A DNA stretch of 64,000 bases. Source: Halorientalis sp. (GTDB taxonomy: Archaea > Halobacteriota > Halobacteria > Halobacteriales > Haloarculaceae). A program made the translations under genes and the position numbers. Under the pieces are notes generated by a model, which was not told the origin of the DNA, ran no database searches, and saw only the letters and a program-made list of their open reading frames with translations. The stretch lies in NCBI RefSeq assembly GCF_028275115.1, contig NZ_JAQCNH010000083.1, positions 1 through 64,000 of the forward strand. Reading direction: 5' to 3'. Shown piece by piece: positions 1 to 64,000 of the stretch; the first letter of the stretch is position 1, and each line of letters begins with the position of its first letter.

Positions 1-338
1 CGGACATCTACACCAAGACCAGCCTCATGCTCGGCGTCGGCGAGTACGACCACGAGATCTACCAGACCCTGCGGGACCTCAAGACGGTGGGCGTCGACGT
101 GGTGACGCTGGGCCAGTACCTCCAGCCCTCCCGCTCGCACCTGGAAGTCTCAGAGTACGTCCACCCCGACGCCTTCGACACCTGGCAACGGGTCGCCGAG
201 GAGGAACTGGACTTTCTGTACTGCGCGTCGGGCCCGATGGTTCGGTCGTCCTACCGCGCGGGCGAGTTGTTCGTCGAGGCCGTGCTGGACGGTGCGGACC
301 CGGCCGCAGCGCGCGAGCGGGCGCGGGCGGGAGACTGA
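1..338 (+). CDS. lipA: Lipoyl synthase, C-terminal fragment (5' end outside window)
   Basis: This is the 3' end of a radical-SAM lipoyl synthase, which inserts two sulfurs into octanoyl groups on lipoyl domains of 2-oxoacid dehydrogenases and the glycine cleavage system. The frame is open from base 3 and shows family-typical stretches: TSLMLGVGE near its start, then [11 protein letters not shown], and a late [12 protein letters not shown] with the conserved C-terminal Ser-Ser region. The radical-SAM Cys motif would lie upstream of the window. It ends in an Arg/Ala/Glu-rich tail. The assignment is strong from these stretches; the operon context to the left cannot be seen. Confidence 0.9.
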
Positions 339-564
339 GCGGCGGCTGCCCGCCAGACGAAACAGCGCCGGACTGACAGCGCTCTACCGTCGTGACTCGG
401 ACCAGGCGTCCGTTCCCGCACCCACCCACGCTGGTCGTCCTGTGACCGGGTCCTCGTCCCGTCGGGAGCGACCGACAACTCTCACGCCGCGCTCCACGAG
501 AGCGCCCGCGTCCCTGCGACACGGGACTCTGACGAACGGGAGGACGCGGCCGGTGTAAACAGCA

Positions 565-572
565 TTTTTATC
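565..572 (+). promoter_or_regulatory. TATA box for the SDR gene at 604
   Basis: TTTTTATC lies about 32 bases upstream of the ATG at 604, in an otherwise GC-rich intergenic stretch. This is the spacing expected for an archaeal promoter giving a nearly leaderless transcript. Confidence 0.55.
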
Positions 573-603
573 TGACCGGACCCCTTCTCAACGCTGTCGA
601 CAT

Positions 604-1290
604 ATGACTGACTCGACAGTACTAGTGACGGGCGCCAGCAGAGGTATTGGGGCTGCCGTGGCGGAGACGTTTGGTTCCGCTGGGTGGCGTGTCGTCCTCT
701 GCTCTCGGTCCCGGTCCGAACTCGAAGACGTGGCCGCCGCCGTTTCCGACGCCGGGGGAACACCCGTCGTGAAACCGCTCGATGTCACAGACGCCGACGA
801 GTTCTACGTGTCACTTCTGGAAGCAGTGGACTCGGCACTCGACGTCGTGATACCTGCCGCGGCGACCACGACCGGCCCACCGGGACAGCAACCGCTCGAC
901 GAGGAAACGCACGAAGGTCTCAGGGCAGTCATGGACACCAACGTCTACGGCGTGTTCGCGGTGATACGCGAATCGTTGCAGTTCATGCCCGAAGACGGGC
1001 GCGTCCTCGTCCCCTCGGGGTCCGTGGCGCGGGAACCGGTCGAGGGGATGGGTGCCTACGGCGTCTCCAAAGCGGCAGTGGAGGGAGTTGCACGCAGTTT
1101 CGCAGCCGACGCCAAACAAACCGTAGGAATCGTCGACCCTGGCCTGGTCGCGACGGAACTCACCGACCAACAGGGGCGAGACCCCCAGGAGGTCGCAGAG
1201 CTCTTTCGATGGGCCGGGACGGAGTGTGCTGCTCCCGAGCTCAACGGCGCGGTGGTCGGCCTGAAAAAGTGGAAACAGGCGACACGCTAG
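604..1290 (+). CDS. Short-chain dehydrogenase/reductase (SDR), substrate unknown
   Basis: This is a classical-length SDR of 228 residues, a cytoplasmic NAD(P)H-dependent oxidoreductase with a Rossmann fold. The cofactor glycine motif TGASRGIG is at residues 9-16. Asp60-Val61 follows beta-3, Asn113 is the conserved active-site Asn, Ser138/Ser140 lie at the catalytic Ser position, and YGVSK gives Tyr152 and Lys156. The usual NNAG is replaced by PAAA near residues 84-87. An Arg at position 35 after beta-2 suggests NADP preference, which is inference. The C-terminal lid is short. It stands alone with its own TATA box, so the substrate cannot be deduced. It is not the parent of the decayed SDR at 11395-11731, which differs in sequence. 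Confidence 0.85.
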   Translation: MTDSTVLVTGASRGIGAAVAETFGSAGWRVVLCSRSRSELEDVAAAVSDAGGTPVVKPLDVTDADEFYVSLLEAVDSALDVVIPAAATTTGPPGQQPLDEETHEGLRAVMDTNVYGVFAVIRESLQFMPEDGRVLVPSGSVAREPVEGMGAYGVSKAAVEGVARSFAADAKQTVGIVDPGLVATELTDQQGRDPQEVAELFRWAGTECAAPELNGAVVGLKKWKQATR

Positions 1291-1943
1291 CGTCGACAAA
1301 CCGGGTACGATTCCTGTCTATGGACTCCGAGCGAAACCGGACAGAAACAATCAAATTCGAGACGCGGTGACCTCGGACCATCTCTTCGCAGAACCCTCAC
1401 CCGCCGACGCCCCCGAGAGCAACGAGCCAGGGGTCGTATGATAGAGGTAAATAACACGGCTAGTGACGCGCTCCGCTATCCAGTTGTTGTTCAATCTGAG
1501 GCTGGTGTCAAAGATCACCGACTGCAGTAGTCCCCCGTGCTGTCTCGATTCAGCTCGTGCTTTTTATTTACAACTGGACTATCGGACTGGATCGCGGTGA
1601 ATTTCTCAAATACGCGCGGATATCCGACCTCAAGCGACTGAAAAAATCCGAACACGACTTACTGTGGAAGCCATCTATATTTGATCGTGAATGAGCTGTG
1701 ACCGGTGGAACGTCGCCGGAAACACATACTATACCGGTTCTCAGTTTGGCTGTCAGTCATAGCCGCTTCGTTCGCTGTCGTGACGTAGCCGCTTTAGATG
1801 CTGGGCGCGTGGCTGCTGATCGCACGGAATGTTTATGTGATGACACGATTGCCAGGTACCGGCCTGCAACGACGTGTCCGAGGAGAGTTCAGGCGCTCTC
1901 TGTTCGATTTCTCTACGTTTATCGTTATTACAGACTAGCGAAT
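1291..1943. other. Intergenic region with possible decayed coding remnant
   Basis: No intact gene is evident. Reading on the plus strand, 1438-1530 (ATG to TAG, 30 codons) and the frame from 1500 to the TGA at about 1686 both look protein-like. The latter contains FLKYARISDLKRLKKSEHDL, and the two could be joined by a single frameshift near 1530. I cannot name the family; a dead transposase or other mobile gene is a guess. A further open frame at 1698-1964 has unconvincing composition. Confidence 0.3.
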
Positions 1944-1944
1944 A

Positions 1945-1955
1945 TTTTTTATACT
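1945..1955 (+). promoter_or_regulatory. TATA box for the hyuBA operon
   Basis: TTTTTTATACT is centred about 27 bases upstream of the ATG at 1977, within an AT-rich patch. This fits a strong archaeal promoter with a very short or absent 5' leader. Confidence 0.6.
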
Positions 1956-1976
1956 AGGTGGTAGTTAACATTCATC

Positions 1977-3773
1977 ATGGCAACTAGCCAGAGTTCCAGC
2001 CAGATAGAACCATACCTCATGACGATCCTGTCGAAGAAGTTTGAGTCAGCCACTCGAGACATGACCCAGTCACTATTGAAATCGGCCCGGTCAGGAGTCG
2101 TCAACGTCGCGCGGGACTTTTCTTCTGCAATATCACTGTTCGACGGTCGACAATTCATGGTCCGGGAGGGGCTCCCGGTCCATACCGGGAACATCGGTCT
2201 GACTCCGGAGCACACAGTGGATCTTCACGACGACATCTCACCGGGTGATTGTTTCCTCACGAACTCACCTTATTATGGTAACAGTCATCACGCAGATTAC
2301 ACTCTTCACGTTCCCGTCTTCTACGACGGAGAACCACTCTTCTGGTCGATCAACCGAGCGCACCAGGCAGATATAGGGGCCTCAATTCCATCGACATACC
2401 TCGCCCACGCTGAGGATGTGTATCAGGAAGCGATGCACTTCCCGTCGGTGCGCATCCAAGAGGACTACGAGTCGAAAGACGACATTGTGCGGATGCTGAA
2501 ATTGAATATCCGCCGTGGAGAAGACCAGTGGTACGGGGACTACTTGGCACAGGTGTCTGCAGTCCGGACGGGTGAGGAGAAAGTTCAGGAGATCTGTGAG
2601 GAGTATGGGGTTGATGTAATCAAGAACTTCATCGACGCCTGGCTGAACTACGGTGAAGAGATGATGGCAGCCGAAATTAGCAAGTTGCCCGAGGACGACA
2701 TCTCGTATACATCTTATCACGACCCTGTACCAGATGTTACTGAGGATCGAATACCGGTCAACGTCACTGTCCGTATCGACCCGAACGAGCCGAATATCGT
2801 CGTCGATTTGACCGACAATATTGATAATCTGCCATTCGGGCTCAACCTCTGTGAGGCAACTGCGAAAGCCGCGGCGCTCGCAGGTATCTTTAATAATATA
2901 GACTCGAATATTCCGATCAACGAAGGTAGTCTAAGTTGCATTGACTTCCAGTTGGCTGACGGCTGCATCGTCGGGAATCCTGAGTTTCCTGTCGGGACCG
3001 CTGCTGCGACGACGAACATCGCGGATGTCCTTCTCAACGCCGTCCAGGCGGCATTCGGTCAACTCGGTGAACCGTGGGGAATCGCGGAGGGGAACCCATC
3101 GCAAAACCCCTGTCTACCGGTTATTTCTGGGACTGACTTTAGACACGACGATGAACAGTACGTCAATCAAATGTTCCACATCGGCGGTGGTGGACCCGGC
3201 TTGGCGGGACACGATGGCTGGCTTACGTACGCTGTTCCTAACGCCGGTGGCGCTCTCTACCGTGACAGCATTGAGATTGACGAGCAAAAATTTCCGATCT
3301 ACATCAAGCGTCAAGAACTCATCGCGGACACAGGCGGCGCCGGCAAGTGGCGTGGCGCACCTGCGACGGAAGTCGAGTACGGCCCACGGGAGGACACGAT
3401 GGAAGTCGCCTACTTTGGAAATGCTAAAGAGAATCCACCAAAAGGTATCCTCGGTGGGAAACCGGGCGCACCAAGCAAAGCGACGAAAATCACCGAGGAT
3501 GGGGCGACGGAGGATCTCCCTATTTTGACGATGGACGTGATACCGATTGAGCCCAATGAGACGATTGTGGGCCGCTGGGCAGGCGGTGGCGGCTACGGAA
3601 ATCCGTACGAGCGCGACCCAGACCGTGTCAGAAAAGACGTGAAAGAAGGCGTCGTGTCGATCGAGCAGGCCGCACAGGACTACGGTGTCGTCGTTGAGGA
3701 GACAGGAAACGGGCTTGAAATCGATCAAGAAGCGACTGCGAACCGGCGCGGCAAGACGGAGGCCGAACAATGA
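1977..3773 (+). CDS. hyuB: HyuB-family subunit (hydantoinase/oxoprolinase/caprolactamase or acetone-carboxylase-like)
   Basis: This 598-residue protein is of the HyuB family, the partner of HyuA in ATP-dependent ring opening of hydantoins, 5-oxoproline or lactams; related pairs are acetone and acetophenone carboxylases. Family signatures are GDCFLTNSPYYGNSHHAD (about residues 90-107), PVFYDGEP, and NRAHQADIG (about 126-134), whose His and Asp are the conserved metal-site type residues. The carboxy end has GGGGYGNPYERDP followed by the typical D-x-K-x-G-x-x-S-x-x-A pattern and YGVVV. Length is normal for HyuB. The ATG of hyuA overlaps this stop by 4 bases, so translation is coupled. The block is AT-richer than the neighbouring genes, which may indicate acquisition. 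The exact substrate cannot be read from the sequence. Confidence 0.88.
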   Translation: MATSQSSSQIEPYLMTILSKKFESATRDMTQSLLKSARSGVVNVARDFSSAISLFDGRQFMVREGLPVHTGNIGLTPEHTVDLHDDISPGDCFLTNSPYYGNSHHADYTLHVPVFYDGEPLFWSINRAHQADIGASIPSTYLAHAEDVYQEAMHFPSVRIQEDYESKDDIVRMLKLNIRRGEDQWYGDYLAQVSAVRTGEEKVQEICEEYGVDVIKNFIDAWLNYGEEMMAAEISKLPEDDISYTSYHDPVPDVTEDRIPVNVTVRIDPNEPNIVVDLTDNIDNLPFGLNLCEATAKAAALAGIFNNIDSNIPINEGSLSCIDFQLADGCIVGNPEFPVGTAAATTNIADVLLNAVQAAFGQLGEPWGIAEGNPSQNPCLPVISGTDFRHDDEQYVNQMFHIGGGGPGLAGHDGWLTYAVPNAGGALYRDSIEIDEQKFPIYIKRQELIADTGGAGKWRGAPATEVEYGPREDTMEVAYFGNAKENPPKGILGGKPGAPSKATKITEDGATEDLPILTMDVIPIEPNETIVGRWAGGGGYGNPYERDPDRVRKDVKEGVVSIEQAAQDYGVVVEETGNGLEIDQEATANRRGKTEAEQ

Positions 3774-5830
3774 GTTATCAGATGGCTTGTGATATCGGTG
3801 GAACGTTTACTGACCTCTATGTCGTACAGAAAAACGGTGATGGAGACTCGTTCAAATCGCCAACGACGCCGGACCAGTTACTCAACGGCCTGTTCAATAC
3901 GTTCGAGAAAGCGGCAGCGAGTTACGGGATGTCGTCTGAAGAGTTACTGAAGAATACGAACAGACTCGTTCATGGAACGACTATCGCGACAAACGCGATT
4001 GTCGAAGACAAAACGTCGAAGACCGCACTAATATGTACGGATGGGTTCCGAGAAACCCTCCTCCTCCGCGAAGGCGGAAAGAACAATCCGTACGATTGGT
4101 CCGTCGACTACCCAGACCCGTACGTTCCCCGCTCGCTAACTTTCGGTGTCGACGAACGTGTCAATTCTGAAGGTAATGTCGTCGACTCTCTCGACGAAAA
4201 CGACGTGATCGATGCCATCGGTGAGATCAAATCCCAGGACGTCGAAGCCGTCGCGGTCTCTCTCCTCTGGGGGCACGTCAACCCCATTCACGAACGCCGT
4301 ATCGCGGAATTGTTCGAAGAGCACGCCCCGGGGATCCACTGCTCACTCAGTCACGAAATCAACCCGATTATCAGGGAATACCGACGAACCTCAACGACGG
4401 CTATCAACGCGTCGGTGTACAACCTCCTCAATGATTACCTGTCGACTCTTGGTAGCAGACTCAATGAAGCCGGGTTCAGCGGCGAACCGCTGTTGATCAC
4501 TGCGAACGGGGGGACGATTCAATTAGACGAAGCAGTGAGACGCCCAGTGTGGCTTGTTGACGCTGGACCGACCATGCTACCGGTGGCTGGGACAGAGATT
4601 GTAAACGCCGAAATTGACGAAACCGATGTCATATCTCTCGATATGGGTGGGACGAGTCTGGATATGAACGTCGCGACCGAAGGCATCATTCCCCGCACAC
4701 GGGAAGCGGAAGTCGGAGACGACATCCTCGGTATCGAAAAAGTAGACGTCCGCAGCATCGGTTCGGGCGGTGGGAGCATCGCGTGGGTTGACGAAGGTGG
4801 ACTGCTCCACATCGGTCCGGAGAGTGCTGGCGCGGACCCTGGCCCCGTCTGCTACCGGCGTGGCGGCGAACGACCGACTGTCACAGATGCAGCTCTCGTG
4901 CTCGGATATCTCGATCAGGAGTACTTCTTGGGAGGAGATATGACCCTTGACTACGAGGGCGCGGTGGCAGCGATCGAAGAGCATGTGGCCGACGAGCTTG
5001 ATATCGATCCTATCGACGCCGCCCGGTCGATATACGCCACGACAGTACAGGATATAGCGAACGGAATCCAAGGCGTGACCATTGAGCAGGGTATCGACCC
5101 GCGAAACTATGTGATTTCAGGTGGTGGCGGTGCGCTCGGGACATTTGCTGTCCCAATCGCACGGCAACTGCAGATTGACCAGGTGCTGTTGCCCCGAGAC
5201 GCAGGCGTTGCCACGTCCATCGGAGGTCTCATTTCGGACATCAGTCGGGACTTCTCAATGAGCGAGTTCACGACACAGTCCGATTTCGACTTCGAAAGCG
5301 TCAATGAGACGCTCTCGTCGCTCGAACAGAAGGCCGAAGACTTCTTCGACCGGATTGATGCCGACAACGATAATCGCGACCTGTCTTTCTATGCTGAGGC
5401 TCGATATCCCCAGCAGGTCTGGGAACTCCAGATTCAGCTGCCCGAGTCTCGTATCGACAGGAACCAACTTGAGGTGCTTACCGAACGGTTCGACGAGAGG
5501 CATCAGGACGTCTATGGGTTTAGCACCAGCGAGGACATCGAGTTCCTCTACTGGCGTGTCGAGGCCACTAGTCGTCCAGACATTGCGGTGGAAGACATAA
5601 TTAGTGGGTCTTCGAGCAGTAATGAAGAGCCGACGGAGACTGTAGCAGAGCGAGAGGCCTATTTCGATGGAGCGAGGGTACAGTCACCGGTGTATCGTTC
5701 CGCCGAACTCACCAGCAGCGATTCAATCTCCGGACCAGCGTTCGTCGATGGGTCCAATACGACGATCGTGCTACCGCCAAAAAGTGCCCTCACTATCACC
5801 GAATTTGGGAACTACCTCATCGAGGTGTAG
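3770..5830 (+). CDS. hyuA: HyuA-family ATPase subunit (hydantoinase/oxoprolinase/acetone-carboxylase-like)
   Basis: This 686-residue ASKHA-fold ATPase phosphorylates the substrate or intermediate acted on by its HyuB partner. The first phosphate loop CDIGGTFTDLY is at residues 7-17. HGTTIATNAI (about 74-83), a second DMGGTSLDMNV, GSGGGSIAW and GPESAGADPGPVCY are all hallmark HyuA stretches. GGGGALGTFA near residue 450 is the late nucleotide-site glycine run. Length matches the family (about 650-700). It overlaps hyuB by 4 bases and ends 277 bases before an amino-acid/amide-type solute-binding lipoprotein, so uptake and hydrolysis of a small amide or cyclic compound is a reasonable inference. 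Hydantoin, 5-oxoproline, lactam and ketone substrates all remain possible. Confidence 0.88.
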   Translation: MSYQMACDIGGTFTDLYVVQKNGDGDSFKSPTTPDQLLNGLFNTFEKAAASYGMSSEELLKNTNRLVHGTTIATNAIVEDKTSKTALICTDGFRETLLLREGGKNNPYDWSVDYPDPYVPRSLTFGVDERVNSEGNVVDSLDENDVIDAIGEIKSQDVEAVAVSLLWGHVNPIHERRIAELFEEHAPGIHCSLSHEINPIIREYRRTSTTAINASVYNLLNDYLSTLGSRLNEAGFSGEPLLITANGGTIQLDEAVRRPVWLVDAGPTMLPVAGTEIVNAEIDETDVISLDMGGTSLDMNVATEGIIPRTREAEVGDDILGIEKVDVRSIGSGGGSIAWVDEGGLLHIGPESAGADPGPVCYRRGGERPTVTDAALVLGYLDQEYFLGGDMTLDYEGAVAAIEEHVADELDIDPIDAARSIYATTVQDIANGIQGVTIEQGIDPRNYVISGGGGALGTFAVPIARQLQIDQVLLPRDAGVATSIGGLISDISRDFSMSEFTTQSDFDFESVNETLSSLEQKAEDFFDRIDADNDNRDLSFYAEARYPQQVWELQIQLPESRIDRNQLEVLTERFDERHQDVYGFSTSEDIEFLYWRVEATSRPDIAVEDIISGSSSSNEEPTETVAEREAYFDGARVQSPVYRSAELTSSDSISGPAFVDGSNTTIVLPPKSALTITEFGNYLIEV

Positions 5831-6107
5831 CGGGCGACGGTGAACTGGCACATCGGCCAGAAACGATGACCGTGGTCTAAAACTGACGACGGAACGTACC
5901 TGCTGGCTTGGCCCGCTGGGTTAGGTCTGAATGCTCTTTGTGCCTGTTGGGGCTCCCTGCAATACACGCCGGCGGTGACGGGTAATTGAGCTATATTTAG
6001 CTGCTCTATCGATATCAAATCTATATGGCCAAAATCTTTATGAGTAATGTGAACTATTGCCATGATTGTAGCAATCAAACTATCGGACCACATGACAGTA
6101 GAACACA

Positions 6108-7361
6108 ATGACGAAATCAGATAACACTCCGAACAGGCGCACCGTTCTCAGGTTAGCAGGCTCAGGTTTCGCGGCAACATCGCTTGCTGGCTGTCTCAGC
6201 GGTGGTGGCAACGACAGCGACTCCGTATATATTGGTGCAACCCTCCCGACAAGTGGTCCATTCGGTGCAGTCGGACAAAATATCAAGCAGGCGATGGAGC
6301 TCGGGGTGAAGCATGCCAATCAAAACGGAGATGCGGCCGGTAGAGACGTTGAGATTACATTCAAAGACACACAGACGGACCCACAGCGGGGCTCACAGAT
6401 CGCTCAGAGTCTCATTCAGAATGAGAACGTCGACATGCTCGCCGGGAGTTTCTCGAACTCAGTGGCGCTGAGTATCACCGAGATCGCGGCCCGTAATGAC
6501 CTCATTTATGTGAACCTCGGCGGTGGGAACACAACCACGGGTGAGGAATGCCGCCCGAACATGTTTGTCAGCGCGACGAACGCGGTACAACAATCAAGCG
6601 GTAGTCTGGGATACGTCCTGTCCGAAGGCCTGGGAGACTCGGTTTATGCTATCTCTTCGGACTACTCATGGGGGCAGGATCACAAAACGTGGGACGAGTC
6701 CGTGCTAGCACCAGAGAACGATGCGGAATTCGTCGGGAACAGTTGGACAGAGGTGGGACAGGGGGACTTCTCACAACCCATCACGGATGCACAACAATCT
6801 GGAGCCGACGTCATCGTTTTCAATCAGGCAGCGGGCGACCACATCCAGAGTGCGCAACAGGCGAACGAGTTCGGACTCTTCGAGAACCACGTTTGCGTCT
6901 GGCCGGCGACCGGAATCACGGAAGCCGGACAAATCGGACAGGACGTAATCAGCAAGGACAACTTTTACGCTGGCGCAGTGTGGTATTGGGAACGAGAAAC
7001 TCCCGCAGCAACTGAGTTCACAGAGGCCTACCGGAGCGAGTACGACGAACTCCCATATGGGTTCTCAGCGTGTATGTACGCCGGGACTCGTACAGCCCTG
7101 CGGGCAGTTGGCAACGCAGAAACCGTTGAGATGGACCCCGTTCGCAAAGAACTCGAAGGAATGGAACTGTTCCCACAACTGTGGGGCACCGGTGAGCGGT
7201 TCCGGGCGTGTGACCACGCCGCAACAGTCCCAACGTTGACAGTGACTGGCCGAGACCCGTCCGAAGTCGACGGTCAGAACCACTTCGAAGTCGTGAATGC
7301 GCCTCAGAACGTCGAGGAGACGCAGATGAGAGACTGTTCCGAGACCGGATGTGAACTTTGA
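6108..7361 (+). CDS. Tat-exported lipoprotein solute-binding protein, branched-chain amino acid/amide type (Peripla_BP_6)
   Basis: This 417-residue receptor is of the LivJ/urea/amide type. The leader has Arg-Arg at residues 10-11, a hydrophobic stretch, and lipobox LAGC with Cys29, so it is predicted to be Tat-exported and lipid-anchored outside the membrane. The mature part begins with GATLPTSGPFGAVGQNIKQA, the typical type I periplasmic-binding opening. It continues with FKDTQTDP, a GSFSNSVALSITEIAA segment and SSDYSWGQDH, all family-like. It follows hyuBA on the same strand in the same AT-richer block, suggesting it captures the HyuAB substrate. No permease or ATPase of the Liv type is in the window, so it is an orphan receptor here. 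Confidence 0.87.
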   Translation: MTKSDNTPNRRTVLRLAGSGFAATSLAGCLSGGGNDSDSVYIGATLPTSGPFGAVGQNIKQAMELGVKHANQNGDAAGRDVEITFKDTQTDPQRGSQIAQSLIQNENVDMLAGSFSNSVALSITEIAARNDLIYVNLGGGNTTTGEECRPNMFVSATNAVQQSSGSLGYVLSEGLGDSVYAISSDYSWGQDHKTWDESVLAPENDAEFVGNSWTEVGQGDFSQPITDAQQSGADVIVFNQAAGDHIQSAQQANEFGLFENHVCVWPATGITEAGQIGQDVISKDNFYAGAVWYWERETPAATEFTEAYRSEYDELPYGFSACMYAGTRTALRAVGNAETVEMDPVRKELEGMELFPQLWGTGERFRACDHAATVPTLTVTGRDPSEVDGQNHFEVVNAPQNVEETQMRDCSETGCEL

Positions 7362-7659
7362 ACCGAATCTCGACACCCCCGCCGACCGCAGTACTGTCGG
7401 TCAGTCGTTAGAGCCGATTGCTGTGTTGTTGCATCGTCACTGATCGGCCCCGGCTCATTCCGGTTTATTATTCTCTGTCGAATTATCAAACCCCACTGTA
7501 CAAAGCTGGCACCCACCTGACCGACGGTCCTGTGGTACCCGTTCACGCGGCCGCCACGAACACTGCCCCCTCACTCTCGTTTCTCACACGGGTTATCCGG
7601 AGCCTGTGACAGGTTACCGGGAGCAGGAGACGTGGCACCGCGGTTGCTTTCCCCACTAA
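7362..7659. other. Intergenic, no gene seen
   Basis: Roughly 300 bases with no plausible reading frame, no tRNA-like T-loop and no strong inverted repeat. It holds the 3' side of the solute receptor and leads into the promoter of the next gene. Confidence 0.6.
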
Positions 7660-7669
7660 TTCTTATTAG
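7660..7669 (+). promoter_or_regulatory. TATA box deciding the start of the Fe-ADH-like gene
   Basis: TTCTTATTAG lies 23-32 bases before the ATG at 7692. It therefore favours that ATG over an in-frame GTG at 7632, which lies upstream of the promoter. Confidence 0.55.
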
Positions 7670-7691
7670 CTGGCGCGCAGTAGACACTGGC

Positions 7692-8894
7692 ATGTCTCTC
7701 AGTATACCGTCGTTCACGCACGATTTCGAGCCGGGTGGGATCCACTTCGGCCGTGGCTGCATCGACCACATCGACGAGACGCTCTCCGAGCAGGGTCTGA
7801 ACGATGCGCTCGTGGTTTGTGGCAGCACCGTCGGGTCGAACAAGGCGTTGATAGACCCGGTCGTGGCGGGCCTCGGTCGGAACGCGGCTGGCATATTCGA
7901 CGAGACGACGCCGGCGAAGACGCTGTCGACGGTGTTCGATGGCATCGAGCGGTTGCGGGCGACCGAGGCTGACGCTATCGTCGCGGTCGGTGGCGGGAGC
8001 AGCATCGACGTAGCCCGGGGAATCAGCGCGCTGGCGAACGCGAACTACACGTACGAGGACGCACACGCAGCAGTCGCCGAGACGGGTGAACTGGCGTTGC
8101 CGGACGACGACGACGCGTACGTTCCGGTGACGGTCGTTCCGACGACGCTGGCGGGGGCGGATCTCTCGGTCGCCGCTGGACTCGTCGCGGAAACCGACGA
8201 CGGGCCGACCGAAGCCATTCCCATCGACACCCGACTGATGCCGACCGACCTGTTCTACGACCCGGACCTGTTCGAGACGACGCCGATGGACGTCCTCGCT
8301 GGCTCGGCCATCAACGGATTCGACAAGGGTATCGAGGCGGTTTACTCCCGGTTCGCGAATCCCGTAACGGACGCGACGGCGGTTCGCGGACTGGCCTACC
8401 TCCGCTCTTCGCTTCCACGTCTCCGTTCGGCCGACGACCCATCGGTCGTGTCGCGGGCCGTGATGGGGACCCTCCTCGTGCAACACGGGGTATCGATGCC
8501 AACGTCGTACAAAATAAACATCGTCCACGCGTTCGGACACGCACTCCGTAACCAGTTCGGCATCCAACAGGGTGTCGCTCACGGCGTAATCGTCCCCCAC
8601 GCGCTCCGACTCATCTTCGCGGAGGGCGGCGGCCGTCCCGACGTGCTGGCGGAGGGACTCCTCACCGGCGAGGAGACGACGAGCGACACGGAGGACGCGG
8701 TGGTCGAAGCCGTCGAAACCGTCCGGGACGGACTCGGACTCCCCTCCCGGCTCCGGGACGTCGACGGCACGAGCAGAGACGGCCTTCGCGCGGCCGCCGA
8801 GCACACGGCCGAAGACGGATTTCTCGACCTCGGGCCAGAGGCGTTCGAACCGTCGGTCGACGACATCGAACGCACTCTCGAAGACGCCTGGTGA
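7692..8894 (+). CDS. Iron-containing alcohol dehydrogenase family protein with substituted metal site
   Basis: This 400-residue protein has the group III (iron-type) alcohol dehydrogenase fold: an NAD(P)-binding Rossmann-like half and an all-helical half. The dinucleotide motif VGGGSSIDVA (about 99-108) and VPTTLAGAD (about 149-157) are clear. The metal-binding helices are altered. Where the family has D-A-x-x-H-A-x-E, this protein has NGFDKGIEA (Asn208, Lys212). VHAFGHA keeps His279 and His283, but the later conserved PHG His is replaced by Gln293. Three of four ligands therefore appear lost, as in metal-free relatives such as maleylacetate reductase. The start was chosen by the TATA box at 7660. 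Substrate unknown. Confidence 0.8.
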   Translation: MSLSIPSFTHDFEPGGIHFGRGCIDHIDETLSEQGLNDALVVCGSTVGSNKALIDPVVAGLGRNAAGIFDETTPAKTLSTVFDGIERLRATEADAIVAVGGGSSIDVARGISALANANYTYEDAHAAVAETGELALPDDDDAYVPVTVVPTTLAGADLSVAAGLVAETDDGPTEAIPIDTRLMPTDLFYDPDLFETTPMDVLAGSAINGFDKGIEAVYSRFANPVTDATAVRGLAYLRSSLPRLRSADDPSVVSRAVMGTLLVQHGVSMPTSYKINIVHAFGHALRNQFGIQQGVAHGVIVPHALRLIFAEGGGRPDVLAEGLLTGEETTSDTEDAVVEAVETVRDGLGLPSRLRDVDGTSRDGLRAAAEHTAEDGFLDLGPEAFEPSVDDIERTLEDAW

Positions 8895-9002
8895 CACCGA
8901 CCCTCTCGACGACAGCGCGAACGGGACCGCTCTCCGTTAGCGGAGACGCCGTGTGAGGAGGCACGTGCCCACTGCGTTCCGAAACGACGGCACAGGAGAA
9001 AC

Positions 9003-9012
9003 ACATATTATC
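9003..9012 (+). promoter_or_regulatory. TATA box for the cupin gene
   Basis: ACATATTATC lies 21-30 bases before the ATG at 9033, consistent with a leaderless transcript. Confidence 0.5.
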
Positions 9013-9032
9013 CTCTCCAGCAACGGTAGTGT

Positions 9033-9506
9033 ATGCCGTATCGCAAAGTCGAGGTCGACGACCTGCCAGACGTACCGAGTCCGGCGAGAGAAAAAACCGA
9101 GATCGACGAGGCGGTCGGCGCGACAACGTTCGGTTGCAACCTCTACGTGCTGGACCCCGGTGAGCCAGCGTCGTTCGGGTACCACAAGCACCCAGAGCAC
9201 GAGGAACTGTTCTACGTCCTGGACGGGACCCTGGAGTTCGAGACCGAGGACGGCGTGTGGACCGTCGGGGCGAACGAGGCCTTCTTCGTGCCCCCGAATC
9301 ACGCACAACAGGGGCAGGCCATCGGGGACGATCCCGCCCGCCTGCTCGCCATCGGCGCACCGAAGGTCGACGACCGTCCGGTGTTTGTCGAAACGTGCTC
9401 CGAGTGTGGCGAAACCGGCGACAGAGAGATCGAACAGCGCGACGGAACGTTCACACTCTGCTGTGCGAACTGTGGTGCGGAGACGGGCCGGTTCGAGACC
9501 ACGTAG
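9033..9506 (+). CDS. Cupin domain protein with C-terminal zinc ribbon
   Basis: 157 residues. The N-terminal part is a single cupin barrel. Motif 1 reads HKHPEHEELFYVLDG (about 50-64), with the His-x-His, Glu and Gly expected for a metal site. Motif 2 reads GANEAFFVPPNHAQQ (about 81-95), with its His. After residue 118 a C-x-x-C pair (CSEC) and a second pair (CANC), separated by a charged hairpin, make a small zinc ribbon. Cupins of this kind are isomerases, dioxygenases or sugar/ligand-binding proteins; the ribbon suggests protein or nucleic-acid contact. It is a stand-alone gene with its own TATA box. No function is assigned. Confidence 0.82.
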   Translation: MPYRKVEVDDLPDVPSPAREKTEIDEAVGATTFGCNLYVLDPGEPASFGYHKHPEHEELFYVLDGTLEFETEDGVWTVGANEAFFVPPNHAQQGQAIGDDPARLLAIGAPKVDDRPVFVETCSECGETGDREIEQRDGTFTLCCANCGAETGRFETT

Positions 9507-9755
9507 GACGGCGCCGGGCCGGTGGCGACGACGCCGGCGATACCGAAGTGCGGAATCCGACGCGTGGGCGTCTCGGCCGACGAGCGGAACCGGCCCTCGG
9601 CCCCGAAGTTTGCCACAGCAGGTAGTTGCTCTTTTGCACGAGGCGAGTAGTGGATAGCCTACGGACACCGTCACAGACTGTCCTCTATATGTGCTAATTG
9701 ATATACACCGAGCGGTTCACGCGACCGGAATCGTCCAACAAAAGGGAAAAGTCAG

Positions 9756-10757
9756 TTAGGATATAAGTGTTCGCATTCCCTGGCTTACATATCCACTTTT
9801 TGTTCTCGCAGTTATCTCAACGACTGCGACGCGTCCACTGGTGTGTAATTGCCCATTAGTAACGCCGTCCTCTTCGATTGCTTCTGCTATCTGGTCTTCC
9901 AATTTGATTTGGGGGATATCGGATGCACTCTCGTAGACTTCTATACTGTTTATAGCTGACATTTCTCCCTCAATTGTAATAGTGTCACCAGATAACAGCG
10001 CGTTTGCAGTGCCACCGAGGCCAATCGAGAGAACAGTCCAGTCGTTAAATGTATTTATTAGTCGATTTGCACTCTCCCGTTGTTCAACCAACCGAGGGGT
10101 CGTTCCCTGTTTGGTATCGACGGCAATACGAACGCCGTCGTATGAGTAATTCTCCTGACTGTTCATCACGAGGGTGCCCCCGTCGACAGCGGCGCGACGC
10201 TCCGACGAGTTACTACCATAGACGGAGAAGCCATTATTTGAGTTCTCTTTCCGGAAGTTATTTTCCGATAACGAGTTTATCAAACGCTGCTCGGAGACGT
10301 CTAGTTGAACGATATTGGCGTTAGGGTAGCCGAGAAACCCAGACATTGACTCGAACGGTAGATCAATTGGAGTGATAAGTTGCGGTAGCCCTTCGCTGAG
10401 AAACTCGTAAACCGAGGGTTTGATCTGAGATTTGTTCTCTTGGATTGAATTCGAACGAATGCCGGTTACACGATAACTACTCTCATACCCGAGCGTTTCT
10501 CGAGTCGGTAACCAGTCTTGATATTCAATCTGACCGGTCTGTGTTGTTGAATTAGCGGTAGACTCCATCGAGTCGGAGCTCTCCTCAGGCGTGGACTCCT
10601 CTGAACCTGACTCTCCCTGCGTCGTAGACTCGGTCGAACCGGAGCCTCCATCACTTGACCCGTTCCTACCACTCGAGCATCCAGCGAGTGCGACCGTTGT
10701 TCCGATGCCAACAGTCCGGAGAACCCGCCGCCGAGAGACTGCCGAATCGTCTGTCAC
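9756..10757 (-). CDS. Tat-exported lipoprotein of unknown function
   Basis: The start is set at the GTG at 10757, which places SRRR at residues 8-11 and the lipobox LAGC (Cys27) at normal distances; an upstream in-frame Met at 10880 would add 41 residues of non-leader-like sequence. The mature N-terminus is a Ser/Gly/Glu/Thr-rich linker (about 28-80) typical of haloarchaeal lipoproteins. It is followed by about 250 residues with no motif I recognise. Asn and Ser are frequent and GC is lower than in neighbours, hinting at foreign origin. Flanking DNA is gene-poor. Expected location: outer face of the membrane, lipid-anchored. 333 residues. Confidence 0.7.
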   Translation of the reverse strand: MTDDSAVSRRRVLRTVGIGTTVALAGCSSGRNGSSDGGSGSTESTTQGESGSEESTPEESSDSMESTANSTTQTGQIEYQDWLPTRETLGYESSYRVTGIRSNSIQENKSQIKPSVYEFLSEGLPQLITPIDLPFESMSGFLGYPNANIVQLDVSEQRLINSLSENNFRKENSNNGFSVYGSNSSERRAAVDGGTLVMNSQENYSYDGVRIAVDTKQGTTPRLVEQRESANRLINTFNDWTVLSIGLGGTANALLSGDTITIEGEMSAINSIEVYESASDIPQIKLEDQIAEAIEEDGVTNGQLHTSGRVAVVEITARTKSGYVSQGMRTLIS

Positions 10758-11394
10758 AACTATTACAATGATATGCAGGCACGGCTGAAAATGGCTGTGG
10801 ACGAGTCTCGGTGCTGTCGTGTTACGGTGACAAGAGCAGGCGAGAACTACAGTTATCCGGTCTGTTTCAGGCTCACGCATCTCTCAAAAACGGCGAAACT
10901 CCGGCGGCAGGGTTTCACTCTCGTGGTGCCGAAATCGCAGGACGGCACACAATTTACTGAAGTAGGTCCCGAGTCGGTGAGGCTCGGAAATAATATGCAG
11001 TCCTCAATTTCCGCAAAAACCCTGCCACAGGCTCTCAGTTCAGCCGCCGTTTGTAAGTCCGGACCTACGATGCGGCGATTTCCTCCCGGTTGACACTTCC
11101 ATTATTAGCCGGCTTTCGCGCTCTCACATTGGCGTTGTGGCACGTACACCTCACCTGATGTGTAGCCTCAGAAGTACTGCAGGACTGTGTTTTCTGACTG
11201 CATCCAGTGAATTGAAACCAGCGGCTTTCCTCGGCGAAGGCTGACCGCTTGTTCTCATTTAGAAGCACGTGGATAGAGGAGTGGTCCTGCGGACGTGTTG
11301 TATATGATATTTTACTGCCGGAACGTTCCGAAACCCCCGTGCTTCCCCGACAGATGCGCGGCGATACCGGCAGGAAACGACACCGGCGGGACAT
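10758..11394. other. Gene-poor region upstream of a decayed SDR
   Basis: No convincing intact gene. The minus strand from about 11280 to 11080 encodes a short Cys- and Asn-containing stretch ending in NGSVNREEIAA that might be the tail of a dead transposon gene, but I cannot match it to a family. A plus-strand frame at 10773-11093 has composition unlike a haloarchaeal protein. Confidence 0.35.
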
Positions 11395-11731
11395 CATATA
11401 TACGTCAAGCGTCGTAGCATCCGCGAGAGCGCGACGTTCCCGACGTCTTATACGTCGAAAAACGCGGTCCAGTTTCTGACGTACTCGCTCGCCGACGAAC
11501 TCGGACCGGAAGGGATTCGCGTCAACGCGATCCACCCGGGAGTCATCGATACGGCGATGACGAACGAAACCGTCCTCGTCGCGACCGAACGGAGCGCGGA
11601 GAACACGCCGCTTCACCGACTCGGCGAACGAAGACGTCGCCGGCGCAGCCGTGTACTGTCCATCCGACGACCTCGCAGGCTAACTGGACGGCGAGTTTCC
11701 CGTCGTCGACGGCGGTCAGTCCAACACCTAA
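11395..11731 (+). pseudogene. Decayed SDR (3-oxoacyl-ACP-reductase-like), C-terminal part
   Basis: The plus strand reads as the last third of a classical SDR broken by frameshifts and a stop. It begins with IIYTSSVVAS (the SSV catalytic-Ser region). A frameshift near 11435 leads into TSYTSKNAVQFLTYSLADEL, then GIRVNAIHPGVIDTAM (the RVN-x-x-x-PG signature). A second frameshift near 11630 gives EDVAGAAVYCPSDDLAG, an in-frame TAA at about 11680 where Trp or Tyr is expected, and finally LDGEFPVVDGG to a stop at 11731. The VDGG ending is diagnostic of this family. The N-terminal glycine motif is not found upstream, so the copy is truncated as well as frameshifted. Confidence 0.8.
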
Positions 11732-12450
11732 CCGCGCCGTCGGATACCGGTGAGTAGGCGGGCGAACGAACTGCAAGTCGCCTCGCGACCTCGGAACCGG
11801 TGTCGCTACACCCGCATCAGGAGGGTCGCGGTGGGCGACCAGTTCGGGTCGTGCAGGTGCTGGTCGTGGCCAGCACGGCGATGAGTGCGACAGTTGGACC
11901 CTACGGATTTAGCATGCTTTCGTGACCGGCACGTGCCGAGTTCGTACCGACGAGACCCTCGACCGAACGTGGGGGGTGTAGTGGTCGCTCACTGCCGCTA
12001 CCTTCTCTCGGTAGGTCGACAGCGTGCCGACGACCGTCCGCGCGCCTCGAACTGGCACCGTCGCTCACCGGTCAGGGGAACGAGGCTCGAATAGCCAGTA
12101 GAAATAGTTACTCACAAACCCGTCGAAACCCGTCCCGGCTGTCGCCGGCGGTTCGTCGCAGGAGTTGAGCAGTCAGTCGCCGAGTCCCTCCCGTATCTAC
12201 TGTCGGCGCTTTTCGGCAGGGTTGGGCCCCCACCCGGTATCAAGAACCCGACGCGACTGGACCCGCTACCTGGATGCAGAGCCGCGAGGGCCGACCGTCA
12301 CCCGTTCCCCGTCCTCCGTCCTCCGTCCGGCGTCCCGTCGGGTATCGATTCGTGTCGGCCGGGGCGCCCGATGGGTGGCCGCGTCGTGCAGGGAAAATCG
12401 GACGAGGGGCGGCTCAGAGGATGCCGATCCGCCGGCTCGGTCGGTGTAGA
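11732..12450. other. Intergenic, no gene seen
   Basis: About 720 bases of GC-rich DNA without a protein-like frame, RNA gene or clear repeat. With the flanking decayed SDR and stand-alone transposase-type DNA-binding gene, it looks like a scar of past insertions and deletions (inference). Confidence 0.5.
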
Positions 12451-12975
12451 CTACTCCGGTTCCCACCTGCCGCCGTTTTTTTCGCCCCGGCCGCGGGAGT
12501 CGCCTCCATCGTCGCCGTCCTCTTCGGCCGCCCTCGGGCGTGGCTTACGATAGATCAATCCCGCTTCTCTGAGCAATCGCCGACAGCTCGGGAGTGAGTA
12601 CTCGACGTCGTACGTCTCCTCCAGGTACCGCTGAACGAGCGCCGGCGTCCAGGCCTGAGCGTCGAAACCGGCCTGCCACGGGGCCTCGTGGACTGCCGAC
12701 TCGAACGCGTCTCGCTGCGATGGCGAGAGCTTTCGATTCCGCCCGGGCCGACGGGCATCGGTCACGGCCTCTTCGAGCGGTTCGTCGGTGTCGAGTCGCT
12801 TGAGCCAGTTGTAGATCGTCCGACGCTGGACGCCGTACCACTCTGCCAACTCCGTCTGCGAGATCCCGTTCTGGTACGCGATTGCCGCCAGCAACCGCTG
12901 CGTCGGCTTCGCTTCCTCGACGTTGTCGAGAGCATTCTGCAACTCCCCGACTGAGATTTCGTCGAGATGGTCCAT
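12451..12975 (-). CDS. Stand-alone helix-turn-helix protein, N-terminal domain of IS630-type transposase
   Basis: 174 residues. The first 70 residues hold a homeodomain-like HTH (QTELAEWYGVQRRTIYNWLK, about 39-58) followed by a basic linker RRPGRNRKLS. The second half (about 80-145) resembles the winged helix that follows it in IS630/Tc1-type transposases, including WTPALVQRYLEETYDVEYS and RRLLREAGLIYRKPRP. The DDE catalytic domain is absent: the frame ends in an acidic Gly/Asp/Glu tail. In haloarchaea such genes may be transposase remnants or domesticated regulators. A TATA box sits 23-32 bases before the ATG, so it is probably expressed. Confidence 0.8.
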   Translation of the reverse strand: MDHLDEISVGELQNALDNVEEAKPTQRLLAAIAYQNGISQTELAEWYGVQRRTIYNWLKRLDTDEPLEEAVTDARRPGRNRKLSPSQRDAFESAVHEAPWQAGFDAQAWTPALVQRYLEETYDVEYSLPSCRRLLREAGLIYRKPRPRAAEEDGDDGGDSRGRGEKNGGRWEPE

Positions 12976-12997
12976 CGACTACTACTAACGTTTACGA

Positions 12998-13007
12998 GTA
13001 AAAATTT
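12998..13007 (-). promoter_or_regulatory. TATA box for the HTH gene
   Basis: On the minus strand AATTTTTACT lies 23-32 bases upstream of the ATG at 12975, in an AT-rich patch between GC-rich flanks. Confidence 0.5.
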
Positions 13008-13531
13008 CTAACGGTTTTGTGATTCTCGCGGGGCAGGTGGACTCACGAGCCTCGCTCTCCGGACCGCCTCGCACTCGTTCGACCCCAGCCTCGAACCCAC
13101 CTCCGGGAACCGAGGTGGGACTGTGGATACCGCGACCGAGAGCGCCGCGAACCCGAACGGAGTCGCCCACGGAACGCGAGCGACCGGCCGTTCTCGCTGC
13201 TCGTACACTGGTAGCCGTCCACCCCGCGGTCGTGGACCGGGTCCCCGATGCTTTTCTGCCGCGTCGCGTCCGCCGACATTCGGACCGACGAGCGTCTCGG
13301 AGTCGCCAGGGTGGCCACGACGAGACACGGCGTCGTGGTCGCGGGTTTCGTTGCTGGCCGTCGTGCGGGCGTTCGGTCGAAGACACGGACGGACCGGGGC
13401 ACGTTCCGTTTGTACTCCCCAGTCATCTGAAGAACACGAGCAGAAGGCACGGAACCTCGGATGCCGCCGAATGGCACTCTCAGACCGAAACCGCAGGTGC
13501 TATGCCTCGCTGCTTGTCTTCTTCATACACA
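13008..13531. other. Intergenic, no gene seen
   Basis: About 520 bases between the divergent HTH and proC genes. Several long open frames exist on both strands, but they are Arg- or Ser-rich artefacts of GC-rich DNA. No RNA gene was recognised. Confidence 0.5.
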
Positions 13532-14308
13532 ATGACGAACGTGAGCGTTATCGGTTGCGGGAACATGGGTGGGGCGTTACTGAGTGGGCTCGCTCGAACC
13601 GGCACGTACGACGTGACGGCTATCGACCTCGACCCGGACGCACTCGCGTCGGTGGCGGACCGCGCCGACCGGACGACCGACGACGTCGCCGTAGCCCGGG
13701 AGGCAGACATCGTCGTCCTGGCGGTGAAGCCGACAGCCGTCGACGCAGTCCTCGCGGACCTCGAACTCCGTTCGGACCAGTCGCTCGTCACCATCGCCGC
13801 AGGTGTCCCACGGGCGCACGTCGCCGAGCAGACGGACGCAACGGTGGTCCGAATCATGCCGAACCTCGCGGCGGAGACGGGTAACATGGCCGCTGCGGCC
13901 ACCGAAGCGGGGCTCACCGACGAGATACGCGAGATGCTCGACGCGGTAGGTGAGTTCGTCGAGATCGACGAGAGTCGCATGGACACCTCGACGGCCGTCA
14001 ACGGTAGCGGACCGGCCTTCGCGTTCTATCTCATCGACGCGATGAAAGAGGCGGGCATCGACGGCGGCCTGGACCCGGAACAGGCCGAGACCCTCGCCGC
14101 ACAGACGTTCAAAGGTGCCGCCGAAACGGTGCTCCGGGACGAACGCAGCGTCTCCGACCTCATCGACGCCGTCTGCTCGCCGAACGGGACCACCATTGAA
14201 GGGATGGAGGTCCTGTGGGACAGTGACGCCGACGCGTCGGTCGTCGAAGCCGTGGGGGCTGCAGAAGAGCGGTCGCGCGAATTGGCCGAACAGTTCCAAC
14301 ATGAGTGA
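13532..14308 (+). CDS. proC: Pyrroline-5-carboxylate reductase
   Basis: This catalyses the last step of proline synthesis, reduction of pyrroline-5-carboxylate with NAD(P)H in the cytoplasm. At 258 residues it has normal length. The Rossmann motif is [15 protein letters not shown] (about 6-20). [10 protein letters not shown] and ITIAAGVP-type core segments follow, and the carboxy half has the family signature region [20 protein letters not shown] and a late [11 protein letters not shown]. The ATG at 13532 is chosen because the Rossmann strand begins four residues later; the frame is open much further upstream but that part is not protein-like. Its stop overlaps the proB start by 8 bases, giving an operon proC-proB-proA. 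Confidence 0.95.
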
Positions 14309-15152
14309 ACCCAGTTTCACCGACCACACCGACAGCGAAACCGTCGAACGGGCCCGCCAACGGGCCGCCACAGCGGACCGTGTAATCGTCAAGGCGGGCA
14401 CGAACTCACTGACCGACGAGAACTCCAGACTCGACCGGGTAAAACTCGACAAACTGGTCAGCGATATCATGGACCTTCGAGACCGGGGCAAGTCGGTGAT
14501 TCTGGTCTCGTCGGGAGCGATTGGGGCCGGGAAAGGCATGCTCAACGGCGAGGAAACGGAGACTCTCGAGGAGAGCCAAGCACTCTCGACCGTGGGACAG
14601 AGCCACCTGATGCGGCACTATACGCAGAGTTTCGACCGGTACGACCAGACGGTCGCCCAGATTCTGCTGACAGAACACGACCTCACCAACCCCGAACGGT
14701 TCACGAACGTTCACAACACCATCGAGACGCTGTTCGACTGGGGCATCGTCCCCATTATCAACGAGAACGACGCCGTCGCGACCGAGGAGATTCAGATCGG
14801 TGACAACGATATGCTGTCCGCGTCGGTTGCGATCGGGATGGACGTCGACCTGCTGGTGACGCTGACCGACGTTGGGGGGGTGTACACGGGCAATCCAAAA
14901 GCCAACCAGGACGCAGAGCTGATCGAGGCCGTCGGGGCCAACTACGACGCCGTCCAGTCACTCGTCGAGGAGAGTACGACCGCCGAGTTCGGTGGCATCC
15001 AGACGAAAGTCGAAGGTGCCCGCGACGCCAGCGAACACGGGACCCCCGCGATCATCGCGGGGTCCCAGGACCGGGACGTTCTGGAACGAATCGCTACCGC
15101 CAAACCCGCAGGGACGATATTCGTCCCGATAAACGGAGACACAGATGACTGA
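14301..15152 (+). CDS. proB: Glutamate 5-kinase
   Basis: This is the first step of proline synthesis, ATP-dependent phosphorylation of glutamate to gamma-glutamyl phosphate. At 283 residues it is only the amino-acid-kinase domain; the C-terminal PUA domain of many bacterial enzymes is absent. Landmarks are [13 protein letters not shown] (about 29-41), [13 protein letters not shown], the proline-feedback and glutamate region [20 protein letters not shown], the catalytic-site segment [16 protein letters not shown], and [10 protein letters not shown]. The ATG at 14301 overlaps the end of proC by 8 bases, and its own stop overlaps proA by 8 bases, indicating tight translational coupling. Confidence 0.95.
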
Positions 15153-16476
15153 GTACGATATCGAAACCCAAGTGACAGACGCACGGCAGGCAGCACTGAG
15201 ACTGGCGAACGTCGACGAGGCGACGCGAAACGCGGCGCTAGCGTCGATTGCCGACACGGTCCGGGCCCATACCGAGGAAATTCTCGACGCGAACGCCACT
15301 GACGTCACGGCGGCCGAGGCGATGCTGGACCGAGGTGAGTACACGCAGGCGCTCGTCGACCGGCTGAAACTCGACGAGGCGAAACTCGAGAGTATCGCCG
15401 AGATGATCGAGAGCGTCGCCCAGCAGTCGGACCCACTCGGGACGGCACTCGAGGCACGGGAACTGGACGACGACCTCGAACTTTACAAAGTGGTAGTACC
15501 CATCGGCGTCGTCGGGACTATCTTCGAGTCGCGACCGGACGCGCTCGTCCAGATCGCCGCGCTCGCGCTCAAGTCCGGCAACGCCGTCATCCTCAAAGGC
15601 GGCAGCGAGGCCAGCGAATCGAATCGCGTCCTCTACGAACGTATCCGGGATGCGACGTCGGAACTGCCCGACGGCTGGATTCAGCTCATCGAAGCTCACG
15701 AAGAGGTCGACCGGTTGCTGGAGATGAACGACGAGGTGGACCTGCTCATGCCCCGTGGCTCCTCGGAGTTCGTCTCCTACATCCAGGACAACACGCAGAT
15801 TCCCGTCCTCGGCCACACCGAGGGTGTCTGTCACGTCTATGTGGACGAGGCAGCCGACCTCGAGATGGCCGAAAAAATCGCCTTCGATGCCAAGGTGCAG
15901 TACCCCGCGGTCTGTAACGCCGTCGAGACCCTGCTGGTCGACGACGCCGTCGCAGACCAGTTCCTTCCCACTATCGTCGAGCGGTACGAGGAGGCAGCGG
16001 TCGAACTCCGCGGCGACGCAGCGACCCGAGACGTCGTCGACGTGGACGCGGCGACCGACGACGACTGGGAGACCGAGTACGGCGACTTGGAACTCTCCAT
16101 CCGGGTTGTCGACGACGTGTACGACGCGGTCACGCATATCAACACCCACGGCTCGAAGCACACCGAGTCGATCGTCACCGAGGACGACGACCACGCCGAG
16201 ACGTTCATGACCGGTATCGACGCCGCCAGCGTCTTCCACAACGCGTCGACACGGTTTGCCGACGGCTACCGCTACGGCCTCGGCGCCGAAGTCGGCATCT
16301 CGACCGGCAAAATCCACGCACGGGGTCCCGTCGGCCTGGCGGGGCTGACGACCTACAAGTACTATCTCGAGGGCGACGGACAGGTCGTCGCGACGTACGC
16401 CGGTGAAGACGCGAAACCGTTCACGCACGACGCCTTCGACGGCCGGTGGACACCCGGCAACCGTACCGACGATTGA
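15145..16476 (+). CDS. proA: Gamma-glutamyl phosphate reductase
   Basis: The NADPH-dependent second step of proline synthesis, giving glutamate 5-semialdehyde. 443 residues, slightly longer than bacterial ProA (about 415). It has the aldehyde-dehydrogenase-superfamily layout: [18 protein letters not shown] for cofactor entry, [26 protein letters not shown], and the catalytic Cys in [13 protein letters not shown] near residue 255. [19 protein letters not shown] and [19 protein letters not shown]-type stretches are also typical. The start overlaps proB by 8 bases. A DUF4864 gene begins 25 bases downstream and may be in the same transcript. Confidence 0.95.
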
Positions 16477-16501
16477 TGCAGCTCCGCCACTAACGGGAAC
16501 T

Positions 16502-16903
16502 ATGCCGGACGAGTACCCCGTCGCAGGGCTTCCGACACCGGACCCGACCTACGGACCCGAACGAGTCGTCACCATCCAACTCGACGCGCTCGCGACGAAC
16601 GACGAGCCGTTCGAGAACGCGGGCATTGGCACTGCGTACAATTTCGCGTCACCGGCCAACAGGCGGACGACCGGCCCGTTCGACCGATTCGTGCGAATGG
16701 TCACCGGACCGCAGTACGCGCCGATGGTCGACCACGTGGAGGCGACAGCCGGCCCGATGGAGCAGGACGGGACCACCGCCGAGCAACGCGTCACACTCAC
16801 CGGCCCCGACGACCGGACGAAGACGTACGTGTTCGGGCTCTCGAACCGTCGCGACGGCAGCCTCGACGAACACTGGCTCACCGACCGGGTGGTTCTCGAC
16901 TGA
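16502..16903 (+). CDS. DUF4864-like protein
   Basis: 133 residues from the ATG at 16502, 25 bases after proA and probably cotranscribed with it. The sequence follows the DUF4864 pattern: a helix with IQLDALATNDEP, then AYNFASPANRRTTGPFDRFV, YAPMVDHVE, and a beta-rich end with an alternating Gln/Arg/Val strand, TYVFGLSNRRDGSLDEHW and a terminal strand. This is an NTF2-like small alpha+beta fold of unknown function. No signal peptide or membrane segment is seen, so it is cytoplasmic. Its position behind the proline genes does not reveal a role. Confidence 0.7.
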   Translation: MPDEYPVAGLPTPDPTYGPERVVTIQLDALATNDEPFENAGIGTAYNFASPANRRTTGPFDRFVRMVTGPQYAPMVDHVEATAGPMEQDGTTAEQRVTLTGPDDRTKTYVFGLSNRRDGSLDEHWLTDRVVLD

Positions 16904-17212
16904 CTGTCCCGGGACTCGGCACTGTCCGCTATCCGGACCGTCCTGTCGACTTCGACCCCGCCCACAGCGGAGCGAGGCGTTCGCCTCGAACAGCACGGTG
17001 TCGCACAGGAAAAGAGTGCCCGCCTCCCCTGCAGCGGTCGCGCGAGACGGCACCGCCGGGCGGCGCCGACGCCATTTATATTCTCGAACCTGACCGGCCG
17101 GAGCGGGAGTCCCCACTGCGGCCTGCGGTCCCGATGGACGGTTAGCTCATAGGCTTCGCGGTCGGCATCGAAACCGGGGTTCGTCGCAGTCGAGGGGTCT
17201 GTGGCTGCACGC
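16904..17212. other. Convergent intergenic region, no gene seen
   Basis: About 310 bases between the ends of the DUF4864 gene and nth, which face each other. No protein-like frame or RNA gene is evident. Confidence 0.55.
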
Positions 17213-17860
17213 TCAACAGAATTCGCAGTCACAGTACGTCTCACAGACTGCGTTGGTGCAGTCGGCGTTCTGAGCCGAGCAGTACTGTTTCCCGTGTGCG
17301 ATGAGGAGGACGTGGAGGCTGTACTTGATGTCGTCGGGGACCGTCTCGTTCAGTACCTCGTGTGCTGCCTCGGCCGACGTGGCTTCGTCGATCAGCCCGA
17401 ACCGCGTCGCGAGGCGCTCGATGTGGGTGTCGACGGCGAACGTCGGTTTCTCGAAGTGGAAATTCAGCACCACACTCGCCGTCTTCGGCCCGATACCCTT
17501 GATATCGGTGAGCCAGGCCTGGGCGTCGTCGGTTGCCATCGCCTCGAGGAACGCGAGCGTGTACTCCCCGCCGGTTTCCTCGCGGATACGCGTCAACGAC
17601 CGCTGGATGCGCCGAGATTTCTGATTCATCAGCCCGACGTCGGAGATAACGTCCGCCAGTTCGGACTGCTCGGCGTTCTCCATCGCCCGATAGTCCGGGT
17701 ACGTCGCGAACAGACTCTCCGCGGCGCGGGCAGTCTGTGTGTCCGTGACGTTCTGCGAGAGAATCGTCGTGAGCAGTTGGCGAACGCCGTCCTCGCTGTA
17801 GGCCCGGTCGGGCTGTCCGTGAAGTTCGACCAGGTCTCGGTGGAGTCTTCGGAGATTCAC
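17213..17860 (-). CDS. nth: Endonuclease III (DNA glycosylase/AP lyase)
   Basis: A base-excision-repair enzyme removing oxidised pyrimidines. 215 residues with a GTG start. The helix-hairpin-helix LTDIKGIGPKTASVV carries the catalytic Lys126, and VDTHIERLATR carries the catalytic Asp144; their 18-residue spacing matches the family. LLTTILSQNVTDTQT is the usual N-terminal helix. The C-terminal iron-sulfur loop is unusual: six cysteines fall between residues 197 and 215, with a first spacing C-x6-C as normal but then C-x4-C-x3-C-x-C-x2-C instead of C-x2-C-x5-C. It lies alone between convergent and divergent neighbours. Confidence 0.9.
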   Translation of the reverse strand: MNLRRLHRDLVELHGQPDRAYSEDGVRQLLTTILSQNVTDTQTARAAESLFATYPDYRAMENAEQSELADVISDVGLMNQKSRRIQRSLTRIREETGGEYTLAFLEAMATDDAQAWLTDIKGIGPKTASVVLNFHFEKPTFAVDTHIERLATRFGLIDEATSAEAAHEVLNETVPDDIKYSLHVLLIAHGKQYCSAQNADCTNAVCETYCDCEFC

Positions 17861-18017
17861 GTTTGGACAAGGAGTCGCTGTGACATGCCAGTATCGAACC
17901 CGAGTTAGCGACCGTGTCCGCGCTGACAGTCTCGTAGGAGGCGTCCGAACCGAGACCCGACGGTCCCGCTCGCCGCCTGCCTCGCCGAGGCCAGCCCGTG
18001 TTCGACTCCACAGGGAG

Positions 18018-19124
18018 TTACTCGTCGGACGTGCCGAGTTCGATCAGGTTCTCGCGGCCCAACTGGAGTTTCTCGACCGTCTTCTCGTCGACCATCCTGC
18101 CGATGACGCGTGACGTCTTCGAGGCCGACCAGTCAAACTCGTCGGCGATGGCGGCCTGGCGCATGCGCCCACCGTTCGCCTCCAGCAGCTCCCGAACACG
18201 CTCCGTATCGGTCATAACTGCCGTGTCCGTCGCCGTGGCAGCCGCCGAGACGTCCTCGCCCGTCTCTGCCTGCGCTGGAGCGTCCACGTCCACGGACGCC
18301 GCCGAGGACGACGGCTGTTCGGCGTCGTCACGTCGACGCCAGCCCGCGTACACACCGAAGCCGAGGAGAGCCAGGAGGAGTCCTCCACCCAGAACGATTC
18401 CGGGTCCGATACCGGCGAGCGGCGACGATGCCGTTCCGCCCGGCGTTGCTGCCTGCCCGTCGGACTGTCGTGGCTCCGTGACAGGGCTGAACACGACCCG
18501 GGGGCGACGGTCGGCGAACCCCTCGCGGCCGAGGAACGTCACGACCCCGCCGTCCCGGGCGGCGGGCGACGGCTCCAGACGAGCGATGTCGTAGCCGGCC
18601 GGGGCCTCGAACTCGAGCGTATCGTTCGCCGTCAAGAAGAATCCACCCTGAAAGACGTCGCCAACGACGAGTGACTCGTTGCGCTGGGCAGCAAAGCCCG
18701 TCCAGGTAAACTGGTACGTGACGACCCCCCAGCGGCGGGGAACCTGCTGGATGGTCGTCGAGGCAGTGACGTTCTCGACGCGCAGTTCGCGCCCAGTCGT
18801 GTTCGCTGCGTTGGCCACGACACCCTGCATCCGCTGGCGAAACGGGTCGCGATACTGCGACGTGTTCGCCCGGAAGCGCTCCTGGAACGCCTCGTACTCG
18901 GCGACGCGACCGTCGGTGTCGAGTCGGGTCCGAATCTGGATTGTCCACTGCGCCGACCCGTTCGGATAGACGTGAACGCGAGTAACCGTGTTGTCCGCTT
19001 CCGGCTGTGCCGTCTGTCCCACAGCGTCCGCGGCCGCCACTGGCGGGACGGCCGCGACAAGCAAGAACCCGGTAACGCAGATCGAAACGACAGTTGCCGA
19101 ACGCTTTCGCGACGAACCAGTCAT
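18018..19124 (-). CDS. Membrane-anchored winged-helix protein with extracellular DUF7345-type domain
   Basis: 368 residues from the ATG at 19124, chosen because a TATA box lies 28 bases upstream. The layout is: signal peptide or first membrane helix (about 10-31); an extracellular domain of about 170 residues with many Asn-x-Ser/Thr sites; a Gly/Leu-rich transmembrane helix (about 232-252) ended by WRRRDD; an Ala/Ser/Thr/Asp linker; and a cytoplasmic winged HTH (about 290-368) containing LLEANGGRMRQAAIADEFDW and SKTSRVIGRMVDE. This is a one-component sensor-regulator design. The extracellular domain resembles that of the PGF-CTERM protein at 21251. The DUF name is from memory. Confidence 0.78.
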   Translation of the reverse strand: MTGSSRKRSATVVSICVTGFLLVAAVPPVAAADAVGQTAQPEADNTVTRVHVYPNGSAQWTIQIRTRLDTDGRVAEYEAFQERFRANTSQYRDPFRQRMQGVVANAANTTGRELRVENVTASTTIQQVPRRWGVVTYQFTWTGFAAQRNESLVVGDVFQGGFFLTANDTLEFEAPAGYDIARLEPSPAARDGGVVTFLGREGFADRRPRVVFSPVTEPRQSDGQAATPGGTASSPLAGIGPGIVLGGGLLLALLGFGVYAGWRRRDDAEQPSSSAASVDVDAPAQAETGEDVSAAATATDTAVMTDTERVRELLEANGGRMRQAAIADEFDWSASKTSRVIGRMVDEKTVEKLQLGRENLIELGTSDE

Positions 19125-19152
19125 CCGGTCGCATCTAGGTTCCGACGAAGTG

Positions 19153-19160
19153 CGTATAAG
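19153..19160 (-). promoter_or_regulatory. TATA box for the membrane-anchored winged-helix gene
   Basis: CTTATACG on the minus strand is about 28 bases upstream of the ATG at 19124, giving a leaderless start and excluding an upstream in-frame Met at 19172. Confidence 0.55.
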
Positions 19161-19312
19161 TAGTTCGTTCACCGGTCGCCCTCTCGGGCCAACCGAGCCG
19201 AAACGAGTCCGTTTTGCGGTCGAACGTCGAACACACTGCTGTCGGGCGATTCAAACGGTGAAAATGGCTGCAAACGACTGCAAACGTCCGCGAATCACCC
19301 CGACTATGACCC

Positions 19313-19322
19313 CGGTTTATTA
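19313..19322 (+). promoter_or_regulatory. TATA box for the secreted Glu/Arg-helix protein
   Basis: GTTTATTATC lies 28-37 bases before the ATG at 19350. Confidence 0.45.
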
Positions 19323-19349
19323 TCATCTCCCTCATACGTATGGCTCACG

Positions 19350-21155
19350 ATGAGAACAGAGGCACTCGGATGCGTGCTGGTCGCGCTGTTGGTCGTCGGG
19401 CTGACCGCCCCGGTAGCAGCGGTGTCGACGGCCGATGGTGTGACAGCCGCCGACACGAACGCGGCGACAGCAGACGCGACGACCGCACAGGCGAATACGA
19501 CACAGGGGAACTCGAGCGTGAACGTCACTGTCGGGCAGCAGCTCTCGACGGTGATCGGCGTCTCGAGCGACGAGGTACAGACGGACTTCGAGGACACCGC
19601 CTTCGAGATATCCGTCGAGAACGCGGGTCAAGAACTGCGGGCCGAGGCCATCGCCAACCGCGCGGACGAACTAAGCGACCGGGCCGAGAACATCCGCGAT
19701 GAGTACGAGGACGCCACGGAGGCGCACCGCGAGGGCGAAATCAGTACGTCCGCGTACGCCCGACGACTCGCCACGTTGAACGGCCAGGCGACGAACCTCC
19801 TCGACAGTCACGAGCAACTCCGCCAGCGTGCTCAGAACGTCTCCGCGCTCGAACTCCGGGCGGCCGGCGTGAACCAGTCGGCACTGCGTGAGACCGTCGA
19901 GAACCTGAGCGGCGTCAGTGGCGCGGGTCCTGCGGCGCTGCTCGACCAGTTCACCGGCCAGTCAGTGGGTGACATCGAACTCGAAACCGCCGGTGGCTTT
20001 TCGCTCGAGATAGAGAGCGAGGACGGCGAACAGTCACGCGAGATAGAGCGCCCCCGTGACGCCAATCCGAGCGTCGTCGTGAGCCAGTCAGCCGCACTCG
20101 AAACGGCGCGAGAAGGGCTCTCGACGCCGGAGAACGGAACGTGGACGCTCACTGCGGCGAAACTCGAGCAGGATGCAGGCGCATACGAGTTCGCGTTCGT
20201 CCTGCGTGGAGCAACCACCCGAACCGGCGAAGCCGAGATCGACGTCGACGGCTCCTCGGGTGCGGTCTTCGCGCTCGAAGAGGAGCTCGAACCGCGTGAG
20301 GAGGAGCGTGAAGCGGAGGCCGAAGACGAAGAAAACGAGGCTGACGACGAACTCGCGATGCTCGTCTCCGAAGGAACGCCCGGCCCGAACGCGACGGTCA
20401 CAGTAACGGTTCTTTCGGACGGTACACCCGTCGACGACGTCACCGTCTTCCTGAACGAGCGGGTCGCTGGGACGACCACCGCGGACGGGACGGCCACGGT
20501 GACGCTCCCGGAGAGCGGCGAGGCAACACTCACGGCTCGAAGCGGTGAGGCGGAGGGTGAACTCGAGTTCGAGTTCGAGGCGGAAGACGACGAGGTCTTC
20601 CGAAAGCTGAACGTGGACGCCGCGCTGGCCGACGACACAGTTTCGGTGACCGTCGCTTACAACGGTTCGGGCGTCCCGAACGCGACCGTCTACGCGAACG
20701 AACAAGCTGTCGGAACGACCGGTCAAGACGGAGCGGTGAGGTTCGCCATCGACACGAACGCGACCGAGGACCTCGAACTCGAAGTCATCAAAGGTGCGTT
20801 CGAGGCCGAACTCGAGTACGTCCTCCAGGACGGCTCGCTCACCCTGACCGAGACAGCCCACGAGGGCGATGGCGACAAGGCCGAAGCTCGGGAGGAAGCT
20901 GAAGAGGAGCGCGAGGAGGAAGCTGAAGAGGAGCGCGAGGAGGAAGCTGAAGAGGAGCGTGAGGAAGAACTCGAAGAGGAGCACGAGGAGGAAGCTGAAG
21001 AGGAGCGCGAGGAGGAAGCTGAAGAGGAGCGCGAGGAGGAAGCTGAAGAGGAGCGCGAGGAAGAACTCGAAGAGGAGCGCGAGGAGGAAGCTGAAGAGGA
21101 GCCTGAAGAGGAAGTCGAGACTCCAGACGGAGAACCACCGGAGAACGAAGGTTGA
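19350..21155 (+). CDS. Secreted haloarchaeal protein with Ig-like repeats and a long Glu/Arg helix
   Basis: 601 residues. A Sec signal peptide spans about 1-25 (ALGCVLVALLVVGLTAPVAA). Residues about 45-200 form a helical, Asn-glycosylatable domain like the haloarchaeal DUF7096 family. Two carboxypeptidase-regulatory/Ig-like beta domains follow (about 340-415 and 415-500), each with a V-x-V-x-x-x-G-x-P-V or G-V-P-N-A-T-V pattern and a G-x-A-x-x-T/R-F turn. The last 90 residues are almost only Glu, Arg and Ala in eight-residue units. No membrane anchor or PGF-CTERM tail is visible, so it is either released or bound to its neighbours. It sits between two proteins that share a DUF7345-type domain. 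Confidence 0.75.
   Translation: MRTEALGCVLVALLVVGLTAPVAAVSTADGVTAADTNAATADATTAQANTTQGNSSVNVTVGQQLSTVIGVSSDEVQTDFEDTAFEISVENAGQELRAEAIANRADELSDRAENIRDEYEDATEAHREGEISTSAYARRLATLNGQATNLLDSHEQLRQRAQNVSALELRAAGVNQSALRETVENLSGVSGAGPAALLDQFTGQSVGDIELETAGGFSLEIESEDGEQSREIERPRDANPSVVVSQSAALETAREGLSTPENGTWTLTAAKLEQDAGAYEFAFVLRGATTRTGEAEIDVDGSSGAVFALEEELEPREEEREAEAEDEENEADDELAMLVSEGTPGPNATVTVTVLSDGTPVDDVTVFLNERVAGTTTADGTATVTLPESGEATLTARSGEAEGELEFEFEAEDDEVFRKLNVDAALADDTVSVTVAYNGSGVPNATVYANEQAVGTTGQDGAVRFAIDTNATEDLELEVIKGAFEAELEYVLQDGSLTLTETAHEGDGDKAEAREEAEEEREEEAEEEREEEAEEEREEELEEEHEEEAEEEREEEAEEEREEEAEEEREEELEEEREEEAEEEPEEEVETPDGEPPENEG
20892..21106 (+). repeat. Tandem 24-base repeat encoding Glu/Arg/Ala octads
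   Basis: About nine units of GAAGCTGAAGAGGAGCGCGA plus GGAG, with variants in which GCT becomes CTC or CGC becomes CAC. Each encodes E-A-E-E-E-R-E-E or a close variant. Near-identical unit DNA indicates recent slippage or recombination; unit number is probably variable between strains. Confidence 0.9.
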
Positions 21156-21250
21156 GTCGTCCCCAAATAGACTCAGTCCGGACCGCCACCTGCGCGTAGA
21201 ACAAACCTCGCCCGTGACGACCGTTTCCAACCCATGTATGAGACACGCTC

Positions 21251-22027
21251 ATGACTGACCGTACAGACACGACCACACATTTCACGAGAGCAAACGGCGT
21301 CCGTCTCGGTTACGCACTCCTCGCTCTCGGCCTCCTCCTGACGGGGTCGATGGCCGTCACTGTGGGGGCGGCACAGTCCACCGACTCGGAACAGTCGCCG
21401 CCCGCGGAGTCGGCGCTCGTCGTCGACCTCGAGACCGACGGTGCCGCTCGCGTGACACTGCTCACCACCTTCGACCTGACGACCGACGGCGAACGCGCCG
21501 CATTCGAGGCGCTCCGCTCGAACGAGACCGCCAGAGAACAGCGAACGAACCAGTTCGCCGCCCGGATGCGGGCAACCGCGACGCGGGCGGACAACGCCTC
21601 CGACCGCGACGTGACGATTCGGGACCCTGCGATGACGTTCAGGACCGACGACGACACCGGCGTGGTCGGTCTGTCGGTAACGTGGGAGGCGCTCGCTGCT
21701 CGAGAGGGCGACCAACTCGTGCTCCGGGGCCCCTTCGCCAGCGGCTTCGACATCGACCGGCCGTTCAGGGTCGTTAGCCCCGACGGCTACGAGTTACGCA
21801 CGACCACGCCGACGCCGACCACCCAACAGCAACACAGCGCGACGTGGAGTGCGAGTACGCAGTTCGACGGGTTCGAGGCGGCGTTCGCACCTGCGACGGA
21901 CGGGGCCGCGACTGACGCGGGTGCCGGGAGGAGCGGCGCCACAGGTCCGGGATTCGGTATCGGCGCCGTGACCGTCGCAGTGCTGACCGGGACTGCGCTC
22001 GTCCTGGTCCGCCGCCGGACGGGATAG
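21251..22027 (+). CDS. Surface protein with DUF7345-type domain and PGF-CTERM-like anchor
   Basis: 258 residues. An N-terminal signal helix (about 18-40, ending VTVGAAQ) is followed by a 140-residue extracellular domain. A Thr/Gln/Ala-rich linker precedes PGFGIGAVTVAVLTGTALVL and RRR at the C-terminus. That tail fits the PGF-CTERM signal cut by archaeosortase A before lipid attachment (known for the class; inferred here). The extracellular domain shares the order FDLTTDGERAAFEALRSN / FAARMRATATRADN / SVTWEALAAREGDQLVL with the equivalent parts of the winged-helix protein at 18018-19124. It starts 95 bases after the Glu/Arg-helix protein, same strand. Confidence 0.78.
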   Translation: MTDRTDTTTHFTRANGVRLGYALLALGLLLTGSMAVTVGAAQSTDSEQSPPAESALVVDLETDGAARVTLLTTFDLTTDGERAAFEALRSNETAREQRTNQFAARMRATATRADNASDRDVTIRDPAMTFRTDDDTGVVGLSVTWEALAAREGDQLVLRGPFASGFDIDRPFRVVSPDGYELRTTTPTPTTQQQHSATWSASTQFDGFEAAFAPATDGAATDAGAGRSGATGPGFGIGAVTVAVLTGTALVLVRRRTG

Positions 22028-22148
22028 TCCCCCGGTAGAAAGGCCTCGACTCGGCCGGACCAATCAATCGGCGTCGGCCCGCGGCGACTCCGGACCCGAC
22101 TCCCGCCGGCGGTGGACACATCTATCTGTCCGGGCACGAACGACAGGT

Positions 22149-23048
22149 ATGCTCGGGTACGCGGCGATGAACCACACGCTCCGTGACGCGGACCCACCTC
22201 GTCGGTGCAACCGCGACATGCACAAGCAGACCTGGAAAGACAGGGGGCTCGCGTACGCGGGTGAACTGACGGTGCAGAACTTCACAGACCTGCGAGCGAT
22301 TCTCCAGTGGAACCTCGACCACGGTATCCGGTTCTACCGGTGTAGCTCCACCCTCGTCCCCTGGAACTCGCAGTTCGACATCACCGACCTCCCGAATTTC
22401 GAGCGGATTCGCTCGCTCGCACGCGAGTGTGGCGACCTCGTTCGAGACAACGGGATGCGTCTCACCTTCCACCCGAGCCACTGGTGTAAGCTCGCGAGCG
22501 AGTCCGCTGACACCGTCGCCCGCTCCGTCGAGTCGGTCAGGCACCACGGGCGGTGGTTGGACCTGCTTGACCTTCCCCGCTCGCCACGGTACGCGATCAA
22601 CGTCCACATCGGGGCGCACTACGGCGACAAGGCGGCGACGGCCGACCGGTTTTGCGACGTCATCGACGACCTCCCGCCGCGTGCCCGGGACCGGCTGACC
22701 GTCGAGAACGACGACACCGAGTCACTGTGGAGCGTCAGCGAACTCGTCACCGACGTGGCAGCCCGGACGGGGGTCCCGATCACGTTCGATTACCACCACC
22801 ACAGCTTCACCGACCGGGGGCTCAGTTACCGCGAGGGCTTCGAGATGGCACGCGACACCTGGGGCGACGTGCGGCCAATCACGCACTACTCCGAGCCCGC
22901 GCGGCTACACGGCGCGACGGACGCACGTCCACAGGACCACGCGGAACACGTCGCGTCGGTCCCGGAGTGGCTTGCCCGTGAGTCGGACGTGATGATTGAA
23001 TCCAACGGCAAAGAGCAGTCGATACTGCGTCTGCGGACTGCGCGGTGA
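22149..23048 (+). CDS. uvsE: UV damage endonuclease (UvsE/UvdE)
   Basis: 299 residues, the normal length of the TIM-barrel UV damage endonuclease, which nicks 5' of pyrimidine dimers and other lesions independently of UvrABC. It opens with LGYAAMNHTLR as the family does. Metal-site type residues are seen in FHPSHW (His108, His111), NVHIGAHYGDK (His153), VENDD (Glu186) and FDYHHHSF (Asp214, His216). RFYRCSSTLVPW near 62 is another conserved stretch. It is alone on its strand before a convergent exporter operon. The gene suits a sunlight-exposed halophile that also carries phototaxis genes in this window. Confidence 0.92.
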   Translation: MLGYAAMNHTLRDADPPRRCNRDMHKQTWKDRGLAYAGELTVQNFTDLRAILQWNLDHGIRFYRCSSTLVPWNSQFDITDLPNFERIRSLARECGDLVRDNGMRLTFHPSHWCKLASESADTVARSVESVRHHGRWLDLLDLPRSPRYAINVHIGAHYGDKAATADRFCDVIDDLPPRARDRLTVENDDTESLWSVSELVTDVAARTGVPITFDYHHHSFTDRGLSYREGFEMARDTWGDVRPITHYSEPARLHGATDARPQDHAEHVASVPEWLARESDVMIESNGKEQSILRLRTAR

Positions 23049-23082
23049 CCCACCGACCGGCGGAACGGCAGTCCAGACGGAC

Positions 23083-23889
23083 TCACTCCGTGAGGCCGAA
23101 CCCTCGCTCGAACAGCCAGACGTCGAGGCCGACGACGAGGACTGTCGCGCCGACCAGTACGGCCAGCGAGGTCAGCGGTGGGACACTCGAGATACCGGTC
23201 AAACTGAACCGGATGCCGTTGACGATGTAGACGATGGGGTTGAGATAGCTGACCGTCCGGGCGATGCCAGGCAGGTCGGCCAGAGGATAGAACACCCCGC
23301 CAAAAAACACGAGCGGTCGGATGAGGAACTGATTGAAGACGGTGAGCTGGTCGAAGTCGTCCGCCCACATGCCCCCCACAAGCCCGAGGCCGCCGAACAA
23401 CAGGACAACGACGACGACGAACGCGATGAGCAGAGCGGGGTGACGGACTGGCGTTCCGGTGAACAGGTAGCCGAGTGCGAACACGGCGCCACCGACCAGC
23501 AACCCGCGGACGGCACTGCCGAGCAGATAGGAGACGATTCCCTCGGCGCTGGAGATCGGGGCCGCGATCATGACCTCGACGTACCCTTCCCACCGGCTGT
23601 GGAACAACGAGAAGGCGGCGTTCTGGAAGGACTGGCTGATAGCCCCCAGTGCGATAAGCCCCGGAAGCACGAACTGGAGGTACGGGACACCCTGCGTTTC
23701 GCCGATGCGGGCCCCGAGGATAACCCCGAAGACGGTGATGTAGAGCCCGTTCGTCACGATGGGGGGCAGGACGGTGTTTTTTGCGCGCCGGGTGACCCGG
23801 AGTACCTCGCGTCTCGCGAGACCCAGCGTCCGGACGACCCAGGTCGGAACGACACTGTCGGGGACGGAGAGAGTGCTGTCGTCGGTCAT
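23083..23889 (-). CDS. ABC-2 type exporter permease (DrrB-like)
   Basis: 268 residues with six predicted membrane helices and the ABC-2 layout: a cytoplasmic N-terminus with RREVLRVTRR, a first helix LPPIVTNGLYITVFGVILG, then PGLIALGAISQSF. The family-typical PLVFFGGVFYPLADLPG and LNPIVYIVNGIRFSL stretches precede the last helix. It is the downstream gene of a two-gene unit, its ATG overlapping the stop of the ATPase gene by 4 bases. The pair is expected to export a drug, lipid or polysaccharide-type compound; substrate unknown. Confidence 0.88.
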   Translation of the reverse strand: MTDDSTLSVPDSVVPTWVVRTLGLARREVLRVTRRAKNTVLPPIVTNGLYITVFGVILGARIGETQGVPYLQFVLPGLIALGAISQSFQNAAFSLFHSRWEGYVEVMIAAPISSAEGIVSYLLGSAVRGLLVGGAVFALGYLFTGTPVRHPALLIAFVVVVVLLFGGLGLVGGMWADDFDQLTVFNQFLIRPLVFFGGVFYPLADLPGIARTVSYLNPIVYIVNGIRFSLTGISSVPPLTSLAVLVGATVLVVGLDVWLFERGFGLTE

Positions 23890-24899
23890 TGTTCCGTGGT
23901 GCTGGACTGTCGACTCCGCTCGGACGGCTGGCTGGTGGTCGTCTCGTCCGACTCGGGCCCGCCGCTGCCGTCGGCCCCGGGGCCGGTCAAGTCGACGAAC
24001 GCGTCCTCCAGAGAGGCACGGTCGACCTCGAGTGTCTCGACGGTCCGCCCCTGCCGGGACACCGCGGTAACGACCGCTGCCAAGACCGACTCCGCTCGCT
24101 CCGCCCTGACAGTGACGCCGTCGGACGTCACCGCGACGTCGTCGACACCGTCCACGGCGCGCAGCCGGTTCGCATGGACTCTCTCTCCGTCGATTTCGGC
24201 CCGAATCGTGTCGGTCCCGCGACGCCTGAGTTGTCCGGGCGTGTCGACCACCACCGTCTGGCCCCCGTCCACGACACAGACGCGGTCACACAGGCGTTCT
24301 GCCTCCTCGATGTAGTGTGTCGTCAGTAGAACCGTCATGCCGTCGTCGTTGAGTCGCTGGACCACGTTCCAGATGTCCCGTCTGATTTCGACGTCGACAC
24401 CCGCGGTGGGTTCGTCGAGTATCAGCAGATCGGGGTCCGACACCAGCGCCCGTGCCAGCAGGAACCGGCGCTTCATGCCCCCGCTGAGTGCACGGAACTT
24501 CCGGTCGCCTTTCGCGGCGAGGCCGACCGACTCGAGCGCTTCGGCCGCGCGCTCTCGTGCGTCGCTGGCACGGACACCGTGAATCCGCGCCGCGTGTTCG
24601 AGCACCTCCTGAATGGGAAAGAACCGGTCCACGTTGAACTCCTGTGGCGCGACGCTGACGTGGTTGCGAACAGCCTGTTGCTCGGTTTCGACGTCGTTCC
24701 CGAACACGGCTGCCTGCCCGGCGGTGGGTTCGACCAGTCCCACGAGTGTCTCGATAAACGTGGTTTTCCCGGCACCGTTGGGGCCGAGCAGTCCGAAGAA
24801 CTCGCCGCGGTCGACCGACAGGGTCAGTCCATCTAGCGCCCGCACACCGTCGTACCGTTTGACGAGGCCCTCGGCCTCGATTGCCGGCGTGTTCGTCAT
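23886..24899 (-). CDS. ABC exporter ATP-binding subunit (DrrA-like)
   Basis: 337 residues from the ATG at 24899; an in-frame TTG lies two codons upstream. Walker A is GPNGAGKTT (about 37-45), the signature LSGGMKRR, Walker B LLILDEPTAGVD, and the switch His follows in LLTTHYIEEAERL. The C-terminal 90 residues form the DrrA-type accessory domain, ending in an acidic/Ser-rich tail. It overlaps the permease start by 4 bases, so the two are made together as a heterotetrameric exporter at the cytoplasmic membrane. Confidence 0.9.
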   Translation of the reverse strand: MTNTPAIEAEGLVKRYDGVRALDGLTLSVDRGEFFGLLGPNGAGKTTFIETLVGLVEPTAGQAAVFGNDVETEQQAVRNHVSVAPQEFNVDRFFPIQEVLEHAARIHGVRASDARERAAEALESVGLAAKGDRKFRALSGGMKRRFLLARALVSDPDLLILDEPTAGVDVEIRRDIWNVVQRLNDDGMTVLLTTHYIEEAERLCDRVCVVDGGQTVVVDTPGQLRRRGTDTIRAEIDGERVHANRLRAVDGVDDVAVTSDGVTVRAERAESVLAAVVTAVSRQGRTVETLEVDRASLEDAFVDLTGPGADGSGGPESDETTTSQPSERSRQSSTTEQ

Positions 24900-25084
24900 A
24901 CACAACTACAGGGGCGGCACCCTCAAATCGCCGTTGGTGGCGGACCCGATGTCCCGCCGTCGGCCCGTCGGCGAACCGGGAAGACCGGGCTCGAATCCGC
25001 TCGTGGTGTCGGTGCCGGTTGAGACACCGGCGGCCCCGGCCAGCCTGCCCGCGTGGTCGGTCCCCAGCGTCGAGGACAGCCCGC

Positions 25085-26155
25085 TCACCCGTGTGTGGCA
25101 ACCTGTGACGCGACTTCCGGCAGCGTGCCGTCCGGGACCTCTCCGACGGACTCGACGGCCTGAACGGCCGACCACCACGACATCGAGACGCCTGCGCCGC
25201 CGTGGCCGTAGTTGTGCACGATGTCGCCGGTCCGCTCGACCCGCATCCCGTCCTCGCGGTACGGCCGATACCCGTACTTCGCGTCGATGCGCTCGGGCGT
25301 GATATCGACGTAATCGCTCATGATGTCTGCAGTGACCGTGTACAGCCGTTCTGGGATGGTCACGCCGTCGACCGACATCGGCTCTGTCGGGCGTTCGCCC
25401 TGCCACTCGCCGTCGACGATGTCGCCCTCTAGATACGACCCGCCGAACAGGATCGTCTCCCGCCGGGGGTACATGTACGCGTAGTGGCTGTACTCGTCGG
25501 GCGTGTAGGTGTAGGAGAACGGGAGGGGGTCGTCCCCGTCGTACGGCACTTGGAGGATATGCCCTTTCATCGCTCGCATCGAGTCGTCTCCGAACAGCTC
25601 TCGACTGCCGTAGCCGCTACAGTTGAACAGGACCCCGCCCGAGAGGCTGTCGACCTCCGACGCCGTGACGGTTCGGCGTTCGGCCTCTCCGCCGAGCGCC
25701 TCGTATGTTCGATACAACTGCGGAACGTACTCGGGCATCTCCACGAAGTACTCCGAGCAGACGTACCCGTCCTGAATCGACTTCCCATCACGGGTCGGCA
25801 GTTCGCCCGAGTGGTCACTCGCGCGACGCACGTCCATCCGGCCGGGGAGCGTCGCGATGTCCGCGTCCTCGTAGAGATAGTAGTGTGTGTGCTTTCGTAC
25901 CGCCACGTCGTCGGTACGGTAGAACGGCTCGAACGAATCCCGGGCCCGACGGATGAGTTCGTCCTCGGAGAAACTGGATTCGATCGCGACGGGGTACACC
26001 GACGCGGCGGCGTAGTCGGTTGCGACGGTCGAAACGTCGTCACCGTCGAGATACGCGAAATCCGTCGCGAGCATTCGCGTGTCGTGACCCAGATGCTCGA
26101 GCAGGATGCCCGTCGAGAGCGCTTGAACACCGCCACCGACAATCGTGCAGTCCAT
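25085..26155 (-). CDS. D-amino-acid-oxidase-family FAD-dependent oxidoreductase
   Basis: 356 residues from the ATG at 26155, where the dinucleotide motif IVGGGVQALSTG starts three residues later. The DAO/GlyOx fold is supported by a VLFNCSGYGSRELFGD segment and the near-C-terminal motif HNYGHGGAGVSMSWWSAVQA, very close to the H-N-Y-G-H-G-G-x-G signature of D-amino acid oxidases. YRPYREDGMRVERTG just before it is also typical. It would oxidise a D-amino or imino acid to the oxo acid with peroxide as by-product. It lies divergent to a peptide/nickel-type importer whose cargo might include D-residues (inference). Confidence 0.82.
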   Translation of the reverse strand: MDCTIVGGGVQALSTGILLEHLGHDTRMLATDFAYLDGDDVSTVATDYAAASVYPVAIESSFSEDELIRRARDSFEPFYRTDDVAVRKHTHYYLYEDADIATLPGRMDVRRASDHSGELPTRDGKSIQDGYVCSEYFVEMPEYVPQLYRTYEALGGEAERRTVTASEVDSLSGGVLFNCSGYGSRELFGDDSMRAMKGHILQVPYDGDDPLPFSYTYTPDEYSHYAYMYPRRETILFGGSYLEGDIVDGEWQGERPTEPMSVDGVTIPERLYTVTADIMSDYVDITPERIDAKYGYRPYREDGMRVERTGDIVHNYGHGGAGVSMSWWSAVQAVESVGEVPDGTLPEVASQVATHG

Positions 26156-26402
26156 ACACGGTATCAGAACCGTAGCTAATTCAATGCCAGCAAGGACGCG
26201 AATACCGTCGGGGACTGCGCGCAACACTCAGTTCATCTGAACGAGTGCCACACCGCCGGCCGTCTCGGCCCCTCTTGTTCGCCGCCTGTCACGTCCTTCG
26301 GACTGTGCAGTTTGACACAGGGCCGTTCCGAGTCCGACAGTCACCGCCGCCTCGGGCGAAGCGCAGCAAGATTGAATAGATCACACCCGCTTTTCTGTAT
26401 AT

Positions 26403-28307
26403 ATGCCACCCCGAGGGGACGAAGTGGTGAAACGAGAGACAGGGGCCAGTTCGAGACGGAAACTGTTGCAAGGGTTAGGCGTCGCCGGGACAGCCAGTCT
26501 GGCGGGGTGTCCGGCGCTCTTCGGCGGCGACGGGTCGGACGGCCTCGACGTGGAACCCGTCGAGTTGTACGGCCCGTCGGGGGAGCGCGTCACTCCGACG
26601 CTCTACTACCAGGCCGACGACCCGCAGTCACAGAGCATCGCACAACAGGTCAAGAACAACCTCGCGAACATCGGTGTCGATCTGCAACTGGAGTCACGGC
26701 CACGCAACCAGTTGCTCGCGGAGGACTTCGCTTCCGAGCCACTCCCCGACGAGAACCCGGCGGCGTTCGAGTACGGACCGGTTGGCCGCAACGCCGGGCC
26801 GCCGGACCGCACTCGAACCACCGGCGACTGGGACATGCTCATCGGCATCGTCGCGAACTCCTATCCCCGGACGCCGGACAACACCGACTCGTTCTGGACC
26901 CGGGACGGACAGGCGAACGCCTACGGGTACGTCCCGAGTACCGACCACGAATCGCTGTACGCGGAGTTCGGGTCGACGACCGACCCGGACGAGCAACAGG
27001 CGGCACTCAACGAGGTGTTCGGGAATCTCTCCGAGGACCTGCCGGGCAACTTCCTCAGCCAGAGCAAGGAGTACTTTGCGTTCCGCGAGAATATTAACAC
27101 CAGCGAGGAGTTTACCGACTTCGGATACACTAAAGGGACGCTCAACAGGTACCGCGACCAGCAGTCCGTCGGCCAGGACTTCGTCTGGATTTCGACGACC
27201 CCGCTGACGAACCTCTTCGTGCCGGAGATCGACGACGGGAATTCCACCCGACGGTTCGGTTTAGTTTCCGACCCGACGTACGACGTCACGCCGGACAACG
27301 AGATTTACCCGCTCCTGATGGACGCCGAGGACGCCGGCGACAGTCAGGTGTTCGTCTTCACCCTCCGTGACAACCTCCAGTTCGGAACCGACGCCGAGGG
27401 CAACGACTACGGACAGATGACGGCCGAGGACTGGGTGTACCAGACGCGGTTCGTCCACGGTGTCGCGGACGACGCCTCCGACCGGTGGAACGAACAGACG
27501 CCACCGAGCGCACAGATCGGCGACTACGAGCAGATCGAGCGGGTCGAACAGACCGGCGAACTGGAGTTCCAGGTCGAACTGCCCGAACCGGACCCCGTGT
27601 TTCTGTTCCGGCCCGTTCTCTGGGGCGCCTACTGCCTCCCGAAGGCGTTTTACGAGGCGTACGCGCCGGACGCGCAGGCGGCCCGGCAGGCAGAGGAGAT
27701 TACCCAACTCACCTGGACCGGTAATCTCGGCCCGTACAGCTTCGAGAGCCGGACTAGCGGCGTAGCCGGGTCCTTCACCGCGTCACGGAACGACGACTAC
27801 TACATGCGCGACCACGTGACGGACAGCAACGTCCGGACGGTCGACGACGGCTGGGCGGACGCGCCGTTTTTCGAGCGGTACCAGTTCGACAACGAGAGCG
27901 ACCAGTCCGTCGCAACCGAGCGGTTCCGAAACGGGGACGGGAGCCTGTACATCCCCCCGAGTGACGCCGTCGAGGAGTTCCGGCAGTCCGTCGACGACGT
28001 CCGTGTCGAGGGTAAACAGTTCCCGTTCATCTCGGTCATGTTCTTCAACCAGCGCTCGAACGGAGACACGCTGACCCGGACACGGGCCGGTCGACAGGCG
28101 AGCGCGCTCGTCGTCGACAAGGAGACGATCTCGAACGAGATTCAGCGCGGGCTCACGACGCCGACCTCGACGTTCCAGCCGACGTGGTCCGAGTACTACA
28201 ACGAGGACGCAGTGACCGAGTACGGTATCGGCGTGACAGAGGAGGACGTCAGGCAGGCCCGGGACCTGCTCCGCGAGAGCGAGCCGTTCTCGGTGGAGTC
28301 GGTGTAA
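26403..28307 (+). CDS. Tat-lipoprotein solute-binding protein, SBP_bac_5 family, apparently circularly permuted
   Basis: 634 residues. The leader has Ser-Arg-Arg-Lys at 17-20 and lipobox LAGC (Cys36). The order of conserved blocks is unusual. Residues about 52-250 resemble the C-terminal lobe of oligopeptide/nickel receptors: TLYYQADDPQSQSIAQQVKN, then NIGVDLQLE, then a WDMLIG strand. Residues about 257-634 then give the normal N-terminal order: opening strand, VFTLRDNLQFGTDAEG, QMTAEDWVYQTRFV, DPVFLFRPVLW, TGNLGPYSFE. The protein stops after RQARDLLRESEPF, which is exactly where the normal family continues into the strand found here at residue 60. It heads a four-gene importer operon on the same strand. 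Confidence 0.85.
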   Translation: MPPRGDEVVKRETGASSRRKLLQGLGVAGTASLAGCPALFGGDGSDGLDVEPVELYGPSGERVTPTLYYQADDPQSQSIAQQVKNNLANIGVDLQLESRPRNQLLAEDFASEPLPDENPAAFEYGPVGRNAGPPDRTRTTGDWDMLIGIVANSYPRTPDNTDSFWTRDGQANAYGYVPSTDHESLYAEFGSTTDPDEQQAALNEVFGNLSEDLPGNFLSQSKEYFAFRENINTSEEFTDFGYTKGTLNRYRDQQSVGQDFVWISTTPLTNLFVPEIDDGNSTRRFGLVSDPTYDVTPDNEIYPLLMDAEDAGDSQVFVFTLRDNLQFGTDAEGNDYGQMTAEDWVYQTRFVHGVADDASDRWNEQTPPSAQIGDYEQIERVEQTGELEFQVELPEPDPVFLFRPVLWGAYCLPKAFYEAYAPDAQAARQAEEITQLTWTGNLGPYSFESRTSGVAGSFTASRNDDYYMRDHVTDSNVRTVDDGWADAPFFERYQFDNESDQSVATERFRNGDGSLYIPPSDAVEEFRQSVDDVRVEGKQFPFISVMFFNQRSNGDTLTRTRAGRQASALVVDKETISNEIQRGLTTPTSTFQPTWSEYYNEDAVTEYGIGVTEEDVRQARDLLRESEPFSVESV

Positions 28308-28377
28308 ACGTGTCCAACCAGACAAATCGGGCGGAACGGCCACGTTCTCGACATCTATCGGGGCCGAACTGGCAGTC

Positions 28378-29442
28378 ATGAAGTGGTACCTGCTCCGGCG
28401 ACTGCTCTGGACTGGCGTCGCGACGCTGGTCATCCTGACCGTGACGTTCGTGTTGATGGACCTCGTGCCGAATCAGCGCGTCCTCGAAGCACAGTTCCAG
28501 GCGGCCCAACAGGGTGTCGACGTCGAGACGGCCGTCCAGGCCGAACGCGAACGGCTGGGACTCGACCGGCCGACACACGTTCGGTATTTCGACTTTCTCC
28601 AGAGTGTCCTCCAGCTCGAGTGGGGCTGGTCCTACGAGTACAACCGGCCAGTCCGGGAGGTCGTCCTCCGGAAGGCACCGTACTCGTTGATGTACGGACT
28701 CCCGGCGATACTCGTCTCGACCGTGCTGGGCATCGCTATCGGGCTGTACTCGGCGGTCAACCAGTACACCAAACGCGATTACGTCGCGACGTTCGGTGCG
28801 TTCTTCGGCATCAGTATCCCGAACTTCTGGTTCGGAATCGTCCTGCTCGTCGTCTTCGGCTCCGTGCTCGGCTGGGTCGAAATCGGATTCAACCCACAGT
28901 TGGCAGAGAACGCCGCCGGCAATCTTGTCTGGCTCGACACCGCGACGGCGTCCCATCCGGCGTTCATCGGCGAGGAGGTCGACGGCCCGAGGCGCGTCGG
29001 GATCCTCAGCCCAGGCAATCTCAAGCAGCTGATTCTCCCGACGGTCGTGGTGATGACGGCCTCGATCGCCTCGGTGATGCGATTCGCGCGCGCAGAGGCC
29101 CTCGAGTACGTCGACGCCGACTTCGTCAAGACGGCGAAAGCAAAAGGCGTCGGCAACTGGCGTATCGTTGGCAAACACGTGCTGCGCCCGGCAGCGGTCC
29201 CGCTGACGACCATCATCGTCGGTCGCATCCTCGGCCTGGTTCTGTTCGGTGCCTACGTAACCGAACTCGTCTTCGGGATTCCCGGTATCGGACTCGCGTC
29301 GTTCCGAGCCGTGCTCACACAGGACACCAATCTCGTCATGATAACGGTCCTTTTGCCCACGTTCCTGATCGTCCTGGGGAACCTGCTCGAAGACCTGATA
29401 TACGTGGTTCTGGACCCACGCATCGACTACGGTGATCGCTAG
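28378..29442 (+). CDS. Peptide/nickel-type ABC importer permease 1 (DppB-like)
   Basis: 354 residues, six membrane helices. It opens with a first helix in LLRRLLWTGVATLVILTVTF, then a large extracellular loop. The core permease helices include YGLPAILVSTVLGIAIGLYS and ISIPNFWFGIVLLVVFGSVL. The ATPase-contact (EAA-like) loop reads AKAKGVGNWRIVGKHVLRPA, and the late FGIPGIGLASFRAV is typical of DppB. It lies 70 bases after the receptor, and its TAG overlaps the GTG of the next permease by one base, so the operon is continuous. Confidence 0.92.
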   Translation: MKWYLLRRLLWTGVATLVILTVTFVLMDLVPNQRVLEAQFQAAQQGVDVETAVQAERERLGLDRPTHVRYFDFLQSVLQLEWGWSYEYNRPVREVVLRKAPYSLMYGLPAILVSTVLGIAIGLYSAVNQYTKRDYVATFGAFFGISIPNFWFGIVLLVVFGSVLGWVEIGFNPQLAENAAGNLVWLDTATASHPAFIGEEVDGPRRVGILSPGNLKQLILPTVVVMTASIASVMRFARAEALEYVDADFVKTAKAKGVGNWRIVGKHVLRPAAVPLTTIIVGRILGLVLFGAYVTELVFGIPGIGLASFRAVLTQDTNLVMITVLLPTFLIVLGNLLEDLIYVVLDPRIDYGDR

Positions 29443-30917
29443 TGACTGGTGACGACTACAAACGCGGCGCTACACCGGCGGGCGACGACACCGACCGGAC
29501 CGCCACGGATGGCGGGGCCGGTGGCACCTTCGAGACTGTCGAGTGGGACGACATCGACAGAGCGGGACCTAGCCGCCGAGCCGAGGCGGTGTGGATACTC
29601 GTGACGGCACCGTGGCTCGTCTGTGCGGTGCAGGTCTCGCTGCAGTTCCTCGCCAGTCTCGCTTCCGGCGGGGGCGGGGGCGGCGGTTCCCTGGCGCCGC
29701 TCCCGGTCGTCGGCACTGTCGGTCCGGTCGCCTGGGTGGGCTCTGCCCTCGCCCTGGGTACTGCGTACTACGGCCTCCGTCCGCTCAGGCGGTCACGAAT
29801 CGCGACGCTCTGGCTCGGGTTCACCGGCGTCTGGCTCGCCGGCGTGTCCGCGACGGCAGTCACCCAGTTGGGCGACGAGTCGGGCCTGGCGGCGTTTCCT
29901 CTCCTCGGCGTTGTCACACCGGTCGACTGGCTGTGGCTTCTGACCGTCGCCGTCCTCGTGCGATACGGGGTCGTCCCGCTCTCCAGCAACCGGCGGATAG
30001 CCCGGTACTACTGGCGGCAGTTCCGCAGGAATACGGCAGCGGTCGTCAGCGCCATCTACCTCGTCGTCGTGTTCGTCGTCGGCATCGTCGGGGCCCGAGT
30101 CGTGCCAGAGCCGTCCCCGACACCCGGGCTGGAGAGCCAACCACCCGCCTTCGTCTCCGTCCCGTCCTACGTCACGGGCGTCGACTGTCCGGGCGGGACG
30201 CGAATGGAGGGGGGGACGGAGCTCTGTCAGGGCAGTCTCGCACACCCATTCGGGACGACCGGGGCCGGTGAAGACGTTCTCAGAGCCGTCATTCACGGGA
30301 TGGAGGTGTCGATGCAGGTGGGACTGATCGCGACCCTGATTAGTCTCGCCATCGCGACGGCCGTCGGCCTCACCGCGGCGTACTACGGCGGCTACGTCGA
30401 CGAGGTCCTGATGCGGTACGTCGACATCCAACAGACGTTCCCGACGCTCTTTCTCTTCCTGTTGCTCGCGTACAGCCTCGGGGGAAGTCTCTTTCTCCTC
30501 GTCGTCATCTTTGGGTTCTTCGGGTGGGGCAACTCCGCACGACTAATCCGTGGCGAAGCCCTTCAACGACGAGAACAGCTCTATATGCAGGCCTCGAAGT
30601 CGGCCGGAGCATCGCCGTTCTGGACGATCCGGAACCACCTGCTCCCGAACGTCTCGAACAGCGTTATCACGGCCGCGACACTCTCGATTCCCGTCATCAT
30701 CATCGCGGAGGCCACGTTCTCGTTCATCGGACTGGCCGACCCGACTATCCCGTCTTGGGGGCGGATCATCTCCGACGGACAGGGGCAACTCCGAAACGCG
30801 TGGTGGATTTCGACGATTCCCGGACTGTTCCTGTTCTGTACGGTGCTCGCGTTCAACTTCGTCGGTGACGCGCTCAGGGACGCTCTCGACCCGCGACACG
30901 GAGGTGAGGAGTCGTGA
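29442..30917 (+). CDS. Peptide/nickel-type ABC importer permease 2 (DppC-like) with extra N-terminal membrane domain
   Basis: 491 residues, about 190 longer than a usual DppC. It starts with GTG overlapping the previous stop. After a 45-residue hydrophilic head come about four additional hydrophobic helices (roughly 50-72, 85-108, 118-142, 160-180), then the normal DppC core from YYWRQFRRNTAAVVSAIYLV. Core landmarks are PFGTTGAGEDVLRAVIHG, the EAA-like QASKSAGASPFWTIRNHLLP, and ATFSFIGLADPTIPSWGRII. A Cys pair (DCPGG and ELCQG) in the extracellular loop could form a disulfide. The role of the extra helices is unknown. Confidence 0.9.
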   Translation: MTGDDYKRGATPAGDDTDRTATDGGAGGTFETVEWDDIDRAGPSRRAEAVWILVTAPWLVCAVQVSLQFLASLASGGGGGGGSLAPLPVVGTVGPVAWVGSALALGTAYYGLRPLRRSRIATLWLGFTGVWLAGVSATAVTQLGDESGLAAFPLLGVVTPVDWLWLLTVAVLVRYGVVPLSSNRRIARYYWRQFRRNTAAVVSAIYLVVVFVVGIVGARVVPEPSPTPGLESQPPAFVSVPSYVTGVDCPGGTRMEGGTELCQGSLAHPFGTTGAGEDVLRAVIHGMEVSMQVGLIATLISLAIATAVGLTAAYYGGYVDEVLMRYVDIQQTFPTLFLFLLLAYSLGGSLFLLVVIFGFFGWGNSARLIRGEALQRREQLYMQASKSAGASPFWTIRNHLLPNVSNSVITAATLSIPVIIIAEATFSFIGLADPTIPSWGRIISDGQGQLRNAWWISTIPGLFLFCTVLAFNFVGDALRDALDPRHGGEES

Positions 30918-32014
30918 CGGCGGGTCCGGGCGACCGGGAATCGCGTTCACCCGGCTCGGACGCGACCGACCCCGGGCCACTGCTCGAGGTCAGCGACCTC
31001 CACGTCCACTTCGACACTGACGAGGGAACGGTCGCGGCGGTCGACGGCGTCAGCTTCTCCGTCGACCGCGGCGAGACGGTCGCGCTCGTCGGCGAGAGTG
31101 GCTCGGGGAAGACGGTCACAGCCGAGAGTGTCACGCGGCTGTTCCAGAGTCCACCCGGATACGTCCCCGACGGTTCGGTACGGGTTAACGGCCGCGAGGT
31201 AACCGACCTGGGCGACGACGAACTTCGAGCACTCCGCGGGAATCAGGTCGGGCACGTGTTCCAGAACCCGCAGGGTGCGCTCAATCCGGTGTACTCCGTC
31301 GGGTGGCAACTCGAGGAGGCGATTACCCTCCACCACGACGTGACCGAAGCGGAAGCACGAGAACAAGCCGTCGACCACCTGTCACAGGTCGGGGTCCCAC
31401 AGCCCAGCTCGAAGCTCGACGCGTACCCACACGAACTCTCGGGCGGGATGAGACAGCGCGTGATGGTCGCGATGGCACTGGCCTGCGAGCCGGACCTGCT
31501 GATCGCCGACGAGCCCACGACTGCGCTCGACGTGACGATCCAGGCACAGATACTCGCCCTCCTCGACAGGGTCCAGCGCGAGCACGATATGGGCCTGCTG
31601 TTCGTCACGCACGACCTCGGTGTCGTCGCCGAGATTGCGGACCGGGTAGTCGTGTTGTACGCCGGAAAGGTGATGGAGCAGGCCCCCGTCGAGGAGCTGT
31701 TCGAGTCGCCAGCACACCCGTACACACGTGCGCTCCTCGAGTGCCTGCCGGGGTCCGGAGAACTCGGCGGAATCCCCGGCGGACTGCCCGACCCGAAGTC
31801 ACCGCCGAACGGCTGCCGATTCGCGCCACGGTGTCCCCACGCCGTGTCCGAGTGTCGAACCGGTGACCAACCGCCACTGTACGAACTGGACGGCGACACC
31901 GAGCAGACCGTGTCCTGTGTCCACTACGACCCGGAGACGGGCGCCGGGAACCCGCTCGGACAGACGGCGCCATCGTCTCCCGAGCCGTCGCAGCGGGGTG
32001 ACGAGGATGAATGA
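30914..32014 (+). CDS. Peptide/nickel-type ABC importer ATPase 1 (DppD-like)
   Basis: 366 residues with a GTG start overlapping the permease stop by 4 bases. Walker A GESGSGKT is at 60-67, the Q-loop lies in VFQNPQGALNPV, the signature is LSGGMRQR, Walker B LLIADEPTTALD, and the switch His is in LFVTHDLGVV. The oligopeptide-type C-terminal region has GCRFAPRCPHAVSEC and a late SCVHYDP, giving the Cys set of this subfamily. The tail is Pro/Ser/Glu-rich. It pairs with the next gene as the cytoplasmic ATPase heterodimer. Confidence 0.93.
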   Translation: MTAGPGDRESRSPGSDATDPGPLLEVSDLHVHFDTDEGTVAAVDGVSFSVDRGETVALVGESGSGKTVTAESVTRLFQSPPGYVPDGSVRVNGREVTDLGDDELRALRGNQVGHVFQNPQGALNPVYSVGWQLEEAITLHHDVTEAEAREQAVDHLSQVGVPQPSSKLDAYPHELSGGMRQRVMVAMALACEPDLLIADEPTTALDVTIQAQILALLDRVQREHDMGLLFVTHDLGVVAEIADRVVVLYAGKVMEQAPVEELFESPAHPYTRALLECLPGSGELGGIPGGLPDPKSPPNGCRFAPRCPHAVSECRTGDQPPLYELDGDTEQTVSCVHYDPETGAGNPLGQTAPSSPEPSQRGDEDE

Positions 32015-33356
32015 CGGAACTGACGCCCTTTTTTCGGTGCGGGGCCTCACGAAACACTACCCCCTCACCGAGGGACTGCTGAACGAGGCAGCCGGCCAGG
32101 TTCGGGCCGTCGATGGCGTCGGGTTCGAGGTCCGACGCGGCGAGACGTTCGGCATCGTCGGTGAATCGGGCTGTGGCAAGTCGACTGCTGCCACGTCGAT
32201 GCTCAGGCTGGAGGAACCGACCGACGGAGCGGTGTTCTTCGACGGTGCCGACCTCCTCGAATACGACGCCGAAGCCCTGCGCCGGTTCCGTCGGGACGCA
32301 CAGATGATCTTTCAAGACCCCGATTCGAGCCTGGACCCGCGGATGAGCGTCGGCAAGTCGGCGGCTGAACCCCTCGTGGTGCAGGGGATGGACGACCGGA
32401 AGCGACGGCGGCGCATCGTGGCCGACCTGTTCGAGCGGGTCGGACTGTCGGCCGAGGACATGGACCGGTACCCGCACGAGTTTTCGGGTGGGCAAAAACA
32501 GCGTATCGCCCTCGCTCGCGCGCTCAGCGTCAACCCGAAACTGCTCGTGGCCGACGAACCCGTCTCCGCACTCGACGTGTCGATACAGTCCGAAATTCTG
32601 CGCCTGCTCAGCGAGTTTCAGTCGGACCTGGAGTTGGCGGTCGTGCTCATCAGCCACGACCTCGGGGTAGTTCGGGAAGTGTGTGACCGCGTCGCGGTGA
32701 TGTATCTGGGCGAGTTCGTCGAGGTTGCACCGACCGAGACACTGTTTTCGGACCCACGGCACCCCTACACCCGGACGCTACTGGCGTCGGTTCCGACACC
32801 GGACCCGGCCGGTGGCGGTCCCGGGACCGAACTCAGGGGCGACGTTCCGGATCCGTCCGCGCCGCCTGACGGGTGCCGGTTCCACACTCGCTGTCCCGAG
32901 GTAATCCCGCCCGAAGAGTTCGACCTGCCACAGTCGACGTGGCGACGGCTCCTCGAGTTCCGTAAGCAGGCCGAACAAGACGCCATCGACCTCGACGGCA
33001 TCGCACGTGTCGGCGTGCTGGAAAACGAGGACGACTACGGCGGTCTCGAGGAACCGACAGCCGACAGCGTGTCCGTCGCCGACCTCAAACGGTGGATCCG
33101 CGCGGAGTACGACCTTCCGCGGACAATCGAGGACGAACGCGCCGAGTCGGTCCTGTCGGACGCACTCGATGCCATCGTCGGCGAGGGTCCGGCGGACGCG
33201 ATAGACAGGCTCTCCGCCGCGTTCGAGACCGTCTGCGAGCAGTCGAATCCGCCACTCGAACGAATCGAGGCAAACCACCGCGCAGCCTGCTACCTCGAAG
33301 AGGAAACCCGGAGCGAGTCCGGGGGGTCCACCGGTGACGGAGACTCGAATTCGTAG
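32007..33356 (+). CDS. Peptide/nickel-type ABC importer ATPase 2 (DppF-like) with C-terminal insertion
   Basis: 449 residues from the ATG at 32007, which overlaps the previous gene by 8 bases; the frame is open further upstream but only as a shadow. Walker A GESGCGKS, Q-loop FQDPDSSLDPRMSVG, signature FSGGQKQR, Walker B LLVADEPVSALD and switch His in LISHDLGVVR are all present. The usual C-terminal Cys motif starts with GCRFHTRCPEVIPP but is then interrupted by about 120 helical residues before the closing NHRAACYLEEE. The ending is longer than in bacterial DppF. Confidence 0.92.
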   Translation: MNDGTDALFSVRGLTKHYPLTEGLLNEAAGQVRAVDGVGFEVRRGETFGIVGESGCGKSTAATSMLRLEEPTDGAVFFDGADLLEYDAEALRRFRRDAQMIFQDPDSSLDPRMSVGKSAAEPLVVQGMDDRKRRRRIVADLFERVGLSAEDMDRYPHEFSGGQKQRIALARALSVNPKLLVADEPVSALDVSIQSEILRLLSEFQSDLELAVVLISHDLGVVREVCDRVAVMYLGEFVEVAPTETLFSDPRHPYTRTLLASVPTPDPAGGGPGTELRGDVPDPSAPPDGCRFHTRCPEVIPPEEFDLPQSTWRRLLEFRKQAEQDAIDLDGIARVGVLENEDDYGGLEEPTADSVSVADLKRWIRAEYDLPRTIEDERAESVLSDALDAIVGEGPADAIDRLSAAFETVCEQSNPPLERIEANHRAACYLEEETRSESGGSTGDGDSNS

Positions 33357-33588
33357 CTCGTTTGCAAACAGAACGCGCTTCGACCGGCGGGGCGCTACGG
33401 GCGCTGGAACGCCCCTCTCCGGCGTGTGGCTCGAGGCGGAGAGCGGTGTGAACGCGGCACTCGCCTCTTTCTCCCGGTCGACAGGCGGCCAGGCACGGGA
33501 CGCTCCGGATCGACGCCTCGGAAAATCCCGTTCTCTGTCGGTTCACCGCAGCCGCGCCACTTTAGTTCGTCTGAGCCCTGTTCCATCT

Positions 33589-33762
33589 GTGAATCAGACG
33601 GCAATCCTTCACATGACAGCCGCCGTCCTCGCTGGAGGCGGGTTCTTCCTGTCGGACAGACTGCTTACCATCGGTCTCTTCGGACTCGCAGGCGTCCTCT
33701 TTATCGCTGGAATCGTAATCGCACGGCGCGGCGACGACCGGGACCCCGCTAGCGAGGTCTGA
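33589..33762 (+). CDS. Small two-helix membrane protein
   Basis: 57 residues starting with GTG at 33589, about 28 bases after a TTTAG-type TATA element near 33560. Two hydrophobic helices (roughly 5-22 and 27-46) are joined by SDRLLT and followed by ARRGDDRDPASEV, an inside-positive then acidic tail. An ATG at 33613 is an alternative start that would cut the first helix. No family is recognised; it stands alone between the importer operon and the rhodopsin genes. Confidence 0.5.
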   Translation: MNQTAILHMTAAVLAGGGFFLSDRLLTIGLFGLAGVLFIAGIVIARRGDDRDPASEV

Positions 33763-33989
33763 GCGACACTACCCTGCTGCGCGCGGAGTACCTGACTCAC
33801 TCGTCGTAGGTTCCGTTCGACGGGGACCACAGCGTGGTCGGGACCATCGGGGTGGGACGTGTGTACACTCGCCTCACCGCGACCGGCGGCACGTGGACCA
33901 GATGACTGACGCCCACGCACTCCCACTCGGTGGGAGGCGGCCGTCGGGTCACGGTTTCGTGACGGTCGTATCTTTACAGAGAGCGCGTC
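33763..33989. other. Intergenic, no gene seen
   Basis: Downstream sides of the small membrane gene and sopI. No RNA gene or protein-like frame is evident. Confidence 0.5.
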
Positions 33990-34724
33990 TCAGTCGCCAT
34001 CCGACGGAGCGGGGTCCGCGATTGGACCGTTCGACTGGTTCGAGCCACTCCCGGTCGTGTCGGTGATGAAGTAGCCCCGATACATGTAGAAGAAGTACAC
34101 GTAGGGGATCTTCGCCAGCACGTCCAGGAACGCGAAGGTCATGCTGACACCTGCAACTGTGGCGAAGCCGACCCCTTTCGGACCGGCGAACCAGACGAGC
34201 GGGTACGCAACCCAGAGCAGGGCGATGTGGTTTTTCAACAGCGTGTAGAGGCCGACCTGAACCGGGTCACCGCTCAGGTAGCCCTGGAACCCACGGTACA
34301 GGTACCAGAGCAGGCCGAGGAACAGCGCCGACGAGACGGCGAACAGGCCCCAGCGGACCGCCCCCTGCGTAATAACGGCACCGAGTCCCGCCATGATCAT
34401 GCCGACATCGGCCAGCATCGAACCCGCGATCTTCGACCGCGGCGCGCCGGCAGCGTAGCCGACGAACCCGATCAGAAACGGCGTCGTGACGAGCCAGTCG
34501 ATGTAGCGGGGTGTATTCAGTGTCAGGCCGTTGATCGAAACCATCCCGATATTGAGTGCCATCGCGACGTACGCGATGCCGGCCCCGGCCGGGATGATCA
34601 ACAGGTACGTCAGCGTGGTTCTATCCGACGACTCGGGGAGTGAGCTACGGATAGCGATCACGATGGCAGTCCCGATTGCGAACGATGCGACTGCCAGCCA
34701 GTACGTGAGCGTCGTGGCCATCAT
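33990..34724 (-). CDS. sopI: Sensory rhodopsin I, phototaxis photoreceptor
   Basis: 244 residues, seven membrane helices. It senses orange light (attractant) and blue/UV light (repellent) through retinal and signals via its transducer HtrI. The retinal Schiff-base Lys205 is in [12 protein letters not shown]. Asp76, the counter-ion position, lies in [11 protein letters not shown], with Arg73 before it and Asp201 on helix G. His166 in [10 protein letters not shown] is the residue known to matter for SRI signalling. Numbering coincides with that remembered for the Halobacterium SRI. The bacteriorhodopsin proton-donor position holds Phe87 rather than Asp or the Tyr of Halobacterium SRI. ATG overlaps the htrI stop by 4 bases. 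Confidence 0.93.
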
Positions 34725-36289
34725 CGCCGCTCACCTCCGTCGGCCCGGGCCTGCGGTTTCCTGGTGGTATCGACGCCGACAGAGAACATGTCGACCTGCG
34801 ACCGGAGGTCGCGGACCGCCGTCGTCTCGAACTGTTCGAGAGAGTTCGCGATTTGCTCCGCCAGACTGCGTTGTTCGTCGATGGCGGCGGCTGCCTCACT
34901 CGCGGCCTCGGCGGTTTCCGCGCTCAGCGTAGCCACCTCGTCGACAGAGTCCACAGCCTGCTGGACCGTGTCCGTCTGGTCGGCGGCCGTCCGTTGCATA
35001 TCGTCGATAGAACCCGTAATCTCGGCAATCGACTCGGCGATACCCTCGACCTCTGCCAGTGCACTCCCGACGGTCTCGCTTCCTTCCTGGACGCGGCCCT
35101 TGGTCTGTTGAATCGTCTCGGTGACGGTTTCGGTCTGTTTCCGAACCCTCTCGACCATGTCGGCGATCTCCTGGGCCTGGTCCTGGGTCTCCTCGGCCAG
35201 TTGCTTTACCTCATCGGCGACGACCGCGAAGCCGTCTCCGCTCCCGTTTCCACTCTCACCGGCCCGCGCCGCTTCGATCGAGGCATTCAGCGCGAGGATG
35301 TTGGTTTGTTCGGCGATATCCTGGATGACCTCGACGATCTCGTCGATATTGTCCGTCTGTTCGTTCAGCACTTCGACGGCGTCCACCGTCGTATCGACCT
35401 CCTCGGTAATGGCGGCCATCTCTTCGAGCGCCGCTTCGGACGCCGACTGTGCGGAGTTGCTCGCAGTGGACACCTCCTGGGCCTGCTCGCTGACGCTATC
35501 CAGTGTCACTGCCATCTCCCTGACAGATTGACTGACTTCGCCGAGGTCGTCGGTCGTTGCCTGCAGTTCCGACTGCTGGCGCTCGGTTCGTTCCTGAATG
35601 TCCGTCGCCCGCTGGTCGGCGAGTTTGACGCCGTCCAGCATCTCTCGGCCAGCCTGTTGCATCTCACTCGTCTCCGTCGAGATGTCGGTACTGACGTCGA
35701 CGACCGTTCCGAGTGCGGTCTGAAGGTCGTCCATCATCTCGTTGAACGACTCGCCGATGGTCTCGAGGGCCGGCTGATCGTGACTGACGTCCAACCGCCT
35801 GGTGAGGTCGCCGTCGGCAGCTGCTGCCATCGTCTCCGCGTACGACGTCGCCACACGCTCGTACTTGACAGCCTGTTCTCGGGCTTCAGTTTCCGCCTCC
35901 TCGGCACGCTGTTGTGCCGCCTGCGCCTCCGACTTGGCCTCTTCGGCGTCGGCCCGCATCGTCTGGACCTGGTCGATCTGCGTTCGCAGAGAGGCACGCA
36001 TGTCGTCGATGGTATCGACGAACTCACCGAACTCGTCGCTCCGCTTGGTCGTGAGTTCGTCCTCGACCTCACCTGCTGCCACCTGCTGAATCTGTCTGGT
36101 ATTCTCCCGGAGCGTCGCCACGGTCTCCGCGGCGTTAATCGAGCCCAGAGTCAGCAGTCCCGCGATAGCAGCGATGACCGTCGACCCAGCGTCGTTCGTT
36201 GTGATTCCAACTGTTGCAATGAACACAGCTGTAACTAGATACCCCACCGACAGCTTGATGCCGTAACTGCGTCGGATTGCTCCCAGCAT
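34721..36289 (-). CDS. htrI: Sensory rhodopsin I transducer (methyl-accepting)
   Basis: 522 residues. The two membrane helices (about 12-29 and 37-53) have almost no extracellular loop, as in HtrI, and contain VGITTND and [16 protein letters not shown], very close to the Halobacterium transducer as I recall it. Two HAMP-like segments follow (about 54-105 and 148-200) with a Glu/Ala-rich coiled coil between them. The methyl-accepting signalling hairpin has its tip at [20 protein letters not shown] (about 327-346), with [16 protein letters not shown] after it. It binds CheA/CheW at the tip. It is the upstream gene of htrI-sopI. Confidence 0.93.
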
Positions 36290-36780
36290 GAACTGAGCTA
36301 TACAATGTACCTGTTCAACGGTATAAACTGGCTCGGCCCAATTATCAACTCGTAAAATAGGGCGAGGCCGAAGCCGCCAGTATCGACATTCTGGGCGGGT
36401 TTCCCGCCGGTCGAGGGAGCGCGACCGTCGGTCGATTCTGGACCAATCTTCCAGTTCAGCGCGGGGAGACGACCGCGCCCCGATAGCGGGCCAGCCTCAG
36501 CTTCAAAACTTTGGAATCGCGGGCCAGCCGGTCGCCAACCGCGTCGCCCCGTCCGATACCTCGATACCGATTGCTCTCGGTGTCTGCCCGGTATGAGTGT
36601 CGTGTTCAGAGTAGCCGACTCCAACTGAATGCGAGAGACCGTCACCGGTCGCAGTCTCTGGCCCGGTGTCGTCGAGGAATCGGCGGCGGGTCCTGGCACC
36701 AGACCGGAGCAGGGCGCAGACGTTCTCGACACTCGTGGCTGTAGTAACACGTATGTCGCTGGAATACGGAGTACTGTTCG
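36290..36780. other. htrI promoter region and otherwise empty intergenic stretch
   Basis: On the minus strand AGTTTATACCG (TATA core at 36320-36327) lies about 35 bases before the htrI ATG, so a short leader is likely. The remaining 450 bases contain no convincing gene; a long minus-strand frame at 36298-37119 is not protein-like. Confidence 0.5.
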
Positions 36781-37047
36781 ATGCGTATCAAAGACAAACC
36801 CGCGACGCCGACCCCGAGTCGTCTCCTCGGACTTATCCTCCTGATCGGTGGCGGGGTCTTCATCGGGGACTTCTTCTGGGCTATTGCGACGTACTCGCCG
36901 TCGATCCAGTCGGCAGGGCCGACGGTGTGGACGGTGCTCGTCTCGGGCGTCCTCGCTGGCTCTGTTCTCGTTGGCGTGGGTGTGGCGACGGTACTGCACT
37001 CGGCTGGTCACACTGAGATTGCCACGAACCTGGACTGGAACCTGTAG
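36781..37047 (+). CDS. Small two-helix membrane protein
   Basis: 88 residues. A Lys/Arg/Pro-rich head (MRIKDKPATPTPSR) is followed by two hydrophobic helices (about 16-37 and 48-70), the second with VLVSGVLAGSVLVGVGVATVL, and a short polar end. Acidic content is low outside the helices. No family is recognised. It stands between htrI and a small Cys-containing gene on the same strand as the latter. Confidence 0.6.
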   Translation: MRIKDKPATPTPSRLLGLILLIGGGVFIGDFFWAIATYSPSIQSAGPTVWTVLVSGVLAGSVLVGVGVATVLHSAGHTEIATNLDWNL

Positions 37048-37105
37048 TCGACGACACCGGCACGCCGAACGTTGCCGGATCGGTTCCTGTCCGACCCCGG
37101 AAGGT

Positions 37106-37115
37106 AAGTATAACG
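37106..37115 (+). promoter_or_regulatory. TATA box for the 77-residue protein
   Basis: AAGTATAACG lies 18-27 bases before the ATG at 37133. Confidence 0.45.
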
Positions 37116-37132
37116 ACATCGTTGATACGGCT

Positions 37133-37366
37133 ATGAGCGAAAATTGGGGGTCAGTCGTCGCGCAGACGACCGGGATCAGGTGTGAGTCGTATCCCGACGA
37201 GTGTGCGTTCGCGATGCAGGCGGGCGTGTTCGACGGCGGGAGTGGGGCTGAAGCCGTTCTCCGGTCTCTGCGCCCAACCGGTTGTTGCCCGACGTGCGGC
37301 AGCGACCTCGAATCCTGGGAACCGCAGTTCCCGTCGGTCGCGCCGGGCCGCCCCGGCGACTGGTGA
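37133..37366 (+). CDS. Small Cys-containing protein of unknown function
   Basis: 77 residues from the ATG at 37133, supported by a TATA box just upstream. Cys residues occur at about 17 and 24 (RCESYPDEC) and in TGCCPTCGSD near 50-57, so a single zinc site of C-x6-C plus C-x2-C type is possible. The centre AGVFDGGSGAEAVLRSLRPT is mildly helical. No family is recognised. Small zinc-finger proteins of this kind are common in haloarchaea. Confidence 0.55.
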   Translation: MSENWGSVVAQTTGIRCESYPDECAFAMQAGVFDGGSGAEAVLRSLRPTGCCPTCGSDLESWEPQFPSVAPGRPGDW

Positions 37367-37431
37367 ACCGTCCGTCACCGCTTTCAGGCCAACTGTTTCC
37401 CCCACATTAACGAATTTGTTCGAAGGGGCAG

Positions 37432-37439
37432 TTTTATGA
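37432..37439 (+). promoter_or_regulatory. TATA box of the metal-regulator operon
   Basis: TTTTATGA lies 28-35 bases before the ATG at 37467. The palindromic operator at 37441 begins one base after it, so a bound repressor would block TBP/TFB or polymerase. Confidence 0.6.
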
Positions 37440-37440
37440 A

Positions 37441-37454
37441 TTAGACTCGTCTAA
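37441..37454. promoter_or_regulatory. Palindromic operator for the DtxR-family regulator
   Basis: TTAGACTCGTCTAA: perfect six-base arms TTAGAC and GTCTAA around a TC centre. It sits between the TATA box and the start codon of the DtxR-type gene. The half-site resembles TTAGG-type sites of DtxR/IdeR regulators, so autoregulation is likely (inference). Confidence 0.7.
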
Positions 37455-37466
37455 ACTCTCACGAGA

Positions 37467-38171
37467 ATGCTTAGCGACGTGATGGAGGACTATCTAAAGG
37501 GGATTTACGACCTCCAGCGTGAGGGCGGGGCACCGGTCGAGACGTCACTGATCGCGGGGTCGCTCGACGTGACGGCACCGACGGTCACCAGTATGATGGA
37601 GAAACTGGAGGAGCGGGGGCTCGTCGCACGCGAGAAATACGAGGGTGTTGAACTGACGGACGAGGGAGAGACGGTCGCTGTCGAGATCATCAGGCATCAT
37701 CGACTGCTGGAAGCGTTCCTGGTCGACCACCTCGACTACGAGTGGACCGAAGTCCACGAGGAAGCCGACGTGCTGGAACATCACATCAGCGAGGAGTTCG
37801 AGGAACGAATCGCCGAGCGACTGGGTGACCCGACGGTCGACCCCCACGGCGACCCGATCCCGGAGGCCACACTGGAACCGCCGACAGCAGACGAGACCCG
37901 GCCACTCGGGGAGTTCGCAGTCGGTGACTGCGTCGTCGTCGCACGGGTCAGGGACCGGGACGAGGACGAACTGGAGTACCTCGCCGAAGCGGGCATCGTT
38001 CCCGGTCGCCGGCTCGTAATCGAGGAGAAGGCACCGATCGGAATGTTGACAGTCTCTCACGGCGACGGCCAGCAGAATCTCCCCGACGAGGTGGCAGGGA
38101 CGATCAGGGCACAGACCGTCGACGTTGACACCGAGGAGCAGTCCGACGCCCGGCACGTCACGGAGCTATGA
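37467..38171 (+). CDS. DtxR/MntR-family metal-dependent transcriptional repressor
   Basis: 234 residues. The N-terminal winged HTH has LSDVMEDYLKGIYDL and DVTAPTVTSMMEKLEERGLV (about 33-52). The dimerisation/metal domain has HHRLLEAFLVDHL and EADVLEHHISEEFEERI, which carry the His and Glu residues that bind Mn2+ or Fe2+ in this family. A C-terminal FeoA/SH3-like domain (about 150-215) follows. A palindrome sits between its promoter and start. Its stop overlaps the start of a GDT1/UPF0016 transporter by 4 bases, which suggests control of manganese rather than iron (inference). Confidence 0.92.
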   Translation: MLSDVMEDYLKGIYDLQREGGAPVETSLIAGSLDVTAPTVTSMMEKLEERGLVAREKYEGVELTDEGETVAVEIIRHHRLLEAFLVDHLDYEWTEVHEEADVLEHHISEEFEERIAERLGDPTVDPHGDPIPEATLEPPTADETRPLGEFAVGDCVVVARVRDRDEDELEYLAEAGIVPGRRLVIEEKAPIGMLTVSHGDGQQNLPDEVAGTIRAQTVDVDTEEQSDARHVTEL

Positions 38172-38863
38172 GCGGCTTTCTCGAAATCATGGTGGTCGCG
38201 ATGACCGCCCAGTTGGCCGTGCTACCGGGGGAGAAGGTGCAGTTTCTCATCTCCGGACTCTCGACGCGTTACAATCCTCTCGTGGTCGTCTCCGCTGCCG
38301 GGACGGCATTCGCCGGCTGGACCGCCCTCGAAATCTGGTTCGGGCAGGCGGTCCAGGGGGCGCTCCCGGGCGTCTATCTGGACGCCATTACTGCCATTCT
38401 CTTTCTGTTCTTTGCGGCCGCGCTCTGGCGGTCGGCGCCGGCGGCCGAGGAACAACCGATGGACACCGACGGCTCCGGCGTTCGGGCAATCGACGGATAC
38501 GAACTCCCGCTGGTCGGGCGAGTTCCAACGACGTTCGGTTCCTTCTTTCCGATCTTTAGCATGATGGCCGTCGGTGAGTTCGGCGACAAGACACAACTGG
38601 TCACCATCGGCCTCGCTATCCAGTACGGCGCACACCCTGCAATCTGGGCGGGCGAGATGCTGGTGATCGTCCCAGTGAGCCTCGCCAACGCCGTGTTCTT
38701 CTACCGGTTTTCCCACACGTTCGACCTCCGGAAGGCCCACTTTTTCGGCGCCGGTCTGTTCACCTTCTTCGGGTTAGACACGGTGTTGTCGATTACTGTC
38801 GGGTTCTCGGTCTGGGAGCGACTCGTGCAGGTGCTGAGTACGGCTATTCTCGGCCTGTTCTAG
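38168..38863 (+). CDS. GDT1/UPF0016 (TMEM165-like) cation transporter, probably Mn2+ export
   Basis: 231 residues with six helices in two inverted halves. The second half carries the family motif intact, GEFGDKTQLVTIGLA (about 136-150). The first half has AVLPGEKVQFLISGLS at the equivalent place (about 17-32), where E-x-G-D-K-T has become L-P-G-E-K-V, so the acidic pair is altered. A Ser/Asp-rich cytoplasmic loop (about 88-112) joins the halves. Bacterial members (MntX-like) export manganese. The 4-base overlap with a DtxR-family regulator makes metal homeostasis the likely role; calcium transport is an alternative. Confidence 0.85.
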   Translation: MSGFLEIMVVAMTAQLAVLPGEKVQFLISGLSTRYNPLVVVSAAGTAFAGWTALEIWFGQAVQGALPGVYLDAITAILFLFFAAALWRSAPAAEEQPMDTDGSGVRAIDGYELPLVGRVPTTFGSFFPIFSMMAVGEFGDKTQLVTIGLAIQYGAHPAIWAGEMLVIVPVSLANAVFFYRFSHTFDLRKAHFFGAGLFTFFGLDTVLSITVGFSVWERLVQVLSTAILGLF

Positions 38864-38866
38864 CAC

Positions 38867-39067
38867 TTACTCCATCCGCTCGGGCATCTGCAGCGCGCCG
38901 AACACGAGCGAGAGTAAACAGAGTATCAACACGCCGACCGCACCGAGGATATCGTGGCTCGTCGCGAACGCCAACGACGAACCGAGCAACAGGGTGAGCA
39001 GTGCAACGGGGTACATCGCCGACTCCGGGAGGGCCTCCAAGACGTCCCGCGAACGCTCATCGAACAT
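38867..39067 (-). CDS. Small two-helix membrane protein
   Basis: 66 residues from the ATG at 39067; in-frame sequence upstream is not protein-like and an AT-rich stretch about 28 bases before the ATG could serve as TATA. A polar head MFDERSRDVLEALPES is followed by two hydrophobic helices (about 18-34 and 39-58) and a short acidic end. It is convergent with the cation transporter, ending 3 bases from that gene's stop. No family is recognised. Confidence 0.55.
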   Translation of the reverse strand: MFDERSRDVLEALPESAMYPVALLTLLLGSSLAFATSHDILGAVGVLILCLLSLVFGALQMPERME

Positions 39068-39166
39068 CTGCTTGTTGTATCTCCCGCTAGTTATTTGATT
39101 TCTGTCATTGTTTCCTGACAGGAACTGCCCGAACAGAACTCGACCCCTGCGCTCGACGCGGCGCAA

Positions 39167-39409
39167 CTACTCGTCGTCAGCGCTCGACGTGAGCGAGACT
39201 GTTTCCTCGTGGTCTACGCTGACGGTGAACCCCTCGTACTCGAAGGAGACGTGCCCGTTCCGGAGTCGCGACCCGTTGGAGCTATCGAACATCGATTCGA
39301 GCGCGTCGGGGTCGATTGCGGTGTGTAGCGGCGCCAGCGAGTCCGAATCGACTCCCCTTTCGGCGGCGACTTTCCGAACCAGAGCGTAGCAGATCGACCC
39401 GTCGGCCAT
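39167..39409 (-). CDS. HalOD1 output-domain protein
   Basis: 80 residues from the ATG at 39409. It consists solely of a HalOD1 domain: an N-terminal helix (ALVRKVAAERGVDSDSL), the hallmark PLHTAIDPDALESMFD, then a beta hairpin with GHVSFEYEGFTVSVD and a last strand ending in Ser/Asp/Glu. Such stand-alone domains are widespread in haloarchaea and are thought to be outputs of signalling proteins, but their biochemical role is unknown. An upstream in-frame extension to 39511 is Arg/Gly-rich and unlikely. Confidence 0.8.
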   Translation of the reverse strand: MADGSICYALVRKVAAERGVDSDSLAPLHTAIDPDALESMFDSSNGSRLRNGHVSFEYEGFTVSVDHEETVSLTSSADDE

Positions 39410-39664
39410 ACACCGTGTACTCCGTCCCACCCTCTTACCTGCTTCGACCGACCCGAGTCCAGTCGCCACGTTCCGGATTCTACGAACCCCGCCGCCACGG
39501 GCCCGTGGCAAAAGTGGCTCTCGTCACCCCTCGAAAACTGCGTGGACGCGACGCGAGCGTTTCCGAAGACGACCTCTATAGCTATCAGTAGCGGCCCACC
39601 GCTGTATATACAGTATTTATACGGAATCCGATAATTTTTCAAACTTCGCTAGTGAAGTGTTCAC

Positions 39665-39883
39665 ATGAAAAACCCGCGTGCGATGGGGATTCCACCACTG
39701 GTGTTGGGGATACTGATGTTGCAGTCGTCCGTTAGTGCTCTCTTCGGGACATCGCTCGCGCTCGACGACCTCTCCTGGGTGCTGAATGTTCCCGGGGCGA
39801 TTTTTGGGGTGGCGGCGACAGCAATCGGCGTCGTCCTCGTGCTGAACCTCGACGAGTACGTCACGGGCCGGTCCGACTCGTGA
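39665..39883 (+). CDS. Small two-helix membrane protein
   Basis: 72 residues. Two hydrophobic helices (about 9-29 and 41-61) are separated by SLALDDLSW; the C-terminus is NLDEYVTGRSDS. The start region is AT-rich with a GTATTTATACG element at about 39611, 45-54 bases upstream, so the transcript may have a short leader. No family is recognised. Confidence 0.6.
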   Translation: MKNPRAMGIPPLVLGILMLQSSVSALFGTSLALDDLSWVLNVPGAIFGVAATAIGVVLVLNLDEYVTGRSDS

Positions 39884-40066
39884 CACAGACTGGCGTCGCC
39901 AGCATCCACGAACGCGGGACCAACCGGTCCCGTCGACGTGGCAAACGGTTACACCGGTCTGCCGGAATCCGATTCGGACATCGCCCACCTTCCTTTCCTT
40001 CGCGGTTATAAACGCCTCGAATATTACTTATTATATGCAACATCTATATCTCGCCGGACTGACGAC

Positions 40067-40106
40067 GGCTGAGCCGCTGTCCACCGACCGAGCCGACGGC
40101 TCAGCC
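40067..40106. repeat. Inverted repeat, 9-base arms
   Basis: GGCTGAGCC at 40067-40075 and GGCTCAGCC at 40098-40106 are perfect inverted arms with a 22-base loop. It lies 26 bases past the stop of the tiny minus-strand gene at 40132 and could be its transcript end, or an operator. Confidence 0.5.
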
Positions 40107-40131
40107 CGCCTCACAGACACGGCGAGGCCTT

Positions 40132-40248
40132 CTAAAGCGCGGCATCGGCGATGTTGCCGCCGTAGCCGGCGGCTTGGCTCACCGAGTCGACGCCCAGGCC
40201 GAGGGCCTGTGCACTCTGTGAGTCGTGGTCGTGGAACAGTCCGCTCAT
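40132..40248 (-). CDS. Tiny Gly/Ala-rich protein, 38 residues
   Basis: The frame runs from ATG at 40248 to TAG at 40132. The product starts MSGLFHDHDSQSAQALGLG, continues with VDSVSQAAGYGGNIAD and ends AAL. The acidic, Gly/Ala/Ser-rich composition is protein-like, and the surrounding DNA has no competing gene. A TATA-like GATTATATCG lies only 3-12 bases before the ATG, too near for a leaderless start, while a TTTTTTGAT is slightly further up. No family is recognised; a small regulatory or peptide gene is possible. Confidence 0.4.
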   Translation of the reverse strand: MSGLFHDHDSQSAQALGLGVDSVSQAAGYGGNIADAAL

Positions 40249-40332
40249 CTCGATATAATCAAAAAATCTACCGATGATACATCTGCCCGCAGTTTCAGTT
40301 TCTACGCACACCCGACGAGCGTCGTTGTAGAC

Positions 40333-40509
40333 GTGAGCACTGGTGTATATCTAACGTTCGAACACAGTAGTTCGGTCAACAGACCGTCCATCTGTAACGA
40401 CTGTAGGAGTGCAGTTCGCACTCGTGTGGCGACCGACGGGCGAACGCTGCCCTGTCCGAACTGTCGGGATAGCTGTCCGGCGACTGGGTGTCGCTGTTCG
40501 CCGGCGTGA
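40333..40509 (+). CDS. Possible small zinc-finger protein
   Basis: 58 residues if translation starts at the GTG at 40333; the start is uncertain because the frame is open from 40225. The key part is SICNDCRSAVRTRV followed by CPNCRDSCPATGCRC: two C-x-x-C pairs about 16 residues apart, as in haloarchaeal CPxCG-type small zinc fingers, plus extra cysteines at the end. No clear TATA box is seen. It may belong to the same transcription unit as the phosphohydrolase gene downstream. Confidence 0.4.
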   Translation: MSTGVYLTFEHSSSVNRPSICNDCRSAVRTRVATDGRTLPCPNCRDSCPATGCRCSPA

Positions 40510-40627
40510 CTGGAGCCGATTCCTCGCGTTTTCCGGCACCCCCCGCCCGACCGCGAGTACTGATCGGTAGTTACTGCTACTGTGAACACATAGCAGCCGC
40601 TACGTTTCGGCGGTCCGTCAACTGTGT

Positions 40628-42010
40628 ATGGACGGCACGCGCTGGTGCAATCGGGTTATTCTGGTCACGGTCGACTCACTCCGGCGAGACTGTCTCGAAA
40701 CGATGCCGACACTTGCGGAGTTAGCGAGGACGGGGACCGACTTCGAGCGGGCGTACGCACACAGCAACTGGACGCCACTGTCGTTCCCCTCGATTCTGGG
40801 GCCGGATCCAGTGTTCGTCGGTTCGACCGGTCACGAACTCGGGACACCGACACTGGCGTCGCACCTCTCGGCACACGGTGTCGAGACGGTCGGCCTGAAC
40901 GCCGCGAACGGCTTCCTGACCGAGCACTGGGGATACAGTCGCGGGTTCGACCGATTCGACTCGTTTCTGAACACTACCGGGCGGGTGAACCGGTGGCTGG
41001 CAACACATCCGACGGCTAACGGCTGGGTCCAACTGCTCAGTAGCGCCCTCCGTCGGCCGTTTGTCTCGTCCGACGACCGACACACAGTCGATACCTCGAA
41101 ACTGCTCGACATCGAAGACGAACTGTGTGCGGTCCTTCGTCCGACACAGGAACGGCAGTTCGTCTGGGTACACCTGATGGACACGCACACGCCGTACGTC
41201 CCCGCTCCGCGGTATCTGACAGGCGACTCGGAGACGTCTGCTTTTTCACGACTCCTCCAGCAGGCGAACGCCAGCCTGGGGAACCTGCTCGGCACGACGG
41301 ACATCTCGCTGCTCAGGGACCGATACCACGGGGCTGCGCGCCAGGTCGACCGGAGTCTCGCGAGAATCGTACAGACGTTGCAGGACCGCGGTTTGGCCGA
41401 CGAAACCTGCCTCATCGTCGCTGGCGACCACGGCGAGGAGTTCCTCGAACATGGACATACTGCACACTATCCCAAACTGTACGCGGAACTCCTCGAGGTT
41501 CCGCTCGTCGTCCACCGGCCTGGCCGAGACGGTGAAACGGTCGAGGCACCCGTCGGCTTAGAGGTGGTCCCGGCGACGGTCGCGGAACTGTTCGGGCTCG
41601 ATTCCGCCCCGTTCGAGGGACGGAGCGTGCGTGGAGCCCTCGACGGGCGCGACATCGACCAGGAGAGTCCCGTCGTGTCCGTGACCGTCCGTGGGGAGTC
41701 GGTGACGACCCAGCCGATTCCGCGGTCCCCGACCGAGGGGTCGCTCCTGCTGTCGGCGCGGGACGAGCGCTGGACGTACGTCTATCACGACGAAACCGGC
41801 GAAGCCGAACTGTACGACAGGGACACCGACCCGGACGAGCAGGACCCACGCTCACCGGACGAGGCCGCACCGTCGACGGTCGGTCGCCTCCACGACGCCG
41901 TCCGGTCGCGACGCGACCGAATCCGTACTGCCACACCACAGCGAAACGAACACGACGCGACCCCACCCGAATCCGTGACCGACCGACTGGAGCATCTGGG
42001 CTACTCGTGA
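40628..42010 (+). CDS. Sulfatase/alkaline-phosphatase-superfamily hydrolase
   Basis: 460 residues, no signal peptide, so cytoplasmic. Family landmarks are VILVTVDSLRRD with metal-ligand-type Asp16 and the motif HSNWTPLSFPSILG near 45-58. There Thr49 occupies the nucleophile position, and the C/S-x-P-x-R formylglycine sequence of true sulfatases is absent. FVWVHLMDTHTPYVP, and LIVAGDHGEEFLEHGH (about 265-280) with the second metal set, are also present. The C-terminal LYDRDTDPDEQDP is the usual sulfatase closing motif. Haloarchaeal proteins of this type are often beside glycan or surface genes; here the neighbours give no hint. A phosphodiesterase or phosphotransferase role is as likely as sulfatase. 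Confidence 0.82.
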   Translation: MDGTRWCNRVILVTVDSLRRDCLETMPTLAELARTGTDFERAYAHSNWTPLSFPSILGPDPVFVGSTGHELGTPTLASHLSAHGVETVGLNAANGFLTEHWGYSRGFDRFDSFLNTTGRVNRWLATHPTANGWVQLLSSALRRPFVSSDDRHTVDTSKLLDIEDELCAVLRPTQERQFVWVHLMDTHTPYVPAPRYLTGDSETSAFSRLLQQANASLGNLLGTTDISLLRDRYHGAARQVDRSLARIVQTLQDRGLADETCLIVAGDHGEEFLEHGHTAHYPKLYAELLEVPLVVHRPGRDGETVEAPVGLEVVPATVAELFGLDSAPFEGRSVRGALDGRDIDQESPVVSVTVRGESVTTQPIPRSPTEGSLLLSARDERWTYVYHDETGEAELYDRDTDPDEQDPRSPDEAAPSTVGRLHDAVRSRRDRIRTATPQRNEHDATPPESVTDRLEHLGYS

Positions 42011-42412
42011 ACGGAAACCGGGGCTCGTACACCTGGCCCTGTCTCTCTCCCCGCCGGAGACGAACCGGAAGGCGAACTCCGGACCCCCATGTCGGTGAAG
42101 CACGCGCCGTCCCGAGCGACAACGGCAGGCACGGTCGAAACGATGTCACCCGACGAGCGGTTCGACTTCGGCTCTCGTTCTCGAACGTCCATCCCCGGGA
42201 CACATCAGCAGAGATAAGTACACCTCGAACGGATTGTAACTTGGTGCTTCGACTTGGAGGGCCGGAGTACCGAATGGGCCCAGTTCAGGGCGGCAAAACG
42301 GCCGATATTCGGCCGTTCGGGCCCGCTTTTCGACGATAGATAGCACGCTAACTGCGCTCGTGCGTCCAAACCGCCGGTGTGACCAGTCGAAAATAAAATC
42401 GATACCCCGGTG
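42011..42412. other. Intergenic region with terminator-like hairpin
   Basis: No gene seen. At 42298-42316 ACGGCCGA and TCGGCCGT are perfect arms around a TAT loop. They are flanked by GGGCCC on each side and followed by CTTTT, which could end transcription of the phosphohydrolase gene. Confidence 0.45.
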
Positions 42413-42451
42413 TTAACCAACAGAGCTACCCTCACACCATGTGTTGGTTAA
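42413..42451. promoter_or_regulatory. Perfect 10-base inverted repeat, operator candidate
   Basis: TTAACCAACA at 42413-42422 and TGTTGGTTAA at 42442-42451, separated by 19 bases. The second arm overlaps the ATG-proximal codons of the reading frame at 42439. It is upstream of ppk by about 630 bases. It could be bound by a dimeric regulator or be a relic of transposon ends. Confidence 0.5.
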
Positions 42452-42866
42452 AGAGAGAAACCGATGTCCGACGACCCACCGAGGCCGACACGGACTCGAC
42501 ATCGATGACCGACGATTTCGATCCGAAGCGCTACGATGTAACACGCCCGCACCACGACGTGACATCCGGCCCACACAGCGTTCGGCGGCCCCCAGCGGGA
42601 GCGACTCGATGGCGTCACACTGGACTCAGACCTCGTTCACAGACCCAGAAGACGACAGTGCCGTGGACCGTCTCGGGGCCGCCTCCCGGCGCACTCCCCT
42701 CGACAGCCCGTGGAACGGGCTGGGGAGTAATCTGGAGGACACCCTGCCTCTACAGAGAAACAGGCCGAGTGCCTCGGGGCTTGACCCCGAGGTACTTCAC
42801 ATCTCTCTCCACCGAGATACGTCCATCCGACCCCTCGAACACACGGTACTGAGTGTGCTGGTTTGA
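42439..42866 (+). pseudogene. Unresolved, possibly frameshifted coding remnant upstream of ppk
   Basis: One frame gives a haloarchaeal-like start (MTDDFDPKRYDVTRPHHDV from about 42505). Another frame becomes protein-like later (SFTDPEDDSAVDRLGAASRR, about 42635-42700). Neither is convincing over its whole length, and a shift near 42590 would join them. The end runs into the hairpin at 42772. No family is recognised. Confidence 0.25.
42772..42792. repeat. Hairpin, copy 1 of an inverted pair flanking ppk
   Basis: Arms CCTCGGGG and CCCCGAGG around CTTGA. The reverse complement of this 21-base element occurs exactly at 45643-45663. It is followed by GTACTTCAC, an ending I associate with the right ends of haloarchaeal IS200/IS605-type elements; that association is from memory. 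Confidence 0.7.
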
Positions 42867-43079
42867 ATACCGCCAGGCACGGAAATGAAAAAGCAAAAAA
42901 GACTGGAACCGAAAGTGTAATAATGACATTCGCTTGAGGGCAGCCGCCCGGGGGCGTTGCCGACCCGTCTGCCCTCCTGTTTCAGTAACCACCCACAGTC
43001 AAAATCCACATCTGATGACGACCAGACAAAGAGACACACCACGGCACAACTCGACTCGTTGCGGGTTGGCCGGAGAACG

Positions 43080-45572
43080 ATGACTGAGCGTTATTCGGAG
43101 TCCGCTCCAGCGACCGTCGACGAGATCGCCGACCTGACCGACCCGAAGTACTACCTGAACCGTGAACTGAGTCAACTCGAATTCCAGAAACGCGTCCTGA
43201 ACGAGGCCCTCGACGAGCGGACGCCGTTGCTCGAACGGGTTCGATTCCTCGGACTGTTCACGAAGAACATGGACGAATTCGTTATGAAGCGTGTCGGTGG
43301 ACTCAAACAGCAGATAGAGGCCGGTGTCACCGAACAGTCCGTCGACGGTCGGACACCTCACGAGCAGTGGGTGGCGGTCCTCGAAACCATGCAGGGGATG
43401 TTCGACGACCAGATGGCCTGTTATCGTGACGAGATCAAACCGGCACTCGCCGAGGCGGGAATCGACATCGAGTCCTGGGAGGACCTCTCCGCGGCCGACC
43501 GCACCGACCTCCGGGAGTACTTCGAGGAGTCGGTGTTCCCGATTCTGACGCCGCTGAGCTTCGACCCGGCACATCCGTTCCCGTTCATCTCGAATCTCAG
43601 CCTCTCGCTCGGCGTGTTCGTCACCCGAGAGGATAGGGAGACGGACGTATTCACCCGTATCAAGATTCCGCCGAACCAGCCACGACTGATCGAAATCGAG
43701 GCCGGGAGCCGGTACATACTCATAGAGGAGTTGATTCGATCGAATCTCGACCTCCTCCTGCCCGATGTCGAGGTCCAGGAGACGGCGCTGTTTCGCCCGA
43801 CACGGAACGCCGAAGTCCGGCGTGACGAGGAGGTCGCCGAAGACCTCATCGAGATGATCGAAGACGTCATCGAGCAGCGCCGATTCGCCTCGGTCGTCAG
43901 GCTCGAAGTGGAGGCGGGGATGTCCGAGCAGATGCGCGACCTCCTGACGAGACAGCTCGACCTCGATGAGCGAGAGGTGTTCGAGCACGACGGACCGCTC
44001 GGCTTTCGCGAGTTCATGCCGCTCACCGACCTGGACCGACCCGACCTGTCACTCTCACCGTGGACACCGCTTCCACATCCGCGCTTTGCCGGCGACGAGT
44101 GGAAGGGTGACAGCCTCTCGGACGGGCTTGACATCTTCGAGGCGATCCAAGAGAGAGACATCCTCCTCCACCACCCGTACCACTCGTTCACCGGAACGGT
44201 CCAGGAGTTTCTGGACCGGGCGGCCACCGATCCGGACGTCCGTGCGATCAAAGCCGCAATTTACCGGACCGCATCGGACTCGAAGGTGATCCAGAGCCTC
44301 ATCGACGCGGCCGAGAACGGCAAACAGGTCGCCGTGATGGTCGAACTCAAAGCTCGCTTCGACGAGGAGAACAATCTGGAGTGGGTCAGGAAACTCGAAG
44401 AGGAGGGTATTCACGTCGCGTACGGAACCCGGGGGCTGAAAACCCACACGAAGACGGCACTCGTCGTCCGTGCCGAAGACGACGGGATGCAGCTGTACTC
44501 ACACGTGGCCACCGGCAACTATCACTCCGAGACGGCCAAAGGCTACGTCGACCTGGGACTGCTGACGGCGAACCGAGACATCGGTCGCGACCTGGCGAAG
44601 CTGTTCAATTTCTACACCGGCCCGTCGATCGACGAAGAGTTCAGCGAACTCCTCATCGCCCCGGTGACGATGCGGGACGAGTTCACGCGCATGATTCGGC
44701 GAGAAGCAGACCACGCCAGGGCCGGCCGGCGCGCCCGGATCGTGGCCAAGGTGAACGCGCTCGAAGACCCGAAAATCGTCGAAGAACTCTACCGCGCATC
44801 CATCGCCGGCGTCGACATCGACCTCATCGTCAGGGATATCTGCCGACTCCGCCCGGGCCTCGAAGACGTGAGCGAGACGGTCTCGGTGTACAGCGTCGTC
44901 GGTCGGTTTCTCGAACATTCACGCATCTTCTACTTCGAGAACGGTGGTGAGCCGGAGTACTACACTGGTTCGGCGGACTGGATGACTCGGAACCTCGACA
45001 ACCGCGTTGAGGCCGTGACACCCATCGAGGACGTCGAAATCCGCCGACAGCTCCGATATATTCTGGAGATAATGCTCGCTGACAATCGGAAATGCTGGGA
45101 GATGCAGTCCGACGGGACCTACGTCCAGCGCCGTCCGGACGCGGACGAACCCGAACGGAACACACAGCAGTTGCTCATGCAGAACACGCTGGAGGAGCTG
45201 CACGCCGACGACGACCTCGGCGTGGAAACGACCGCCTCGCCACCGACCGAAACCGAACTGCTGGTCGCGCCGACCGAGGAGCGAGCGGACGTGGCCGAGG
45301 CCGAGCGACCGGACGCGGAGTCCACCCCGAACGGCGGCCAGCCGGTCGAGAGCGGTTCAGCGGGTCACTCGGCAGGAGCCGTGCGTGACACCGGGCCGGG
45401 AGCCGACGACGACCTGCCAGAGGCGATGGACCGCCACCGCGACCGGTGGTACGTTCCCGACAGTGATACCTACTCGTTCGCCGTTAGGACGCCCGACGGT
45501 GGCCGTGCGTATCGAAAGACCGCCGATTCAGCCGCTGCCCTCGTCGCCGAGTACTACGAGAACGATAGCTGA
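43080..45572 (+). CDS. ppk: Polyphosphate kinase 1
   Basis: Reversibly polymerises ATP terminal phosphate into polyphosphate. 830 residues from the ATG at 43080; the open frame upstream is not family-like. The N-terminal domain opens with YYLNRELSQLEFQKRVLNEA, then FLGLFTKNMDEFVMKRVGG. The phospholipase-D-like core has HHPYHSF, VELKARFDEENNLEW, the autophosphorylated His456 in GLKTHTKTALVV, THVATGNYH-type residues, and a second catalytic-type His613 in EHSRIFYFENGGE. After YVQRRPDADEPE the protein has about 140 extra acidic residues ending in a small folded-looking segment. It is bracketed by two inverted hairpins and stands alone. Confidence 0.93.
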   Translation: MTERYSESAPATVDEIADLTDPKYYLNRELSQLEFQKRVLNEALDERTPLLERVRFLGLFTKNMDEFVMKRVGGLKQQIEAGVTEQSVDGRTPHEQWVAVLETMQGMFDDQMACYRDEIKPALAEAGIDIESWEDLSAADRTDLREYFEESVFPILTPLSFDPAHPFPFISNLSLSLGVFVTREDRETDVFTRIKIPPNQPRLIEIEAGSRYILIEELIRSNLDLLLPDVEVQETALFRPTRNAEVRRDEEVAEDLIEMIEDVIEQRRFASVVRLEVEAGMSEQMRDLLTRQLDLDEREVFEHDGPLGFREFMPLTDLDRPDLSLSPWTPLPHPRFAGDEWKGDSLSDGLDIFEAIQERDILLHHPYHSFTGTVQEFLDRAATDPDVRAIKAAIYRTASDSKVIQSLIDAAENGKQVAVMVELKARFDEENNLEWVRKLEEEGIHVAYGTRGLKTHTKTALVVRAEDDGMQLYSHVATGNYHSETAKGYVDLGLLTANRDIGRDLAKLFNFYTGPSIDEEFSELLIAPVTMRDEFTRMIRREADHARAGRRARIVAKVNALEDPKIVEELYRASIAGVDIDLIVRDICRLRPGLEDVSETVSVYSVVGRFLEHSRIFYFENGGEPEYYTGSADWMTRNLDNRVEAVTPIEDVEIRRQLRYILEIMLADNRKCWEMQSDGTYVQRRPDADEPERNTQQLLMQNTLEELHADDDLGVETTASPPTETELLVAPTEERADVAEAERPDAESTPNGGQPVESGSAGHSAGAVRDTGPGADDDLPEAMDRHRDRWYVPDSDTYSFAVRTPDGGRAYRKTADSAAALVAEYYENDS

Positions 45573-45951
45573 CGGGTGCTACCCTTTGCCCCGCCCCGCT
45601 TCCACGAGCGGAGAGGCTGGCCGGCCGCCGTCAGGTCAATCGCCTCGGGGTCAAGCCCCGAGGCTCGTCAGTGGACTCCCGCTCTAAAGCTCGTCTGCCG
45701 GGGCCGTGACGTTGGGACTCGTCTCGATGCCGTGTGGCCCAGCCGCTGACGCGACGCCACCGAGACGCCGTCTCGACTTCTCTCCGGACACATCGGGCGC
45801 TCGCGGATACCCGAAACCTCGACCTGTGGGTACCCAACCAGGAGTCCAGACGGAGTGGGCTCTGTGTCGATGACCCGGGACGGCGTGGTACCGAGGCAGT
45901 TTCTCGGCCGCGGTCACTGATTTTTTCACCCGTCGCGGGAACTGACCGAAC
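45573..45951. other. Intergenic region after ppk
   Basis: About 380 bases without a convincing gene; it contains the second flanking hairpin. Arg/Ser-rich open frames on both strands look like GC artefacts. Confidence 0.5.
45643..45663. repeat. Hairpin, copy 2 of the inverted pair flanking ppk
   Basis: Arms CCTCGGGG and CCCCGAGG around TCAAG, the exact reverse complement of the element at 42772-42792. It lies 70 bases after the ppk stop. Confidence 0.7.
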
Positions 45952-46311
45952 ATGGGACTCGTCGACAGTCTGGTGGTTTTCCTCGTGAGCCTGCTGATTG
46001 GGGCGCTTGGAATCCACGTCGGTGCGCGAATCGTGACCGGCGAAAACGACTACGCACACGCGGTCTGGACGGCGCTGCTCGGCGCGATACTCTGGAGCGT
46101 CGTCGGCTTCCTCTTCGGCTGGATTCCCGGTCTCGGCCCTGTCCTCGTGTTTCTGGCGTATCTCGGCGTTATCAGACGCCGGTACTCTGGGGGCTGGCTC
46201 TCGGCTGCCGCTATCGCCTTGGTCGCCTGGGCTGCGGCCATTCTGGTCCTCTCCCTACTCGTCGGAGCCGGCGTGACCGAGTTCGACGCGTTTGGCATTC
46301 CGGGAATCTGA
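45952..46311 (+). CDS. Membrane protein with about four helices
   Basis: 119 residues. Hydrophobic segments lie at about 5-25, 38-55, 58-78 and 85-108, with a short basic loop RRRYSGG on the inside. GILWSVVG-like and GWIPGLGPVLVFLAYLGVIR stretches are typical of uncharacterised haloarchaeal membrane proteins. An Asp/Asn-rich turn TGENDYAHAVWTALLG follows the first helix. Function unknown. It is separated from the ppk gene by the second hairpin and converges on the HNR/EVE gene. Confidence 0.7.
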   Translation: MGLVDSLVVFLVSLLIGALGIHVGARIVTGENDYAHAVWTALLGAILWSVVGFLFGWIPGLGPVLVFLAYLGVIRRRYSGGWLSAAAIALVAWAAAILVLSLLVGAGVTEFDAFGIPGI

Positions 46312-46404
46312 GCGACAACCGGCGTGGTCGACCGACCGAACGCCGCCTTCCTCCGTCCTGACGATGCGGTGTTCACGCTGCCGTGCCGGTCGTGCGGCGC
46401 GGGC

Positions 46405-48246
46405 TCACTCGTCGGTCACATGGGGTGAGGACTCGGCCGCGAGCGCGCGGGCTCGCTCCGTGAGCAGCCCCGTGAGGTCGGTATCCTGTGCCGCTGCCCG
46501 TGTCTCGAGCAGCGCCGCGGTCGCGCCGTCGAGTGTGAGGGTGACCTCTCTGTCCTCGTCGGGGAGGTCGAGGGCCACGCGGAGTGCATCCTCGAGGAAC
46601 GCGGCCGGCGACTCGTAGGTTCCATTCGGGCCACACAGCGCCTTGACCAGCGGCTCGTTCGACCCGAAGTCGACCGCGATCGGCGCCGTCTCGTCGGCCG
46701 TTACAGCCGTCGTCGTCGGCTCAATACCGTCGACGGAGCGTTTCAGGTGCGCGGAAACCGCCTCGTCGACGAACGAGTCGCCCTCCTGGGTCGCGAAGGT
46801 GGCGACGGTCGCGTTGATGCTGAGGGTCTCGGCGGGCGCCTCGGCCGTTCGGTCGCGCTCGGTTGCGGAACCGCCGTCGGCTTCCGTCTTCGTGGTGTGT
46901 GTCGCCGACGCGCCGACGTCGGGTACATCGTCCGCCTCGCCCGAACTGTCGGCATCCGTCTCGTCGTGTTCGGTTGCCGCGGCCTGGGCCGCGGTCGCGT
47001 CGACCGGTGTCTCGACCGGACGCCAGCGGTCACCGGCGTCCAGAACCGACGAGACGGCGTCCGGTTCCAGATACGTAATGGGCCCGTCGTCGAGCGTGGC
47101 CGACACCGCGGTCTCGAACTCGTCGGGAGCGGTTCCGAAGACCCCGCCGGTCGTCCCGACGAGGAGGTGCGGCCAGGGTCTGTCGGGCCCCGCGACTTTG
47201 ACGCCGTCCTCGTACCGCGCCCAGATATCGGTCGTCGCGTTCCAGTCTCGGGCGCACTCGGTCACCTCGAACCCGTAGAGGGTCTCATCGAGGCGAACGA
47301 AGACGAGATCTCCAGGATCGACCTGCTTCCACGCCGCCTGCTGGTCGTCCGGGAGCCCCCAGACGTATCCTTCCGAAACGTCGACGTCGCTGATGACTCC
47401 CGCGTCGTCGGTCTGCTGTGTGACCGTCGACGCCGCCGCGTCGCGGGTCGTCCCCCCGTCCGGGACCACGTACAGCACGCCCGGGTCACCCGAGTCGTGG
47501 TTACTCGCCGCTTCGACGAGGTCCGGGAGAAACTCCTTCGCGATGTCGACCCAGTCCGCGTTGTGGTCGCCCACGCCCTGGATGAGGCCGTGGTACGTCT
47601 TGGATTCGAGCAACCGCTCGTTGGCCTCGAAGAACGCCCGCATGACCGTCTCGGGGTCGTGGTCCGCGTCGAGGTAGTAGACCGGTTCGGGGCGGCCACC
47701 GCCGGCGTCGGCGCTCGACCGCCCGGCCCTGATCACGAACTTCCACATCCCGTGCTGGCGGTCGCTCGCGTCGCTCCCGAGCGGCATCTCCGAACTCGGT
47801 GTCGGGCCGTGTTCACGGAGGTGGCGGATGTTCTTCGTGGCCGCACGCTCCGGCGGCGGTTCGACGCCGGCGAAATTGTACTGCCGCGTGGTCGGTTCGA
47901 CGCCCGCTTGTTCCAGCGCGATCACCAGCGAGCCAAACAGCCGTTCGTACGCCGCGGGCCGGTACTCCCCTTCCTCGGCGATTCTGTTTTTCGTCACCGT
48001 GTCCCCGTCCGCAGCCAGTCTGTGGAGGTCGGCGAGCAAATCCGCCCGGTCTGTGTTGGGCGGGGACAGTCCCTCAGCCGCGTCGGCCGCTGCCAGCGCC
48101 TCGTACCAACTCCCGAACGTGTCCACGTACTCCCGGACTCCAGCCGAACACTCCGCCGTCACCGTCTCGATCGATGGGCTACCCGCCACCCCTGCCGCGA
48201 CTGCCCGGAGGTCGTCGACGAGTGTCGCCCGTTCGAAATCGCTCAT
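46405..48246 (-). CDS. HNR-repeat, EVE-like and ribbon-helix-helix-tail protein (defence-type architecture)
   Basis: 613 residues from the ATG at 48246. Residues 5-58 and 68-115 are two HNR (homing-endonuclease-associated) repeats, each ending FGSWYEAL or FGSLVIAL. Residues about 166-250 (MWKFVIRAGR, then PVYYLDADHDPETVMRAFF) form an unassigned module. Residues about 290-400 look like an EVE/PUA-type nucleobase-binding domain: GYVWGLPDDQQAAWKQVDPG, DLVFVRLDETLYGFEVTE. After a Thr/Asp linker, residues 475-605 hold three beta-helix-helix units, the last reading EVTLTLDGATAALLETRAAA. A similar tail ends the divergent helicase at 48361. HNR and EVE domains are frequent in modification-dependent restriction; that role is inferred. 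Confidence 0.7.
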   Translation of the reverse strand: MSDFERATLVDDLRAVAAGVAGSPSIETVTAECSAGVREYVDTFGSWYEALAAADAAEGLSPPNTDRADLLADLHRLAADGDTVTKNRIAEEGEYRPAAYERLFGSLVIALEQAGVEPTTRQYNFAGVEPPPERAATKNIRHLREHGPTPSSEMPLGSDASDRQHGMWKFVIRAGRSSADAGGGRPEPVYYLDADHDPETVMRAFFEANERLLESKTYHGLIQGVGDHNADWVDIAKEFLPDLVEAASNHDSGDPGVLYVVPDGGTTRDAAASTVTQQTDDAGVISDVDVSEGYVWGLPDDQQAAWKQVDPGDLVFVRLDETLYGFEVTECARDWNATTDIWARYEDGVKVAGPDRPWPHLLVGTTGGVFGTAPDEFETAVSATLDDGPITYLEPDAVSSVLDAGDRWRPVETPVDATAAQAAATEHDETDADSSGEADDVPDVGASATHTTKTEADGGSATERDRTAEAPAETLSINATVATFATQEGDSFVDEAVSAHLKRSVDGIEPTTTAVTADETAPIAVDFGSNEPLVKALCGPNGTYESPAAFLEDALRVALDLPDEDREVTLTLDGATAALLETRAAAQDTDLTGLLTERARALAAESSPHVTDE

Positions 48247-48360
48247 GGGCGTGTACAACGACCGTCGGAATGTATCAGTTTCCCTCAACGACGGGATGGG
48301 GAAAGTTATTATCGTGCGTTACGTTGTCAAATACAGTTCACACGTCAGTGGGAAGTACGA
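48247..48360. promoter_or_regulatory. Divergent promoter region between the HNR/EVE gene and the helicase gene
   Basis: 114 bases. A GTCAAATACAG element at about 48327-48337 sits 24-34 bases before the helicase ATG. AAGTTATTATC near 48302 is a second AT-rich element. Divergent transcription from one short region suggests joint control. Confidence 0.45.
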
Positions 48361-51300
48361 ATGCCGGGAAACGATCCGCTTCAGGCGAAAACCGACGACA
48401 CCACACCGGCGGCACAGTTCGAGAACGACCGTCTCGACCGTGACGGGATAGAGCCGACGCAGTATCCGGCGCAGGTCGACCGGGCCGCGCTCGACCTCTG
48501 TCGCGGAATCGCCGTCGGGCAGACCGACGACCACCGTGACATCGGCGGAACAATCAGCAGTTGGAACTTCAAAGAGGCGACCGGCGAGTTCTACGTCGAT
48601 GGCCTCCAGGCGATCGCCGGCGAGGATTCGGGGCTGGCCGGGACGCTCGCAGACTACGACCCGGCGACGATCGGCGACCTCGCCTATCAACTCAACGCGC
48701 TCCGGCACACGCTCGGAACCGACGACGGCGCGATGGACATCGACCGGGCGCTGGAAGCGATCACCGAGAAGACCGCCGCGGCGGCGATCGAGGAGTCCGT
48801 CAAAACCGGCGGCGAAGCGGGGGCTGGGCTTCGCTCGCTCCGGGGGACCGACTCCGTCGGAGAACTCACGGCACGGCTGTTCTCCGACCCACGTGTCGAC
48901 GCCTACGCCCAGGCGCTCATCGACCGGCTGCCGGGGTCGCGGGCGAGCCGGGCCGACCTTGTCGAGCAGCTCGACGCACCCCGGATGACGACGCCGCTGT
49001 GGACCCACCAGCGGGAGGCGCTCGCACGGTGGCAGGACAACGGCCAGTTCGGCTACGTCGACATGGCGACTGCGACCGGCAAGACCGTCCTCGGGCTCGC
49101 GGCGCTGTCGCTCCGGTACGACACCCTCCACCCGACCGACCGGGCGGCGCTCGACGTGCCAACCGAGGGGGCGGACTCGACACCGGACGTCCCGTCCGAC
49201 CCACGGGTGCTCATCGTCGCCGGGACCGACCTCATCCTCGACCAGTGGCGCACCCAGTTCGACGAGCACCTCGACATCCCCACGACACGGACTCGACCCA
49301 CGGGCGACGACGAGCGAACCATCGAGCTCTCCTGGGGGACGGTCGAGTTCCGGACGGCTCAGGGGCTGTTGGACGTGACTTGGTTCGACGACTACGACCT
49401 CGTCGTCCTGGACGAGGCGCACCGGTACACGCGGTCGAAACGCGGCGGGCGCGGCTGGGGCGACCTGTTCGAGTCACTGACCGACGGCGCGAACGCGGTC
49501 CTGGCCATGTCCGGCTCCATCGACGACGGCTGGGTGGGGGACCCGGACGCCAAGGACGCCCTCGACGACGTTCTGCCCCGCTGTTATCGGTACGACGTGG
49601 CACAGGCCCGCCAGGATGGCGTCATCGCGGACTTCTCCTGGACGGTCCGCTACCTCCCGGCGACCGGTGACCGGGTCGACCGCGTCGCCAGTCAGACCCG
49701 CATCACCACCGCCGGCTACGACGCCGCGACCGGCCGTCTCGACGCCGACGCGCTGGGTGTCGACGCCGACACACTCCCCGCGGACGTCGTCGATTACGAC
49801 GACCTCCGGTCGCTCGTCCAGTCGAACGACGGCGGGGACCTGCGGAGCCGCTCCAGCGCGTTCGACGCGTTCGCCTCGGCGTTGCTCGCCCGGAAACCCC
49901 TCCGCTGGAACACTACCCCGGACGACGACGCGATCGCCGACCTCGTCGCCGAGCACGCACCGGCAGAGAAGACCGTCGTACTGGTCCGTTCCTACAAGGG
50001 TGCACGACGTTTGGGTGACCGACTGGTCTCACGCCACGGTATGGCCGAAGCGGACCTGTTCGTGTTCGACGACAGCGACGCGGACCGCCTCGGGACCGTC
50101 GAGCGGTTCAACGCGGCCGACCACGGTGTCATCATCGGTCCGGGGGACCTCCTCGGAACCGGAGTAGACATGCCAGACGCCGAGGTCGCGGTGAACGTCT
50201 CTCGTGGCGGCGTGAACGCCTCGCTCGTCCAGCGGATCGGCCGTATCCTGCGGAACCCCTCCGGCGAGAAGACGGCCGAGTTCCACCACCTCATCGCACA
50301 GCCGACCGAGCCCGACGCGATCGATTTCGTCGACGACGGTGCCAAACTGCTCGAGCGGGCGGCCTCGTTCCGTGCCCTCGGGAAGACATTCCGTGAGGCG
50401 CCGCTGTTTCGCGCCCACCCGGAGACCGACACAGTACTCGCCGATCTTGAGGACGGCGGCGTTGAACTGCTCGAACGGGTCGAGGACGAACGCCTGCTGG
50501 TCGACACAGAGGCGGCACACGAACACCTCCGGTCGTTGCAGGCCCACATCTACGATACGCAGGTGGCCCACGACGCGGACGAACCACGCACGACACCGGC
50601 GCTGACGGACTGGACGAGCGCCGGGGCGGCCGCGGACGCCGACGACGAGCGACTGTATCCCGAACGCAACGACGCGTACGAGCAGTACCGCCTGACGCTG
50701 AGCCCATACCGCGCGTGCAAAGCGGTCGCGACGAACCTGTACGACGCCGAGGTGGACATCGAGGAGGCCGACGACGGGTATCGTGTCGCCGTGGACGACG
50801 AACGACTATCCGACACGGAGTTACACGCCGAGTTGAGATACTGGCTGAACGCGTACCGGAACTGGCGCGAGCGGTGTGACAACCGCGACGGGAGCGGCGA
50901 ACCGGGGTCGCTCCCGCAGTACCGGAGCGAGTGGCCCGAGCCGCCGGACGGCGAGGCCGTGATGCTCCCCCGGGAGGTCGTCGCCGAGATCGGCGTTTCC
51001 TACGCCGAAGCCGACCCGATCTTCCTGCCCGTCGAGGACGGCGAGCCTTACGCCCTCCCGCTCCCGGACGGTCGGTACCTGACTGTCGATGGAATCGTCG
51101 ACGAGCCCCAGCCCGAAGACGACAGGTCGGCCGCCGACCCGGCCACCACCGACGAGACGGCAGACGACGGTGGCTCGGCCGCCACAGGGGCCGAGGCAGC
51201 GACCGAGACTGACGCCACCGCCGGGCAGCCGGCCGTCACCGTCAATAGTCTCCTGCTCACCGCCGCCGAAGCCAGGGACGAGCCGCTCGCGGACGTCGTG

Positions 51301-51639
51301 ACGGACGCGGTCGCGGCGCTCCTGAAGACGGCCGTCGACGACGACGTGCAGCTCGCCGACCGGGCCGACGACCAGCCACGCGAGGTCCTGGACGTCGAAC
51401 TCTCCGACCACCACGAGCGGTTACTCGGCGCGCTCGTGGACGAGACGCCCGGCGCAACCGTCGGGCACGCGGTCGACGTCGCGCTCCAGCGGGCCCTGGC
51501 CGGCAACGCTACCACCGCAGTCGAACTCGACGGCGCCGTCGCGGCAGCGCTTTCGGCACGGTTCGACGACGACGACGCTGCGAGTGCCTTCGTGGGCGAC
51601 GCCGTCGCGGCGGCACTTCGAGGTGGCGACGGGCAGTGA
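48361..51639 (+). CDS. Superfamily 2 DNA/RNA helicase with ribbon-helix-helix-like tail
   Basis: 1092 residues from the ATG at 48361; in-frame open sequence further upstream overlaps the divergent gene and is a shadow. Helicase lobe 1: THQREALARWQ, motif I MATATGKTVLGLAAL (about 235-249), VLIVAGTDLILDQW, DEAH at 351-354, and SGS at the motif III place. Lobe 2: VVLVRSYKGARRLGDRLV, IIGPGDLLGTGVDMPDAEVA, and motif VI QRIGRILRNPSGEKTAEF. The architecture resembles type III restriction or XPB-like SF2 enzymes. The N-terminal 210 residues and the region after 700 have no family I know. After a Thr/Ala/Asp linker the last 135 residues hold three beta-helix-helix units like the divergent HNR/EVE protein. 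Confidence 0.82.
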   Translation: MPGNDPLQAKTDDTTPAAQFENDRLDRDGIEPTQYPAQVDRAALDLCRGIAVGQTDDHRDIGGTISSWNFKEATGEFYVDGLQAIAGEDSGLAGTLADYDPATIGDLAYQLNALRHTLGTDDGAMDIDRALEAITEKTAAAAIEESVKTGGEAGAGLRSLRGTDSVGELTARLFSDPRVDAYAQALIDRLPGSRASRADLVEQLDAPRMTTPLWTHQREALARWQDNGQFGYVDMATATGKTVLGLAALSLRYDTLHPTDRAALDVPTEGADSTPDVPSDPRVLIVAGTDLILDQWRTQFDEHLDIPTTRTRPTGDDERTIELSWGTVEFRTAQGLLDVTWFDDYDLVVLDEAHRYTRSKRGGRGWGDLFESLTDGANAVLAMSGSIDDGWVGDPDAKDALDDVLPRCYRYDVAQARQDGVIADFSWTVRYLPATGDRVDRVASQTRITTAGYDAATGRLDADALGVDADTLPADVVDYDDLRSLVQSNDGGDLRSRSSAFDAFASALLARKPLRWNTTPDDDAIADLVAEHAPAEKTVVLVRSYKGARRLGDRLVSRHGMAEADLFVFDDSDADRLGTVERFNAADHGVIIGPGDLLGTGVDMPDAEVAVNVSRGGVNASLVQRIGRILRNPSGEKTAEFHHLIAQPTEPDAIDFVDDGAKLLERAASFRALGKTFREAPLFRAHPETDTVLADLEDGGVELLERVEDERLLVDTEAAHEHLRSLQAHIYDTQVAHDADEPRTTPALTDWTSAGAAADADDERLYPERNDAYEQYRLTLSPYRACKAVATNLYDAEVDIEEADDGYRVAVDDERLSDTELHAELRYWLNAYRNWRERCDNRDGSGEPGSLPQYRSEWPEPPDGEAVMLPREVVAEIGVSYAEADPIFLPVEDGEPYALPLPDGRYLTVDGIVDEPQPEDDRSAADPATTDETADDGGSAATGAEAATETDATAGQPAVTVNSLLLTAAEARDEPLADVVTDAVAALLKTAVDDDVQLADRADDQPREVLDVELSDHHERLLGALVDETPGATVGHAVDVALQRALAGNATTAVELDGAVAAALSARFDDDDAASAFVGDAVAAALRGGDGQ

Positions 51640-51687
51640 GACGAAGCGACGCGGCCGGTGGCACCGAGCGCGTCGGCCATACATTCA

Positions 51688-51697
51688 TGTTCCTGTA
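51688..51697 (+). promoter_or_regulatory. TATA-like element before the AddB-like gene
   Basis: A CATACATTCAT stretch around 51688 lies 20-30 bases before the chosen GTG at 51716. Confidence 0.35.
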
Positions 51698-51715
51698 CCC
51701 ACTCACGGAACAACG

Positions 51716-54700
51716 GTGAACGGGACTCGTACGCTTCTGGCCGGCCCCTCCGGGGACGCGGTCACACGCCGGGCGTTCACACGGGCGACCGAACTCGCGG
51801 GGGCGGAGCCGGACAGCGTGCTCTGCCTGACGGAATCGCGGGAGGACACTGAGCGGCTCGGACGGCAGTGGCGCGACGAGTACGACCCGCTCCGCTTCAG
51901 GTGTGCCACCCTCGACGACTTCGTGTCCGATTGTTTCGAGCGGGCGACTGGCCGATTGGCGACGGCGACGCTCTCGCGTGCGGCACGCTCGCGACTGGTC
52001 GAGGCGGCGCTCGAAATCCACGGCGACCGGGCGAGCAACGGGCCGTTCGTCGGCATCGAGCAGCCGGCGAACGCGCTCGTCGATCAGATGCGCGGCCTGT
52101 TCTCCCTGCTCGAGTACGCCGGCTACGACACGCCCGACGCCATCGCACACGCCCTCCGGACGGCGGGCACCGACGGCAGCGACGACCTCGTCTCCGACGC
52201 ACTCTATGGCTCCTTCCAGTCGGTTCTTCCGACGCGGGCCGAGAGCCCGCTCGACGAACAGGCGACCGTCGTCTCGGATGTCTACGACGCGTACAGGACG
52301 CTCGCGGCGAACCTCTACCCCGACACCGGGACTGTCGCCGAGCAGTACCTCCACCTGCTGCGGAACGACGCGCTTCTGGCGGCGGTGCCCGACGCGGTCG
52401 ACGTGGTCGTGCTTCACGGGCTGACGCGGCTCGCCCCGGCCGAGCGTGAAGCCGTCGCCCGACTCGCGGAGGCCAATCCCACACTCGGTGCCGTCGCGGC
52501 GACGCATCCGTCACTGGACGCGACGGGACTCGACGCCGGCGTCGAGTCCACCTTCGAGCTCTACGACGCACTGGACTTCGAGCTGGAGTATCGGACACCA
52601 GAGACGACGAACGACCGACGGCTGAGCGTCGCCCGGGCGATGTACGCACCCGAGCAACCGGCTGAGGACCTGCCCTCGCCCGCAGAACTCGGACTTTCGA
52701 TCACGACGGCGAGTACCGAGCGAGCGGAGGTCCGGTTGGTCGCTCGGCAGGTGCGTTCCCGCCTAGCCGCCGGGGTCGCGCCGGCGGACATCGGGGTCGT
52801 TGTGACGGACCGGGCCAGTTACCGTGGCCCGCTCGCCGAGGTGCTGTCGGGGTACGACGTCCCGTTCACGTTTCACAACGAGGTCGGGATCGAGGGGACG
52901 GTCGTCGGCGCGACCGCAGGGACGCTCCTGGCCCTCGTCGACGAACCGACCCCGTCGCTGCTCGGTGACCTCTGTACGAACGGCCTCGTCTCGTTCGACG
53001 ACACAGCTATCGAGCCCGCGACCGTCCGCCGGGCGGTCGCGGCAACCGAACGAGCGTCGGTCGACGCACTCGTAGAGACCCTCAACGAGATGGACGAACC
53101 GGCCGTCGCGGCCGGGATTACGGACCTACTAAACCATCTCGAACCGACGGCAGACTCGGTCACGGCGGTGACGGACACCCTGACGGGGGCGCTCGACCTC
53201 CTGTCCGTCCCCGAAACCGTCGAGCAGTACGGGGACGACGACGCGACTGGCTCACACCGACCGGCCTACGAGCGCTCGGCACTCCGGGCGGTCGAACGCA
53301 TTCTGTCGTCGTTCGATGGCGTCAGCCAGCATCTGTCGACCGTGGACCCGGTGGCGCGGGTCCGGCAGGCACTGCTCGCCGAACTGGTGGGTGGCCCCCG
53401 TCGACGGCCCGGGTACGTCGACGTCCGCCCGCTCGCGGAGGCCGCTACGACCGCGTATGACCATCTGTTCGTCCTCGGGCTAACCATGGATTCGTTCCCG
53501 GAGGAGTCCGACCGGATGCGGTTTTTCGCCGCTGTGAACGAGGCCGACGAGGAGTTCGGCCGCGCCCACACTGGGCGCCGAGCCCGGTACGTTCTCGGGA
53601 CGCTTCTGACTGGCTCGGACCACGTGACCCTCTCGCGGCCACGACACACCGTCGACGGGACCGACCACGTGCCTGCGCCGGTGCTCTCCGAACTCGAGCG
53701 GTACGTCTCGGCGGACAGGGAGCCGACTCCGACACCGCCCGACAGGACGGCAGAAGACTGTCAGCGGACCTACGCGGCGTGGGCTCGCGGCGAAGCGTTC
53801 GACACCGCCGACCGGGCGACGGCGCCGCTCGCCGCCGCCGACTGGTTCCCCGCGTCCGGACGGCAGTTCGCGGTCCAGGGTGCCCGGTGTGCGTGGCGTC
53901 GCTCCCAGCCCGACCTGACGCCACACGACGCACAGATCGGGGAGATCATCGACGAGGTCTTTCCGGCCGACCGTCGCGAGCCGTACAGCCCCAGCGCTGT
54001 CGAGGAGTACGCCCGCTGTCCGTTTCTTTTCATGTCAAAGCGAATCCTGGGGTTCGAGGAGGACTACGGGAGCGCGAACGGGGTCTCCTACGCCGACCGC
54101 GGCACCTACGTCCACGACGTCCTGGCCGTGTTCTACCGGCGCCTGCGAGAGGCCGCCGACACGCCCGTCAGGATCGAGACCGTCGACCGCCAACGCGCCG
54201 AGGCGCTCCTGCTCGACGTCGCGCTCGACCGACTCGACGAACTCGGCGCCGCGGACACGCCGTTCGCCGGCCGGGAAGTCGGGCAGTTGCTCGGCGGGCT
54301 CGGCGACCCCGACGCGAATCCCTACCACGAGTTCGGCGGCCAGGCGTCCACCGGGCTGTTCGCGAGCATCCTCGATGCGGAGTACGAGGACCAGCCCGGT
54401 GTCGGGACACAGCCCACCTACCTCGAGGGGTCGATGGGGCTCGACTTCGACGACGTCGAACTGCTCTCGGCGGACCCGGTCGAGATCGACACGCCCGCCG
54501 GTCCGGTCCCGCTCCACGGCGTCGCCGACCGCGTGGACGTCGCGACCGGGACGGGCACGCCCCGCGAGTTCCACGTCCGTGACTACAAGACCGGGCGGGC
54601 ACCGGGACGGCGCGACGTGGTGCGGGGTACGAAACTGCAGTTGCCACTGTACGGGCTGGCGCTCGAAACGGCGTTGTCGGACGGAACTGGCGTGGCCCAC

Positions 54701-55138
54701 GAGGTGGTGGGCGGGTCATACTACGCGCTCGGCGACCCGGCGGATATCGACCCGAGGAGCGGGCTGGTTGCCGCCAGGGCGGACGTCGAGGACGGAGCAC
54801 TGCTCCCGGCGGTGTCGGCGCCGTGGCTGTTGCCGTTCGAGGAGCGGTCGGGGTTCCGGTCGTTCGTTCGGGCGGTCACACCGGTCCGGCTCGGGCAGAT
54901 TGCGACCGCGGTCGAGGGAGGGGCGTTCGAGCCGACGCTGCTGCCCGCGTCACAGGCCGGCTGCGACCACTGCTCGTTCCGGGCGGTCTGTGACGTGCGT
55001 CACCACCACCGCCGGGACACGATCAGCCGGCTCGACTGGAGCGAGCACTACGTCTCCGAGCGGGCGACCGACGACGACCTGGACCTCAGTGAGTACCGGA
55101 TGGACGACGGTGCGGCGGGCCAGGAGGCGGAGGACTGA
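51716..55138 (+). CDS. AddB-like PD-(D/E)XK nuclease subunit with iron-sulfur cysteines
   Basis: 1140 residues from a GTG at 51716. The N-terminal two thirds have the inactivated-helicase look of AddB/RexB: the Walker A place reads LLAGPSGDAVTRRAF, lacking Gly-Lys-Thr, while RFRCATLDDFVSD, VVLHGLTRLAPAEREAV and HLFVLGLTMDSFPEESDRMR are typical. The C-terminal nuclease has YSPSAVEEYARCPFLFMSKR (first cluster Cys about 766), GTYVHDVLAVFYRRL, the catalytic strand FHVRDYKTGRAPG (Asp and Lys near 955) and CDHCSFRAVC near 1082, giving the four-Cys iron-sulfur staple. It overlaps the AddA-like gene by one base, so the two form a double-strand-end helicase-nuclease. Confidence 0.82.
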   Translation: MNGTRTLLAGPSGDAVTRRAFTRATELAGAEPDSVLCLTESREDTERLGRQWRDEYDPLRFRCATLDDFVSDCFERATGRLATATLSRAARSRLVEAALEIHGDRASNGPFVGIEQPANALVDQMRGLFSLLEYAGYDTPDAIAHALRTAGTDGSDDLVSDALYGSFQSVLPTRAESPLDEQATVVSDVYDAYRTLAANLYPDTGTVAEQYLHLLRNDALLAAVPDAVDVVVLHGLTRLAPAEREAVARLAEANPTLGAVAATHPSLDATGLDAGVESTFELYDALDFELEYRTPETTNDRRLSVARAMYAPEQPAEDLPSPAELGLSITTASTERAEVRLVARQVRSRLAAGVAPADIGVVVTDRASYRGPLAEVLSGYDVPFTFHNEVGIEGTVVGATAGTLLALVDEPTPSLLGDLCTNGLVSFDDTAIEPATVRRAVAATERASVDALVETLNEMDEPAVAAGITDLLNHLEPTADSVTAVTDTLTGALDLLSVPETVEQYGDDDATGSHRPAYERSALRAVERILSSFDGVSQHLSTVDPVARVRQALLAELVGGPRRRPGYVDVRPLAEAATTAYDHLFVLGLTMDSFPEESDRMRFFAAVNEADEEFGRAHTGRRARYVLGTLLTGSDHVTLSRPRHTVDGTDHVPAPVLSELERYVSADREPTPTPPDRTAEDCQRTYAAWARGEAFDTADRATAPLAAADWFPASGRQFAVQGARCAWRRSQPDLTPHDAQIGEIIDEVFPADRREPYSPSAVEEYARCPFLFMSKRILGFEEDYGSANGVSYADRGTYVHDVLAVFYRRLREAADTPVRIETVDRQRAEALLLDVALDRLDELGAADTPFAGREVGQLLGGLGDPDANPYHEFGGQASTGLFASILDAEYEDQPGVGTQPTYLEGSMGLDFDDVELLSADPVEIDTPAGPVPLHGVADRVDVATGTGTPREFHVRDYKTGRAPGRRDVVRGTKLQLPLYGLALETALSDGTGVAHEVVGGSYYALGDPADIDPRSGLVAARADVEDGALLPAVSAPWLLPFEERSGFRSFVRAVTPVRLGQIATAVEGGAFEPTLLPASQAGCDHCSFRAVCDVRHHHRRDTISRLDWSEHYVSERATDDDLDLSEYRMDDGAAGQEAED

Positions 55139-58100
55139 TGGTCTCGTTCGAGCACCTCGAGGCCGCGCAGCGGCGCGCCGTCGAGGCCCACGACCGCAAC
55201 TACGCGGTGACGGCCGGCGCCGGAAGCGGGAAGACGACCACCTTCACCTCCCGGTACATGACGCTGCTCCGGGAGACCGATGCCACACCGGCGTCGGTCG
55301 CGGCCATCACCTTCACCGAGAGCGGCGCCCGGGAACTCAGAGAGCGCGTCAGAGAGGGAGTCCGCGACCGGTTGCGAACGACCGACGGCGAGTCTCGCCG
55401 CGAGTGGCAGACCTACCACGAGGCGCTCCCGGAGTCGTACATCCACACCATCCACGGGTTCTGTGCGCGGCTCCTGCGCGAGCACGCGCTCCGGGCCGAC
55501 GTCCCGGTCGGCTTCGACGTCATCGAGGAGACCGCCGCCCGCGGCTACCAGCGAGAGGTCGTCGAGTCGTTCGTCGAGGCACACCTCGACGACGAGCGAC
55601 TCGACGCGGTGACGGTCGTCTACGGCCGTGAGCGGCTCGAAGAACTGCTCGGGGACCTGCTGGCCGACCACCACCGGGCGCGGGAGTGGGCCGACGCCTG
55701 GGCCGACCGGTCGCCCGCCGAGTATCTCTCGTACGTCCGCTCGGAGTACGCGACGGTCGACGTCGACGAGGCACGGCGCTGTCTGGACGCCGAGGGCGTC
55801 GCGGCGGCCGTCGCGGACATCGAACGGGTGGCCGCGGCCGAATCCGCAGGCCGCGAGCGAATCACCATCGCGCAGAACGTCGCCGAGGTGGCGGCGACAC
55901 ACGAGTTCGCCCCGGACGAGATGGACGACATCGAGGTGCACGACGCCGTCGCGGCGCTGTGTGAGGCGCTGACCAGTGACGGGACCGCCTACCGTGGCGG
56001 GTTCGACGTCTGGTCGTACACCGGCCACGACGACTGGACGGCGGCGAACGCCGACCGGTACGAGACTGCGACGGACGTCGTCGCCGAGGCGATGCCCGTC
56101 GAGGCGTGGGCGACCGCCGACCGGCTCGGCGTCGACCGGAACGCCGCACGGGCGTACACGGCGCTGGCGGCACTCTACCGGGACCTCCACGAGCGATATC
56201 AGGCGCGGAAACGCCGGGAGGCAGTCCTCGACTTCGATGACCTCATCGACGGGGCCGTCACGCTACTGTCCACCACGCCCGCGGTCCGGGCGCAGGTGCG
56301 TGACTCGTTTGACTACGTGATGCTCGACGAGGTGCAGGACACGGACCCGCGCCAGTGGCGGCTCGTGCGGTTGTTGACCTCCGCCGAGAACGACTACGAC
56401 GGGCAGAACGTGTTCGTCGTCGGCGACGAGAAACAGAGCATCTTCCGGTTCCGGGGAGCCGACGTGGCACAGTTCCGGCGCGAACGCGAGCGGCTGTCGG
56501 CCGCCAACGTCGACCGCCCGCCGGCCGACCCCGACCGCGACCGCGAGACCGGCGGTGACGGCAGTCTAGCCCGGAACTTCCGGTCGCTCCCGGCGGTCCT
56601 CGACCCGATCAACGACCTGTTCGAGCACCTCTTCGGCGCGGTACCCGCCGAGTACCGGGACGTGCCGACGGGCGTGACGGCGGACACGAGTTTCGAGCCG
56701 GTCGCACAGTCCCTCGCGGCGAACCGGACCGACGGGGCCGACGTCAGTACTGGCGTGACGGGCGTGTTCGTGCCCGAGGAGAAGGCAGCCAGGAGCCGCC
56801 TGTTCGACGGCCCCAATCGGCTCTCGGAGACGCCCGAGACACGGAGTATCCTCGGGGCGGAGACGCTGGCCGCCGAGGTCGCGGCACTGCTCGACGGGGA
56901 GACGGAGCGGTACGAGACGGTCGGCTTCGAGGACGCGGTGCCAGTCGAGGAGGCGACGGCGGTCGAGCCCGCCGACGTCGCAGTCCTGCTCCGGAACCGC
57001 AACGACCTCGACGAGTACGAGCGCGCCCTCTCGAAGTACGAGGTGCCCTACACCGTCGCGTCGGGTATCGGGTTCTACGACCGGACCGAAGTAGTCGCTC
57101 TCCGCAACCTCTTTCGGGTCCTGCTGGATCCGACCGCGGACCTGGCGCTGTTCGGCGTCCTGCGGTCGCCGCTGTTCGGGTTCGACGACCCGACGGTCGT
57201 CGGCTGCTGGGCAGCTCTCGACACCAGCGAGGTCGGCGACGGGGCGCTGTGGCGGGCGCTCGGCCGGACCGACGACGAGGGGCTCGCCGCAGCCAGGGCG
57301 TCGGTCGAGCGGTGGCGACGGCTCGCGGGTATCGACGGCGGGGACGCCGTCGTCGAGACCTGGGACGCGTTACTCGGTCGAATCGTCGACGAGACGGGCT
57401 ATCTCGCGAGTCTCGCCGTCGACGAGCGAGGCCGGCAGGCGGTCGCCAACGTCGAGAAGTTCCGCGACCGGCTCCGGGAGTGGAACGAGGACGGCGTGCA
57501 GACGCTCTCGGCGCTAGTCGACCGGATCGAGCGTGCAGCAGAGCTGTCCGCTCGCGAGGGCGACGCCGAGGTGCCCGCAGAGGCCGACGGTGTCCGGCTG
57601 CTGACCGTCCACGACGCAAAAGGGCTGGAGTTCCCCGTCGTGTTCGTTCCAGGGCTCGCCCAGTCGTTCACGCTCCGGTCCGGCTACGGGGACGGCGCCG
57701 CCGAGTTCGAGCAACTCGCGGACGGTGCGGACGGCGAGCGAACGCCGTTGCTAGGCATCGACGGCCCCAGCGTCGGGGAGGCATTCGACCGCGCGGACAC
57801 GGTACTGAAACGCCGGCTGACGTTCGCTCGCGAGCGTGAGGCCGTCGCCGAGGAGAAACGCATCCTCTACGTCGCCATGACACGGGCACGCGACCACCTC
57901 TTCCTCGTCGGCGTCACGTCCGCCGACGACGACGGTAACCCGGTGAGCGTCGAGCAGGACGACGCCGAGGACCCCTCCAGCTGGCTCGATTTCGTCGGCC
58001 CCGCGCTCTTCGACGAGGAGACGGTCGACGCCTTCGCGGCTGACGGGAGGGCGACGGTCACCGGTCCGTCCGGGACGCCAGTCACCGTCCGGGCCCCCCG

Positions 58101-58926
58101 GACGGCGAGGCCGCTCACGACCGGGAGCGAAACCGAGCCGCCTGCTCTCTCCGAAGCGGGCGACGGGTGGGAGCCGGCGACGGAGTACAGCGTGGCCGCG
58201 TCGTACGTCGGGTCGCTGGTCGCAGACGGCGCGCCCGGTGAGGTGTACACCGACCACACCGGACGGTACGTCTCCTACGCCCCGCCCGACGAACCCGCCG
58301 GCGAGGAACCGGGAGCAGAGGACGACGACACGACAGCGGCGTCAACGATGGACGAGAGCGCGGAGCCGGCGTGGCTCCCGCGGAACGTGTTCGGCGACGC
58401 TCTGCACAAGGCGACGGAACTGAGCATCGACGCGGGAGACACCGAGCGGCTCCGGACCCTCCTGGCGCAGTTCGCGAGGGGCCACGACGTGGCACCGGAC
58501 CGCGTGAGCGCCGACGACGTGGCTGAACTGCGCCGTCACCGGCGCGTCGCTCGGGAGTTTCTCGCCGGTCTCGACGGTACGACGGCCGCGGAACGACCGG
58601 TCAGGGCGCGCCTCGACGGTGGCGAGGTGTACGGCGACATCGACCACCTCGCGGTGACGCCCGACACGTATCACATCGTCGACTTCAAGACGAACGTCGT
58701 CGACGACCCAGACGAGATTCCGGCGAAAGCCAGCAGTTACAACTGGCAGTTGCGGGCCTACGCCGTCGGCCTCCACCAGAGCGACCCCGACCGGGACGTG
58801 CGGGCGACACTGTTGTTCACCGACGCGGACGAGACGTGGGCAACGGAGTGGGCCGCCGACGAACTCGACTTCGAGGCCGAGCGCCTCGATTCGGCGATCC
58901 GGTCGTCGCTCGACGCCGCGAAGTGA
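55138..58926 (+). CDS. AddA-like UvrD-family helicase-nuclease
   Basis: 1262 residues; ATG shares one base with the preceding TGA. SF1A motifs: I TAGAGSGKTTTFTSRY (about 25-40), Ia ITFTESGARELRERVREG, HTIHGFCARLLREHA, II YVMLDEVQDTDPRQW (about 391-405), III/IV VVGDEKQSIFRFRGAD, ARNFRSLPAVL, V TVHDAKGLEFPVVFVPG (about 822), VI ILYVAMTRARDHLFLVG (about 908). The C-terminal RecB-type nuclease has LHKATEL, then GDIDHLAVTPDTYHIVDFKT (catalytic Asp, Asp and Lys about 1167-1185) and NWQLRAYAVGL. With AddB it is expected to resect or degrade DNA ends in recombination or defence. Confidence 0.87.
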   Translation: MVSFEHLEAAQRRAVEAHDRNYAVTAGAGSGKTTTFTSRYMTLLRETDATPASVAAITFTESGARELRERVREGVRDRLRTTDGESRREWQTYHEALPESYIHTIHGFCARLLREHALRADVPVGFDVIEETAARGYQREVVESFVEAHLDDERLDAVTVVYGRERLEELLGDLLADHHRAREWADAWADRSPAEYLSYVRSEYATVDVDEARRCLDAEGVAAAVADIERVAAAESAGRERITIAQNVAEVAATHEFAPDEMDDIEVHDAVAALCEALTSDGTAYRGGFDVWSYTGHDDWTAANADRYETATDVVAEAMPVEAWATADRLGVDRNAARAYTALAALYRDLHERYQARKRREAVLDFDDLIDGAVTLLSTTPAVRAQVRDSFDYVMLDEVQDTDPRQWRLVRLLTSAENDYDGQNVFVVGDEKQSIFRFRGADVAQFRRERERLSAANVDRPPADPDRDRETGGDGSLARNFRSLPAVLDPINDLFEHLFGAVPAEYRDVPTGVTADTSFEPVAQSLAANRTDGADVSTGVTGVFVPEEKAARSRLFDGPNRLSETPETRSILGAETLAAEVAALLDGETERYETVGFEDAVPVEEATAVEPADVAVLLRNRNDLDEYERALSKYEVPYTVASGIGFYDRTEVVALRNLFRVLLDPTADLALFGVLRSPLFGFDDPTVVGCWAALDTSEVGDGALWRALGRTDDEGLAAARASVERWRRLAGIDGGDAVVETWDALLGRIVDETGYLASLAVDERGRQAVANVEKFRDRLREWNEDGVQTLSALVDRIERAAELSAREGDAEVPAEADGVRLLTVHDAKGLEFPVVFVPGLAQSFTLRSGYGDGAAEFEQLADGADGERTPLLGIDGPSVGEAFDRADTVLKRRLTFAREREAVAEEKRILYVAMTRARDHLFLVGVTSADDDGNPVSVEQDDAEDPSSWLDFVGPALFDEETVDAFAADGRATVTGPSGTPVTVRAPRTARPLTTGSETEPPALSEAGDGWEPATEYSVAASYVGSLVADGAPGEVYTDHTGRYVSYAPPDEPAGEEPGAEDDDTTAASTMDESAEPAWLPRNVFGDALHKATELSIDAGDTERLRTLLAQFARGHDVAPDRVSADDVAELRRHRRVAREFLAGLDGTTAAERPVRARLDGGEVYGDIDHLAVTPDTYHIVDFKTNVVDDPDEIPAKASSYNWQLRAYAVGLHQSDPDRDVRATLLFTDADETWATEWAADELDFEAERLDSAIRSSLDAAK

Positions 58927-58933
58927 CGGGGAC

Positions 58934-61480
58934 TCACGAGGGCTCGGCCGCGTCCAGGCTCCCGAGTATCTTCTCGGCGGTCGCGGACCCGATGCCGTCG
59001 ACGTGTGTCAGGCCGTCGGCATCGACCCGCCTGAGGTCCGCTTTGGTCTGGACGCCGGCCCGCCGCAGGTCGAGGTCGGTCTGTGGCCCGATCCCATCGA
59101 GTTCGTACAGGGCCGGGTCGTCGCCGGGTGCCGGGCGCCGGTCGAGCAGCTCGGCCGTCTCGGGGTCGAACGGGGAGTCCGCTGTCGCCCGATAGAGTTC
59201 CTCGAACACGACGGCTGTCGCGAGGAAATGCAGGTCCGACAGGTCGTGTTCGGTCGCGGTCGCCTCCGTCGGGACGCGGGCGACCGCTCTCGGGTGGACA
59301 TCGGCGTTGTAGTAGAGGACGAACGGCGTGTCCTCGACCGGGTCGTCGAACAGGTGCTTGGTGACCAGACGGGTGAGGCTCGGCTTATCGCCCGCCGCTC
59401 GGACCCAGCGCGCGACCGCCATCGCATCGCCCTCGGCGTGCCCCAGCGTTACACAGCCGGCGTACAACCGGATGCAGTTCAGGAAGTTCGCGTAGTGTGA
59501 GTTGTCGGCAGCGACGTCCGCGCGTTGTTCCCAGAGCGGTTCGATAACGCGAGCGGCGGCCTCGTACTCCCGGTTGATGAGCAGCATATAGGCACACGCC
59601 TGGCGCGTCCAGATGTCGGCCCCGAGTCGTTTGGGAAGCACGTCGGCCTCCAGCGGAGTGTACGCGACGACGCCGCGTTCCGGACGGCGGCGTGGCAGGG
59701 CCGCGAGGGCGTCCTCGGCCCGGTCGCGGCCCGTCTCGGGGTGGTCGGTCGCGGTCTCGATACGCACTAACCGCTCCGCGGTGTCGACGAACGCCGACAA
59801 GTCGTCCTCGTCTCCGCTCAGGCCTGCGTCGGCGACGACCGGGCGAAGCCGGTCGTACTCGGCTTCGAGGTGTGGTCTGGCCCGCTCGCGCTGCGGTGTA
59901 GGGTACCGACGGATCGGCTGGTCGACGCCCTCCGTGGGCGGGTCCTCGTCGACGAGCCCGGTGTAAATGAAGTTCACGTACTCCTGTCTGACCCGGGGGC
60001 GTTCCTCGGCCGGGAGGTGGTCGATCGCACGCTCGTAGGCGTCCGCCGCGGCGCTGGGGTTAGCGTCGTGGCGCTCCAGGCCGGCCTGTCGCAACCAGAG
60101 GACCGGTGCCTCGGGGCGCTCGTCCAGTGCCGCCTCGAGCGTCGCTCGCACGTCGTCCCAGCGGTCGGCCCTGCGGTACAAGGCCGCGAGTTCGACGGCC
60201 GCTTCGACGTGGCCGGGCGCGAGTTCGACGGCCCGTTTCAGGGCCGCGAGTGCCGCCTCGTGGTCGTCCCGGCCGGCACGCAGGCGGCCGCGGCCGACGA
60301 GCGCCTCGACGCAGTCGCTGTCGCGGTCCAGTGCCGTCTCGAACTTCGCTGCCGCCTCGTCCGGGTGGTCGGTCGCGGCCAGTGCCCGTCCCCAGACGGC
60401 GTAGTCGATGGCCGTCAGCGACTGCGGCGTGTCGGCGGTCGCGACCGACCGGAGGGTGTCCAGGGCCGTGGCGGGTTCACCGAGTTCGAGCAGGCGGTGT
60501 GCGTACTCGACGAGCAGGTCGGGGTCGAGACCCCACTCCTGGTCATCGGTTCGCCCGAACAGCCCGTCGGTGGCGGTCAGCAGCGGCCGGCCCTGCTCGA
60601 GGGCCTCGCTCCCGTGCCCGTGGGCGAGTGCGACGACGGAGCGATACCCCCGGGCGACCGGGTGGGGCGACGCCGCCGACTCGATGACGGCGTCCAGTTC
60701 CGCGGCGGCGTCGTCGAGACGCCCCTCTGCCAGCAGGTACCGCGCGTAGAGCGTCCGCAACACGTGGTCGGCAGCGCCTGGTTCGCGAACCCAGTCGAAC
60801 AGGTCGTCCAGGCGCGGCCCGACCGGGTCGTCGTCCCACCGCCGGGCGTACGTCGTGATACGCTCCTCGGCGGGCGCGACGAGGGGAGCCGTCCGGCCCT
60901 CCCGCTCGGCGGCGTCGGTCGTGGGCGACCGCCGTGTCGGCGGCGGGCCACCGGCCACGTGCTCGACGTATCGCAGGCGGACGGCGACCTCGTATGGAAG
61001 CGTGACGCGCCACGCCCACCGCTCGTCGACGGTGACCGTCGTCGTCCCATCCGGAAGCGCGTCCGGGAGCCCCCGCTCCATCCACCCCTTGACCGCAGCG
61101 GCGTTCGGTGTCACGGTGTCCCCGAGCGTCCCGACTGCGTCGGGCTCCGGGACAATACAGGGCCCGTCGGTCGCAAGGACGACGGCGTCGGTCGCCGCCT
61201 GCGGCGTCGGCTCGCGGTCGAGCCAGCCGTCGTCGGCCAGACGGTCCACGGCCGCGGCGGCCTCCTCACGCGTTCCGTCCCACCGGAACACGGACCGTGC
61301 GAGCCCCGTCAGCACCGCCATGGACGGCGTCAGCACGAGCTGGTGACAGACCGCGAGCGCGTCGCGAAACACGGCCTCGCTGGAGTTTGCGTCGCCGCCC
61401 CCGTGCTGGCTCTCGTGACCGCCGTCCGCGCGGCAGCGAGTCGTCGAGTCCCCTGCGGCGGAGTCCCCGTCGTTCGGCAT
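58934..61480 (-). CDS. Winged-helix, TPR and tandem helix-hairpin-helix protein
   Basis: 848 residues from the ATG at 61480. Residues about 40-95 look like a winged helix (VLTGLARSVFRWDGTREEAA, DDGWLDRE). Residues about 230-480 contain several TPR-type helix pairs, e.g. LYARYLLAEGRLDDAAAELD, ALAATDHPDEAAAKFETALD and LVGRGRLRAGRDDHEAALAA. The middle to 780 is mostly helical. The last 50 residues are two helix-hairpin-helix units: YELDGIGPQTDLDLRRAG and THVDGIGSATAEKILGSL, a DNA-backbone-binding module. It is convergent with the AddA-like gene (8 bases between stops), suggesting a DNA-linked scaffold. No named family is recognised. Confidence 0.72.
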   Translation of the reverse strand: MPNDGDSAAGDSTTRCRADGGHESQHGGGDANSSEAVFRDALAVCHQLVLTPSMAVLTGLARSVFRWDGTREEAAAAVDRLADDGWLDREPTPQAATDAVVLATDGPCIVPEPDAVGTLGDTVTPNAAAVKGWMERGLPDALPDGTTTVTVDERWAWRVTLPYEVAVRLRYVEHVAGGPPPTRRSPTTDAAEREGRTAPLVAPAEERITTYARRWDDDPVGPRLDDLFDWVREPGAADHVLRTLYARYLLAEGRLDDAAAELDAVIESAASPHPVARGYRSVVALAHGHGSEALEQGRPLLTATDGLFGRTDDQEWGLDPDLLVEYAHRLLELGEPATALDTLRSVATADTPQSLTAIDYAVWGRALAATDHPDEAAAKFETALDRDSDCVEALVGRGRLRAGRDDHEAALAALKRAVELAPGHVEAAVELAALYRRADRWDDVRATLEAALDERPEAPVLWLRQAGLERHDANPSAAADAYERAIDHLPAEERPRVRQEYVNFIYTGLVDEDPPTEGVDQPIRRYPTPQRERARPHLEAEYDRLRPVVADAGLSGDEDDLSAFVDTAERLVRIETATDHPETGRDRAEDALAALPRRRPERGVVAYTPLEADVLPKRLGADIWTRQACAYMLLINREYEAAARVIEPLWEQRADVAADNSHYANFLNCIRLYAGCVTLGHAEGDAMAVARWVRAAGDKPSLTRLVTKHLFDDPVEDTPFVLYYNADVHPRAVARVPTEATATEHDLSDLHFLATAVVFEELYRATADSPFDPETAELLDRRPAPGDDPALYELDGIGPQTDLDLRRAGVQTKADLRRVDADGLTHVDGIGSATAEKILGSLDAAEPS

Positions 61481-61606
61481 CAAGACAACAACCGGGCCGG
61501 ACCGTCTAAGGGATTATGTCTGCCGCCGTCGGCCGCCGCGGGTTCACGGACTCGACGGCAGTTCCAGACGCTTGGCCGGTAGAGCGGCGTCACGAGGCAG
61601 CCGCTC

Positions 61607-63172
61607 TCAACACACGAGTAGGTACAGCCAGTAGGGCAGGCGCAGGATACCGTCGTCGACGACCGTGACCGGCTCGTCGCCACGGCCTGTCTCGCCGACG
61701 AGCAGGAACCCGAGCGGCGTCTCGTACTCGTCTACGAACTCGCGGACCGCCTCGCGTCGGTCGCCGGCCCGACTGGGTCGGTAGCCGAGGCCGACCGGTA
61801 CCGGCGTGTCACCGACCTCGAACACGAAGTCGACCTCGCCGTCGCGGCCACGCCAGTACTGGATGGGCGGGTCCCAGGAGCGGCCCTGCTGAGCGGCGAC
61901 GTTGTACGCCAGGCGCATGGTGTGGTCGAACGCCGCGATGCGTGCGAGGTCCGCCTCGCGGTCGAAATCGTTGCGAACCGCGGCCGCATCACCGCCGGTC
62001 AGGGCCGTCACCAGCCCGGTATCCTGCAGATAGAGCCGAACGGCTCGCGGCCGGCTGTTGTCGTACTCCGTGACCCCGTTTAGCAGGTACAGCTCCGCGA
62101 GCGCGGGGAGATAGCTGTCCGCGATGGTCCGGCGGTCGACGTCGAGCAGTTCGACGAGGTCCTGATACCGGATGGGGTCGGCGCCGCGGTTCCGGGCGGC
62201 GATGGCACAGAGTCGCTCGAGGTCGGCGAGCGTCTGGATGGACTCGAAGCCGGGGACCTCCTGGTAGAGGGCGTCGCGCACGTCGTCACGCAGACGGTCG
62301 TATGCGCCGGCAGGGAGGTCGGTTGTAGTGGCGACGGCGCCGTTCTGGTCGTAGCTGATGATACCACCCATCGCGAGGTACTCGACGACCTGTGACCGGA
62401 GCCAGTCGGCCACGTCGGCAATCTGTTCGTACTTCCCGCGCAGTTCCGCGACGAGCGGCGCGACGTCGCCAGTTTCGAGCGCCCGGGGGATGCTCCCGTC
62501 GCCGGTTCGGAGCGACGTGGGACTGACTCGGCGGTCGTCGCGTTCGAGCGCGGGGCGCAACGCGAACACGTAGTCACGGAACTTCTCCGGGAGGGTCGGC
62601 TGGGTGTCGTAGGCGTCCGCCGGGAGCGGGCCGTCCGCGAGGGGACGCTCGATCTGGATGTCGGCGCTGGCTGTGGCCAGGACGTGCCGGTCGGCGTCGT
62701 CGGCGTAGAGGTCGGCGACCGGCCGTTCCCAGCCGTCGGTCGAGGGCTTGTTCGGGTGTCCGACGTGGTGAACGTCGTCGAGTACGACGAACTGCGGCCG
62801 GTCGGTGTCGATACGACCGAGAATGCGGGTCTCGTAGTAGCGCACTGCACGTCGGAGCTGTGCCGCCGACTGGAGCTGATACAGCGGGTCGGCGTCGAAC
62901 GGGAGATAGAGGAACAGTTCCGGTGGGTCGCCCGCCTCGATCCGATGGCGGATGAACTCGTGGACGAGCGTCGTTTTGCCCGCGCCCCGGCGGCCGGTGA
63001 GGGCGAGGAGGAACTGCTCTTCGACCTGGCTCCCGGTCGCGTCCGGACGTGCCAGGTGGTAGAAATCGCTTTTCTGTCGGGCAGGGAGGTCGAAGGCGTC
63101 GACGCCGACCTCCCACCACGGATTGTGTTCGTGGAGGTCCCGAAGCAACGCCTCGTCTGGCTCGATATCCAT
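61607..63172 (-). CDS. AAA ATPase with DUF4143-like C-terminal domain
   Basis: 521 residues from the ATG at 63172 (an in-frame GTG lies just before); an AT-rich CATTATG element is about 30 bases upstream. Walker A is LLALTGRRGAGKTTLVHEF (about 56-74), Walker B PQFVVLDDVHHVGHP. A winged-helix-like region (about 280-370) follows, and then the DUF4143-type end: YLQDTGLVTALTGG, ARIAAFDHTMRLAYN, GRDGEVDFVFEVGD. In related proteins this last strand is followed by an E-x-K on a nuclease-like fold; here the place reads PVPVGLGYRPSR, so the Lys is missing. Such ATPases are common in archaea and their role is unclear; here they are next to DNA-processing genes. Confidence 0.78.
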   Translation of the reverse strand: MDIEPDEALLRDLHEHNPWWEVGVDAFDLPARQKSDFYHLARPDATGSQVEEQFLLALTGRRGAGKTTLVHEFIRHRIEAGDPPELFLYLPFDADPLYQLQSAAQLRRAVRYYETRILGRIDTDRPQFVVLDDVHHVGHPNKPSTDGWERPVADLYADDADRHVLATASADIQIERPLADGPLPADAYDTQPTLPEKFRDYVFALRPALERDDRRVSPTSLRTGDGSIPRALETGDVAPLVAELRGKYEQIADVADWLRSQVVEYLAMGGIISYDQNGAVATTTDLPAGAYDRLRDDVRDALYQEVPGFESIQTLADLERLCAIAARNRGADPIRYQDLVELLDVDRRTIADSYLPALAELYLLNGVTEYDNSRPRAVRLYLQDTGLVTALTGGDAAAVRNDFDREADLARIAAFDHTMRLAYNVAAQQGRSWDPPIQYWRGRDGEVDFVFEVGDTPVPVGLGYRPSRAGDRREAVREFVDEYETPLGFLLVGETGRGDEPVTVVDDGILRLPYWLYLLVC

Positions 63173-63504
63173 CACTCGTTACACTGTCGTCGACCTGCTA
63201 CATAATGATTGTTTCGGCCTTTTCGAACGCACTGTGATGTGTTTTTCCTACCTGCACGGCGACTGACGCCGCCGTTCTCCCCCGCTAAGGCAACAAAAAC
63301 ATTAGAATGTGCTTTAACGAATTTTGAGTGCCATTGCCTTGCGTACGTACGAAGGATTTAACACACTGGAATACGAATTAGTGGATACCACCAATCAAAA
63401 GTACATCAGGATGTGTTTTATCGATGTCCGAACGGAATCGAAGTGTGTTACGTTGAAAACAGCCCGCTGGTTCCCCGGGCGAACTGGGGACCGAGAGAGA
63501 CACG
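63173..63504. other. AT-rich intergenic region with promoter elements
   Basis: About 330 bases, clearly AT-richer than the flanks. On the minus strand a CATTATG element at about 63202-63208 serves the AAA gene. On the plus strand TGTTTTATCG at about 63413-63422 may serve the partial gene at 63505, giving a leader of about 60 bases. Several direct AT-rich words (GTGTTTT, GTGTGTT, GTGCTTT) occur but no clear origin repeats. Confidence 0.4.
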
Positions 63505-64000
63505 ATGACAACAAACACGAACATCGAAGACGGCGAGCGAACGAACGTCACGGTCACCGCCGTATCGGGCCGGACCATGGAGATGGAGGGGGAGACCGTT
63601 CACCAGCTCCTCGTCGAGGACGCCGACGGAGAGCGGTTCCCGTTGGTCGTGACGCCGAACAGCGACACGCTCGTGACCCTGAAAGCGGGTGCGGAGTACC
63701 GACTCATCGACCTGCTCGGTGCAGTGCCGGCGACCGGCACCGACCCCGACACGTCCTGTCCCGACTGCGGGGGGACGCTCAGGCCCGGTTGGGTCGGCGA
63801 CGGCGTCGACGACCGGGTGAACAGGGCCATCGAGCGACTCGACATCACCGCTCCGTTCGGCATCGTCGACGAGGAGGCGGTGATCGTCCGCCAGCGCGCG
63901 GTCGAGGGCCGCGTCGACGACTGGCAGCGGATGAGGGACGCCGAGACGCCTACGCTGCCGGATTTCGTCTGCGAGGCCTGTCACCGCGGCGTCACCGCGA
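63505..64000 (+). CDS. Zinc-binding, OB-fold-like protein (3' end outside window)
   Basis: 165 residues are visible and the frame is open at the window edge. Residues about 13-70 look like a small beta barrel of OB type: TNVTVTAVSGRTMEMEGET, HQLLVEDADGERFPLVV, AGAEYRLIDLLGAV. A CPDCGG pair follows at about 84-88 and a CEACHRG pair near 155-160, which together could form one split zinc site around a helical insertion. Nucleic-acid binding is possible but inferred. Nothing to the right can be seen. Confidence 0.6.
   Translation, partial: MTTNTNIEDGERTNVTVTAVSGRTMEMEGETVHQLLVEDADGERFPLVVTPNSDTLVTLKAGAEYRLIDLLGAVPATGTDPDTSCPDCGGTLRPGWVGDGVDDRVNRAIERLDITAPFGIVDEEAVIVRQRAVEGRVDDWQRMRDAETPTLPDFVCEACHRGVTA

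Follow-up and report, generated by a model that had tools for sequence, protein, structure and literature searches.

In a stretch of 64,000 nucleotides from the haloarchaeon Halorientalis sp. (the window), two divergently transcribed genes, which encode the HNR protein and an SF2 helicase, end in homologous C-terminal tails with a three-unit ribbon-helix-helix (RHH)-like plan. Such tailed proteins recur at helicase loci of other haloarchaea, and full-length relatives of the HNR protein carry an HNH nuclease where the window protein has its tail. We propose, with a probability of roughly 0.58, that the locus encodes a split, modification-dependent restriction machine, the components of which would be joined by the shared tail acting as an adaptor. 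On the simplest reading, a one-piece restriction endonuclease exists alongside a tail-coupled version, whose tail would recruit the matching helicase. The features of the locus are the following:

46405-48246, minus strand: HNR protein (613 aa; ATG at 48246), composed of two HNH_repeat units, a conserved middle domain, an EVE-like domain, a linker and a three-unit RHH-like tail
47899-48231, minus strand: two HNH_repeat units (homing-endonuclease-associated), aa 6-55 and 67-116
47461-47865, minus strand: middle domain of the HNR protein, about aa 128-262
47011-47478, minus strand: EVE-like domain of the HNR protein, candidate modified-base reader, about aa 257-412
46420-46842, minus strand: HNR C-terminal tail, three beta-alpha-alpha (RHH-like) units, aa 469-609
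48247-48360: divergent intergenic region between the HNR and helicase genes, 114 bp
48361-51639, plus strand: SF2 helicase, 1092 aa
51217-51624, plus strand: helicase C-terminal tail, three RHH-like units, together a homologue of the HNR tail, aa 953-1088
51704-55138, plus strand: AddB-like PD-(D/E)XK protein, 1144 aa, start codon picked manually
55138-58926, plus strand: AddA-like UvrD helicase with PD-(D/E)XK C-terminus, 1262 aa
61607-63175, minus strand: AAA/DUF4143 ATPase, belonging to the system uncertain
63505-64000, plus strand: vWA protein, continuing to contig position 65664, belonging uncertain

The mechanical open reading frame of the HNR protein begins further upstream, at 48288, and the vWA gene is divergent from that of the DUF4143 ATPase. 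An AAA/DUF4143 ATPase gene also neighbours loci of tailed proteins, in Haloferax among others. As a core of the system, the DUF4143-vWA-HEAT cluster was rejected: many of the loci examined contain it but no such helicase, and it is therefore considered as associated only.

Homology and fold of the two tails

Each tail is preceded by a linker rich in Thr, Ala, Asp and Glu. The evidence from the bare pair of tails is modest, comprising a BLASTP E of 0.021 and a Smith-Waterman score that was matched or exceeded in 3 of 2000 shuffles; it becomes strong because relatives are included. With a hidden Markov model (HMM) derived from six helicase tails, the HNR tail scored 1.3e-7, whereas the strongest non-tail sequence in a background of 399 C-termini reached 0.41. 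With an HMM from three helicase tails, the HNR tail ranked first among the sequences outside the training set (9e-6), while some other true tails scored under the background. Moreover, profile-profile comparison of the tails, which the initial annotation had suggested as a check, yielded probabilities of 95.8% and 97.6% (E 7e-9 and 3e-12). In the controls, neither set of 60 column shuffles exceeded 1.04%, the reversed profile gave 0.2%, and the highest of 120 background C-termini, compared singly, gave 7.0%; as single sequences, some true tails score low as well (1.2% for L096). Within its own genome the tail profile matches solely the HNR protein and the helicase at E<=1. Judged by these sequence comparisons, the homology of the two window tails is real.

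AF2 models of both tails display the succession E-H-H, E-H-H, H-H, in which unit 3 consists of two helices with no strand assigned, while units 1 and 2 feature the strand-helix-helix unit of the RHH (MetJ/Arc) superfamily. The earlier claim of the same three-unit tail on both proteins is thereby borne out, as the predicted folds are not unrelated and follow alike plans. The best Foldseek matches of both tails are chains of the F-plasmid relaxosome (E 0.30 and 0.083), presumably including TraY, and further matches comprise DndE chains for both tails as well as CopG and CdbA for the HNR tail, none of them being significant. Among ten bare tails scanned with the Pfam RHH families, one was above cut-off, a homologous Haloferax tail unit passing that of RHH_1 (26.1 versus 20.5 bits, 8e-6); the window's two tails gave no RHH match in the Pfam scan. 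Searching PDB sequences with the tail profile gave nothing under E 0.25, the seven matches including CopG/antitoxin entries.

The HNR protein and its nuclease-ended relatives

Pfam assigns two HNH_repeat units and no nuclease domain to the window HNR protein. Its most conserved part is the middle domain, which is 65% identical in the ortholog of a second genus (G265, see below); this domain occurs alone too, in the form of small proteins. The subsequent EVE-like region was compared with the PDB by means of 3-row and 7-row profiles, the matches of which are weak (E 0.0014-0.27) and which we take to be EVE-domain proteins without exception. The best of these (E 0.0014 and 0.041, respectively) is McrB (PDB 6p0f, 6ut5), in both entries presumably with its EVE-like N-terminal domain. 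With a 4-row profile TRAP came first, ahead of one of the EVE-domain proteins, and the single sequence found no match in the PDB. The EVE assignment of aa 257-412 is weak, yet consistent.

That the HNR protein reads modified bases is plausible, and better support for it is that three full-architecture relatives terminate in an HNH nuclease where the window protein has the tail (HNH_2 above the Pfam cut-off in 3/3). TagI and EcoKMcrA, which both require modified DNA, were matched by the one HNH-ended relative tested, at 5.9e-6 and 0.014. Neither a helicase of this family nor a tail was found within 20 kb of these three relatives. The modified-base reader postulated by the initial annotation is kept as a candidate: the HNH-ended relatives and the weak EVE matches speak for it, the ranking of TRAP and the missing single-sequence match against it. 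A haloarchaeal protein with an EVE-like region and an HNH domain adjoins an AAA/McrBC pair.

With respect to known systems, TagI/EcoKMcrA-type HNH endonucleases (type IV) combine a reader domain with an HNH nuclease, as do the three HNR relatives, whereas the window protein ends in the RHH-like tail and its enzymes are separate proteins. In type IV systems the reader is linked to a nuclease, by fusion or by coupling; in the window the candidates for such a nuclease are just the neighbouring AddB/AddA-like PD-(D/E)XK genes. In contrast to McrB, the motor of the window is an SF2 helicase rather than an AAA+ protein, and McrC is absent among the locus proteins scanned.

Helicases, neighbours and tailed proteins in other haloarchaea

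The window helicase comprises ResIII and Helicase_C (Pfam), with the motifs ATATGKT (aa 236-242), DEAH (351-354) and QRIGR (624-628) read from its sequence. Its nearest PADLOC family is PbeA (1.6e-18), in which SF2 helicase and HKD nuclease form one fusion protein and which belongs to a system that also includes DndE and a CxC ABC-ATPase (PMC10853773). Pfam found no HKD (PLD) nuclease in the window helicase, and HKD nuclease, CxC ABC-ATPase and DndE are all absent from the seven locus proteins scanned. HNH_repeat is fused to the helicase or located within its flank in 23 of 35 loci. Giant relatives of the helicase run through two HNH repeats into a body of the Hhe/PDC-S37 type (one by PADLOC, two by Pfam); unlike the window system, they are single polypeptides, and none is among the tail-profile matches better than E 0.1. 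A search of viral contigs with the helicase profile produced 24 pattern matches, 0 of which were confirmed.

The next gene on the helicase strand encodes the AddB-like protein, so that a UvrD helicase and a PD-(D/E)XK partner, paired as in AddAB, adjoin the window helicase; both are termed "-like" only because their scores lie under the NCBIfam equivalog cut-offs. AddAB as an obligatory part was rejected, since the flanks examined in G265 and Halorubrum yielded no AddA/AddB-like gene.

Among 392 genomes, 5 of 7 tailed helicases have a second tail <=14 kb away, a count that is not independent because every paired locus except G265, four in total, contributed rows to the profile; the chance of three arrangements of five is roughly estimated at 5e-9. 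G265 (L182) harbours the orthologous divergent pair with a broken helicase frame, its tail being 45% identical as against 18% for the linker. In Halorubrum lipolyticum, a tailed helicase, a 158-aa tail-only protein and a tailed HNH-repeat protein are encoded consecutively, while in Haloferax marisrubri the same helicase-AddB-AddA operon is surrounded by four tailed proteins within 21 kb. Tailed partners beside a tailed helicase in other haloarchaea encompass TFIIB-like, HNH-repeat, metallo-beta-lactamase and tail-only proteins, and altogether about ten distinct front ends, several of them named by eye, are found on tailed proteins.

On the other hand, of eight tailed helicases (that of the window, L081, L082, L083, L096, L098, L099 and L100) four are accompanied by a second tail; it is absent from the flanks examined in L096, L098 and L099, and L100 sits on a short contig. 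A tail at E<=1e-6 is present in 24 genomes, in 19 of which its locus has no second one, and tailed BRCT, zinc-finger-like, metallo-beta-lactamase and 572-aa proteins also exist without a helicase in the flanks examined. The co-occurrence for which the initial annotation had called thus recurs as an association in haloarchaea, but many tails lack a second tail or a helicase. The tree of tails is poorly resolved, and the tails of one pair are not sisters. In Natronocalculus, the helicase and its divergent neighbour both have CarboxypepD_reg and HHH_5 matches instead of the tail. Strict matching of tails across all partners was rejected, because in Haloprofundus (L098) and Natronorubrum (L066, with a weak RHH match, 0.0035) the helicase tail is RHH-like and the neighbour bears HhH. 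Three features escaped the initial annotation: the AddB/AddA-like neighbours, the occurrence of the tail on many further proteins, and the alternation of nuclease and tail at the end of the reader.

Proposed assembly, DNA docking and possible wider role of the tail

In the proposed machine, the HNR protein would be the specificity subunit, its HNH repeats and middle domain touching DNA and its EVE-like domain recognising the modified base, while the three RHH-like units would replace the HNH nuclease of its relatives. The two tails would be paired by beta-ribbons: strands 1 and 2 may pair inside each chain, which would leave strand 3 available for contact with strand 3 of the partner tail. By docking via the tails, the DNA-bound reader would bring in the translocating SF2 helicase, and the opened DNA would then be degraded by the AddA/AddB-like helicase-nuclease, probably to an antiviral end. 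The nuclease-ended form may be the older one, the nuclease having given way to the tail.

Since DNA binding is the classical role of the RHH fold, the tail could instead be a DNA-binding domain by which both proteins dock separately on DNA, in the manner of RHH regulators, TraY or DndE. Tandem RHH units in one chain are common to the tail, TraY and DndE, and the latter two figure in the relaxosome and DndE chains of both Foldseek lists; the tail differs in having three units and in standing at the end of multidomain proteins. DndE has two such units in tandem (PMC10853773). However, the basic strand residues with which RHH proteins contact the DNA major groove are missing from the window tails (Lys or Arg 0/6) and rare in the tail strand segments overall (11/66 in 22 tails), whereas four small stand-alone RHH proteins examined, three of which have identical first 20 residues, possess Lys at that strand position. 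In addition, the Natronocalculus helicase and its neighbour share a different paired end, though HhH can bind DNA too. The rarity of basic residues favours pairing of proteins and renders docking on DNA less likely; of the two roles left side by side by the initial annotation, co-assembly or a common DNA-docking domain, the former fits better.

Less probable still is that the HNR protein is a transcriptional regulator of the helicase-AddAB operon, binding the 114-bp divergent promoter by its HNH repeats, middle domain and RHH tail, and that domain shuffling merely left the same tail behind on both proteins. The divergent arrangement and the TFIIB-like partner in Haloferax would agree with such a role, but it leaves unexplained the tails on helicase, metallo-beta-lactamase and BRCT proteins as well as the HNH-nuclease versions of the reader. 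Finally, that the two tails resemble each other by chance, as haloarchaeal C-termini that are acidic and rich in alanine, a reading to which only the figures of the bare pair would lend themselves, is highly improbable and was rejected on the HMM and profile tests with their background, shuffle and reversal controls, to which the mere two tail matches in the own genome and the conserved ortholog tail are added.

Beyond the split restriction machine itself, we tentatively consider, at somewhat less than even odds, that the three-unit RHH-like tail is a general plug, for which one-piece modification-dependent endonucleases swapped their nuclease, thereby turning into multi-subunit machines, and that some loci changed both plugs. 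It would connect readers (EVE-like, HNH repeats, BRCT, TFIIB-like, zinc finger) to effectors such as the SF2 helicase and a metallo-beta-lactamase nuclease, much as adaptors of the death-domain type do, but for nucleic-acid machines, and a change on both partners would have led from RHH to Ig-like plus HhH. A comparable case is presented by the effector-associated domains (EADs) known from conflict systems of bacteria, which are small non-catalytic domains on several proteins per system and on diverse effectors, with homotypic contacts proposed as their mode of action (PMC8195603). Like these EADs, the tail is one small module common to several locus proteins and attached to diverse effectors; its fold is different, its carriers are nucleic-acid readers, motors and nucleases, and it is found in archaea. 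'RHH' is absent from the text on EADs. In open-licence literature, judged by titles and the opening of abstracts, no description of such a system was among the matches listed.

If the proposed machine is correct, restriction enzymes made of one protein and modular complexes would be interconvertible: an adaptor would take the place of the catalytic domain, and recruitment in trans would supply the motor. Archaeal immunity would then have a homotypic adaptor code like that of the bacterial effector-associated domains, and the tail could be used to search haloarchaea for new defence genes.

The divergent locus and the homology of its two tails

The gene of the HNR protein, here the reader, and that of the SF2 helicase are divergently oriented with 114 bp between their ATG codons, and are followed on the helicase side by further genes:

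46405-48246, (-) strand: HNR gene, product of 613 aa
48361-51639, (+) strand: SF2 helicase gene, product of 1092 aa
51704-55138, (+) strand, as the helicase: AddB-like PD-(D/E)XK gene downstream of the helicase
55138-58926, (+) strand, as the helicase: AddA-like UvrD gene overlapping the stop of the AddB-like gene
58934-61483, (-) strand: TPR protein ending in an HhH_5 domain; its gene separates the AddA-like gene from that of a DUF4143 ATPase

In the reader, Pfam detects two HNH_repeat units (5.7e-13); a middle and an EVE-like domain come next, and a low-complexity linker leads to the tail. The helicase matches ResIII and Helicase_C in Pfam, its closest PADLOC family is PbeA (1.6e-18), and all of its named relatives derive from halophilic archaea. 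HhH ends like that of the TPR protein recur on helicases and partners at related loci. Further downstream, the gene of the DUF4143 ATPase diverges from one for a vWA protein, after which a HEAT protein is encoded (61607-64000, on to contig position 66083; locus L147); this cluster recurs in other haloarchaea, often with an ADP-ribosylglycohydrolase and sometimes with AddAB, and looks like a separate conflict system. A second HNH_repeat ORF of the same genome lies away from the locus (G000:C131:6840-6995).

The tails of reader and helicase are homologous and RHH-like. Compared directly, the pair yields a BLASTP E-value of 0.021, and 3 of 2000 shuffles equalled or beat its score; since this alone is unconvincing, tails of relatives were gathered. 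Trained on six helicase tails, an HMM recovered the reader tail at 1.3e-7; the remaining four partner tails, i.e. those of tailed proteins near tailed helicases, scored 1.7e-7 to 1.8e-4, and the top non-tail sequence in a background of 399 C-termini from these loci 0.41. The reverse HMM of four partner tails reached the helicase tail at 0.017 only, yet ahead of a background of 0.41. With three helicase tails the reader tail still ranked first (9e-6), while the partner tail of L083 (1.4) and the helicase tail of L098 (1.8) fell below background. In profile-profile comparison, two reader tails matched three or eight helicase tails with probabilities of 95.8% and 97.6% (E 7e-9 and 3e-12; 96.7% and 98.2% in a first run without controls), against at most 1.04% for 60 column shuffles each, 0.2% for a reversed profile and 7.0% for the highest-scoring of the background C-termini, 120 of which were compared singly. 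Single sequences scored lower: the window helicase tail reached 65.5%, and that of the Haloquadratum helicase, which had been sampled into the background, no more than 1.2%. The shared tail claimed by the initial annotation is thus borne out by the HMM tests as well as by the profile-profile comparison it had proposed.

The RHH-like plan, likewise part of that claim, is upheld by AF2 models that are alike for both tails, showing strand-helix-helix twice and then helix-helix (pLDDT 72.2 and 70.6; pTM 0.48 and 0.47). The third strand is unassigned in both monomer models; its segment retains, by eye, an alternating hydrophobic pattern in the tail alignment, and it may be left waiting for the strand of a partner tail. 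Foldseek placed F-plasmid relaxosome chains on top for both tails at non-significant values (best E 0.30 and 0.083).

The pair recurs in another genus of the same family, where genome G265 encodes a 614-aa reader ortholog (46% identical over aa 3-604) of the same domain order, divergent to a tailed helicase (L182). Since 45% of tail positions are identical, as compared to 18% in the linker, the tail is conserved like a folded domain (identity is 45% in the HNH repeats, 65% in the middle domain and 41% in the EVE-like domain). The G265 helicase is broken into three open frames (L182:10952-14224) by decay or sequence error; the L182 genome has few contigs, and decay of a helicase next to an intact reader would, if true, be of interest.

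Distribution of the tail and its partners

Within the window's own genome, of 91.9% completeness, reader and helicase are the only matches of the tail profile (E<=1), and 24 of 392 genomes of the order contain the tail at E<=1e-6, with 33 matches in total. Seven of these are helicase-borne (G000, the window's own genome, G126, G382, G320, G265, G207 and G203), and tailed proteins are co-located: a second one lies within 14 kb in the first five. None lies within that distance in G207, and the 5.5-kb contig of G203 is too short to judge. Taking the five as three independent arrangements and assuming 3.5 Mb per genome, the probability of this by chance is roughly 5e-9. The count of 5/7 is not independent of the profile, because G000, G126, G382 and G320 supplied its rows; G265 is the untrained case, and an HMM built from helicase tails only is the cleaner test.

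Against a joint machine speak the remaining 19 of the 24 tail-bearing genomes, none of which has a second tail in the same locus, the tailed helicases of L096, L098 and L099, for which no second tail was found in the flanks examined (window and named loci), and the BRCT, zinc-finger-like, metallo-beta-lactamase and 572-aa proteins that bear the tail with no helicase in the flanks examined.

The partners are diverse. In Halorubrum lipolyticum, the helicase (47% over matched aa 15-1087) precedes a 158-aa protein consisting of hardly more than a tail, after which comes a tailed HNH-repeat protein with a middle that is LAGLIDADG-like by eye only. In Haloferax marisrubri and H. marinum, the same helicase-AddB-AddA operon as in the window is divergent to a tailed TFIIB-like protein, and within these 21 kb of H. 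marisrubri the tail is also borne by a protein of 572 aa and by one of metallo-beta-lactamase type, which we label beta-CASP. In Natronocalculus, the helicase (44-45% identical) and its divergent neighbour share an end of another kind, with CarboxypepD_reg and HHH_5 matches in place of the tail, both under Pfam cut-offs in the neighbour. A universal matching of ends is ruled out by Haloprofundus and Natronorubrum, in which the helicase tail is RHH-like and the neighbour bears HhH.

Elsewhere, the tail occurs on metallo-beta-lactamase proteins (L113-L116, L118, L122, L133, L174-L176; beta-CASP type by our label), which adjoin DUF4143 ATPases in L139, L144 and L188. BRCT-like domains bear it in L108, L109, L111 and L183, with no second tail found in the flanks examined; Pfam confirmed BRCT for L134 (the locus of L108) and L183. 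Tailed proteins with Cys/His clusters, zinc-finger-like by eye, are encoded at L184:9680-11038 (452 aa; no Pfam match) and L185:8970-10349 (459 aa).

Nuclease in cis or tail in trans

Searching the 392 genomes with the reader returned 11 at E<=1e-15: its own, G265, six that have only the middle domain, and G200, G349 and G387. The relatives in the latter three (585-599 aa) keep HNH repeats, middle and EVE-like domains and end in an HNH nuclease, with HNH_2 above cut-off in all three; the one tested, of G349, matches the solved structures of TagI (5.9e-6) and EcoKMcrA (0.014). Neither helicase nor RHH tail was found within the 20 kb examined around them. Hence, the reader has either a nuclease of its own, in cis, or a tail, with a likewise tailed helicase encoded in trans, and tails stand where a nuclease or another paired end stands in relatives. 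The related L080 protein, an EVE-like region with an HNH domain that likewise matches TagI and EcoKMcrA, adjoins an AAA and a McrBC-family protein. Homologues of the middle domain alone (~130-200 aa) are found in L002, L003, L004, L006, G207, G225 and G266; that of L077 contains a Cys/His cluster.

The domain designated EVE-like is likely of this type, if not proven: 3-row and 7-row profiles retrieved only McrB and PH1033 entries from the PDB (E 0.0014-0.012 and 0.041-0.27), which we take to be EVE-domain structures, McrB being that of T. gammatolerans. With four rows, weighted towards the family of the window protein, the profile placed TRAP first and PH1033 second (0.33), and the single sequence gave no match.

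The tail had been proposed to serve either co-assembly or DNA docking. Basic residues occur in strands 1, 2 and 3 of 5, 2 and 4 of 22 tails, near-duplicates included, and in neither window tail, whereas all four small stand-alone RHH proteins examined carry a strand Lys. Because of this scarcity, protein-protein docking is favoured and DNA docking less so. The two tails would bind each other, so that the reader may recruit the helicase to modified DNA, which an AddA/AddB-like enzyme could finish off. The latter genes are not obligatory, since the flanks examined in Halorubrum and G265 yielded none; at E<=1e-10, 37 of 195 genomes have an AddB match.

Probable defence context and published precedents

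HNH repeats and helicase belong together. Counting duplicates between collections once, 23 of 35 helicase loci contain HNH_repeat units, 15 as same-frame fusions and eight as separate genes in the flank examined, while 12, short and broken loci included, lack them. By our count, ~51 HNH_repeat ORFs exist across 59 genomes, and in five of the seven genomes with this helicase at E<1e-40 they are fused to it or lie <=10 kb away; the chance estimate of 3e-10 ignores kinship and took 172 Mb (later sum ~168 Mb). Giant proteins of ~2600-3400 aa combine this SF2 helicase, at the N-terminus, with two HNH repeats (L063-L065, L087, L089, L091-L094, L101, L104), and L090 and L095 are without the repeats. 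Two giants tested in Pfam continue into a DUF4011, AAA_11/12 and REase_MTES_1575 body, and one tested with PADLOC runs on into an Hhe/PDC-S37 defence body.

DpdJ adjoins the helicase relative of L098 (PADLOC), and by eye a TGT-like gene lies near that of L062 and QueC- and FolE-like genes near that of L068, hinting at 7-deazaguanine DNA modification islands. Together, the HNH-repeat association, the Hhe/PDC-S37 fusion and the Dpd-like neighbours point to DNA-targeting immunity. BRIGADE systems of halophilic archaea are YprA/Dpd hybrids (PMC12458937), and the DpdJ-like neighbours may belong to such systems.

Neither the tail nor the reader/helicase pair is described among the open-licence literature matches listed, judged by title and abstract start, in agreement with the presumed novelty of the pairing. 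The nearest precedents found are the effector-associated domain principle (PMC8195603) and, for the fold in immunity, the double RHH of DndE (PMC10853773). The locus would therefore constitute a variant of modification-dependent restriction with an adaptor layer that seems undescribed.
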